64,000 nucleotides of DNA. Source: Lamellibrachia columna (lineage: Eukaryota; Annelida; Polychaeta; Sabellida; Siboglinidae). The position numbers and the translations under genes were made by a program. The stretch spans positions 13,912,642 through 13,976,641 of the forward strand of contig OY759269.1 of the NCBI GenBank assembly GCA_963662155.1, read 5' to 3'. Below the pieces are notes generated by a model. The model was not told where the DNA came from, searched no databases, and saw only the letters and a program-made list of their open reading frames with translations. Shown here in pieces: positions 1-64,000 of the stretch (position 1 is its first letter; every line of letters starts with the position of its first letter).

Positions 1-388
1 GGCGGGCGGGCGGGCGGGCGGGCGGGCGGGCGGGCGGGCGGGCGGGCGGGCGGGCGGGCGGGCGGGCGGGCGGGCGGGCGGGCGGGCGGGCGGGCGGGCG
101 GGCGGGCGGGCGGGCGGGCGGGCGGGCGGGCGGGCGGGCGGGCGGGCGGGCGGGCGGGCGGGCGGGCGGGCGGGCGGGCGGGCGGGCGGGCGGGCGGGCG
201 GGCGGGCGGGCGGGCGGGCGGGCGGGCGGGCGGGCGGGCGGGCGGGCGGGCGGGCGGGCGGGCGGGCGGGCGGGCGGGCGGGCGGGCGGGCGGGCGGGCG
301 GGCGGGCGGGCGGGCGGGCGGGCGGGCGGGCGGGCGGGCGGGCGGGCGGGCGGGCGGGCGGGCGGGCGGGCGGGCGGGCGGGCGGGCG
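1..388. repeat. (GGGC)n tetranucleotide microsatellite
   Basis: About 97 uninterrupted GGGC/GCCC units run from the window edge, so the array probably extends further left. Runs of three G every four bases can form G-quadruplexes on this strand. The absence of any variant over 388 bases suggests a young expansion or an assembly artefact. Confidence 0.97.
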
Positions 389-987
389 TGTCAGTCATCA
401 GGGATGTCTGAGTCAGCCCATATTGACGCTGAAAATAACATCGTACTTCTAAGTTCAATATATGTCATATTCAACACAGACATTGGATAACTTCATAACA
501 CATGGTCAATTAATACATATATTTGACACAAAAAATCTATTTATGATAAAATGTCTATCTTGTGCTGTAACCTTACGAGTCAAAAACAATATGGTAGCAA
601 AATAAAAAAATGGTGGAAAAAATCAATGCACCTACAGACAATAAGACTTCACTACCTTCACTTCCTTCACTACCAGATACAATTACAATTTGAAAGCTCA
701 CTGAAATGATGTTAAGTACAACCTGGGTAGCCTTAACAAAATTATGTCTGAACACAGACAGAAACTAGGGCTTCAACAGTGGTTTGAATGCGTCTCTCGC
801 AAATGATGTGAAGTTCAGTCGCTCTGTCACGGATCATGTGCGGCCATTGACAGACTGAACCACGGCGCGGGGGCCTCTCTCCTGAGAAAGTTGGAGACAA
901 ACAAGGATCCCTTAAGTTAAGGTGGGAAAGTTGCCAAAGCTACAAGACAGATGCATCATAAATAACACATCACAGGACGTACATGTA
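389..987. other. intergenic, no gene recognised
   Basis: AT-rich sequence without a convincing coding region. The first 50 bases (TCAGTCATCAGGGATGTCTGAG...CAGCCCA) loosely resemble 7195-7235, which also follows a GGGC-rich stretch, so the two may be copies of one repeat. Confidence 0.4.
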
Positions 988-1056
988 TATAGTTATGAAG
1001 AACGCCCAAAAGAATGTGGTTTAACAACTCTAGACACAAGGAGGTTAAAGGGAACA
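988..1056 (+). mobile_element. non-LTR retrotransposon fragment (near RT C-terminus)
   Basis: The frame from 988 reads SYEERPKECGLTTLDTRRLKG. The same conserved block occurs on the minus strand near 10,560-10,605 ([20 protein letters not shown]), where it leads directly into the RT C-terminal block FKILNGYE. Only this short piece remains here. Confidence 0.7.
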
Positions 1057-1305
1057 ACGACAAGGAACTAGCTAAAAAAATTATTTTTCTATGTGTACAC
1101 AAAGTTTAATATTGTACGTACTACATGCTAAAATATAAAAAAATATATAAACATTTATTTATAGGTAAAATTAGATGTTTAATGCGTCTAACTCTGCATG
1201 AAAGTGCACTTCCATCGTGTGTTGGTGTCGTCCGTGTCTATTGCTTGAACAAACGTTGTGCACATATCGGATTCACTGAGGTAAACAACCCTAGTGTTAA
1301 ATGAC

Positions 1306-1531
1306 CGGCGTGAACGGCGTGAACGGCGTGTACGGCGTGAACGGCGTGAACGGCGTGTACGGCGTGAACGGCGTGTACGGCGTGAACGGCGTGAACGGCG
1401 TGTACGGCGTGTACGGCGTGAACGGCGTGAACGGCGTGTACGGCGTGAACGGCGTGTACGGCGTGAACGGCGTGTACGGCGTGAACGGCGTGAACGACGT
1501 GTACGGCGTGAACGGCGTGTACGGCGTGTAT
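1306..1531 (+). repeat. 9-bp minisatellite (GTGAACGGC / GTGTACGGC)
   Basis: About 25 copies of a 9-bp unit alternate between GTGAACGGC and GTGTACGGC, with one GAACGAC variant. Nine is a multiple of three, so several frames stay open: GVN/GVY and RRERRV-type on plus, TPFTPY on minus. These are products of the period and are not evidence for a protein. Confidence 0.95.
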
Positions 1532-1544
1532 GCCAAATAAAACA

Positions 1545-1911
1545 TATTATTATTCTTATTATATTATCGCTCGTTGTGTTTCTAGCATTGTGTACCGAAT
1601 TGGCGCCAACAGTCGGAAAACCTCAGTACGGTCTGTCACACTCGGACACCCGCCTGAATCGGTATCTCCACGGAAACATGGAGAGCACGAATCGGGTGCT
1701 TTCAGACGAGTGCGTCAAAAAAGCTAATGGTCGCGTCTGCCGAACCATACAAAAGCGAGCCGTGCGGAACACATCGTCTAGTGGAGGGGGTCATGCGGTC
1801 CTTCTCACCGCTGTGCTGTGCCTCCACGTCGGCCTACTGCTGGCGTCGGTGTTGTTGATGGGTGGCATTGAGCCAAACACTGGCCCGTCACACCATCAAC
1901 GAATGCCATAG
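1545..1911 (+). mobile_element. 5' part of a non-LTR retrotransposon with a 2A-like motif
   Basis: After the minisatellite an open frame runs to a stop at 1909-1911. Near its end is a hydrophobic stretch of leucines, then MGGIEPNTGP. This resembles the hydrophobic segment plus D(V/I)ExNPGP 2A-like signal known at the N-terminus of many CR1/L2-type non-LTR ORFs, but the core is degenerate (NTGP for NPGP, G for D). An endonuclease-like fragment follows at 2181. An ordinary chance ORF remains possible. Confidence 0.5.
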
Positions 1912-2004
1912 CGCCGAACAATGACGCTAGGCCCACCTGTGTTCATTGCAACAAGACAACTGACGAATCAATTACATTAATTGCTGTCAGTGCTCGACGC
2001 ACAG

Positions 2005-2146
2005 CAGCGACAACCGTCAGCCGCCCCCGCACGCGAAGCGATTCACGAACATAGCGACAACCGTCAGCCGCCCCCGTACGCGAAGCGATTCACGAACATA
2101 GCGACAACCGTCAGCCGCCCCCGTACGCGAAGCGATTCACGAACAG
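2005..2146 (+). repeat. 47-bp tandem repeat, three copies
   Basis: The unit starts CGACAACCGTCAGCCGCCCC and ends GCGATTCACGAACATAG. It occurs three times with one C/T difference. A 47-bp period shifts the frame in each copy and breaks the reading frame between the 2A-like and endonuclease parts of the retroelement. Confidence 0.9.
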
Positions 2147-2180
2147 AGCGAATCACACATCCGACCATTTGGACACTGTT

Positions 2181-2535
2181 CTAAATGAATGCAAAGTTTA
2201 TTATGCCAATGTAAACAGTATGCGCAACAAAACGATTGCACTCGAAATGTTCCTTAGCGCCTCTGAATATGCGATAATATCATTTGTTGAAACATATCAA
2301 TCCTGTTGCGATACATCACCGAAATGTTTAGTCGGATCCAATGGTACCTATGATCTATTTCGTTGTGATAGAAATAATCGTACTGGAGGAGGTGTGGCCG
2401 TCTTCTGTAAACACGATTTAAACCCCGTCCGTGTATGTCTTTCTGAAAACCTCAGCAGAGTTGAAGCCGTATGTATAAACCTTAAGATTGCCACATGTAT
2501 TCGAATTTTTTGTTTACCGCCCACCAAATTGCACT
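2181..2535 (+). mobile_element. APE-type endonuclease fragment of a non-LTR retrotransposon
   Basis: The frame encodes YYANVNSMRNK, FVETYQS, YDLFRCDRNNRTGGGVAVF and SRVEAVCINL. This is the typical order of a retrotransposon apurinic endonuclease domain: N-V-R/N-S near the start, an E-T-W/Y catalytic motif, R-x-D-R-x-x-x-x-GGGVA, then the V-E-x-x-x-I strand. It stops about 120 residues in, so the catalytic C-terminal half and the RT are missing. The element is dead. Confidence 0.75.
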
Positions 2536-2821
2536 AACCTTTATAACGAGTGCATGTGCTGTTAACGGTACGGTGAATGAATGGAAAGTCCCAGTCTCGT
2601 ACACTTCCTTATCATCAGTGACGTCACGTCAAAGCTAGCCGATAAGCGCGGGAAAGATATGCATAATCGAGGCAGGCCGGTAGAACAGAGTATTATTTGG
2701 AATTATTAATTAACGGAATTCTAATGAATTTTTGGTGTTGTGGAAATATACTACAAGATGTAATATAATGATTTCAAGTAATCGTTGCTGTTATTCCCTT
2801 TAAGCGGAAATCAAATTGATT

Positions 2822-3160
2822 TTTAAGATATTGAACGGTTATGAAAATATTGATAGAAATATTTTGTTCTCACTCAAGAAAGATAGTAGAACAAGAGGAC
2901 TTGAGGTAACATTAGTAAACGATCAGCGTAGATTCGATATCAGGAAGTACTCGTTCTCAAAGAGGACAACAATTGACAGGAACAAGTGATATACAGATTG
3001 TGTAACTGTTAGCAGCATAATTATGTTTAAAAACAAGGTTGACATATATCTCAGGAGGGCGGGTTACACATAGATAAAAAATGTTGGACTCTCGATAAGC
3101 CAATGGCTGCTTTGTCCACTTGCCATTAGGGCCTTTGCCTTGTTAAATCTTGTTAAATAT
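2822..3160 (+). mobile_element. non-LTR retrotransposon RT C-terminus and 3' UTR
   Basis: Reading from 2822 gives [36 protein letters not shown] and then a stop at 2987. A further in-frame remnant encodes MFKNKVDIYLRRAGYT. This is the conserved tail of CR1/Jockey-like reverse transcriptases. The following 3' UTR (GTTGGACTCTCGATAAGCCA) is shared with the minus-strand copy near 10,220-10,250, so both belong to one family. Confidence 0.8.
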
Positions 3161-4465
3161 GGTTATATATGTAGATGAACAATTTGAAGGCAGCTACTAT
3201 ACAACGACACTTTGACAATCATACATGCAGCAAAATAGTGCTGGGCAGCAACTGCTGATTGAATGACAGAAATATGCTCGATAAAAGAATATTGCAAGTG
3301 TTTGCCACACAAATTTAAGACACCACATAAGCTGCTCTGAAACGCACACTGAAACGGTGTGTGAATCGTGGTCATGCCCAGTGGCTCATCCGTACTTTCT
3401 ACAAGAACAGTCCACCAATGGCAATGACCACCATGCATGACAAATAAGCTTAGCATGTCTTGTGTGAATCAACAACAAAATAAACAACTAAGAACAGAAC
3501 AGAACAGAACAGAACAGAACAGAACGCAGAACATGGCTTAAGACCATTACCCCCCCCCACACTGGATGAGATTCAACAGGAATTTCACACCTTTGAACAC
3601 AACACAATACAACAAAATGGATATCACGTGACCCGTTGGACAACGTGTTTGATTCTACCAACTCGGTAAAACAGCGCAATATTTCTGTTGACATGCTCAA
3701 TAAATAATAACTATGAAAGTATGATAACATGTGAACACTGGAACAAGTATTTTTAATTGGTTATTTTTTTTACAAAAACGGAAATTAATTATGTAAAATA
3801 TTAAAAAATTCGGATTTAACTAATATAATTAATATGTTATGTACTATTAATATTGTTACTTATAAATAAAAGATATGTTATGCAATATAACCACTACATC
3901 ATAATCTTGTTCATTCATACATTAATTGGTTAATTCATTAACGATAATTAGTTGATTATAAAATTAAACATAACTTAACGCTTACAATCTGTACACAATG
4001 AGTATACAATCTGTCAAGTTTTATGGCACTATGTTTATGAGCTGTGAATAGAAACAGTTTCTAACTGTCTATAAAAGTGCCAGTTTTGGTGTCGTTTGCT
4101 CCTAGCAAAGCATCATAGACATAGTCATAGAACCTGTCCAACAAATATGCCACATTCATAGGTACTCAAATGACCATAACTTCACTTCTACAAGATTTAT
4201 TTTAAATCAAAAAGCCTGTATCACTGTATTAAAACAACTATATAATGGTATATATGACAGAAGGGACCTCCCTAACGCCTAGTAAAAAAAGAAACTAGTT
4301 TTTATCCGAACTTTTTTAGGAAAGAGGGAGGCTCTTATTATTTACTATTTATGTTTTTTGCTATTTTTTTCGAAGATGGTTGCCATGTCTTAGACGCTCC
4401 CTGTGGCTGATTTAAAGACACGCTGTAGTTTTTCTAATGCATGGAACATGCCAGTGATATGTATT
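3161..4465. other. intergenic, no gene recognised
   Basis: AT-rich sequence with a short (AGAAC)n tract at about 3489-3525 and an AT-rich core at 3750-3980. The open frames here are short and lack codon-usage or splice support. Confidence 0.4.
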
Positions 4466-5136
4466 CAGGCCTTGACATTAAGCTTGTGTACCTAGTGGCC
4501 CGTCGGGCCAGTAGATGTTAAAAGTTACTTGCCCCCAAAAAAGTTACTGGCCCGGCATTTTTTTTATTGATTAAAAAACTATTTTTTGCATTACATTGCA
4601 TTACAAGTCGAAGGATGCAAGTTTGGCCGTTATTTATTTTGCCGTTGGTAATTTACTGTCATGCTTTCAGTCAACTAGTATTCCGTATGACAGACAATGC
4701 TGCTGCAGGAATCGTTTGACAATCATAATTATGCCCTTTGTCGAAGCCGCAGGCGCAGCAGGTTTCTTTTTGAGAACGACGGGTGATGCCAACTCGTGCG
4801 TATCGAGTTACAGCTACTTATAGTCGAAAATACGCAGGGTCCTGGGAATGTATGTTAGGCGCTGTCGTAGCATCTAGTTGACAGTCCGTGAACCAGTCGG
4901 TTTATATGAAATCGGTACGTCGAAGGCGTATCGCGATAGCCGATACGTATCGAAGAAAATGCTGCGATATACCGATATTATACTGGTAACACGGCGCAAC
5001 CCTAGTAAAATATAATTCACAAAAAGTCCGCACACGTTGCCTGTAGCGACGTCATGCAGAATTTTTTGTGAGGCTCGTACATATCAAAACAAGATGGCAA
5101 CTCTACGAAGCGACAACACAAACATGTCGAGGCCTG
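4466..5136 (+). mobile_element. non-autonomous DNA transposon (hAT-like MITE), copy 1
   Basis: The ends are inverted: CAGGCCTTGACAT at the left and ATGTCGAGGCCTG at the right. An inverted copy lies at 12795-13633 and shares both the 'ggcc..actggccc' subterminal motifs and the internal segment around 4680-4800. A nested region at 4915-5005 (GATACGTATCG, CGATATTATACTGGTAACA) resembles another hAT-type end. No transposase frame is seen. The superfamily is inferred from the style of the termini. Confidence 0.65.
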
Positions 5137-7504
5137 ACTGTATTGCTATAAAGCCTGTCATTCCATTTGTAAATTAACAAATACAATACTTTTTAGCGGG
5201 AATGACAAATAAGTACAAACATTTACGTCAGTGGAATATGGCCTACACGTGTTACACCAGAAAACTACTTAAATTGACTAGAAGCAAATAAGAAGCAAAC
5301 ACAATGTTGAATGTATAATTTATTAATGTTTTGTGTAGGTTTCGCAATGGTTTCATTTTTCTGTATCACAGGCACGTAACTGAACGGCATTTGCCCTTGG
5401 TATACTGATTGAGACTGGTGTTATGTAAATGAGTCTCCATAAAGACTGTATAAAGCAAGGGACTGTAGCTTGTGTTTTATACTCTGTATAAGGCATACAC
5501 AACCCTACACATTGTATGAGGCATAGCAAGTGAATTGAAAGAATCTAACAGTACTTCGCCTGGCAAGTTTTAGACAGAGATTTCTTCACAGAATCAAGAA
5601 ACGTTTTAAAATAATTTTCTTAATAATAGTAAATAATAATAATAAGGAGGACGGCGGCCAAAAAAAGAAGCGGGTGGGGAAGAGAAATTAGTTTATTTTT
5701 TTACTAAGCATAATGGATAAACAAATAGACAAATGAAAGAAATACACAAGAAGCAGACAGTAGTACTGACTCTTTAATTATAATGCCAATGATTGTAATA
5801 ATTAATTGCATTTTCTCACCTTCATCCTAAAAACACTGTGGCTGGGATGTGGACAGATGTGGATAAGTCGATGCTCAGTACTGACAGTAGCACACCATCG
5901 TCCGTTGTCAATTGTTACCAGCTCTGTACCACAGTAGTCTGCAACGTTATTATAGCACGGCCACAGGCACAAGGAGTGACTGCAATTGAAATGGGGAGAT
6001 TGTGAAACGTGTATTCATGGAACATGCTATTCTGTGGACACGCCGTCGCCAATCCCAGTTTCAAACTGAAAAAGTCACGACCATGATATCTATGTAACCA
6101 CTGTAGGTATTGCGTGCAATGTAAACAATGGGCGCACCCGTGTCTCGCGACCATCGCTGTCACGGATCATGACACTGCCTTCACCACCTTTCATATAACG
6201 TAAGCAATGCGTGCACCCGTGCCTCGTGTTCTCACGACCATCCCTGTCACCACCACATAGTTACTGTATACAATGTAAACAAAGGGGTCAATGCGTGCGC
6301 TCGTGCCTCGTTCCCGTGCCCGTGGTCACGATTATCGCTGTCGCCGACGGCGCTGTCACGACGCACGGGAGTCACGGCCACGACACTGGTTTCACCACCA
6401 ATACTGGGGAAATTAACACGAATGAACATTTATTTGGCCCACCCACGTCCTTGTTTGCATAAGTTTGTCAAAAACATGCATCTCCCATTACATGACAAGT
6501 TTATGCTTTTTAAAAATAGCTGCAACATGGCGTTCTGGCTTTAGCGCCATTTCCATGCTTGCGGGCCTATTCATGGATACGTTGCAGATCAAACGTTCTG
6601 AAATGCGGGGATGAACCCGGGCCGGATAGTACCAAAGAATCTTATTTACAGAGTATGAATACATTCCAGGGCTTTAGACACAATTACTATGATGTAATGG
6701 TCACTGCTTCAAAACAACAAATAAAGCGAGCCACACATTTGCAACCCTTGCTCGGCGTCCACATCTTCTAAAGTTGCTAAATTCCCGTATATAGTGCACC
6801 CTTGGTATATATTAACTTTCGTTTTTCTTTGCCTTTGTATTCAATCATTTTCTAAGCATATTTTATTTTTGACTGGCTGTTGACGTCAGGCACCGCCCAA
6901 ATCCCAGCTTAGCTGTGATTACCTGTATAGAGATTCAAATATCAAGTAGATAAACGTTTAGAAGTAAGCATTTAAATCCGTAATATCACGAAGGAGCGTG
7001 AAATGGTCGTGTATTAACATGAAGGTTCTTATAATAATGTTGTACAACAGGCGGGCGGCGGGCGGGCGCGCGTGTGTGTGTTTTTATGTGTACAATTTTA
7101 TGTGTGTATGCTTTTGTAAGTTTATCCGCGTGTATTTGTGTGCGGCGTGTGTGTATCAGTCATATGTATTTGTGTGCGTGTGCGGCGTGTGTGTATCAGT
7201 CATATGTGTCTGTGCCAGCCCATGTTGAGGCTACACATTGACAGCAGAAATTATGAGAACATTGCTGTTAAACGGATGATTGTTGTGCCTCAGTGAACGC
7301 TGCATTCGCCCGCCAGGTTTTCCACGAAATCAACCCGAAAGTAGGTGAGACCACATAAATGTTTGCCACCAGACTTAGGAAGGCAGCAAGTAACTGTAGT
7401 TACGGGGCTGAGACTGATAATAACATTCGAGATGCCATCCTATGGTAATGCCCCTCCAGCTACATCAAGCGAAGATTAATGGAGGAAGGGGAAGGTTTAA
7501 CAAC
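5137..7504. other. intergenic, no gene recognised
   Basis: No coding exon is supported. Three degenerate copies of a segment 'caatgtaaac..ggg..cgtgc/ggcgc..cgtg(t/c)ctcg' lie at about 6110-6320, making a decayed minisatellite. A GC/GT-rich low-complexity stretch (gcgggcggcgggcgcgcgtgtgtg) lies at 7050-7215. Confidence 0.4.
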
Positions 7505-7712
7505 GGCACGAACACTTACCCCGGCAGCCCCAGGGTGAACACTTACCCTGGCAGCCCAGGATGAACATTTACCCTGGCAGCCCAGGGTGAACACTTACCC
7601 TGGCAGCCCAGGGTGAACACTTACCCTGGCAGCCCAGGGTGAACACTTACCCTGGCAGCCCAGGGTGAACACTTACCCTGATAGCCCAGGGTGAACACTT
7701 ACCATGGCAGCT
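7505..7712. repeat. 26-bp minisatellite
   Basis: Seven to eight copies of GGCAGCCCAGGGTGAACACTTACCCT lie head to tail with scattered substitutions. Each unit contains an inverted pair, CAGGGT and ACCCTG, separated by eight bases, so single strands can form a series of small hairpins. Confidence 0.93.
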
Positions 7713-7719
7713 CAGAAAT

Positions 7720-9090
7720 ATGAGCAGAATAACCACGAGAAATGTAGAAAAAAGAGGACGACGGGTACGCGACAAATTTAGTAGTAGCAGGATGCTCTTC
7801 GTTAGCTCTATTAGTGCTGATGGTCAAGAAGACACATCAGGCGACCAGTCAGATAGAGGTACACATAAATACGCATTCCGGATCGGTATAAACAGTGTGA
7901 ACACTGATGATTTACTCGTACTTGAGGAGGGTGGTGTCAAGTTACAAGTGTTAGCCGACTCAGGTGTCAAGTTGAGGAGGGTGGTGTCAAGTTACAAGTG
8001 TTAGCCGACTCAGGTGTCAAGTTGAGGAGGGTGGTGTCAAGTTACAAGTGTTAGCCGACTCAGGTGCATATAGCAACATCTTCGATGAACATTCATGAGA
8101 AACACGCAAAGCCAAGATCAAATGTACGTCTAGGGTTGTACCACAAAACAAGCGCGTATATTCGTAAGCTTCGGAAAATCCGCTGGACATAAAAGGGACA
8201 TTCGAATGTGAAGTCAAAGCTGGAAAAGGCAGAATATATGGTGGTGAGAGGCCAAGGTGTACCACTGTTGGGTAAACAGACAGCAAGAAAACTTGGAGTG
8301 TTGAAAGTGGCCATAGATGTAGCCGCCGTGTCTACCTATGCAGAACAATTCCACCAGGAATTCCCAGAGGTTTTCACTGGCCTGGGAAAATTAAAGAACA
8401 CACAAACAACACTCCACGTTGATCCTAGTTTCCCGCCAGTACCTCAACCGCTCCGCAGAACCCCGCGAGCGAGTAGAGGAAAAACTAAAACAGTTAGTTG
8501 AGTTGGATATCATCGAACCAGTGGCAGGACCACGTGTCAACCCGGCAGTAGTTACGCCAAAACGTGACGGTGACATAAGACTTTGTATTGACATGCGCAG
8601 AGCAAATGAGGCCATAGATCGAGAACGCCACCCGATTCCCACGGTAGATGAAGTGTTACGAGGCCTGGATGGATAAAGGTGTTCTCAGAGCTAGACCTAA
8701 ACATGGGCTACCACCAGCTAGAGCTGGATCCTGAGTCCCGCGAAATAACGACATAAGCTACGCACTCAGGTTTGTACCGTTACAAGAGACTGTTATTTGG
8801 CGTAAACTCGGCAAGTGAAGTCTTCCAACACAAAATCGCATCCGCGTCGGAAGGCACTGAGGGAGCCACTAACATATCCGACAACATTTTGTACACGCGT
8901 CAGACAGGACGACAAATGATAGGCGACAGCGTCAGGAGCTGGACAGGATAAAAGCTGTGAACTTGACCCTGAACTAGGCAAAGTGCCCATCGTGTCCCAC
9001 AAGGGACATTTCGGCATAGTAGGGACCAAACAAGCATTGAGGGATAAGGTACGATGGCCTGGCATAGACAAGGCTGTGGAAAGTTCCCGA
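7720..9090 (+). mobile_element. decayed Gypsy-type LTR retrotransposon pol region
   Basis: A frame from 7720 ends in LQVLADSG, a retropepsin-like D-S-G site. A reverse transcriptase block follows at 8440-8676, with EKLKQLVELDIIEPVAGP, PAVVTPKRDGDIRLCIDMR and HPIPTVDEVL. An integrase zinc-binding block lies at 8995-9085 (VSHKGHFGIVGTKQAL, LRDKVRWPGID, the H-x-x-H...W-P-G pattern). Many stops and frameshifts separate them, the catalytic YxDD region is eroded and RNase H is absent. No LTRs were found. The element is non-functional. Confidence 0.8.
7931..8063 (+). repeat. 50-bp tandem duplication over the protease motif
   Basis: A 50-bp segment containing GTGTTAGCCGACTCAGGTGT is present nearly three times in a row (two full copies and one partial). 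The protease-like LADSG motif is thereby reiterated and the frame broken. The copies are nearly identical, so the duplication post-dates element death. Confidence 0.9.
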
Positions 9091-9369
9091 GGAGTGCGTT
9101 CCACCAGATGATCGTGCGTGGGAAGAAGGAGTTGTTGTACACCTGGATGCGAGCTGGGATGATTTGATATTTGTTTGGGTGGTTTAATATATTGGACTGT
9201 TCGGGAGCATTGGGGCGAGGTAGCGATTGCCATTGATGGCAATCTGCTAGGGATCCTATACATCAAGTGGAGGCAAGAGAGTTGTCTTCTCTCGGGAGTG
9301 TCCAGTGAAGGCTGTTGATCATGTAGTGGACACACTCTCCCGTTGACCGTAGTTGTTAGAAAATCTGGC

Positions 9370-9900
9370 CGCACGGCGCTGGATGTTTTCATTTTTAGTT
9401 ACCTCCTTCCTGGTGTGTGGGTTCCATACGGTACAACAATATTCTAAGTGTGGGTGGACTAGTGAAATGTAGGTTTGTTGTCGTAGCTTCTGGGATGTTC
9501 CTCTAAGATTGTGTCTGATTAGTCCCAGCATTTTGTTGGCGCGAGCTGTGATGCCGTTGTGTGATTTATGTGATTTTGCCATGACATGGTGTTGGACATG
9601 GTCACGCCTAGATATGGGTATTGTGACACCACGGAAAGCGTACTTCCTCCTAGATGGTAGTCGGTATTGATCGTATTGCGACAGAGGGTGTGGCATTTGT
9701 TGATGTTAAATTTTATTTGCCACAAGTTGGACCATTTGTGAAGTCTGTCCAGGTCTTCCTGGAGTGCTAGGTTATCGGCCGCGCTGGAGATAACTTGTGC
9801 TGGTAACTTGACTCTGACTCCGTGATCAATGAATTCGTGGCACTCAAAGCCGGAAATATTACGCTCCAAGAGAACATACAGGAATTCCCGCGCTGGGAAC
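9370..9900 (-). mobile_element. Jockey/CR1-like non-LTR retrotransposon RT fragment
   Basis: On the minus strand the frames encode QEDLDRLHKWSNLWQIKFN, YPYLGVTMSNTMSWQNHIN and, after a frame change, GLIRHNLRGTSQKLRQQTY, HPHLEYCCTVWNPHT and QRRAARF. This is the thumb/C-terminal part of a non-LTR reverse transcriptase. The YADD palm motif is missing and at least one frameshift is present. It faces the decayed Gypsy element, so it is an independent insertion. Confidence 0.8.
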
Positions 9901-10610
9901 GGGCGTAATATTCTCGGTCTCGTTATGCTATCGTCGTCACTGTGGTCGCCGTGTCAGTCGCGGGTGAGTTCGTAGTGAATAGTGAAGTTATGTTATGTTG
10001 AAGTTTATTACTCAGTCATTTGTTAGCTGATCAAAGTTGGAGATTTTTGTTGGAAGTCTTTTGTTTGAGGTTTTTGTTGGTTTTTATTTGAGGTATTATG
10101 AATTTCGGGTTGAAATGTGGCTGCGCTGAACAATTATCAATATCTTGATTGCTATTGTGACTTAACAAGATTGAACAAGATTGCCATCCAAGGCAACGGC
10201 CCAGATGACAAATTGACAAGGACGTAATTGGCTTATCGAGAGTCCAACAATATTCCATTTATGTGCAACCCGCCCCTCTGAGATATTTGGCAATTTTGTT
10301 TTTAATTATTTTCACGCATCTAGCATTTACACAATTTGTGGATAATTTGTTCCATTCCATTTATTGCCCTTTTTGAGAATGAGTACTTTCTGCTATCCAA
10401 TCTACACTGATCTTTCACTAATGTTGCCTCGTTTCCTTTAAGTCTACTATCTTCTTATGTGAGAAAAATATATCTATTAATACTTTCATACCCATTCAAT
10501 ATCTTAAAAACTTCAATTAGATCCCATTTTAACCGCCTTGTTTCAATGGTTGTTAAACCGCATTCTTTTAGGAGTTCTTCATAACTAAGGTCTCTCACTC
10601 TCACTCTTTC

Positions 10611-10924
<314 letters not shown>

Positions 10925-10926
<2 letters not shown>

Positions 10927-11140
10927 TAAAGGTAAAGGTACGTTCTTATATAGCGCGGTATCCGGTCCATAGGACTGCTCAAAGCGCTTTACACTTCACC
11001 CCCTGGCAGACCTGTTCATTCCAAGGCCATCTCAACTTCTTTCGGAAGTATTCAGCCACGCTGCAATTGCTGCACGAAGGCTATTTGTTCACATATCCAC
11101 CACTGTCTGTATTGCCAGGTACTCATTTATACAGCTGAGT
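10925..11140 (-). mobile_element. tRNA-derived SINE, 3' part
   Basis: Shares AGGTACGTTCTTATATAGCG, GCTCAAAGCGCTTTACA and CACATATCCACCACTG with other copies in the window. The tRNA-like head visible at 30,175-30,230 is missing here. Orientation is minus because the promoter-like head lies at the high-coordinate end in complete copies. Confidence 0.75.
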
Positions 11141-11146
11141 GAACTG

Positions 11147-11156
11147 TATATATACA

Positions 11157-11224
<68 letters not shown>
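11147..11224. repeat. (TA)n microsatellite
   Basis: An uninterrupted TA tract directly beside the SINE, within the older LINE copy. Confidence 0.95.
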
Positions 11225-11226
<2 letters not shown>

Positions 11227-11498
11227 TTCTTACAGTATTCTAATTGAGGCCTAAATATTACTTTATACAGAGGTATAATTAGCTGTTGTTCCTTATATGT
11301 TATATTTCTTCCAATCCACCCAATAATTTTATTACCATATGAAGCTGTAATGCTACACTGCTCTGACACTTTCATATCAGCGCTTAATGTTACATCTAAG
11401 TCATTTTCTTTTATTGTAGTACTTATAGAACAGTATCTCTCATTTCATAGTTTACTTCCAAATTCTCGTGTCCTGTGATGTTGGAGTAATTACAATGC

Positions 11499-11762
11499 AT
11501 TATACATATTGGCACACTTGTTCCATTATACATATTGGCACACTTGTTCCATTATACATATTGGCACACTTGTTCCATTATACATATTGGCACACTTGTT
11601 CCATTATACATATTGGCACACTTGTTCCATTATACATATTGGCACACTTGTTCCATTATACATATTGGCACACTTGTTCCATTATACATATTGGCACACT
11701 TGTTCCATTATACATATTGGCACACTTGTTCCATTATACATATTGGCACACTTGTTCCATTA
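11499..11762. repeat. 26-bp minisatellite, about ten identical copies
   Basis: TATACATATTGGCACACTTG plus TTCCAT (26 bp) is repeated about ten times with essentially no divergence. The 78-bp three-unit frame cycle keeps all plus frames open and yields a 26-residue repeat (HYTYWHTCSIIHIGTLVPLY...). The uniformity indicates recent expansion. The ORFs are by-products. Confidence 0.96.
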
Positions 11763-12301
11763 TGGCGCTCTTTGTGATGGTGGCTTCTTACTCTTGCCCC
11801 CCAACTTGCCTGATTCCCCAGAAACGTTAATGTCTTTCTGTAATTGATGAGGATATGATGAACATAGAACCAAATTCGACCAATGCACATAACCATATAA
11901 TAGTACAAAATCCAGTTTTAATAAATGTTGCAATATTTTAATACAGTTCGTATTAAAATATTGCAACACAAAGAAGGAAAACTATAAACAAGAGAAAACA
12001 CTCCTAGACATGGTTGTTAGGAGTTAAGCTTCATAAGTCAAGTAAGTACCCATACTTACCCAGTGCACCATTCATTAATCAGCTATTAGCTAGGATGGTA
12101 TGCCACTCACAAGCAGTCCACCGTGAAAATATTATTCTAAGGACATATCCGCATTTCAGACGTCTGATCCGCGACCGTATCCGCATTTCCGCGTTTTCGA
12201 CAACGGCGTAAAAATGGGGAAATGTGCTACGTTAAAGTAGATATTTCTGTTTACACGTGAGGTGTCTTAATCATGTATTGTGTATAAGCGACGTAAGCAA
12301 C
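11763..12301. other. GPN3 upstream region
   Basis: No TATA box stands out. A short inverted repeat (ATATTTTAATACAG...CGTATTAAAATATTGCAAC) lies at 11,931-11,968. CG-containing sequence (TCCGCGACCG, CCGCGTTTTCGACAACGGCG) begins at about 12,160 and may mark the GPN3 promoter. The 5' UTR start cannot be set from sequence. Confidence 0.4.
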
Positions 12302-19718
<7,417 letters not shown>

Positions 19719-19727
19719 AATGACTCG

Positions 19728-20080
19728 AGGCCCGTTCACACGAGTGATAAATTGCCCAGTTGGTCGGCGACACCATGTTGCATAACAAAGCGTAGCTAAA
19801 TTATGCGTGTTTGCACGAGCAATGTGTTGACACTGCAAGATTGGCACCAATCACCACTCGAGTTCAGAGTAAAGGAGACGACGAGTGCACCTGCACTCGG
19901 TCACTGATTGGCCACTTGTTTCAAAATGGCAGGCAGACACCCGAATTGGACACAGCTGCAATTCCGGCAGCACAATTGTGGCCTTGCGAGTGTGTACACA
20001 GGAGTGATTAGTTGTCTGATTGGTTGGGCGATAGTGTCACCTGACCAGTAGGAAAACTAATCGCTCGTGTGAATGGGCTT
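19728..20080. mobile_element. MITE with imperfect terminal inverted repeats
   Basis: The left end GGCCCGTTCACACGAGTGAT and right end CGCTCGTGTGAATGGGCTT are inverted. About 350 bp, no transposase. It starts within about 10 bp of the GPN3 stop codon, so it contributes to the GPN3 3' UTR if the transcript runs that far. Confidence 0.6.
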
Positions 20081-20370
20081 TCAGTCAGTTATTACAGCAA
20101 TATCACTCATGTGGGAAATGCGACACGATCACTGATCATAGAGATTGTGGGTAGATTGTGGGTATGATAATGTCAAACTTTTGTATACTATTTCCGATAT
20201 ATTCCAAGCACCTTGTTACAGCAAGCAGCAGACTGGAAGGTTAGTTGTTTTGAACAGCCATGGATCCATTTATTGTTTAAAAACTGTTGTGTGTGCAACT
20301 GTTTCAATATGTGTGAGATAAGAGTCAACGTTTAATATTGATCTTGAAAAAACGTGCAGTATGCTGAAAA

Positions 20371-20422
20371 CATCTCTGCTGACAACCCGAACATGAAACT
20401 GTTCGGGTTGTCAGCAGAGATG
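20371..20422. other. perfect 22-bp hairpin with 8-nt loop
   Basis: CATCTCTGCTGACAACCCGA+AC is followed by an 8-base loop (ATGAAACT) and then its exact reverse complement. There is no mismatch in 22 pairs. It lies about 650 bp downstream of the GPN3 stop. The stem does not extend beyond the 22 pairs, which is short for a canonical microRNA precursor. Confidence 0.85.
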
Positions 20423-21371
20423 ACAAATTCATATGAGGCAACGTATGTATGGAGTGAGCCGTTGAATGACAGATCTTGTCCCGAGTCAGTTGTGTGACCT
20501 TTGGGCTGATGTACAATGTGCATTATTGACCACAGATGATAGACATGGTCATGGTTAACAAGGCTCATTTCTGTGTTGCAAATTCATGATTACCTTACAA
20601 TATACAAATGCTGTTTTTTACGAAGTGACAAAATTAATGTACATCTGTAAAGAACTTTAGTGCAGCTAAGCAATGCAGAAATTACATCTGGTTAATGAAT
20701 TCATCAACAGAAATATTGACAGCACAGTGCCAAGATTATACTTAATGTCGGCTTTGATCTAAAGATGTTTCAATCTGTTACATTCAGTGTTCTCTGACAA
20801 ACATCCTTGAGGTTATGGCACTTAAGGAAGTCGGCGAGTGAGCTCACCAACACAGTATGACTCGATGCAGAAAAGAACAGTTGTTTTGAAATATGAATTG
20901 GCCATTACCCTTGGCTTAGATGGAATTACAAGTTTATTTTTAGACAAAATCTGTGGACAGCAATGAACACAAATGTCACGTGTTTGTTGCAGATTGTGAA
21001 CCTATTTAAGGTAGGTGGCATTGTAAAAGTGTGTATGTTATAAATCGTTACTCCCATGGCTATCTGTGTATTACTTACATGTGCATAATAAAATACAACA
21101 TTTTTTTAGCATGCCCATTTATTTGCATCATTTGTAGCACAAAGTAATCAAATAAATTTTCTGTAAATAAAAATGACATTTACAAATTACTCAAAAAGCA
21201 ATATACTGGAAATGAAAACATCGCTTACAAGCAAGATTCGTTATAGAATTATTGCCCTAAGTGTATAGATGTAAACATTTAATTGCAGTATCTACTGTTA
21301 TAATCATTTGGCCAAACTTGGTTGCAAATACAAACAGCGTTTTAAATTAATATGTAATGAAATTATAAAAA
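20423..21371. other. intergenic, nothing recognised
   Basis: AT-rich space between convergent genes. Several AATAAA-like strings (for example near 21,085) could serve as GPN3 poly(A) signals. None can be chosen from sequence alone. Confidence 0.35.
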
Positions 21372-21795
21372 GGTATGTTCTTATGCAAGTAAATTATAGG
21401 CATCCAGTCCTTGGGCCTGCTCAAAGCGCTTTACCCCTGGCAGACCTCTTCACTCCAATGCCAACTCAACTTCTTTGGTAAGAATTCAGCCACGCTGTAA
21501 TTACTGCGCAAAGGCTATTCGTTCACATATCCACCACTGCTCATAGCCAGGATGGTAGTCAGTCCTGATTCCCATACTACAAATACACAGGAGCAATGTG
21601 GAGTAAACTATTCACAGTGACTGATTCTGTCCACGGGATTATACCCTGAATGATTCTTCCAATTATCCATGTAGATGTAGAAACAAAATTGCACAAGTTT
21701 CGAAATGGCAAGAAGGGAATTTGAAACTGGTTCTCAATCGAGACGTTCTAACCATTACGCCCCACACTGTTACCCTCCCCACGAGACATTGTGGG
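21372..21795 (-). mobile_element. tRNA-derived SINE
   Basis: Same family as 30,030-30,230. It has GGGCCTGCTCAAAGCGCTTT, the 'attcagccacgctg' and 'cacatatccaccactg' body, and at the high end GTTCTAACCATTACGCCCCAC. The reverse complement of that end has the A-box look of a tRNA gene (GTAATGGTTAGAAC). Its insertion orientation is minus. Confidence 0.7.
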
Positions 21796-21866
21796 GTAAT
21801 CAGGCCAGTTCAATGTTATTAAGTAATGTAACAACCTACTTAACCTATACTTATCCTACATTTGTA

Positions 21867-22105
21867 CATGGCAAACATGATTCATGTTGTTTATGCACAA
21901 AATCGATGTATAAAATGTACTTTTGGGTACATGGCAAACATGATTCATGTTGTTTATGCACAAAATGTACTTTTGGGTACATGGCAAACATGATTCATGT
22001 TGTTTATGCACAAAATCGATGTATAAAATGTACTTTTGGGTACATGGCAAACATGATTCATGTTGTTTATGCACAAAATCGATGTATAAAATGTACTTTT
22101 GGGTA
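21867..22105. repeat. 63-bp minisatellite, four copies (one shortened)
   Basis: The unit begins TACATGGCAAACATGATTCA and ends ATGTACTTTTGGG. Copy 2 lacks 13 bp (TCGATGTATAAAA), so it is 50 bp long. Because 63 is a multiple of three, a 153-codon frame spans the array; the deletion then shifts its reading, which marks it as non-coding. Confidence 0.93.
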
Positions 22106-23139
22106 TATAAGTACAAATACTCATGTTTTCACTTCAAATGAACACAGCCACTGGTATAACATCTAGAACGTCTCTAAACATCAATAACATACATTCTGAC
22201 ATGATGCCACATGATTTAACCACATCAGAACATTTGTATCAATTTAAAATTGATGTAAATTTATTACACCATTAAATAACGCAAAAAAAAACAATAGTAA
22301 GCTCAGCTGTTCAATTACATCTGGCGAATTATGGGATTGAATTATCGGACTGAACACCGCAACCAATGAAATCTTGAGTTAGAATCTCTCTAGCCAACTT
22401 CTAGTCAGTTATCTATAGCAGAATGCTGATCTATCAACACCATGTTTGACAAATTACATATCCTCCTTTGACTAATAAAATCGTTAATGTATGTCCTTTA
22501 TTGACACATATTTCATGTGTAACATTTTGAATCAGATTGCAACTTATGTAAACTAACAAAAAAGTTTAGTTGTTAAAAAATAATATCTCCCAACTGCATC
22601 AGGAGCAATTCAAAATACAGATATATTTGGCAGTATCCATCAGATTTTGATACAAACCAGAAACACCGGAAGCATTGGCGTCAATTATTGCAAAATACTT
22701 GTTAGCAGTTATACAACCACAAAGTTTAATTTTTTTTTTCCTCCGAAAATACATGATTTGAAGATTAGATAAAACACTAGTTTTACAACATACAGAGACC
22801 GCTCTACAGCAATTACAGACTGATCAATAGATCTTCAACTCTGATTGCAAAACAGCGTTTTATGGTCTGTCAAATTACAATTATAAAATGTTCTGACATT
22901 AAATGTGCTCAGCAAAAAAGATTAATATACAAAATATAACTCTGTTAATTTAGAGGTACTTTAGGATTGAAAAATTAAGAAAATGTTGGTCCTTTAATTA
23001 TAAGAAACCTTCAACTAGTTACATGAGTTACGAAATGAAAACTATTGTACATTCGCATTAAAATAATGGCAAATATTTCCCTGTCACAATTATAGCAGTA
23101 CATGATAGCAATTATGATGACCCTACTTCAACATTATCA
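22106..23139. other. 3' flank of the minus-strand gene
   Basis: AT-rich sequence that should include the 3' UTR of the minus-strand gene, whose stop is at 23,140. No exon or RNA was recognised. Confidence 0.4.
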
Positions 23140-26100
23140 CTAGAGATCGCAACTACACGGAGTCAGTGTCGACTTTCTTCGTTGGCGCAGCGAATACGTA
23201 GAACCTACGCCACTGGTACCGGAGTCTGTCAAAAACACAAGAACTCATTTTTAGAAACGTCAGCTTATTGAGGTTTGATTATCTTATAATATTATTTGAT
23301 GACGTCTGCCGATAACACATCATACGCTGCTAGTATGAACACTGCCAATGATAGTCTTCAACAAACACTTCTTGGCTAACCACTGAGGATATTTACGAGT
23401 GCTGGTACACTCAAGCATCACACTTGTTCAACACAACCCATCCACTACACTTACCCTGCTTTGGCGTTTCACCCCCGAGGAGAGATTTCCGTTTGCGCGT
23501 AGAGGTGGGCGTGCTAAAGACTGAAGTTGAAATTCTGCAAAATACAGGAAGTATTGCAAGTAAGTATTAGTGAGTGAACAAATCTTTATTTCAACAACAG
23601 ACAAACATAATAGAAATGGCGATGACATTATATCATTACATTACATTACATTATATCATTACAACTATAACTTGTCGAAAAAAGGCCGAGAAGTGTAATA
23701 CTTATATTACTTGCCCTGTTACAAATACAATACGACATAATACTGAATTTAATACATTATACCATTTTGCTCAAGTGACAGATTGTTTTCAATGCATAGT
23801 ACATCTATATAATGTACATTCATGTCATGCCGAACGTGAATTAATCAATTTATTTACGTTCCAAGCCAATAGAATTAGCACAGTCAATTTAACACCAGAC
23901 AGCCAAGTACACCAAGTTTAACTATTTCATCTCTTGTATCATACTTTCTTAACAATTTGGTCAAGATTATAAATAACATTGTTGCTTCCAATACTCATAT
24001 TATATGACATACCATACATGTGAAAAACATTCATTAGTTCTTTTTAAAAACAAAATGTTGTACCGTATCCTCACAACAAAAACACTTACATCCATAAATG
24101 TTTCATATTTTCGTCTGAAGGTTTCTTTGTTTCTTAAAGGATCAATCAAGGACTTGTTTTATCGACACAACTGATAATATTTTCTGAACAAATAGTTAAT
24201 GAGTCACCAAAATGATGCTACTGCATTACTTGGTTATCAAATTGTGATACTTCACAGTGTGGGGCTCGGGGTTTATAGGACTGATGAAGGCCATTTGATT
24301 GCTGTCGAGTCTTGTAACTCACGGAGTATGGACAGGTTGTGGGCTTGTGGCCAACATACCTCAGTGGCGTGCTCTTCCGTAGTTCTCGTTTCATACTTTT
24401 TGGTGCCATCTATGAAAACGAACAATAATTATTAGCAGGACTAATATTATTGACACGAGATAAAGGCGTCTAAAGGTTGCACAAGCGCTGCCTCAGATTA
24501 CGACCAATCAGTCAGCTGTATCAGACTGGGGCGGTATAGAAATCATCACAGGAACTACTGCGCATACCACATTTGTCATGAGTTTTGTTTCCACAAAAAA
24601 TAAAATAATAATAATAACTAATGTACCTGTGGAAAAACCTACATCAAAATATGTTAGTATGCAACAACGGACACTAGCTCCACGATGAGATAGCAAATCT
24701 ATTCAACTATAATTCTGAAAAGGCTGGAATGGTGGTTTCCTATTTCACAGATGACATCTAAAATTTGCACTCATTTTCATGATCAAAAAGATGCCTAACG
24801 ATCGGGACCAATCAGTCAGAGAACTCAGACTGGGGCGGTATAGAAATCATCACAGATGCAGCATTAACTTATCAAGCAAGAACATTTGAAAGTGTTGCGA
24901 AACAGAAAATAAACGTGACAGTACTTGCGAGACAGAACGGGAATCTATTAGCAAGCAAATGTGTGAAATTATAAATGGTAAATGTCAAGGGGGACGAGGG
25001 GCAGTTTAGTGCTTAGAAAAAGAATCCGGTCTAGTGGCTGAACTATATTACTTTCAGTTCACACTGAACTGGGTATAAATCAGATGAGTAATGCTTTCCA
25101 ATTTTTTACCTAAATGTCTGAACTCTTCAAAACATCAAAAGCTGAGATTAGGCAAATGTGTTTACCGGTGTCTTCTTCTTCATGTCGAGAGCCTCTTCAT
25201 CTCTGGCCCGCTCCAAGGCCACTGAACTTTTAGGTAAGTGTCCACTTTTTCGCCGTGGCGTGTCGATCACCACCCAGCTGTCATCAAGGTCATCTGAAAG
25301 TCAACATTCACATTACGGCCAAAGTTATGTATACTTACATGGGAAGAGGTAAATAAATTTTTTTTTTCAATAATTAATATACAAAAACTAAAATATTTCA
25401 CTAAGAGGTCAGAAATTTGGCACGAGTAAATTTTATAACAGTCCCAAAAGAGGGTGGAAAACTTAGTGGTATTTTTTTTAATGATTATATATGGAATGAC
25501 CTACAAGAAACATACTGTGATCTATGCAGTCAACGAAAGATACCAAGACATACCAATCAACATTATTCTGTTGTGCTAGAGCAGTTTTCAGAATTCAGCA
25601 ATGTTTTTTGTAATCTACCAAGTGTCTTTCTCAAGAACGGAAATCTAATGTATTGATGTTAGTGGTGATGCACGAAATCACAATTTACGCAGATGGCTAC
25701 CTTGTGTCGTAATATCCTTGCTCTTTCTCGCTCGCTTGCCACCAGATGCCAGCACCGGTGATGAAAATGAAACGGGTTCCTCACAGCGAGACTTTAGTCG
25801 AGTATGGCTGCTGCCCTCAACATCTTTGCTCTTGTCTTGTGGGGTTTTCTTACTGGACCCGTTCACTTTTAATGACTTCATTGCTGAAAGAACCTTCTTT
25901 ACGTCTGATTTTCGCTGAGCCTTTGGAGTAACCTTGCGTGCCTACACAGAGCCACCGAGGGAGACAATTAGCATCAAGATATTATGGGGCAGCTGAAATT
26001 CAACAGGACAACCGATCCAGTTCATGGGGACATTTGCCAACAGTGAGGACACTCACTCACATTTAGCCCTCCCTTCTCAATACCATTTATTTGCCCGTCT

Positions 26101-29100
26101 CGTTTTAGAATCATTTCATAAAGAATCAAACCTCTCTAGTATCCACTCGGAATGCTCGCTCATTTGAGCAAATGTGTCATTTAGATGATGAAATCATGGG
26201 ACAAAACTACGAAATTATTTTCAAAGAGCTATTGTTGTCCGGCTCTCTATGACGATTTGTAGTTTTACAAGTTACCCGATCTAACAAATTATTTCGATGA
26301 TTTTAATAAGTATGGACTCTTACTAAATGAACTGTGCACATTAATACTTAAACTTACACATTAATACTTAAACTTACTTAAACACACAAAAACTAGTTAA
26401 GCGCTATAGATCTTAACATCAACAAACATGATTTGGGATGGGAATAATAAATTGACAATGGAGTTTTAAAAACCTCTTCTTCTTTATCAAAATAAACGCT
26501 TTAGTTTTTGCAATTTCTACGATGTCAGAATGAAATAAAATTTGGTCACTAAGTAGCCATGACCTACTTGACAGCTAGACATTAAGACAGACAATTGTTT
26601 CCCTCATGTCAATGTTGGAGGATTAAAACATATGGCCATCCTTGTGCTCTTCTTCTTTATCAAAATAAACGCTTTAGTTTTTGCAATTTCTACGATGTCA
26701 GAATGAAATAAAATTTGGTCACTAAGTAGCCATGACCTACTTGACAGCTAGACATTAAGACAGACAATTGTTTCCCTCATGTCAATGTTGGAGGATTAAA
26801 ACATATGGCCATCCTTGTGGTCAGTGAACCCTGTATTAAAACAACGATAACAGAGCAAACATCTAAATATATGTACATTAAATTACTACTAATATACTCA
26901 ACCAGACAAGTTCCTCAGATCAGGACCAATCAGTCAGAGAAATCAGACTGGGGCGGTATAGAAATCATCACGGGAAGCGAGGCTATCAAATCATCTACAT
27001 GGACTACGTAATAAAATTACCTCTGCTGTGGTGAAATCATCTTCTGTCTTCTCCTTCAAAGACTGTAATTCTGCCTGATGGAACAAACCAAGTGAAACAT
27101 TTACAAAGAGACTAAATTTACATAAAATTTTTTTGTTGGATTGTGTACATTGTTACAAACATGCAAAATTCTCTAAAGCCTATGACCATAACGATAAAAT
27201 AAAATCATATTATATAGTTAGTATAAACTATATCAATTCTACCAACATTTCATTATTATCTGTTTATGATATAGACCTTGTTGTTCAGTAAATGCGTTTA
27301 TTGGGGTCAGGCATTCACTTCAGGGCATATTTTTAACACCTGTGAAATTACATTCCATCGCATACAATGAAAACATGATATTCCGACCAAAACATTTAAA
27401 TCGGTGGGGTGGTCACATGTGTCGGTGACTGGTGGCGAATTGGCCCCACCTTTGTATTTATTCCAGTTAGAGCTAGTGTATTTTTAAGCAGGTAGTTGTA
27501 TTCATAGACTGCGTGATAGCATGTAGGGCATTATGCTATTTGGTTTAAGGGTGTTCTATGACAATAGTAATGCCATTGTTTCTTTTATTTGTTCTAGGAA
27601 TACTGCTACTGCTTTGTGTTGAAATTTGGGCTCTATTGAACCCGATGTCCAGGAGGCTCGCATGGGGCGTAGTCAGCCTGGCGTTGGGTTATGGAGCCCA
27701 CATTTCTTTGTTTTACATTTCTTTTAAAGTGGGCTTACCCTTAATCCCCACAATAAACGTCATTCATTTGGCCTTTTCATATCTCTATGTCTGTGTTGTG
27801 TTGTGTTGTTGATTGCATAAATGATATTACGACCAAAACATTTAAATCAGACAGGTCAAACTGTATTAAACAACTATGGTCCATTAAAACAGTTTGGGCG
27901 GTCAAGATGTAGGACTGGATTATACAACGGCTAGCTGTGCCGATATCCATTCGATGTTCACAAACGTATGCTTAACATAGGATTCTCAGAACGAGGCAGC
28001 CGTGCGTTATCTGGATGGATATATCACGGAAATAACACTACCCGATTGGTCTAGAGCCTTTAACCATGATATATCAACTCAGATAATATGCAGCTGCCTC
28101 GTTCCGAGAATCCAGCTAACGTTTATATAATTTTGAAAGCGATCGAGTATGCGCATTGGCACAGACACTGGAGGTGTTATCTGGCTGGCAACACTCTCGT
28201 GACATCAACAAACAGTGTATTGGTCTGTAATTATAGTTTATACAACATAATTATATAACAGAAATGACAAGACACTGTATCCTTAAAATTAGCAATATCT
28301 TGTTAATTTAAAACGTGAGATCACAGAAAATCCGACCGAAAGTCATCAAGTATACTGTATTTCAATTCTGTACATCAATTGACGAACACAGCAATACAAG
28401 AATGGCATCAAGTCACAAGTGGATGTTCAATTGTTATCTAGATTTAAATGAGTTTTTATTTAATAATATATAATATTATATATACATATATATATCTTAA
28501 ATATTACATTATGTGCATTTATATTTATTATTATTTTTATTGTAAAGCACATTGACGTGTATAGTACAGGAGTACGTGCTATAAAAGAGCTATGTATTAT
28601 TATTATTTCCACTCACTGGCAGTCTACTGGCTTTCTTGTCTATGAAGAACAACTCGTCTACGTCATCTGTCGCCATCTCTGCGTCAACCTTCAAGGCCTG
28701 CAAGCAAGCAGATATGTCTATGATATATCAGAGGTAACAGCTAAATGACAAAGGCTAAGTTATAAACTAAAGGTAAAGGTACGTTCTTATATAGCACGGT
28801 ATCCAGTCCTTGGGCCTGCTCAAAGTGCTTTAAACTGTTCATCTCAACACCAAAACAACTTTTAGAAGTATTCAGCCATGCTGCAATTATTGCACGAAGA
28901 CTATTCGTTCACATATCCATCACTGTCTGTAGCCAGGAACTCATTTACACCTGAGTGAACTAAAGCAACATGGAATAAACAAAACTGCCCAAGCTTCAAA
29001 ACAGCAGCAAAAGGATTAGTCTGTTGTTCTAACCTCAACACCACCATGCCCACAAGGCCGTACAACACAAGTTACTGGAGCACAAGTCAGATAATTACCT

Positions 29101-32100
29101 TTTTCTTGCGATGTAGAGTGACAGCCTCTTCAACTTGTGCCTGGTCCACCTCCATTGTGCGTCGACGCAAGCGACAACTACGTCTGCGGGCAACTTGGGA
29201 CGACACGGACCCCTCATCTGACTCTCCTGAAAACGACGCTAGTCGAGTCTAAGCATTAAATAGCCATGTGCTGAAAACAATGTTGTTTCTAAAGCATATT
29301 TGAAGACCCAACTTTCTGCTAGAACATTTTGTATGGTGCTATCAAAAACGATTGATGGATTGGGGCCTTATATAATTTACGATTAGCTCTTACTGAAGAG
29401 GGCATCCAGCTCCAACTTCAATAATTCCAACTATTCTCTTTGTTGCTTTTGTTTAATGCAAACAACAACGACGCATAGACGGAATAACGGACACTGTATT
29501 CCTACGGCATTATTTTCGACATTAGATGTGGACATCACACACTGTACTAGCAGGTACATGAGTGGCCACATGGAACCAACTTGGAGCCAAAAGCTGTGAT
29601 AATCAAGCTTTACGGGGCACCCAGGCTCACTTACTTTAGGCACACACTGGTTTATAGTATGTTCATCAGTTAATACTTGTTACGTGATATATACACAGAA
29701 CCGTGAGTCCGAGATGGAGTAAAAAACTGCACCGACGCCAACTTACCGCCATTGACAGCACCCCTTTTCTGCTGTTCATCACCAGAGGGAGCCAGTTCAC
29801 CAGACACAAAATGTTCTTTCAGTTTCGGTGTTGACTGTTGTTCCTTGCCATGAGATCGCAGCCCAGTAAAACACCCGACATCTCCTGTATTATCACGTTG
29901 TGGGGTCTTCTTACTGACGGATTTCTTCTGTGACTTCCTTACAGAGGATCTCCTTGTTGAATCAGTGCGGATTCTACGTTCAGGTGTGACAGCCGGCGTC
30001 TGAAATTAACCGAAAATAAACTTTATTTCTCTGGGAAGCATTCAGCCATGCTGCAATTACTGCGTGAAGACTATTTGTTCACATATCAACCACTGTATGT
30101 AGCCAGGAACTCATTTATACAGCTGAGTGAACTGATTGCCCAAGCTTCAATAAAGCAGCAAGAGGATTTGAAACTGGATTCTCTCGATTGAGAGACCAAT
30201 GTTTTAACCACTACACCATCGTGTCCTACGACATGGATGGAGCTGCATCAGTTGAACGACTCGTCCATCACGGTCACATTGCCAACAAAGCCTTTATCCA
30301 GAGACTGGTTATCGAACCTTTAACAAACGCAAGCTTTTTAAGCCACACCAAACACCAGGATTGGTTTCAAGTGTAACTGTGTAATTATTTACAATGTAAC
30401 TATGTAGTTAATTACAATCACAATGTAACTATGTGATTCATTATAATTACAATGTAATTGTGATTCATTACAATTATGGTGCAACTGTGTAATGAAATAC
30501 AATTACAATGTAATTATGCAATCAACTATAATCAGTGTATTTATTTACATTTACAATGTTACCGTAACTAATTACATTAGTGTGATTATGTAACTAATTA
30601 CAATTGCAATATAACCATGTAATTAATTACACTTACATTGTAACTATGTAATTAATAACATGTACACTGTAACAATACAACCGGTTACAATCAGTGTACT
30701 TGTGTAATTATTTAGTGTAATTGTGTATTCGATTACAATTACGGTGTGGTTGTCTAATCCATTACAATTAGTGTAATTGTACTTGAAAAAATTAATGATG
30801 CCGAATTATATTTTTTATGATGCTGTGTAATTGCCCATTGTAACTGAACAAACAGTCAACAATACGATGCACAAAGAATTGGTACTTCAAAGATCGCTGA
30901 ATAATAATATGAATAGATGTTCAAAGTTTTTAAATGTGATATTTTACATGGTAATTACCTGAATAAACTTTTTGTATTCTTTCCAAATACCTCAATTTGC
31001 AGTCGGTAAAAATATTTTTGAAAGAAATACAAAACGTTTCCGTAGAAGAAATCCTTCGAAGATGATATTGAACTAGACAATCCCTCAGATTAGGACCAAT
31101 CAGTCAGAGAAATCAGACTGGGGCGGTATAGAAATCATCATGGGAACTACTTTGCAGACAACACTTGCTAAGAATTTTTTCTACATTGAAACTACACTTA
31201 AATTTGGAAAAACCACCACCAAAATACCATAATTTTACATTCGATCTATTAACCGTACATGCCCTAATTAGTGCACACACCCTTTTTTAATCACCATAAT
31301 TATTGTAATTTGACTAGTGTGGAACAACTGAAAAGTGTCGCCATCTGGTGTTGTTGCTAGCGCCACCTTTCAGTTATTCTAGACACTAGACACCTAATGA
31401 CACCACTAGTGTTAAACAGTTACCTTGTAGCCTTGAGAATTTTTTTTTTAACGCTCATAAGAACAGATTTCTTGACATTTTTCCATGGTCAAATTTTTTT
31501 CAAGCGTAATGTACGTTTATTAGGTCGAATACGGTATGTTAATGTGCAAAAATGGACACTAGTTTAATAATAAGATAGTAAATCGATTCTAGTTTAATTT
31601 TTAAAAGGATGGTACGGCAGCTTCCTGTTTTGCATATGACACCACTGAGATGCTGAACTTCTCACTAATTTTGTTTAGCTAAAAATATGTAAAGTTTCAC
31701 AAGAGCTGCCTCAGATCGGAACTAGTCAGTCAGAGGTCAGGGATGGTATTGAAATCATCACAGGAAGCAATGCATACACAGCATTCTACAAAGCTAGATA
31801 AATTAACAAAATACCCAGAAATGTTTGTTTATAACACGGAATGCCCAGATACATATCACCGCTATGAAATATTATAAATTGTTATTTCTCAAGGCTTACA
31901 ATCTTAAGTTATTTACAACAACACTGCCTCATTGCAACAGCTAAGACCTATTTCAATAGTTAATCAAATGGTAATTTTAAATTAATAATTCATGCCATCT
32001 TGTGTATCTTTTCACCAGTAAATTTTGTTCAGTCAAATGGAAATTCCAGTGAATGGAAATTCACTTCAAACCACTGCAATGTATATAACATCGTGAGGAT

Positions 32101-35100
32101 GGTGTCAACCCGAGCCATAGTATACTCGACCAGACAAGTTCCTCAGATTCGGACCAATCAGTCAGAGAAATCAGACTGGGGCGGTATATAAATCATCACA
32201 GGATCCTTGAGAGTGTACAACACCGTCCAGGGACTGAGAGTAGACTACCCTCGCCATTGCTACACAGAATTGCCTAAAAACAGATTCGATAACATGGAAT
32301 ACCCAAAGCCTGCTTCCTTGCAAAAGTTGCAGTGTATGTTATTGTATGTTGTCACATAAATTTGGCAGAACTACATCACAGCTTTAAAGGATCAAAAACT
32401 GTTATTATCAAGACTTGTATTTGAAATCATTTATAACAATCTTACCTCTTTGCAACAGCTAAAACCTATTTAAACAGTAATCAAATGCTGTAGTAACTTA
32501 GGGCCTTACACAAATTGTTTGGGTAAAACAGGGTTGTGAACATCCCAAATAGATGCAATACCCTCTGTTGCACTCAGCAGGAGCAGAGCCATCCTGGAAC
32601 AAAACCCAGCATTACTGTACTCAACCAGCCATGTTCCTCAGATCAGGACCAATCAGTCAGAGAAATCAGACTGGGGCGGTATAGAAATCATCATGGGAAC
32701 TACTTTGCAGACAACACTTGCTAAGAATTTTTTCTACATTGAAACTACACTTAAATTTGGAAAAACCACCACCAAAATACCATAATTTTACATTCGATCT
32801 ATTAACCGTACATGCCCTAATTAGTGCACACACCCTTTTTTAATCACCATAATTATTGTAATTTGACTAGTGTGGAACAACTGAAAAGTGTCGCCATCTG
32901 GTGTTGTTGCTAGCGCCACCTTTCAGTTATTCTAGACACTAGACACCTAATGACACCACTAGTGTTAAACAGTTACCTTGTAGCCTTGAGAATTTTTTTT
33001 TTAACGCTCATAAGAACAGATTTCTTGACATTTTTCCATGGTCAAATTTTTTTCAAGCGTAATGTACGTTTATTAGGTCGAATACGGTATGTTAATGTGC
33101 AAAAATGGACACTAGTTTAATTTTTAAAAGGATGGTACGGCAGCTTCCTGTTTTGCATATGACACCACTGAGATGCTGAACTTCTCACTAATTTTGTTTA
33201 GCTAAAAATATGTAAAGTTTCACAAGAGCTGCCTCAGATCGGAACTAGTCAGTCAGAGAGGTCAGGGATGGTATTGAAATCATCACAGGAAGCAATGCAT
33301 ACACAGCATTCTACAAAGCTAGATAAACTAACAAAATACCCAGAAATGTTTGTTTATAACACGGAATGCCCAGATACATATCACCGCTATGAAATATTAT
33401 AAATTGTTATTTCTCAAGGCTTACAATCTTAAGTTATTTACAACAACACTGCCTCATTGCAACAGCTAAGACCTATTTCAATAGTTAATCAAATGGTAAT
33501 TTTAAATTAATAATTCATGCTATCTTGTGTATCTTTTCACCAGTAAATTTTGTTCAGTCAAATGGAAATTCCAGTGAATGGAAATTCACTTCAAACCACT
33601 GCAATGTATATAACATCGTGAGGATGGTGTCAACCCGAGCCATAGTGTACTCGACCAGACAAGTTCCTCAGATTCTGACCAATCAGTCAGAGAAATCAGA
33701 CTGGGGCGGTATATAAATCATCACAGGATCCTTGAGAGTGTACAACACCGTCCAGGGACTGAGAGTAGACTACCCTCGCCATTGCTACACAGAATTGCCT
33801 AAAAACAGATTCGATAACATGGAATACCCAAAGCCTGCTTCCTTGCAAAAGTTGCAGTGTATGTTATTGTATGTTGTCACATAAATTTGGCAGAACTACA
33901 TCACAGCTTTAAAGGATCAAAAACTGTTATTCTCAAGACTTGTATTTGAAATCATTTATAACAATCTTACCTCTTTGCAACAGCTAAAACCTATTTAAAC
34001 AGTAATCAAATGCTGTAGTAACTTAGGGCCTTACACAAATTGTTTGGGTAAAACAGGGTTGTGAACATCCCAAATAGATGCAATACCCTCTGTTGCACTC
34101 AGCAGGAGCAGAGCCATCCTGGAACAAAACCCAGCATTACTGTACTCAACCAGCCATGTTCCTCAGATCAGGACCAATCAGTCAGAGAAATCAGACTGGG
34201 GCGGTATAGAAATCATCATGGGAACTACTTTGCAGACAACACTTGCTAAGAATTTTTTCTACATTGAAACTACACTTAAATTTGGAAAAACCACCACCAA
34301 AATACCATAATTTTACATTCGATCTATTAACCGTACATGCCCTAATTAGTGCACACACCCTTTTTTAATCACCATAATTATTGTAATTTGACTAGTGTGG
34401 AACAACTGAAAAGTGTCGCCATCTGGTGTTGTTGCTAGCGCCACCTTTCAGTTATTCTAGACACTAGACACCTAATGACACCACTAGTGTTAAACAGTTA
34501 CCTTGTAGCCTTGAGAATTTTTTTTTTAACGCTCATAAGAACAGATTTCTTGACATTTTTCCATGGTCAAATTTTTTTCAAGCGTAATGTACGTTTATTA
34601 GGTCGAATACGGTATGTTAATGTGCAAAAATGGACACTAGTTTAATAATGAGATAGTAAATCGATTCTAGTTTAATTTTTAAAAGGATGGTACGGCAGCT
34701 TCCTGTTTTGCATATGACACCACTGAGATGCTGAACTTCTCACTAATTTTGTTTAGCTAAAAATATGTAAAGTTTCACAAGAGCTGCCTCAGATCGGAAC
34801 TAGTCAGTCAGAGAGGTCAGGGATGGTATTGAAATCATCACAGGAAGCAATGCATACACAGCATTCTACAAAGCTAGATAAACTAACAAAATACCCAGAA
34901 ATGTTTGTTTATAACACGGAATGCCCAGATACATATCACCGCTATGAAATATTATAAATTGTTATTTCTCAAGGCTTACAATCTTAAGTTATTTACAACA
35001 ACACTGCCTCATTGCAACAGCTAAGACCTATTTCAATAGTTAATCAAATGGTAATTTTAAATTAATAATTCATGCTATCTTGTGTATCTTTTCACCAGTA

Positions 35101-38100
35101 AATTTTGTTCAGTCAAATGGAAATTCCAGTGAATGGAAATTCACTTCAAACCACTGCAATGTATATAACATCGTGAGGATGGTGTCAACCCGAGCCATAG
35201 TATACTCGACCAGACAAGTTCCTCAGATTCGGACCAATCAGTCAGAGAAATCAGACTGGGGCGGTATATAAATCATCACAGGATCCTTGAGAGTGTACAA
35301 CACCGTCCAGGGACTGAGAGTAGACTACCCTCGCCATTGCTACACAGAATTGCCTAAAAACAGATTCGATAACATGGAATACCCAAAGCCTGCTTCCTTG
35401 CAAAAGTTGCAGTGTATGTTATTGTATGTTGTCACATAAATTTGGCAGAACTACATCACAGCTTTAAAGGATCAAAAACTGTTATTATCAAGACTTGTAT
35501 TTGAAATCATTTATAACAATCTTACCTCTTTGCAACAGCTAAAACCTATTTAAACAGTAATCAAATGCTGTAGTAACTTAGGGCCTTACACAAATTGTTT
35601 GGGTAAAACAGGGTTGTGAACATCCCAAATAGATGCAATACCCTCTGTTGCACTCAGCAGGAGCAGAGCCATCCTGGAACAAAACCCAGCATTACTGTAC
35701 TCAACCAGCCATGTTCCTCAGATCAGGACCAATCAGTCAGAGAAATCAGACTGGGGCGGTATAGAAATCATCATGGGAACTACTTTGCAGACAACACTTG
35801 CTAAGAATTTTTTCTACATTGAAACTACACTTAAATTTGGAAAAACCACCACCAAAATACCATAATTTTACATTCGATCTATTAACCGTACATGCCCTAA
35901 TTAGTGCACACACCCTTTTTTAATCACCATAATTATTGTAATTTGACTAGTGTGGAACAACTGAAGTGTCGCCATCTGGTGTTGTTGCTAGCGCCACCTT
36001 TCAGTTATTCTAGACACTAGACACCTAATGACACCACTAGTGTTAAACAGTTACCTTGTAGCCTTGAGAAAAATTTTTTTTAACGCTCATAAGAACAGAT
36101 TTCTTGACATTTTTCCATGGTCCAATTTTTTTAAAGCGTAATGTACGTTTATTAGGTCGAATACGGTATGTTAATGTGCAAAAATGGACACTAGTTTAAT
36201 AATAAGATAGTAAATCGATTCTAATTTAATTTTTAAAAGGATGGTACGGCAGCTTCCTGTTTTGCATATGACACCACTGAGATGCTGAACTTCTCACTAA
36301 TTTTGTTTAGCTAAAAAATATGTCAAGTTTCACAAGAGCTGCCTCAGATCGGAACTAGTCAGTCAGAGAGGTCAGGGATGGTATTGAAATCATCACAGGA
36401 AGCAATGCATACACAACATTCTACAAAGCTAGATAAACTAACAAAATACCCAGAAATGTTTGTTTATAACACGGAATGCCCAGACACATATCACCGCTAT
36501 GAAATATTATAAATTGTTATTTCTCAAGGCTTACAATCTTAAGTTATTTACAACAACACTGCCTCATTGCAACAGCTAAGACCTATTTCAATAGTTAATC
36601 AAATGGTAATTTTAAATTAATAATTCATGCCATCTTGTGTATCTTTTCACCAGTAAATTTTTTTTCAGTCAAATGGAAATTTCAGTGAATGGAAATTCAC
36701 TTCAAACCAGTGCAATGTATATAACATCGTGAGGATGGTGTCAACCCGAGCCATAGTGTACTCGACCAGACAAGTTCCTCAGATTCGGACCAATCAGTCA
36801 GAGAAATCAGACTGGGGCGGTATATAAATCATCACAGGATCCTTGAGAGTGTACAACACCGTCCCGGGACTGAGAGTAGAGTACCCTCTCCATTGCTACA
36901 CAGAATTGCCTAAAAACAGATTCGATAACATGGAATACCCAAAGCCTGCTTCCTTGCAAAAGTTGCAGTGTATGTTATTGTATGTTGTCACATAAATTTG
37001 GCAGAACTACATCACAGCTTTAAAGGATCAAAAACTGTTATTCTCAAGACTTGTATTTGAAATCATTTACAACAATCTCACCTCTTTGCAACAGCTAAAA
37101 CCTATTTAAACAGTAATCAAATGCTGTAGTAACTTAGGGCCTTACACAAATTGTTTGGGTAAAATAGGGTTGTGGACATCCCAAATAGATGCAATACGCT
37201 CTGCTGCACTCAGCAGGAGCAGAGACATCCTGGAACAAAACTCAGCATTAATGTACTCAACCAGCCATGTTCCTCAGATCAGGACCAATCATTCAGAGAA
37301 ATCAGACTGGGGCGGTATAGAAATCATCACGGGAAACAATGCCACGAAACCGTCTACTACACTACGATTAACTGTCCAACTGGATGGCAGACCCGGTATC
37401 ACGTGATTTCACAGTACAAGAATCAGTCGTGTAAACACCTTTGCGAGACCAATTAGCAAGGCGAATTTGTGTTATGATTGTATCGGAGAAAGCTGGGACA
37501 GTTCCCAATTTCGACGACAGTTGGCAGCGACTTTGTTGTTGTGGCCAATCATCAATGCTCAAATCGGGAGTGGCACAAGTCAATATCTAGGTCGCAGAGT
37601 CTAGACTCTCATCTAAAAGCACACATCATTTAGCTGTGCACTGTCATATGAAACAGTGCACCCGACCAATTGGGACATTTGTCGTGGATCAGCTCTGCTT
37701 CTTTTTCCTGCCCCTATTTCCTCCAGTATCGTCTTTTTCCTAACTCATCATGGCTCTTAAAGTGGATAAAATATTTGGCACAAGTGTTATATGTATCATT
37801 CAGTACCATTATGATGGTAGAATGTGCTGTCGTATATGCGCAGTATCTTGCTGCAGCATTTCATCTCAAAGGCACTGTTAGTAAACTGATAATAACAGAC
37901 AAGCCAATTTAATATATATTTGTGGAAAAACAAAATTATTACTCATACTAGACATGTCCCTCAGATTAGAACCAATCAGTCATCAGTATCAGACTGGGGC
38001 GGTATAAAAATCATCACGGGAACTAGAGGACAACAATTTTACTACAGGGTTTGATTGACAGAATTACCTCATTGTCAGAGTCACTGAGATGTTTTGCTCT

Positions 38101-41100
38101 TCCAGAAAGCCGTTTTGCTTTGCCAGAAAGCTGTTGTGTGATACTGGAGAGACGTTCTGCTCCATCCGAGTCTTGTTCTGCCTCACCGGAGATATCAATG
38201 TTTTGATTGGCAGCCACATTAAGGGTGCGGAACTCAACCTGGCATGGAAAGAATCACGTCACTGACATTACAATATAATACAATAAAGACACTTCTATTG
38301 TACTAAAATCCTCAGGAAACCCAAGCTCAGCAGCGTGCCAAAACAAAAGGGTTAGGCAGTTGTTAATCAGTTAGCAATGCCAATCGTAAACATTTGGATT
38401 GGTACATTGAGGAGCTATGAAAGATAAGCGAGTTTAGAAAGGTAGGTGTGTCTTTGTTGATGGTGAAATATTTCCTGCCGACTTAACACTGATAGGGAGT
38501 GAGTTCCACAGAGTCAGTGCTATAGTTCCGACGTTTGTCTTAACACTGGGTATGAAAAGTTTATTAGAACTAGATGATCAAAGCTGTCTGGGTTGTCTTG
38601 TAGGAGTGAGCAGTGAATGTATATATCTGGTTGCTTGGATGAAAGTGCTTGATACGTAACTGTACAGATCTTTAAACTAATGAGATATCAAGATCCTAAT
38701 GTTAGTACTCCCAAAATGTTTCCAAACCAAGCGGCGACTATTTCCAAAAACTTTCAGACAAATAAATTTTATATATTACAGAAAAAATAAGACAAAACAG
38801 ACAACAATACTGCTAACACAATTAACTAGAGACCTTCCTCAGATTAGAACCAATCAGTCACCAGTATCAGACTGGGGCGGTATAAAAATCATCACGGGAA
38901 CTAGAGGACAACAATTTTACAAAAGGGTTTGATTGACAGAATTACCTCATTATCAGATTCACTGTGGCGTTTTGCTCCTCCAGAAAGCTGTTTTTCTCTT
39001 CCAGAAAGCTGGTTTTGTTCTCCAAAAAGCCGTTTTTCTCCACCAGAAAGTCGTTTTGTCCTGGCAGAAAGCTGTTTTGTGCTACTGGAGAGACGTTCTG
39101 CTCTGTCAGAGCCGGGTTCTGTCCCACCGGATATATCAAGATTGTGATCTTCAGCCAACTCCACCTAACACAGAAGGAATTGTATCAGTGACAAATGTCC
39201 ACAGCCAATCGAACTTATGAATCAGCATCTCTCTGACAACCCATAAGACTGCAGATTTTAATTTTGTATCTACGTTTTTATAAATGTACAGTATATGCTA
39301 CTAGATGCTGATTTTCTGAAACACCTCATCAATTTAACATACATTTGTGAAAAAATAAAGCAATAAAATTACTACTAATACTAGACATGTCCCTCAGATT
39401 AGAACCAATCAGTCATCAGTATCAGACTGGGGCGGTATAAAAATCATCATGGGAACTAGAGGACAACAATTTTACAAAAGGGTTTGATTGACAGAATTAC
39501 CTCATTATCAGATTCACTGTGGTGTTTTGCTCCTCCAGAAAGCTGTTTTTCTCTTCCAGAAAGCCGGTTTTGTTCTCCAAAAAGCCGTTTTTCTCCACCA
39601 GAAAGTCGTTTTGTCCTGGCAGAAAGCTGTTTTGTGCTACTGGAGAGACGTTCTGCTCTGTCAGAGCCGGGTTCTGTCCCACCGGATATATCAAGATTGT
39701 GATCTTCAGCCAACTCCACCTAACACAGAAGGAATTGTATCAGTGACAAATGTCCACAGCCAATCGAACTTATGAATCAGCATCTCTCTGACAACCCATA
39801 AGACTGCAGATTTTAATTTTGTATCTACGTTTTTATAAATGTACAGTATATGCTACTAGATGCTGATTTTCTGAAACACCTCATCAATTTAACATACATT
39901 TGTGAAAAAATAAAGCAATACAATTACTACTAAAACTAGACATGTCCCTCAGATTAGAACCAATCAGTCATCAGTATCAGACTGGGGCAGTATAAAAATC
40001 ATCACGGAACTAGAGGACAACAATTTTACAAAAGGGTTTGATTGATAGAATTAGCTCATTGTCAAAGTTAATGTGTCTGCCCCACGTAGTGCTGCGGACA
40101 GTTGTACGTAATAAATACAAAGGGTAATTTGGTTGTTCGTAGACAAGGTAACAGTGGGGTTAATTTCTAAATCTAGAACCGAGACGACCCAATTGTGGGG
40201 AACCCCTGAAAGTTTGGCGAGATAAGATAACCAGGACAATGCTGATTAGAGACAGGCTTTTGTTTTTAATAACATAACAAGTAACATAATTACTTCTTCA
40301 ACGTCACTCTGGTTTTCAGGCTCAACAGAAATGTCATCCGTTACGACTCGTTCCAAATCAATATCTTTTGGCTGTAGTTCAATCTGAAATGGAACGAATA
40401 TAAACCCATAGTTAATTATACCAGTAACAATTCAAGAGTCTTGTAACACGCAGGCCCCAGTTATTACACCTGTGATATCTGATATAAGTCAGACGTAACA
40501 AAGTGAATTATTAGGAATAACCAAAGTAGTGCCAGAGATTTTGATTTTTCTTGTGATAAACATTTAATAAAATATATCCCTCAGATCAGGACCAATCAGT
40601 CAGAGAAATCAGACTGGGGCGGTATAGAGATCATCACTGGACACATGGGTAAACAGCATTGTTCACGAACCGAATAACCTGACCAATGCAACACAAAATT
40701 TCCCCCAAAAAAAATTGGCAATGTGGAACGTTGGGCTTAGAGACACAGGTATCAAGTAGGATATACCTCTCATACTACGGCGTCTCAACTAAATCTGATA
40801 ATTCGAAAGCCATCACAGCAGGGGAGAAGAGATTTTCACTGACCGGCAGATTTGTGGCTTCTTTGTCTATAAAGAACAGTGGCTCTTCACTGCCTGTCCT
40901 GGTCATCTCCGCGGTGTGGTCAGTGTCGTCCAGTGTCTCAGTGGTGACCAGGCTGCTTGAGTCACTCATCTGTATGTCGTCCGTCAACATCTACAATAAC
41001 GAGTGAAACCCGCCATTATTATTTGACTAATGAAGGGACTAGTTTTAATACTTAATGCGTTAATAAACTTGTGGACCTGCGAAAATTCACAAACATCAGT

Positions 41101-44100
41101 GGAATTAAAAGGAAAGATGTGCGATGGCAATCAATATAATTTATTTTGCTATTATATGAAGCAAAAAACTCCTGAAGCAAGATGTGATGAAAGATCACGA
41201 CAAGTACACCCGATACAATCGTTGCCATTCATGGACCGACCGATTCATGGACTGCGATACTGCGCAACACCGAGTCAGCCAACCAACTGGACAATTTATC
41301 ACTCATGTAACTGGATTTTACTTACGTCCATCAACAAGCTAAGACTGTTTGCATTGCATTCTTGTAGCAGGACACTGCTCACAGCAACACCTCCGATGCA
41401 CTCCATCTCCAGCAAACACACATTCTGATTTCGCAACCACTCGGAATAGCCAGCAGGTGCTGCCACCTGCAGGGCAGTCTGCAAACCATCGACACAATAA
41501 AAAATAAACTACGATAGCCCGTCATCTATGGGATAGTTTCTTAGGTAAATGTTTTTGTTTCATGGAACGAAATGGCTACAAATGCAATGGAAACAATTGC
41601 GGTGATTATTTGATACTAGATGCGCTGACTACAAAAGGTGATTTCTTCAGAATAAAACCAATCAGTCACACTGTGTTCAGACTGGGGCGGCATTACATCA
41701 TCACTAGAAATATCGGGTGGCTTTGTTATTGAAACTTCGATAGATTTGCACGTGTAATGCCACTGCCTTCGTTGTGACAATAATGACTTTCTCAAATTGT
41801 TAGTAAAAAAAAAAAAATATGCTGGTGGAAGACATATTTTATCACTAATGTTTCAAAGGTTTGGTGGCATGATCGCCATTCCAAACAAAGGTTCACCCCT
41901 ACAGTATTTTTAACAGGGAATCTTAGGTCCCTGCAAAAATGGTCAAGTCTTGATACCAAGATTCTGATTAATTAAATTTGACACTATTAATCACAGTAAC
42001 ACAAGTGCTTTCTTCAGAACAAAACCAATCAGTCAAGCTGAGATCAGACTGGGGCGGTGTTACATCATCACTAGAAATAGCAGGTGGCTCACCATGGTGA
42101 AATCTCAGTAGAAGTTTACCAACAACACTGGTAGAAGATTCTTCAGAAATGATTCTTGACACAACAGCCCCATATTGTCACCACATGAACAATATACCAG
42201 TTTATTTTTACTTTGTGATCAGTAATGTTGTCACACCGACTTGTAATTTCCTGACTTGCGTAGCACCTTGCACATAGGAAGGAAGTTGGAAGTACCGTAT
42301 TCGACCTATTAAGTGTACATGCCCTAATTAGTGTACACTTCTTTTTTAATCAGCAGGATCCATAATTATTGTAACCTGACTAGTGTGGAACAACTGAAAA
42401 GTTTTGCCATCTGGTGTTAAACAGTTGGCACTACTTTTCAGTTGTTCTACACTAGTCACCAAATGACATTAGTGTTAAACAGTTACCGTATTGTCTAGAG
42501 AAAAACATTTTGGTGCACGCTTATAAGAACAGATTCTTTGACATTTTTCCATGGCCCAATTTTCTTTCAAGTGTACGTTTCTTAGGTAGAATACAGTACG
42601 TATCTCTTGGATGATACATTAGAAGCCGTAGGTTCCTTCTACCCGGTGTTTCTGCCAGGGGAAGGAAAAGATTTTATCTACGGGATAAATAAGTAACCTG
42701 CCATTTACTTTGTTTACAAGGCACTAAATCATTATGATCGAGTTGGACCGCAATCATCAAGCCGATAATCTTGCCATGTAAACATTTTGGGATTAAAACG
42801 ATCGCGATGCATTTTTCATGCTTCGGACGTGGATCGTGATCATGATGGAGCAAGTATTGTGGTTGAAGGGTCATGTAAACGGTTTGGAATTGTGATCATA
42901 ACACCAAACCATTATTGATCATTGCACTGAATGGCAAAGTTCTGACGCGATGCTCGTGTTGGATCTCGATGGCTTTGCAACTTTGTATCATGACTGTGAT
43001 ATTGCTATGGCGATCTGTCGGTCAATGCCACGTAAACGGGTTAGTGAACTCAGAGTGTGACTAATACAGAAATTGTTCATTAACGTGTTAATTAATTCAT
43101 TAGCATAAAATAATGGACCTACAAAAATCACAAACATCACTGGAATTAAAAGGAAATGCCGTAACAGTGACAATCAACATTTTATTTTATTGTCACACGT
43201 AGCAAAGAACTCGTGATTTTAGCTTTGATGATTGGTCACGATAGGTGCACCTGCTGTTGGTCACCGATTGATCACTGCTTCAAAATCGTTACCGACACTC
43301 GGCCAAATTTGGACGACTTACACAGAGGCATGAGATGTAATGGACGAAGAAGACAACACAGATCACGTACCTCACAAAGGGCGACACTTTTCTGCGTGAA
43401 GAGGTCGGTGGCTTGCCGTGCCGCCAGCATATACTTCGTGTAGAGGGTGGGGTTGGATGTCACATTCACCATCTCCAATGCTTTCCTACAACAGACGTCA
43501 CACAAAATTAAAGCTAGGTCCACACAGGGGAACCACTGTTATGATTTTTTCGTATAGTAGACTTAAAACAGATCAAAAGGGACGTTGTTAGTATGTTCTT
43601 ATATAGCGTATGTTCTTATGGTACCTTCTTATACAGATCGGTATCCAGTCCTTCTAACTGTTCAAAGCGCTTTACAAGCCAAGCCTTTTAACCGCTTAGC
43701 CACTGCATCCCACATTATGTAAAATTTGGGATTAAGGATTTTGTACACAACTCATGTTAAAGTGCAGAACTGGTTAGTCACACAACGTAAGGCGTCATAA
43801 ACTTGTCAACGAGACAAAAAGTCTAAAAAGTGACCCAAGTTGATTTTAGTGGAATATTTACAAAAACCAGTGTCATAGAATATAAGTGGAAAATAGACCC
43901 TGGATGCTTTGTCCCCCTCCGTCATATATTCCGTCAAGGTTAATTATGCTGCATTATAGAACATGGAACTGACCTACAGAATTTAAACCCACACTACCCC
44001 TTCAGAAATTTCACTGCTGTTGTTGTCTCATTGGGACGGTCTCTAATCTATCTGACGGTCCCCATTCTATCTGACACCGGCACAGAAAAGAGAAGTTGCA

Positions 44101-45193
44101 TCTCACCTGTAGAGTGGCAAGAGAACTGCGCTGTCGCTAGGTGTCGCCTGTGTCTGCTGCAGTACAACATCGAGAATGTGACCATGACTGCGCCTCAGCA
44201 GGTATGCGGCAGAGTTCATCAGTCGCTTCGCCTTGCGTCTTTGCTGTTCTGCGTCTTTCTGCCTAATACGACATTTCTACCTTCAATACGGCTGTACCCA
44301 ATTTTGGGGGCCATTCACAGTAATTATTGTCAATATTTACCCATTCATACAAAGCTTACAAAAGGAGGCATCAAGGCCCATGTACTAATTTAAATAAATG
44401 TCAGTCGTACGCCAAATATGAAAACTGTTGCGTCATGCAATGCTGCATGGTGAACTGTTATGGAACTACTATTGTTTTAAATTTGTACGAACAGTATGTC
44501 GACAATTGTGAATGGCCCCTTACTGATCCGATCAAAAACAACTTCAACAATGTTCTACAAAGCATCGAAAGTCGAATTTACATGAGGCGATAACGTTGTC
44601 ACGAGGCGATGGTGGCGTCACTAGAAAAGGTCACAACCATTTCACATTGTATGTGACGTCACATCAAAATACCATATTTGACTTAAGCATAGTGTGCTTG
44701 AATAAAAATTTGCCCATGAAAAAAATGTCAAGGAATCTATTCTTATAAACGTACACCAAGATATGTTTCTCTAGACAATAAGATAACCGTTCAACACTAG
44801 TGGTGTAATTTGGTGACTGGTTTAGAACAACTGAAAAATGGTGCCAACTGCTTAACACTAGATGGCGACACTTTTCAGTTGTTCCACACTAGTCAAATTA
44901 CAATAATTATGGATCCTGCTCATAAAAGAGGTGTTCGCTAATTAGGGCATGTATGCTTAATAGGGCAAATACGGTATATCAATAACGAGAAAAATTGTTT
45001 TGTTAGCATGCCTAATAAACTGATATACAACATAAATCGGTTGGTCCTGCAAGTACTTGCCTGGTCGAGAGCAGAACGACATCAACATAGACGGACAGCA
45101 AGGCCGCCATGAGGCCATGGTAGGTAGGGGGTTGCGAGAACTACAGACAGAAAGAACAAACTGTAGAAATCAACAAATAAATACTATAACCAT

Positions 45194-45232
<39 letters not shown>

Positions 45233-48200
45233 CACACTGTGTCTTTCTAAGCTCTTACCTGAAAATAAGATTGGATATCCAGAACAAACGGTTCTTTCAA
45301 ATGATTACAAAATGATCCATCACTGAGAATTATTAGCTACCCACTTCTTTAACAAACAAGGAAAATTTGGTGGGAAATAAGAACTTGTAGAAATATATCC
45401 AAATAACATCCAGTGATGACTTTTTGTAACTTAGCTGTACGTAATAATATGTAGCCATGTTCTGACAATCAGTTCACTTTTTCTCAGTTCAGGATACCAC
45501 AGGATATGAGAATAATAATAATATGAATTTATGTAGCGCATGAATCCACTTAAAATGAAATGCTCTCGGGTGCTTTACATAAAATTAAATATGTATATAT
45601 GTAGTTAAGAAAATAAACTGTGTAAAACAGACAAGATGGTTAAGACACATTCTAAATTTACACCAAAACGGATAAGACATTAAAATTATAATTCATATAA
45701 CACACATATATATATAAAACATAGGGAAAGTGACATTAAAAACACAGGGAAAGTGACATATTAAAATTGGTATAGTTGGTGCTTGGATGAGAATACAATC
45801 AGTTCACTTTTTCTCAGTTCAGTTGTAGAAACATGTTTAAGCCTCCCATTCTATTAACAATTTCATGCAGATACACCACAAGGATTGAGCTAATGATTTT
45901 CCAGTATTTTGTATACAAGATGCATACAATGTCCACTTGTAAGTTCCTGAGATCAAAACTGATCAGTCAGGCCACTTTCAGACTGGGGTGGTACAGGATC
46001 ATCACGAATACGCACAATCACTTGATTACGCAATAATGATGACAAATGAACAAAGTGTACCTTTTCTCTGGCCACATAGCAGTGGTCGCAGTAATGGAGA
46101 AATCGCTTCAACTCCTGTTCGACTATCGACAACCTACAAACAAGTTCATGACATACGTTACACAAATCCCGGAGCACCCTGCAGATTTTTACATTAAACA
46201 TACAAAGTCTAATCATTTTGTATCGTAAAATCGTGTTATATAGAATAAACTATATCTATTGTAACATTTTGACTATCAACCCACACGTTCTATGGATGAA
46301 TATACCATCGTCCCAAAAAATATGTCTCCTCCACATGCAATGTAAACATCAGGCTGAAACATTCAAATTAAACATAACAATAAAATTACATCAAACAAGT
46401 TGTGGTTAATTAAAACACATTTGGGCAGTCAAGATTTTAGAATAGATACCTATTTTACACAGTTCCAGTAACACTGTATGTTTGCTGGAACGTTCAAGTT
46501 GTGATATAAGCTACATAATCCACAAACACAGTGACTACAAACATACCTCAAGCAGACAACTGTAGAGAAACCTAACAAATATGACTAATATCAAACTCTT
46601 GGTTTTTCATTTATACCAAACATGTAGAAAAACTAATCTCACTGTTGTAACACCTATCATTTCAAATCTCAATATGAAAATACATAATTCATTACATGAT
46701 GCCAAAATGAAAAGTAACAAATGCAAGGCTATTTGTAAGCTGACAGACCCACTTACACAAGAGAACAGAACGTTGAATGTGGTCAACAAACAAACCTGTC
46801 AAGCTTCAGACCATTTAAGAAGTCTTCTGTGAGACGCTCCACAACTTTGCTGCATAAAACGAGAAATCATTATATATCGCATTTCCTTTTAACAGTTAAG
46901 GCTGGTTTACACTTGTGAGCGATTTTTGCCGTGTGTTGCACAATAATGCGCAACTAAATTGTGTGGATTTAAATGAGCAACATCTCTAGAAACTGCTACC
47001 TATATATTTACTCACTACGCCTTCAAAGTGATCAACTGTTAGAACTCGTTTCAATTCTTCCTGACAAATTAGGTTCGACAAATTGACCTCAGATGGATGT
47101 TCATATCCTTGCAGTGCAACATCGCACAACACTGTGGACAAAATTCACAAGTACAAACTGAACTTAATCTTCACATTGTGAATAATCTAAACTATATTTG
47201 TAAAATATATTACAGAACAATGTTAAGATAAACAGCATTACAAGTAGACACATTTAGTAAACACTACTGAAGTGAAAAGAGATTGTAAACTTTTTATGTA
47301 CGATGAAGCAATTTCAGGTATCGAGTTAATCTAACTAGGACACATTTTTTCTAACACAGTACATAATTTATGCAACAATAAAAACAACACCACTGAACAT
47401 TCACCTGGTATACAACTTCATCGTTGTTTGCAGAACTTCATTTGAGATGTTCATGGCACAAGTCAAGGTCACTTTCCATCGAAGGTCAGCCAGCCACTGC
47501 AACTCAGTTGGTCCGGAAAACTTTGCTTGCTTGCCCTAAACATTATTTCAACTCATGAATATAAATCTGTTTCCAGTGATCGCACTAAATAAGTAAGCAG
47601 CTTTCTAGTCATTCTCAATGTTCAGTTATCATTCATGAATTTACAATTATTATTATTATTTTGTACAGCATCACATCCAATACAATTCACACACCCAGTA
47701 ATATTACAAATAATATTATATATAAAATGTTTTAAAATAATTAAGATTGGCATGTAAATATGATCATGAGCTATATGATATAGATAAAAAAAGCAGCATC
47801 ACATATAACATAGAATAAAAAATGTCAGGTTGAATATAAAACAAATAAATTAGATTAAATGCTTGCACCTATGAATCTACATACACACACACACACACAC
47901 GCACACTTGAGTTCAATTTACCATTTTTATTGATCCAAGTGGCCTTTTCTGTTCCGGACTATCTGAAAGAAAATAATCTCAATTACAACACATATTATAC
48001 CTATTTAAACTAGTGCCATGGGTACAAATGAGAACAAACTATTGGAAACCTGTCCAGCCACATTCACAAAATGGTCAGCATAGTGAATTCCGTGAATACA
48101 TTCACTGTCATCCAGCACATTACGCAGAAGTGGACAGAGCATTCATAATAATGTATGCCTGAATGTGTTTGCATAAGTAAGCCATTTCTCAACCTTCTTA

Positions 48201-51200
48201 ACTACAAGTCATAGCATGTGGGGACCGTTGATGGCCTACGCTCCCAGCGAGTAAACAGGCCTAAGGAGGACACAGTAACAACTTACATATTTTCTTCCGC
48301 CTGTCAACTGAGTTGCAGTGTTTTGCTGCATTTCCCCTCAGACAGCCAGACACGAGCTGTCCGTTCTGTCCAGTCTCCTGCAGCACACGCCTGGCAAAAC
48401 AACCAGCAAGTCTTACTCCAAAAGTACCAGGGACAAAATCGTTTCGAAACGTGGAATTTTGCGTAATGTTACTGCAACTCTGTGAGTAATACAAGGTCAT
48501 AACTGTCAACATTTGACAACCAAACACCATATATGACAGCCATCAGTGATCACATATGAGTGCATCATATCAATAAATTGAGCCCATCTGTAGTGCCAAT
48601 TTATTACCTTTGCAAGTGTCAGCGTGATGACGCATTAATGCATGTCCAGATATAATGCACAGGGTTTTTGTTAAGAGCCGGGACCTGGGTAATTTACCCG
48701 GCTATGGCGATCCATGTTCCCGGCTATCGTAGTCGACGTAGTCGTAGAGCTAGATGGAAGCCGATTTTTATTATCCCTCGCGTCGGCTAATGACCGACCT
48801 GCTTTTGCATTAAACACTGCAGCGTCAACGTCTCACAGACAGGTCAGCTATCATTGATGATAACGACATGTGGCAGCAAAGCAGCGCTGGTCAACAAATG
48901 TCATTTTGCGTTAATACACAGCAGTTTTTAAATAATTCGCACAGACATTTTACGCATCGCCAAACCATATTTACTTCCCACAATTCATAGCGTTACTTGT
49001 GGTTCGTAGTTAGTAGACTGTCCGCCAAGCGCCTAGCGGACAGATTGGTAACCTCGTCACGCATAGCGGACAGGTCGGCAACCATGCCATAGCAGTTCAG
49101 TAAAATAAGATGTCTAAGAGACAATCGTAAATAGTGCATTTTTTTAAAGCAAACTTATAAGAAAAGGTAACGTTCGTTAAAGCATATCCCGAAATGTTAG
49201 TCACTGAACTTGGCCAATATTATCCTTAAATAGCGTCTGAATATTCCATTATTGCCAGAGTTTTACGAAACTGGTCAGCGTATGCTGCTGGCGCGTGGCG
49301 AACCCCTACTAGTGATCTAGTCTGGCACTGAACTGCCATGAAATGGCAAAACTTGCCAAAAGGGATCAAGTGATGATGAGGTGTTTTTGAGATATCGGAT
49401 ATTACAGCATAGTAATTATTCACAATTCTATGGACTATTTGATTGTGTTTATAAAATGACTTGTATACTGGTTGCTGCACCATTCACTATAGCCTAAGCC
49501 CTAGGTCATAGACTAGTACATAATATAATATGTGTAGTTTGATAATCATATTTTTTTCATTAAAAACTTTTCTAACAATTTGTTTGCACTTGCAACGATG
49601 ATATAATTGTTTGTGATTTAGAATATGGATGTCTTAGGCAAAAGTTTCTTCTGATTTTTTTTAAAAACGGCATGTTATATTACATATAGCGACTGGCTCG
49701 GCACAATAATTCTTGCCTATGTTACTATACTGTTTATGACGTTGATTATTTGGTAACTTAGTATCACTTGCTTCCCTTTGAAAAAATGTGTGACAAAGAA
49801 GCAACCTTGAATAACCCGCTTAACAAAAACCAAAGCAGGACAATTATGTGATCAATTGTGGCAAACGATGTACATTTTCACAATTATTAAGTTTTTGTGT
49901 TTTTTTCAATTTGGAAAAGCACGAAGTTCGGACACACGACCATTTCCAATATTCATATCAACAAGGTACTATTAGTAACCTTTGCTATCTGTTGCTGTGC
50001 GATAATTCGTAATATTTTCATTAATTTGTTACGCGGTCATGAACATATGTATGGGCATTATTGGACTATTTGGGAGAAAAAGGCGATTAGGCAAAACAGT
50101 AATTTTCTATTGCTATATAAACTAAACTCCTGAAATTTTAATATGTCGTTTACCTAATAAAGGAATGTGCACAACTTGCAAAAATGGTTATCATAGAACT
50201 TGTCCTACATTCTCATTTTGGGTATTGAAATTCGTAAAATATCGGAAAAGTAAAAATTTAAGGCTGTATTATTCTACATTCCTAGTGACAACCAAGAGGT
50301 TATTACCAGTATCCGTGACAACATGATATCAAAATGGACCTTGTACTGTAACACAATTACACACAGGCTGCTGAAATCACTCTGGGAAATTAACGAGAGA
50401 CTCGGGTCGGATTTGACGGATTTTAGACAATAAAATGAATTTCGAGTTGTTTCCATTTCCGTGTATAAATATTATTCAACTTGCCATTCATGTAAGTTGC
50501 ACTGCCGAAATAAACATGTTTCTGTCATGAAACATGTCTTTTGTATGATGCCTATCATTGCTAAGTCTTTGTTTTTGTCAAATGAACTAATGGAACATTA
50601 GGTGATTTTCCGAGAGCGATTGCATGCCGAAAAACTCTGCCATTCCAACATGGTGCAAATCACGCTCTGCATGATGGTACAAACAGTTATAAAATGTGCG
50701 CGGCGGGTATCCATGTAATTCCGACTATAAATGACCACCTTTGAACCATCTCGGCGACAAAGAATGGGGAATCCCACGATGATTCGGCGGACAGCATCAC
50801 ATGATGTCGGATTCCCTCAAATCAAGCGCTCTAATTGGTAGTAATATTAATTTCCATCCTCTGACGTCAGCTTGAAATACCAGCTACGTTCGATTCGATC
50901 GACTTTTTTATCCCCTGCGTTTCGTTCAGTTATATCGCTTTGTAAAACGACATTATGCCATTTGGTCGAAAGCAAGTGGGAGATCTTTCAACAGTACTTG
51001 TAAGCTGTGACGTGTTGCCATCTCTTGTTGCGAACCTGCCATGCACATTGTGTAGGATGCATACACTCTCTATCCTAGCTGTCGGCCGCATCCCTCGGCA
51101 TGGTGTGTGGCCTCGAGACTTTCTGCACCAGTTGCGACAAGGTCATCAATACAACTCTGTCATCAGACCGTATCGATGAGACTCAGGCGAGAGTCTGTGC

Positions 51201-52444
51201 GGCAAGTGCAGGCAAGCTCGTCGGTCACGAAAGGATGCTCGAACGGCTCGAGATGAATCCACCTATGCACTATGCGTTTTAGGGATTTTGCTATTTATGT
51301 TTGCTCCAGTGAACTATATCTGTATGAACTATGGACTGGTGTGCTATTTTCCAGACGTTTTCTGTTTGGTACATTTATTGTGATAAGTTGCTTAGTTTGT
51401 CATATATTTTTATTATTTTACAATGCCAATGACTCTGAACTTTGCCTTTTGATAGATTATACGTTCAGTAATGTGTATGCAGTTTCAATCATCTAGGTTG
51501 CTTTTCAGATGTTGAAATGTATGTGCCAATGTACATAAACTTTGAACGCGATTTTCTCAAAAACATGTTTTCCCTCACACCTACTGCCTCCCGTGTCACT
51601 TATCTCTGCTATTGTTTGACAGAATTGCTTGAAACTTTCTACAGTGTTTCTTGATAGTATGCTCTTTAAAACTGTGTAGTCACTTTTTAGAAAACATTAC
51701 CTATATTTTATATAATGAACCATCAATGTAAAATTTCATGGAAGAAAAAATACATTCAAATGTAAAAAAATCATGAAAACAAGTTTTTTGAAAACTGGGA
51801 AAGTCAACTGACTGTTTTCATTGGGGTTATGTGGAGTAACTATACACCAAATTTGAGTCCTCTAAATCCAATGGTTACTGATGTAAGTCACACGCAACAT
51901 TCAATCCAATTTGGCTGCATACTGTGGGAAAATCTGTACGAAACTGTCTGAAAAAAATTCGCATTACTGTTACCAGGACTTGCAATCTCTGAAAGTTTCA
52001 GCTCTGTAGGTTCAGCGATGAAATAAGAATATAAAATGTGTTTAGACCCAAGCGACGCCTTAAAGCAATTATATTTTTATTTTCGTGCACGCATTGTCCT
52101 TTTGTTTATGATTCATTGATGTTACATCCTAAAATGCAGGTACAATTACATTATATATATAAGTTCCTGGTGTATCCACAGTGGTCTGTGATACGTAGTG
52201 ACTCGGCCACAGGCTGAGCATGATAAGAGGTCCCTGCTTTGGGGTTCATGGTCCCTGCTATAGCCACTTAACAAAAATCCTGACGCAGATGATATAATTC
52301 AGAAAAAAACTTACTTTTTATGTGTGAGGAGCTTGCGGTATCTTGATAGGTTTCCCTGTAGCTCAGCTTTGAGTTCTCCATCTGGTAGCTTCTCAACGGC
52401 TCTAACAAACAGTTTCTCCAATTGTAGACCTTGCAACGTAGGAT
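23140..52444 (-). CDS. unidentified nuclear-type protein, host of U31 snoRNAs (24 exons, first exon missing)
   Basis: I do not recognise this protein. Exons in transcript order: 52315-52444, 48287-48390, 47922-47962, 47405-47535, 46796-46849, 46061-46133, 45061-45140, 44107-44262, 43371-43485, 41326-41478, 40844-40990, 40294-40383, 39501-39719, 38946-39164, 38068-38238, 29747-29999, 29099-29226, 28617-28697, 27021-27074, 25701-25941, 25166-25293, 24360-24409, 23455-23534 and 23140-23225. Phases agree at all 23 junctions; all donors are GT except a GC donor (GCAAGT) after 45061. They sum to about 994 codons. The N-terminal 340 residues look helical (LSIVEQELKRFLHYCDHCY; TYHGLMAALLSVYVDVVLL). 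The rest is Ser/Lys-rich and acidic, with S/T-P and RRKS-type phosphosites (TPERRIRTDSTRRSS; STYSLRQRRKSTLTP), suggesting a nuclear protein. The 5' exon should end in phase 1 upstream of 52,444. Introns carry 24 box C/D snoRNAs. Confidence 0.85.
24491..24555 (-). ncRNA. SNORD31: box C/D snoRNA U31 (SNORD31) copy 1
   Basis: On minus: C GTGATGA, guide ACCGCCCCAGT before D' CTGA, C' TGACTGA and D CTGA. The guide is complementary to the 28S P-loop (GACTGGGGCGGT). The closing stem is weak in this copy (TTCC against GGCA). It lies about 610 nt downstream of host exon 25166-25293, in the same intron as copy 2. Confidence 0.85.
24794..24856 (-). ncRNA. SNORD31: U31-type snoRNA copy 2, D box lost (probable pseudogene)
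   Basis: C GTGATGA, guide, D' CTGA and C' TGACTGA are intact, but the D-box position reads GATCGTTAGG instead of GATCTGAGG. Without D the kink-turn with box C cannot form, so this copy is probably inactive. Confidence 0.7.
26474..26819. repeat. 173-bp exact tandem duplication
   Basis: The segment starting CTCTTCTTCTTTATCAAAAT is present twice head to tail with no visible difference. It lies in the host intron between exons 27021-27074 and 25701-25941 and must be recent. Confidence 0.93.
26911..26976 (-). ncRNA. SNORD31: U31 snoRNA copy 3
   Basis: All four boxes (GTGATGA, CTGA, TGACTGA, CTGA) and the P-loop guide are intact. Closing stem TTCC/GGAA. It starts about 45-50 nt below the donor of host exon 27021-27074, the spacing seen for most exon-linked copies. 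Confidence 0.9.
27375..27848 (+). mobile_element. retroposon-like insertion with 28-bp target site duplication
   Basis: Two direct repeats, ATGATATTCCGACCAAAACA... at 27375-27402 and 27821-27848, are 28 bp long with one mismatch. Between them lies about 418 bp ending in a TTGTG-type simple tail. An 84-codon hydrophobic frame (27558-27812) lies inside but has no family match I know. The layout fits a 5'-truncated LINE or SINE. Confidence 0.6.
27980..28113. repeat. foldback (hairpin) element in a host intron
   Basis: The left arm GGATTCTCAGAACGAGGCAGC pairs with the right arm GCTGCCTCGTTCCGAGAATC+C (one mismatch in 21). The pairing continues inward through TTATCTG and ATATATCA, so nearly the whole 134 nt folds on itself. 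A small palindromic MITE is the simplest reading. Confidence 0.75.
28773..29050 (-). mobile_element. tRNA-derived SINE
   Basis: Contains AAGGTACGTTCTTATATAGC, GCTCAAAGTGCTTTA, the 'attcagccatgctgcaatta' and 'cacatatccatcactg' body, and a decayed tRNA-like end. It sits in a host intron just below exon 29099-29226. Confidence 0.7.
30030..30230 (-). mobile_element. tRNA-derived SINE with clear pol III box sequences
   Basis: The minus strand of the high end reads GATGGTGTAGTGGTTAAAAC (A-box-like) and then, across a short arm, CAGTTTCAAATCC (B-box-like). The SINE body with 'cagccatgctgcaattactg' follows. This copy shows that the family is tRNA-derived. Confidence 0.75.
30376..30790. repeat. degenerate AT-rich tandem repeat (TGTAATTAATTACA-like)
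   Basis: About a dozen diverged copies of 'aattacaatgtaactatgtaatta'. The motif is close to palindromic. It lies in the host intron below the snoRNA array. Confidence 0.75.
31080..31147 (-). ncRNA. SNORD31: U31 snoRNA copy 4
   Basis: C box ATGATGA (still RUGAUGA), intact guide, D', C' and D, closing stem UCCC/GGGA. It sits at the low-coordinate edge of the 1,555-bp tandem array and is the last snoRNA before host exon 29747-29999. Confidence 0.9.
31236..31536. mobile_element. MITE (TACCGTATTCGACCTATTAA ends) within the array unit
   Basis: Begins ACATTCGATCTATTAACCGT and ends TTATTAGGTCGAATACGGTA. It shares GACTAGTGTGGAACAACTGA and TTCTTGACATTTTTCCATGG with the copies at 42,293 and 44,670. 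It was inside the unit before amplification, so later units carry copies near 32,790, 34,315 and 35,870. Confidence 0.75.
31706..31768 (-). ncRNA. altered-guide U31-derived box C/D snoRNA, copy a
   Basis: C GTGATGA, D' CTGA, C' TGACTGA, D CTGA and stem GCU-U-CC/GG-C-AGC are kept. The sequence before D' is AATACCATCC instead of ATACCGCCCCAGT, and the D-side element is CTAGTTCCGAT. The rRNA P-loop match is lost, so the target is unknown. It has three close copies in the array. Confidence 0.8.
32139..32204 (-). ncRNA. SNORD31: U31 snoRNA copy 5 (array)
   Basis: C GTGATGA, P-loop guide, D' CTGA, C' TGACTGA, D CTGA, closing stem UCC/GGA. The base pattern after box C is TTTATATACC, which marks the array subtype repeated at 33664, 35219 and 36775. 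Confidence 0.9.
32446..32458 (-). other. possible 13-nt exon-like segment in each array unit
   Basis: On minus the sequence reads TTTTAG, then 13 nt (CTGTTGCAAAGAG), then GTAAGATTG: a good acceptor and a good donor. Equivalent sites are 33971-33983, 35526-35538 and 37082-37094; the last has donor GTGAGA, still functional. They lie between neighbouring snoRNAs and could split the array into separate introns. Chance is possible because the segment is so short. Confidence 0.35.
32634..32699 (-). ncRNA. SNORD31: U31 snoRNA copy 6 (array)
   Basis: C ATGATGA, guide, D', C' and D intact, closing stem TTCC/GGAA. Its relatives are at 34159, 35714 and 37270, spaced one array unit apart. Confidence 0.9.
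33228..33293 (-). ncRNA. altered-guide box C/D snoRNA, copy b
   Basis: The same boxes and AATACCATCC guide as copy a, with GAGAG rather than GAG (plus strand) between D' and C'. Boxes and stem are unchanged. Confidence 0.8.
33664..33728 (-). ncRNA. SNORD31: U31 snoRNA copy 7 (array)
   Basis: Equivalent of 32139 in the second array unit. Boxes and rRNA guide are intact. A single G-to-T change (plus strand) lies in the D-side element only. Confidence 0.9.
34159..34224 (-). ncRNA. SNORD31: U31 snoRNA copy 8 (array)
   Basis: Equivalent of 32634 in the next unit and identical across the boxes and guide. Confidence 0.9.
34783..34848 (-). ncRNA. altered-guide box C/D snoRNA, copy c
   Basis: Equivalent of 33228 in the third unit; boxes, stem and changed guide are the same. 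Confidence 0.8.
35219..35284 (-). ncRNA. SNORD31: U31 snoRNA copy 9 (array)
   Basis: Equivalent of 32139 in the third unit; all boxes, guide and stem are intact. Confidence 0.9.
35714..35779 (-). ncRNA. SNORD31: U31 snoRNA copy 10 (array)
   Basis: Equivalent of 32634; C ATGATGA, guide, D', C', D and stem TTCC/GGAA are intact. Confidence 0.9.
36338..36403 (-). ncRNA. altered-guide box C/D snoRNA, copy d
   Basis: Fourth copy of the altered-guide form. The surrounding unit has accumulated substitutions, yet boxes, guide and stem are unchanged relative to copies b and c. Confidence 0.8.
36775..36840 (-). ncRNA. SNORD31: U31 snoRNA copy 11 (array)
   Basis: Equivalent of 32139 in the fourth unit; all boxes and guide are intact. 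Confidence 0.9.
37270..37335 (-). ncRNA. SNORD31: U31 snoRNA copy 12 (array edge)
   Basis: C GTGATGA, guide and D box intact. C' reads TGAATGA rather than TGACTGA, still an acceptable C'. Stem TTCC/GGAA. It marks the upstream (high-coordinate) edge of the array. Confidence 0.88.
37956..38023 (-). ncRNA. SNORD31: U31 snoRNA copy 13
   Basis: C GTGATGA, guide, D' CTGA, spacer ATACTGA, C' TGACTGA, D CTGA, stem UCCC/GGGA. It begins about 45 nt below the donor of host exon 38068-38238, so exon and snoRNA form one module. Confidence 0.9.
38835..38901 (-). ncRNA. SNORD31: U31 snoRNA copy 14
   Basis: Boxes and guide intact, stem TTCC/GGAA. It begins about 45 nt below the donor of host exon 38946-39164, in the 555-bp exon-plus-snoRNA duplication. 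Confidence 0.9.
39389..39456 (-). ncRNA. SNORD31: U31 snoRNA copy 15
   Basis: C ATGATGA, guide, D', C' and D intact, stem UCCC/GGGA. It begins about 45 nt below the donor of host exon 39501-39719, the duplicate of the 38,946 module. Confidence 0.9.
39944..40010 (-). ncRNA. SNORD31: U31 snoRNA copy 16
   Basis: Boxes intact. The guide reads ATACTGCCCCAGT, one C-to-U change that still allows a G-U pair with the rRNA. It lies about 280 nt below host exon 40294-40383, farther than its neighbours. Confidence 0.87.
40577..40642 (-). ncRNA. SNORD31: U31 snoRNA copy 17
   Basis: C GTGATGA, intact guide, D', C' and D, stem TCC/GGA. In the intron between host exons 40844-40990 and 40294-40383. Confidence 0.9.
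41641..41711 (-). ncRNA. SNORD31: U31 snoRNA copy 18, divergent flank subtype
   Basis: C GTGATGA, guide ATGCCGCCCCAGT (G-U tolerated), D' CTGA, C' TGACTGA, D CTGA. The closing stem is a different six-pair helix, AUUUCU/AGAAAU. Loops differ from the array copies while boxes and guide are kept. Confidence 0.9.
42009..42077 (-). ncRNA. SNORD31: U31 snoRNA copy 19, divergent flank subtype
   Basis: Sister of copy 18 in the same host intron: C GTGATGA, guide ACACCGCCCCAGT, D', C' and D intact, closing stem UUUCU/AGAAA. Confidence 0.9.
42293..42598 (+). mobile_element. MITE, TACCGTATTCG family
   Basis: Ends TACCGTATTCGACCTATTAA and CTTAGGTAGAATACAGTA are inverted. The interior holds a second inverted pair, GACTAGTGTGGAACAACTGA and TTCAGTTGTTCTACACTAG. 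About 306 bp, flanked by TA. Confidence 0.75.
42690..43050. mobile_element. probable MITE with inverted ends
   Basis: The left end TTTGTTTACAAGGCACTAA and right end TTAGTGAACTC after GCCACGTAAACGGG are loosely inverted. The interior is rich in GATC palindromes (ATCGCGAT, GATCGTGATCATGAT). Coding is not supported. Confidence 0.45.
43593..43725 (-). mobile_element. SINE fragment
   Basis: Contains GTTCTTATATAGCGTATGTTC, GGTATCCAGTCCTTCTAACT, TTCAAAGCGCTTTACAAG and a tRNA-like end TTTTAACCGCTTAGCCACTG. It is a shortened member of the family at 30,030. Confidence 0.6.
44670..44976 (-). mobile_element. MITE, TACCGTATTCG family, inverted copy
   Basis: Begins TACCATATTTGACTTAAGC and ends TTAATAGGGCAAATACGGTA. 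It shares TTTTCAGTTGTTCCACACTA and CTAATTAGGGCATGTA (reverse orientation) with 42,293-42,598. Located in the host intron between exons 45061-45140 and 44107-44262. Confidence 0.72.
45194..45233. repeat. (CGCA)n microsatellite
   Basis: About ten CGCA units followed by a short CA tract, in the intron just upstream of host exon 45061-45140. Confidence 0.95.
45944..46009 (-). ncRNA. SNORD31: U31-type snoRNA copy 20, degenerate
   Basis: C GTGATGA, D' CTGA and C' TGACTGA are present. The guide is TACCACCCCAGT (one A-C mismatch with the rRNA) and the D position reads CTCA rather than CTGA. It starts about 50 nt below the donor of host exon 46061-46133. It may be the oldest or a decaying copy. Confidence 0.7.
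48391..52314. other. long host intron with transposon debris
   Basis: The first recognisable host exon (52315-52444) is separated from the next by 3.9 kb. The stretch contains a Mutator-like remnant (see 50955-51288). Its left part holds 'gagccgggacctgggtaatttacccggc' (48,675) and duplicated AGCGGACAG strings near 49,035-49,075. No U31 copy was found here. Confidence 0.5.
50955..51288 (+). mobile_element. possible Mutator-like transposase N-terminal remnant
   Basis: After MPFGRKQVGDLSTV a frame change leads to GLETFCTSCDKVINTTLSSD, ARVCAASAGKLVGHERMLER and EMNPPMHYAF. The order C-x2-C, then a Gly/Ala-rich VGH segment, then a PPM-type motif resembles the 'Mutator-like' transposase domain common in molluscs. 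It is short, frameshifted and not confirmed. Confidence 0.4.
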
Positions 52445-53999
52445 CTGTTCAAAACAACATAAGTCTATTTGAAACCTTTTAATTGAAGGTACCAACAGGC
52501 CTTAGGATTTCAAATTTCAAGGGAAAACAGCTTTTTCAGTTCCATGCCCTGATCATAGGAACCCACTGGAAACTGTTTTTAGGTTCTGTGAAAACAAGAC
52601 ATGGAACCCATTTTTTACACTGTTGATTTAAATAAGCATATTATTAAGATCTGATTAGAATACAGAACTTTACACTTTAACAATAACATATGCATGTTAC
52701 AATGTATATTTTTGTCTGTCACAATTACATCACCATCTTCTTTGCCACAGGTGCCATTGTCATGTCATCGCATGATTCCAGATGTGAATCATGTGCAGTA
52801 CACTCGGGGATGGATATCTCAATAACAATTTGTTAGCCAAGGTTCAACAAGGTTTAAGTTTTGCTTAACCGGAATCATAAAAAAAAAACTTTCCTGCTTT
52901 TAGTGTATCGGAGCGGACAAAAATTCAAATTAATTGAATGATTTCCCCTACACGCTACCGGAAATGATCGTTTCCATGAAATCCTATGGCATGTACCAAA
53001 CATAATTTCTTTGTACTATGATACATAGTAGTACCACCAGGGTACACAAATTAGTGTCATCTTAAAATATGTTTCTCCGACCGAAGTGATATTCTGGATA
53101 CAGTCATTGCTGAATCTTAGGGCTTCTTGATGACAGTAGTGAACATTTAGTTTAGGTCTGTAAAATAGTTATATTAAATTTATGGAATCAATACATGGTA
53201 ATTTCAAGGCTGTTCGACTTAGTGTGAATATCATATTTATCATATAAAGGCCATTTCATGTCAGCGATTATTTGCCCAGTTAGTGTTGTGGTAAACACCC
53301 TGTTGGGGTAAGGCCAGCATTGTTCGAATAAACTCTGGGTCCAATTCCACACTGTCACAATTTTGCTGCCGTCACCAACAGCTCGCGCACCCATTGTGAG
53401 CTTCCATCAAAGTTCAAGCATGGGATTGGTGCAAGTCAATATGTTGCACTTGACATGTCGCTCATCTAAACGCACACAATTAGTTGTGTTTGACACGGTT
53501 TGCCCATCATATTGAGGCACAAAGTGCTTATGTAAACTAGGGTTTAGCCTTAGGAAGTCAGGATTAACAACATTCAGATTATTATTAAATGACTCCAGTC
53601 CAGACGTTTCACCAGACGCCGACTAGACCGAGTCAGTCTAGGGTAATCGTTTACTTAACTGGCCTAAATTATTAGAGGTTTATGCCGACGGTTTTTACAG
53701 CATTTTTGTACCTGAATGCGTTCCTTACATCATTCCGCATATGCTCCACTAAAAAAATGTCATATATTCTTAAAAAATATTGTGTTTTAGGCCACTTTTA
53801 ATCAGTTTTACACATCAAAACAGCGGAACCGATTGCATGATAAACATGGCGCGTGTGCGATTTGCGCATTAGTCACGCCTCGGACCGAGGCCCTCGGTGC
53901 GCGGAAGAAAGCCACACGATGTAAATACTTACTAAATAGTGTTATTATTTAGGCTTGGGCAAGGATTTCCTACAGCAATTTACCTTATTCCTTTCATCC

Positions 54000-54362
54000 T
54001 GTCTCCCTATGTCCCGTCTCCTTCCGTCCCGTCTCCCTACGAACTGTCACCTTACCTCCTCTCAACCTCCTCCCAGGCTGAGGTGAGTTCACCCTAGCAT
54101 CTCTCTCGTCGTCTTCCCCCACTTTATCCACTGTCCCCTCACCAGAACCACTAGCACAAACCACCTGCTCCCTTCCCACCACTGCCACAACGAGCAGTCT
54201 CAGCTGTTAACTCCAATTCAAGTTCCTTCATCCTCGTACATCCCCTACACTCAAAACTAAAACTATCCGTCTGAACCTCAGCCAAGGACTTCTCACACCC
54301 GGACTTGACGAAGTCCACCCAGTTGCTACAACTACTGCATATTAAATGCCTAGTGGCCTTAT
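54000..54362 (-). mobile_element. zinc-finger-like ORF fragment, probably retroelement-derived
   Basis: On minus a frame reads CKEHKATRHLICSSCSNWVD and, after a short gap, SFSFECRGCTRMKELELEL. The C-x2-C...W...C-x2-C layout resembles the PHD-like finger of many invertebrate LINE ORF1 proteins. Upstream and downstream frames are broken. A fragment of a host protein is the alternative. Confidence 0.4.
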
Positions 54363-54837
54363 GTTCTTTACATATAACTGGCCATTGATGGTAATGATAA
54401 CGAAACTGACAAGGATGGCTTGTAATGATAATGAAAAGTTATGTAGTCCTATAATGATAATAATTCATTTCTGTTTTTACGTAATTATTGTGGCAAGCAT
54501 ACTGAATACTCTGTGACGACTCCATCCCTTTAAGAAAGCTAAATAACTGTAAACTGTTGTGTTTTATTTATTACATGTCAAAATCACACTAGCAGTTACA
54601 ATAGTGTAGCACATGGATTAATTAATTACTAATATGTTAATTAATGTTATATATTTTGTTGAATGTGTGTATGCGCAATGACAGGATGCTTTTAATTCAC
54701 ATGTATTATGAGAAACTAATTAATGTTATTTAATATGAACAATTACAATTATTTCTGAGCTATATCTTCTTCTTCCCATTAATCACTGGCAAGGCGATAC
54801 TACATCACGATTTCACAGGATATTGCTGCAAAAACGG

Positions 54838-54905
54838 ACAACACAGAATACCTCCCTCCCTCCCTCCCTCTCCCCCCTCCCTCCCTCCCTCTCCCCCCTC
54901 CCTCC
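54838..54905. repeat. (CCCT)n / CCCCCC low-complexity tract
   Basis: Pyrimidine-only stretch of CCCT units broken by CCCCCC, able to form triplex or i-motif structures. Confidence 0.9.
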
Positions 54906-55290
54906 CCATCAGAAGGAAACCAGACATGCAATATCAGCATAATTTAAAAACAACCTTTGTTCACCAAACTACAGATCATTTAATCCTACATTCTTTTAAA
55001 TTTAATTATATTAACAATACCCCTCCCCATCAGAAGGAAACCAGACATGGAATATCAGCATAATTTAACAAAAAAACTTTTGTTCACCAAACGACAGATA
55101 ATTGAATCCCTGCATTCTTTTAAATTTAATTATATTAACAATGACATGCAGTGAATTTTCCCTTTAAAGATGCACATGACATGCAATATCATCAGTATAA
55201 TTTTTAATTACAAAAACAATAATCTTTGTTCATCAAATGACAGATAATTTAACCCATGCATTCTTTTAAATTTAATTGTATTAACAATGA
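54906..55290. repeat. 118-bp degenerate tandem repeat, three copies
   Basis: Copies begin CCATCAGAAGGAAACCAGAC (first two) and share TTTGTTCACCAAAC, CAGATAATT and TTCTTTTAAATTTAATTATA. The third copy (55,170 on) is more diverged. Confidence 0.8.
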
Positions 55291-55869
55291 CATGCAATGA
55301 GATGTCCCCTTGTAGTTGCGCATGCGTATAACATCTAATATCGACCACATAATTTTCATACAAATAATATTTGCAACATCAAATATTTCATTAAATAAAA
55401 TATGAAATATTACGTTAGAAGTGACTGTATGTGCTCTATAAATGTTGCGTTTAATATGAAAACTATGGAGAATGTTTTAATTTTTTTTCTAGAATTTCTT
55501 CGTTTGAAACATTTTTGGAGCCAATTTTCTAAATGTTTTCTCTTCCTTTTTTTACGTTGCGTAATTGTATGCCCAATACACATAAACATTGCCTTCGTGG
55601 TTCTGATGGCAACGAGGCGTGACTAATGCGCAAATCACACACGCACCATGTTTATTATGCGATCGGTTCCGCTGTTTTGAGGTGTAAAACTGATTAAAAG
55701 TGGCCTAAAACACAATATTTTTAAAGAATACATGAACTTTTTTTACTGGAACATATGGGGAATGATGTAAGGAACGCATTCAGGTACAAAAATGCTGGAA
55801 AAACCGACGGCATAAAGTCCTAATAATTTAGGCCAGTTAAGTAAACGATTACCCAGTCTAGCCTCTACT

Positions 55870-56726
55870 CTAGGGATGTTACAAGCCGGCGCCCAAGTCA
55901 TGGTAACAGCATCTTGCAAAAATTATGCCATTATGGAATTTTACAACAGACTTGTCTTTTTGACATTTTGTTGTAAACTTTTATTTTATTCATGAAACAG
56001 TGGCACACGGAGACACCCGGAACACGAAAAAACTCCCGACGTCAGCAATCAAAGGACGGTATCAGACACAAATTACGATTGAGTAGATATATGTATATAT
56101 ATATATACATATATAAAGAATATAGGACTAGATCGTAGCAGTACAAGTAGCCGGTCCAGTGCCAACACTGTGAATAGCACGTGGCAACCAGAACCCACAC
56201 CACCACCGGGTCTCCCGGCGGGAGGGTGACACACGAACAACCAGGAATTAACGACTGAAAGTAATAAACTGAATACTTCATCTCATGCACTGATTGATTT
56301 GATGCCAACCTGACTTTAACTTTCTTCGGATAATTTTGACAAATTTGACGGCTTTTGCTTCCATTGGTATTGTTTTACAGTTCAAAAATCAAGACGCGAA
56401 AAAGAAACAAGAACACGCTAGCTACCGCAAACCAAATGTCGTAAAAAAAAGTTTTGTTAAATGCCTGCTGATTTGTGTAAAATGTTTGCGAATAGACCAA
56501 TCAGAAATACGACTTCATATATTTCGTTAAAGAGCTAGTGTTAAAACTCTCAAGTCTCAAGTACGTATCATTAACACATCCCAACAACATTAAACGTTGC
56601 GTAGTTATTAATTAGAAAAGCAGATACGTGATCAATATTTTTTAATTTAAATGCAGTATGAATAAATTTATGATTTGTGGGACATATTTTAAGAACGAAA
56701 CTATAATCGAAAAATTTCGCTATACG
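55870..56726. other. intergenic upstream of SETD1
   Basis: No exon is supported. The still missing first exon of the minus-strand host gene could lie here or in 52,445-53,500. A sequence at 56,140-56,230 rich in CCGG (ACCGGGTCTCCCGGCGGGAG) is a small palindrome. Confidence 0.35.
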
Positions 56727-56760
56727 TGACCAATGCACTATGGGAAGTGGAGTAGTTTGG
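56727..56760. promoter_or_regulatory. possible ZNF143/SBS-like promoter motif
   Basis: The reverse complement reads ACTACTCCACTTCCCATAGT and then GCATTGGTCA, resembling the ZNF143 (Staf) binding consensus ACTACAATTCCCAGAATGC. It lies about 20-45 bases before the proposed SETD1 start and is the kind of motif found in bidirectional promoters. Confidence 0.4.
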
Positions 56761-56773
56761 TTTGGACGGCATC

Positions 56774-59700
56774 ATGAGTTTTGTGTGGGATTTCCAAAAC
56801 AGCTTTGCTGTTTGCGGTGACAATTTGCGTGTCGAGAGCATCGCATCACAGCCGCTGTCTTCTTAAGCGTATAGTTAGTTCACTGGCAAGAAATAGTGGT
56901 TGTATCATCGGTACATTTGCGATGGACCACTTTAGAAACTTTGATCACTCCAGTGAGCATATTCTGTTGTACCTATGTTTGTGTCAGTTTTGGAGGATTT
57001 CTTCATTACTTTAACTGATTTAAAAGCTAATTGCATTGATTTTGATATAAACGTAACATTTTCTGTCGCATGTTGTGTTTTAGGTGTCAATGGACTGGCG
57101 AGATCTGTCGATGATGCTGCTCTGGACCGAAGAAAGAGAAATTATAAACTGGTTTTAGATCCTACATTGAAACCAGGGTCACAAAAAGTTTACCGCTTTG
57201 ATGGCAGTTTACCTGGGGTAATGGTGACAAACTGTTTGATAAAAGTTTACTTACCATTGACGCAATGATGGCACAAATATTTATCATGCCAGGTCTGATC
57301 AAAATGATAACAATAAAATGACAGCTAAGATAGTGACAGCTAAAATGGCACCAAAGCATGACAGGTTTCACTTTTGACTAAGAAGAAAACATTTTGGTAA
57401 TTTTTTTGTACAACTGGTTGGGAATTACTGTTTAGTTAAACAAAAAGTTATACTCATACAAACATTTTATACAAATCAGAAATTATTTTTTGGCAAAATA
57501 ATCTTGCTTTGTGGTAAATTTGCAAATAATGGATGCATAAAATATTTATTTACACAGTTTGTTTACATGTTGAAAAAAGTTTATTAAAAAAGTCCCCTTA
57601 TTGTTACATGGTACTTAATCATGTTGGTGCTTGGTTAATAATAATTAACTTTTATTAGCCTAATGAGAAATTGGGTGTTATTCCAAATACTAGAATAACC
57701 ACTTCTAAATATGGTTCCAACAAGTTATTTTTGGATTATTAAGCACTCTTATTCTGAGTATTGTTTCAAAATTTAATACATACACGCAGTGCTGGTGTAG
57801 CTTTAATGTTTGTTTATTTTTTTGGTGTTTTGATAATTTATGTGTTCTTGTTTTACCAAGTATTTTGTTGTTATTACAATATAACATTAATTTGAAGCAT
57901 TAACATACACTTGATCATATCATATTTGGTGTTATTGGCCATTTCACTGTTTTATATGTGCTGCTAACTAGTCTCCTATGACATTCTTTATTACTGATTT
58001 GTAATGTGTTGACTAAACCTGTAAAATTCTGTGTAGACACCATTTTATTATAATTATTTGCAACAGTTGAACTAAATACTTTAATGCAGCATGCACTAAC
58101 TGAACAGTACGTCTGCTCCGCCATGGTGTACAGCAAATGTAACGTTTGTGCTTCATTTCAGGAAACAACGCCTCTGATTGTACATGATCCCAGATCTCGT
58201 ATGAAGCGGTTTTGGACTCGCAGAGAACCAGCCCTTCTGCCTGTTCCAAAGTTTAAGGTAATTATATGAAATGCTTACACTTTACAAATGTAACACTGTA
58301 AACACATTAGATATATTAAACACACTACTGCAAAACATAACATTCTGTTTCACTAAATTGGACGTTCATTGAACACATTTAGATATAGAATTTTTTTTAC
58401 TACAGTTAGAAAGTTTCTTCCTAAATACAGTAAAAGACTGGTGTTCTCCCTGTCGAATTCAGAGGCTTGTAGATGGTTAATATTTTGAAAACAAATTTAG
58501 TTAAACATATTCACACATAAATATTCAGATATGTGCCACTTGTTTATTATCTCTTTTCTGCAGGCAATATATTCTTTTTTTCTGCCATTAAACGTATAAA
58601 GTATTATATTCTTGTGATAAAATCATGTTGTACAATATAAAGTATTTTCTAACATCTTGATCCCTTGAATAATATTTTTACATGGCACGCTGAAGTGTTC
58701 ATTAACAAATAACAATCTAATTATATTTTTTTAAATTGTGGTTTAAAAAAAAAGATTTGGGTGGCCAAGTTGTTAGGCTAGATGTAGTTTATAACATAAT
58801 TTTACAATAAACAGATCTTTAGATGCACAAGTTGAAAAACAACATGAATGTTTCAGTATGATGAATATTACGTCGGTTTGATCCTGCCTAAAGAGGTCAC
58901 CTTCTGTCGATTGAATGACAACATCAACCAGAACTTCCTGTTCGACATGTGCAAGAGCTTTGGGAACGTGGAAGAATGCAACATCTACTATCACCCAAAA
59001 ACTAAAAAACATCTTGGGTTGGGTCGGGTAAGTGTGTCAAGTAAGAAGGCTAATTCTATGTTACACGCAACATTAACCCGATGCGTGCAAAATTGTGTGC
59101 AGTTGATCATGTTTCTAAGTAAATGAGAAGCACAAAAATAAATAAACTTGCATGTCACAAGTGACATCTCAGAATTTTATACAAAATGAAAATTGCTGGA
59201 ATGATAGTCTTTGTGCCAGGTATCAGGCAACTCTCTGTGCTGGATATCAAACAACACTTCCAGATATCATTGTTCAAGTAACACTGTGCTGGATATCAAG
59301 CAACACTGCCAAATGTCAAGTAACACTTAGTGCAGGATATCAAGCAGCACTCTGTGTCAGATGTCAAGTAACATGTCAGATATCAAGCAACACTGCATCA
59401 GATATCCCACAGTACTGCATTGGATATCAGACAACACTCAGATAGCAAACAAAACAATGTTAGATATCATGTAACACTGCATCAGATATCAAGCAACACT
59501 GCCTGATATAAAGCAACACTGCCTGATATCATACACTTTGTGCCTGATATCAAGCAACACTTTGTGCCTGATATCAAGCAACATTTTGTATCGGATATCA
59601 AGCAACACTCCTGAGAAATTTTAAAGGTTTTACATGAGCATTTACATCAACTTGCTTTTTACACATTTAGGGCCCCCCTTATTTGTGTGGAGATATTTCA

Positions 59701-62700
59701 TTGATTTTATTATGAAACTGTTGTTTATTATAGGTGCTGTTCACGTCAACAAGGGCTGCACGACAGTGCTGCGAGAAACTTGACAACACATCCAAGATGG
59801 GCAAGATTATGACTGTCATCGTCGACAGCATGGGTACATCTGTTGGTTCTCTCGGTTGGGTTGTTATAGGACGTACATTGTGTTGGATGTACATTTTAGC
59901 CATGCACTGCATGCTGGGATAGAAAGTACCACAAAGTTCTGATTACTTCCATATATTATAGGGACCAACATTGACATCATTGTTATATATACACTTTGTT
60001 CCCTCCTACTGTCATTTGATGCATACATCGAAAAACATGCATGCTATCACACTTATATTCGCACAAACTATACAAATTTACACCTGAGAAAGGTCATGTC
60101 CTAATCTCTGATTTGGTTTTTGACTAGACCCATTGATGGATAAGATAAGGGATCAAAGTATTTATACTCGTAATATTATAGACGGTTACCGGTACTACTT
60201 TTCTGGTATATGTGCTTCGACCAAATACTCATTTGGTTATTGGTACATTTGTAGAAACTTTCTAAAAAAATTATTTTGTGGATTTGATGAAATTCTGTAA
60301 ACACGAACATTTTCGTTTAAGAATCCATAGATGAAAGAGTTTACCCATAATGCCATCAGACTTGGTGCCAATTACATTCACAAAAAAATACCGACATCAA
60401 TCGCTGTCACTGGCTTTGCTTCAACGATTTGTAAATTGCAATCGAAATTCACAAATACGTCTCGCATAAGAATCAGATAAACAGTTTTAAATGCATTTAG
60501 TATGCAACACCAACATAACATTTCGGTGAAATGACATTCTTCCATTACATCGTAAATTTAATCGTTTTCGCAACGCGAAACCAACATGCCAAATTCGTAA
60601 CCGAAGGCTCTACCGGTGCGCTAAAATACGAATTCGTCATCCACATATGAATCGATGTTAAGTGGTGCATAATAAATTTATGCTTCAGTCGAGATCGGTT
60701 GAAAGATGAAATGAAACAATTATTAATTCTACCTATTGTCGTTTTTTGTGTTTTATCAGCTTACATACTACATTTGTCAAATCATATACGTTTTCGGCTG
60801 CTCAGATCCAGGTTATCATTTTCAATTCGTAGACCTGTTGGTCCAGTACATCATCACCGTAGTAGATCTATTCCATAACGGTATACGTACAGAATCAACA
60901 GCATGTGACATTTAAAAATAATACACGTTGATGCTAGTATACTCGTTTAATAAGTTCCATAAACTGCATATTGGCATATAAGCACACATGCCTTTGACAG
61001 CATTCATGGACTTGGTGCAGCGAGCGGCGGTCGCTGTTATTTAGTTGCAGGTGGTAGAGAGAACACCTAACGCGCCTGGCGTACAGCGTGGTCCGAAATC
61101 GTGGACCCCGACCACCACGTTATAATGAGGCTCAACTGTACATAATATATTGCATTTTATTGATTATGTGTAGCAAAAATTTGAGTTAAAAAGTTACATT
61201 ATGTAATTAAGAAAAGTTAGTGAAAATTGAAAATACCAGTTACGTTTTAACCAATTCCAATTACTTTTGAAAACAAAATACCAGTTTCAATTCTGTGTAA
61301 TTGACCCCAAGTCTGAATGCAATGAGAGTATGTTGAGTATTAATATGAATTCAAGTAGAATGTATGTTGTTAAGGGGATATGTAGCAGTACAGGAATATG
61401 TACTATATAAGAACCAAAAGTATTATTATAAAAGTTCTCTTTTTTGATAGTAAACATACAAAGCTACTGGAATATGGAGGAAACACATTTTGAGAAATCT
61501 TTTCAGAAAACATTCTAGCTGCCATATCTCCCCATAAGATGATGTGCAGTGGATTGTGAATGATTAATTAATGTGTTTGTTGCAGGTGCTGAGAGGGACC
61601 GTATGTACAAAGACCTGATAGCTGACAAACCAGTGCCCCGACCCGTGTCGCCTAAAACTCCACAGGCGAAGGACCCACGTCACAAACTGCCTGACCGACC
61701 CCCGTCTCTTGAGATGCCAGTGGCAGTGGACCGGCCAGTGACTGCTGACCGGTCAGCGTCATCTGACCACTCGGGCTTCTGGACACCCGGCAGTGGCAGT
61801 ACTGCGTCATCTGACCGCGGCTACGGAAGTTCAAGTTTACCCTACCCCGATAATGTGGGCGGCTATTCGACCACCCCGTCGGAGGTGGGTTTTGCAGCAG
61901 CCGGCCAGGCGGACATGAGTTACCCCCCGAGCACACCGCGCACACCACACACGCCACAGGTGGGGTTTATCGACAACAACATGCTGCAGATGACGCCACC
62001 GGTCACGGGGTACGACGCTGGAATGACAGGCGAAGGGATAATGTTCAACGCAGATTCGTTTCAACACCCACCACCTCAGTTTGACGCACAGAATTTTGAG
62101 TCGCAACCTCATAACTTTGACCGGTCGTATAAACAGCAACAGCAGCCACACCGGTCGGGCTATGGACAATACGACCAGCCATTCCAGCGGAAGGACCGCG
62201 GTCGTGATCGCAGGGATAGCCGGTGGGAGTGGACCGATCACAGGGATAGACAGCGGAGGGAGAGGCAACGAGGTGGGAAGGACAGGGGAAGGTACCACTC
62301 CCACCACAAGGGAGGGGACGGGGACAGGGAGCACCGAGACAGGGATAGACATCGCGGAGAATGGAACCGTAACAGGGGTAAGGACTGGAATAATGGGAGG
62401 AGCCGAGACTGGGAGAACGGGAGGGAGTGGGATAGCGGCGGGGGGAGGCAGGGGGGTTGGGAGAATGAGTGCAACAGCCGGGATAACAGCTGGAACAAGG
62501 ACGTGAATGAGCAGCAATATCCACCACCACTACCGCAGCAGCCGCAGCTACAGCAGCCGCAGCTACAGCAGCCGCCAGCTCCTCTTCCCCCCTCTGTTCC
62601 ACTTCTCCCACCAACACATATACCCCCACCTCAGTCCCCTATGCTCCCCCCCTTGGCGACAGTGGCGCCACCTCTCCCAGACATTACAATGGCTCCTCCT

Positions 62701-63594
62701 CCCCTGCCGCAGCCGACCGTGGTACCTGAGGTCGACTCTCGGCGTGGCACCAGTCTTGAAGCGAGGATACAATCGCTCCTGAGACAGAACTCTGATTTCG
62801 ATGACGGTAGCAGTGACACGAACCAGCCGGTGCCGCCTGATGATGACGCACCGCCACTGCCACCAATGACTGAGGACGTGGTGCCACCTCCCCTACCCCC
62901 TGAGCCAGAGGAGAGTGCACCCCCTCTGCCCGAGGAGAGCGCGCCCCCGCTTCCCGCAGATGGCGACGGGGAGGGCGTTTGTGATATCCCAAGTAACGGA
63001 ATCTTGTCAACAGGGGAGATGTTATCAACTTTCCACACGTGGGCGACCAGTGATTTTGTGCAGGAAGAAAGTGTTGAGGTGGGGGCTGACAGGACCCCCG
63101 TTTCTGCTACCGACATTAACGTTACTGAAGTCACCAGTGCCGACATCGCTGATGCGGCGCAAAAGACTGACATCATTGTTGACGATGATGATGGTGACGA
63201 TCACATGAGTTTGTCATCGCTCAGCAGTGGCGAGGAGAAACTCGAGGTGACTGCACCACCACCACCTGGTGTCATGCAGCAGCATCAACAGCTACCTGGT
63301 GGTGCATTATTTGCGAGTCCGACCCTGCTACCTACTTGGGGTCTCGATAATAAGTTGCAGATGCAAAACATGTACATGGCGACGATGCCACCGATGCAAG
63401 GGGTATCTTTCCTCGACAGCCCCATGGTTGTGAACCACGAGTATGAAGAAGAACAGATGTTCAGCGGCGTTCTCGAGAAGGTCATTGCGGAGTTGCGTGT
63501 CATCATGATGAAGGATCTCAGTAAGAAGATGGTCGAGACGTCCGCATTTAAGTCATTCGAAGGCTGGTGGGACGGAGAGAAAAACAGACAAAAG
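56774..63594 (+). CDS. SETD1: SETD1, SET1/COMPASS H3K4 methyltransferase, N-terminal part
   Basis: Exons 56774-56816 (tentative first), 57084-57217, 58162-58257, 58857-59027, 59734-59833 and 61586-63594 keep phase. About 851 residues are present; the catalytic SET domain lies beyond the window. Features in order: NYKLVLDPTLKPGSQKVYRF; a HDPRSR segment (DPR motif, the WDR82-binding site of SETD1 proteins); LPVPKFK; an RRM at about 95-181 (YYVGLILPKEVTFCRLNDN...HLGLGRVLFTSTRAA); a long disordered region with Arg/Asp-rich (RDRRDSR), Gln/Pro-rich and PPLP stretches; and the conserved VIAELRVIMMKDLSKKM / ETSAFKSFEGWWD segment. It deposits H3K4 methylation at promoters as part of COMPASS. The start MSFVWDFQNSFAVC is chosen because no in-frame Met lies in exon 2; it is uncertain. 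Confidence 0.93.
59215..59610 (+). repeat. degenerate minisatellite (GATATCAAGCAACACT-like) in SETD1 intron 4
   Basis: About 17 diverged copies of 'ctgtgcc(a)gatatcaagcaacact', each about 20-25 bp. Frames over it are interrupted. It lies in the intron that separates the two halves of the RRM. Confidence 0.85.
59834..61585 (+). other. SETD1 intron 5, nothing recognised
   Basis: A 1.75-kb AT-rich intron. No exon, RNA gene or repeat with clear borders was found. Confidence 0.5.
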
Positions 63595-64000
63595 GTCAGC
63601 AGCGTATTTCCTACACTGTCTTTCATCACAAGATTGGAGTCATTCACATTTAAATAAAAAAATTAATAAAATGTTTTTTAAGAGTAACCATGCATGATGC
63701 AATTATATTTTATTTTTATCTTTTTCTGGATCAATACATTTGCCATAACTGCTTTTAATATAGATTTACATATCCATATTATAAATTGAATCGTATAAAA
63801 TATTGTGATTAATATCATGCATTTGGATAGTTTTCAATTGCGTAATAGTTATAGTTGTAAATAATTATGATCTACTCATTTAAGATTCTAACACATTAAG
63901 ACACTGAACACTCAAGAGCATTAAAACGATGCATGATGTTATTTTTTATATGTTCATGGATGGAACAGAAGCTATCAGTCTGCAGTTTGAGTAAGTAAAT
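63595..64000 (+). other. SETD1 intron continuing past the window
   Basis: After the GTCAGC donor the frame soon stops (63,655). AT-rich sequence follows. At the very end AACAG/AAGCTATC...TTTGA/GTAAGT has the look of a 22-nt exon, but it cannot be confirmed without the next sequence. Confidence 0.45.

Follow-up and report, generated by a model that had tools for sequence, protein, structure and literature searches.

A predicted array of SNORD31/U31-type snoRNA modules in nine introns of one invertebrate protein-coding gene

The host gene and its modules

The analyzed window, i.e. the whole stretch of 64,000 nt, contains one complete protein-coding gene on its minus strand, and this gene harbors 24 U31-type modules, 20 with the family guide and four with an altered guide. 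All 24 modules are in sense orientation and are distributed over 9 of the 24 host introns. The first-pass annotation had already placed the modules in introns of a single coding gene, and the complete gene model, which contains all of them, bears this out. The features are listed in the direction of transcription.

56364-23140, minus, host protein-coding gene; 25 exons, 1,012 aa, one start and one stop
45947..46012, minus, U31 module, intron 7; D box CTCA, one guide mismatch, Rfam score under the threshold
42008..42078, minus, U31 module, intron 10; Rfam match
41641..41711, minus, U31 module, intron 10; Rfam match
40575..40644, minus, U31 module, intron 12; Rfam match
39943..40011, minus, U31 module, intron 13; Rfam match; follows a decayed exon end with donor CT, not GT
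39501..39719, minus, 73-aa exon, first copy of the recent exon and snoRNA duplication
39388..39456, minus, U31 module, intron 14; Rfam match
38946..39164, minus, 73-aa exon, second copy
38833..38902, minus, U31 module, intron 15; Rfam match
30000..38067, minus, intron 16, 8,068 nt; 14 modules (10 canonical, 4 variant)
37955..38024, minus, U31 module, intron 16; Rfam match
31141..37329, minus, four tandem units, ca. 1.55 kb each; two canonical modules and one variant module per unit
37273..37337, minus, U31 module, intron 16; Rfam match; C' box TGAATGA
36775..36840, minus, U31 module, intron 16; Rfam match
36340..36402, minus, variant-guide module, intron 16; C box 36395
35714..35779, minus, U31 module, intron 16; Rfam match
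35219..35284, minus, U31 module, intron 16; Rfam match
34785..34847, minus, variant-guide module, intron 16; C box 34840
34159..34224, minus, U31 module, intron 16; Rfam match
33664..33729, minus, U31 module, intron 16; Rfam match
33230..33292, minus, variant-guide module, intron 16; C box 33285
32634..32699, minus, U31 module, intron 16; Rfam match
32139..32204, minus, U31 module, intron 16; Rfam match
31707..31767, minus, variant-guide module, intron 16; C box 31760; bounds set after those of the other variants, without an Rfam row
31079..31147, minus, U31 module, intron 16; Rfam match
26910..26977, minus, U31 module, intron 20; Rfam match
24782..24860, minus, U31 module, intron 22; Rfam match; D box damaged
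24486..24556, minus, U31 module, intron 22; Rfam match

The annotation of the vestimentiferan tubeworm Lamellibrachia satsuma includes an ortholog of the host gene (LSAT2_000826, 942 aa). This ortholog was found with a 994-aa query; a 298-aa query had no match, as the comparison covers only proteins of similar length. Pfam scans of the partial and the full host protein yielded no family above the cut-off, and PDB sequence searches gave no match in one case and a single match with an E value of 0.82 in another. An AlphaFold model based on a two-sequence alignment had a mean pLDDT of 36.2 and was too poor for a library comparison. Treslin, separase and NEPRO, early candidates for the identity of the host, were dropped because no match of any sort was obtained.

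Family assignment and variant guides

Twenty minus-strand modules, with C boxes from 46004 to 24548, contain ACCGCCCCAGT followed by CTGA with at most one change. Their guide, ACCGCCCCAGU, lies immediately 5' of the D' box CUGA, again with at most one change, and is absent from the four variants. The C box (RUGAUGA) is present in all 24 modules, and the D box CTGA is intact in 22. The two damaged D boxes, both of which had been noticed before, read CTCA (C box 46004) and CGTT (C box 24852). The C' box is altered to TGAATGA in the module with C box 37329, so that 7 of 24 modules have a defect or change (two in the D box, one in the C' box and four in the guide class).

The assignment to the SNORD31/U31 family, for which a covariance search of the window had been proposed as a check, was confirmed. 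The gathering score of SNORD31 (RF00089), 40 bits, was reached by 19 of the 24 modules in the Rfam scan (51.0–61.7 bits, E values of 9.7e-12 to 1.1e-8), and the module at 45947-46012 stayed below it with 32.8 bits. Both Rfam scans were devoid of SNORD31 matches elsewhere in the window and on the plus strand. The previously given number of 20 copies was thus right about the high copy number and about the modules that carry the guide, but it was too low as a total, because the four variant-guide modules had been left out.

These variants (C boxes 36395, 34840, 33285 and 31760) have retained the C, C' and D boxes, but their guide is 4 nt shorter. They lack GCCCCAGT and carry AATACCATCC 5' of CTGA instead. 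Three of the four scored 28.6 bits in Rfam, and the fourth (C box 31760) was absent at E<=1. Within the window, no complement of at least 11 nt to the variant guide was found except the copies themselves, and there were two of 10 nt. The four modules are probably descendants of one mutated copy that was carried inside the 1.55-kb unit.

The relevant passages of three publications (PMC3511168, PMC8817022, PMC7600485) equate the U31 site with human 28S Gm4166 and with Gm2616/2619 of yeast snR67, and they name, as the cytosolic counterpart of the enzymes that act on the P-loop G (Gm2251 in bacteria), the U31/snR67 snoRNP. The P-loop G had been proposed as the target from the guide, in agreement with these passages. 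The site is also given in a section of PMC11427974, and the pertinent part of PMC3511168 counts the U31 guide among those assigned to the last eukaryotic common ancestor. A search for rRNA of this animal gave no match. The array copies are likely to steer 2'-O-methylation of the 28S P-loop G, with the site taken from the papers.

Intron phase and co-duplication of exons

All nine module-bearing introns are in phase 0, versus 4 of the 15 others (Fisher p = 0.0006, a descriptive value because co-copied introns are not independent). Introns 10 and 22 contain two modules each and intron 16 contains 14. The distance between the 5' splice site and the first C box is 50–56 nt in five cases. The duplicated unit comprised an exon, its 5' splice site and the snoRNA, and two copies of it are identical at 549 of 555 positions. 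The 73-aa exon is present in two copies in the host, versus one in each L. satsuma protein. A third, decayed exon end, the donor of which reads CT, precedes the snoRNA at about 40.0 kb.

In intron 16, three of the four 1.55-kb units are 99.7–99.8% identical, and the fourth differs from those by 1.6–1.8%. The L. satsuma protein has no coding exon between the exons flanking this intron. Five candidate cryptic exons were predicted, four of which represent one 148-nt exon that recurs in each 1.55-kb unit; its length is not a multiple of three, and it contains a stop when read in phase 0. Their density did not exceed that in four control introns (5 in 8.05 kb versus 8 in 11.15 kb). The module tree was poorly resolved, with 2 of 17 inner branches starred. 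One snoRNA per intron is the usual arrangement according to the pertinent part of a review, and 14 modules in one 8-kb intron are at odds with this rule.

Conservation of guides, boxes and stems

Nine module lineages were defined by flanks that can no longer be aligned, and the mean pairwise identities between lineages were calculated. The values were 0.96 for the guide, 1.0 for the D' and C' boxes and 0.94 for the C box, versus 0.43 for the linker between D' and C' and 0.32–0.35 for the flanks. In 176 of 276 module pairs both flanks were at background level, and the mean core identity was 0.79. The combination of near-invariant guides and boxes with diverged linkers and flanks argues for old copies under selection, and not for a fresh mobile burst. 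Within the young 1.55-kb units, changes were no rarer in the cores than elsewhere (2 of 164 columns versus 26 of 1,357, p = 0.76).

A closing stem of at least 4 bp can be formed by 13 of the 24 modules, and the stems of the other 11 comprise 2–3 bp. Changes in the stems with retained pairing had been put forward as an argument for selected function. This argument was not supported, because the covariation score, based on 16 distinct rows, was within the range of shuffled alignments (73 of 500 and 150 of 500 shuffles reached it in two registers) and because so many of the stems are short. The mosaic conservation is the stronger argument for function.

Origin and function of the array

The reading that we favor, with a probability of about 70%, is that the locus represents a large array of conserved U31 modules, 20 guide copies and four altered ones, in nine introns of one coding gene, which are predicted to be released from the spliced introns and are likely guides for methylation of the P-loop G. 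Splicing, debranching and exonuclease trimming would leave the C/D snoRNPs. The copies would sum to the dosage of one housekeeping guide, and thus guide and boxes would stay under selection, whereas linkers and flanks would be free to drift. Parts of the host gene were probably copied along with the modules, and stepwise growth would be the most likely course. First, a phase-0 exon and its snoRNA-bearing intron would have been duplicated, which keeps the reading frame. Second, some of the duplicated exons would have decayed and the snoRNA remained. Last, the 1.55-kb unit would have expanded in tandem within intron 16.

Alternatively, the array might have grown passively by tandem duplication in a fast-changing gene, in which case few working copies would be needed and most, above all those in intron 16, would be redundant and seldom released. 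The undepleted cores of the young units, the defects in 7 of 24 modules, the deviation from L. satsuma in exon and snoRNA copy number and the crowding of 14 modules in one intron are all in accordance with this explanation. Nevertheless, we regard it as unlikely, because guide and inner boxes are near-invariant across nine lineages with flanks at background and differing linkers, and because the snoRNA at 40.0 kb survived the loss of its exon end.

Two further possibilities concern intron 16. From its sequence, it is quite unlikely, but conceivable, that the intron forms a natural snoRNP string, a kilobase-scale RNA with 14 U31-type assembly sites, snoRNPs at both ends and, with the four variants, a second guide specificity. 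If true, an invertebrate protein-coding gene would at the same time supply a poly-snoRNP scaffold. That a long RNA of this kind, with snoRNP ends and internal modules similar to a sno-lncRNA, has a role of its own and is not cut into single snoRNAs appears improbable. Such an RNA would fit with 14 modules in a single coding intron and with the absence of a coding exon there from the L. satsuma protein; passages of PMC4234469 and PMC11028025 give a pair of snoRNAs within an intron as the prerequisite for sno-lncRNAs. However, the 148-nt candidate exon in each unit could split the intron, and the candidates are no denser than in the controls.

The near identity of three of the four units might also indicate that part of the 1.55-kb array is an artefact of the assembly, with an inflated copy number. 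This is highly improbable, as the fourth unit is 1.6–1.8% apart and 10 of the 24 modules belong to other introns. A recent burst of retroposed snoRNA elements that seeded the host introns would explain similar cores with differing flanks, but it is extremely improbable given 24 modules on one strand of one gene and only in phase-0 introns, linker identities of 0.43 versus 0.96 for the guides, and exon and splice-site flanks shared between copies.

With this array, three questions become testable: what accounts for about twenty genes that serve a single rRNA mark, be it dosage, fractional methylation or drift; how many mature snoRNAs one animal intron can yield; and whether a snoRNA intron and its phase-0 exon form a frame-safe copy unit, so that snoRNA growth lengthens the protein as well.

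Comparison with known systems

In vertebrates, U31 is usually a single copy in the non-coding host SNHG1. The modules described here share guide, C/D'/C'/D boxes and size with SNORD31/U31 (RF00089), yeast snR67, plant AtsnoR35 and Giardia GlsR4, but they differ from these relatives by about 20 copies in one coding gene and by four modules with another guide. SNORD115/116, SNORD113/114 and rat Bsr are likewise large arrays in which repeated introns carry one C/D family in tandem (relevant sections of PMC11028025). Those arrays are eutherian (Bsr is found only in rat), orphan, and located in lncRNA genes at imprinted loci, whereas here a housekeeping rRNA guide resides in a coding host of a tubeworm-like, annelid-type animal, in contrast to the orphan guide, lncRNA host and eutherian locus that characterize them. 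In vertebrates, cis duplication has also copied rRNA-guide snoRNAs within one host gene with retained guides (passages of PMC2653536), but with far fewer copies; here, exons were co-copied and one intron holds 14 modules. Sno-lncRNAs likewise have more than one snoRNA per intron, according to the sections concerned; they are described with two snoRNA ends, in contrast to the 14 one-family modules here.

The same sections of the 2024 review (PMC11028025) regard the large C/D tandem repeats, with their orphan targets and lncRNA hosts, as innovations of eutherians, and expect further such repeats in understudied genomes. A U31 array was not reported in any title or abstract found in one open-access library. 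In summary, what is new here is a large C/D array that is made of a housekeeping rRNA guide and lies inside an invertebrate coding gene.

Module census

SNORD31 was found 19 times above the gathering score in the default Rfam scan (E 9.7e-12 to 1.1e-8); all of these copies are minus-strand, and the set spans 24486-42078. Permissive settings added a 20th copy at 45947-46012 (32.8 bits) and three modules with a changed guide (28.6 bits each). A fourth such variant near 31.7 kb had no Rfam row and was detected by pattern match only. Rfam and pattern search together yielded 24 box C/D modules. The first-pass annotation had proposed an amplification of SNORD31 within one gene, and the covariance search bears this out; its 20 copies with the U31 guide were recovered, but the total is larger because of the four variants. 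The guide is intact or carries a single change in all 20 canonical modules; the D box is damaged in two, as had been noted before, and the C' box is changed in one. Both scans were without further SNORD31 rows on either strand of the window. Weaker GlsR4 rows, obtained with permissive settings, coincided with SNORD31 copies, which is expected because GlsR4 is described as the Giardia homologue of U31 (SNORD31).

One variant module is present in each 1.55-kb unit, a tandem repeat within host intron 16.

Variant modules (Rfam/pattern)
36340-36402, minus
34785-34847, minus
33230-33292, minus
~31707-31767, minus

Their C, C' and D boxes are intact and the guide differs: in all four, the stretch from the C box to D' is 4 nt shorter, GCCCCAGT is absent, and other sequence abuts D'.

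Host gene and neighborhood

The host is indeed protein-coding, as had been claimed. The minus-strand model has 25 exons in a single frame encoding 1,012 aa (ATG at 56364, stop ending at 23140), and its introns are GT-AG with one exception. Among annotated proteins, it matches two from Lamellibrachia satsuma, a vestimentiferan tubeworm (Annelida, Siboglinidae). LSAT2_000826 (942 aa) is 89% identical, its best local alignment spanning 55% of the query; the second, LSAT2_010094, is partial (86% identity, 37% of the query). Of the 25 exons, 24 aligned with LSAT2_000826; only the 41-nt exon 4 had no separate row. Pfam scans and PDB sequence searches revealed no nameable family. Two L. satsuma versions of the protein, 96% identical, lie on different contigs and differ in the length of an LSG-repeat exon; they are haplotypes or paralogs.

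Features of the host and its surroundings
45060-44263, minus, host intron 8, GC-AG (gene model)
14182-19026, plus, GPN3 (GPN-loop GTPase 3) gene (stitched query)
58848-63654, plus, RRM-domain gene (PF00076, Pfam) with a long proline-rich exon

The GPN3 protein and its L. satsuma counterpart share 98% identity; among the best 120 of 1,296 matches, no other exceeds 75%. Together with the host-protein matches, this assigns the window to a relative of L. satsuma. The RRM gene may encode a SETD1 histone methyltransferase. The tetranucleotide GGCG is repeated 97 times at the window edge (1-388).

Placement of the modules

Modules occupy nine of the 24 host introns.

Modules per host intron
Introns 7, 12, 13, 14, 15 and 20: one each
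Introns 10 and 22: two each
Intron 16: fourteen

In introns 7, 14, 15, 16 and 20, 50-56 nt separate the 5' splice site from the first C box; in the other four module-bearing introns the distance is 207-1,300 nt. All nine module-bearing introns are in phase 0, versus 4 of 15 others (Fisher p = 0.0006, descriptive only because introns copied together are not independent). Intron 16 (8,068 nt) harbors ten canonical and all four variant modules. The exons flanking it are directly joined in the L. satsuma protein, and therefore no coding exon is expected between its fourteen modules.

Conservation

Nine representatives of different flank lineages (lineages whose flanks no longer align with one another), variants excluded, were compared by mean pairwise identity. 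D' and C' reached 1.0, the guide 0.96, the C box 0.94 and the D box, damaged in two, 0.79, as against only 0.43 in the D'-C' linker and 0.32-0.35 in the flanks. In 176 of 276 module pairs both flanks were at the background level (mean of 0.49 in random 100-nt windows); mean core identity in these pairs was 0.79. This contrast speaks for selection on guide and boxes; had the copies spread in a recent mobile burst or been homogenized by gene conversion, the linker would have been preserved as well. Two results count against selection. In the young 1.55-kb units the cores were not depleted of changes (2/164 columns versus 26/1,357, p = 0.76), and closing-stem covariation did not exceed that of shuffles, so the earlier reading of maintained stem pairing as a sign of function was not upheld.

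Origin of the copies

The exon-plus-snoRNA-intron units at 39719 and 39164 are identical in 549 of 555 columns, and the L. satsuma proteins each show a single exon of this kind. The exon end, splice-site region and module are shared, at 92-95%, by a third, related exon (38238) and by a remnant located at 40.0 kb. The donor of the remnant is CT, not GT, and its snoRNA is still above the Rfam threshold (51.4 bits). Inside intron 16, the unit measuring about 1.55 kb occurs four times (98.2-99.8% identical); each repeat holds one variant next to two canonical modules. From these stages we infer a stepwise order, in which duplication of exon plus intron would have been followed by exon decay with retention of the snoRNA, and then by tandem growth in intron 16.

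By eye, related stretches (ACCTAATAAACGTACATTACGC... CTAGTGTAGAACAACTGAAA...) were seen in several introns (~44990-44680, 42590-42290 and within each 1.55-kb unit); they look like a short transposable element.

Predicted target and release

Known U31 guide sites are human 28S Gm4166, yeast (snR67) Gm2616 or Gm2619 (the numbering differs between two papers), plant Gm2610 and Giardia Gm2040 (PMC3511168, PMC8817022, PMC11427974). The enzymes that act on the P-loop G (Gm2251 in bacteria) are described as having the U31/snR67 snoRNP as their cytosolic counterpart (PMC7600485). An rRNA search gave 0 matches for this animal; because the guide is identical, the predicted 28S target is likely shared with known U31s.

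According to a review, snoRNAs are usually set free when spliced introns are debranched and trimmed, and the modules would be released in this way. Each 1.55-kb unit also contains a candidate exon of 148 nt.

Candidate exons with good splice signals
37229-37082, minus
35673-35526, minus
34118-33971, minus
32593-32446, minus

As the length is not a multiple of 3 and a stop appears in phase 0, these are possibly poison or non-coding exons, and they may separate the fourteen modules of intron 16. Alternatively, intron 16 could give rise to a sno-lncRNA-like string; sno-lncRNAs are described as arising when two snoRNAs share an intron (PMC4234469, PMC11028025). Processing of snoRNA clusters from polycistronic precursors has been described in plants and algae.

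Comparison with known arrays

No report of a U31 array was found among titles and abstracts of one open-access library, which misses most subscription journals. Intragenic snoRNA duplication is described as well known (PMC2653536), and large C/D arrays are characterized in a review as eutherian, orphan and lncRNA-hosted (PMC11028025). What sets the present large array apart from these eutherian ones is that it consists of a housekeeping rRNA guide, lies in the coding gene of an invertebrate and was duplicated together with exons.
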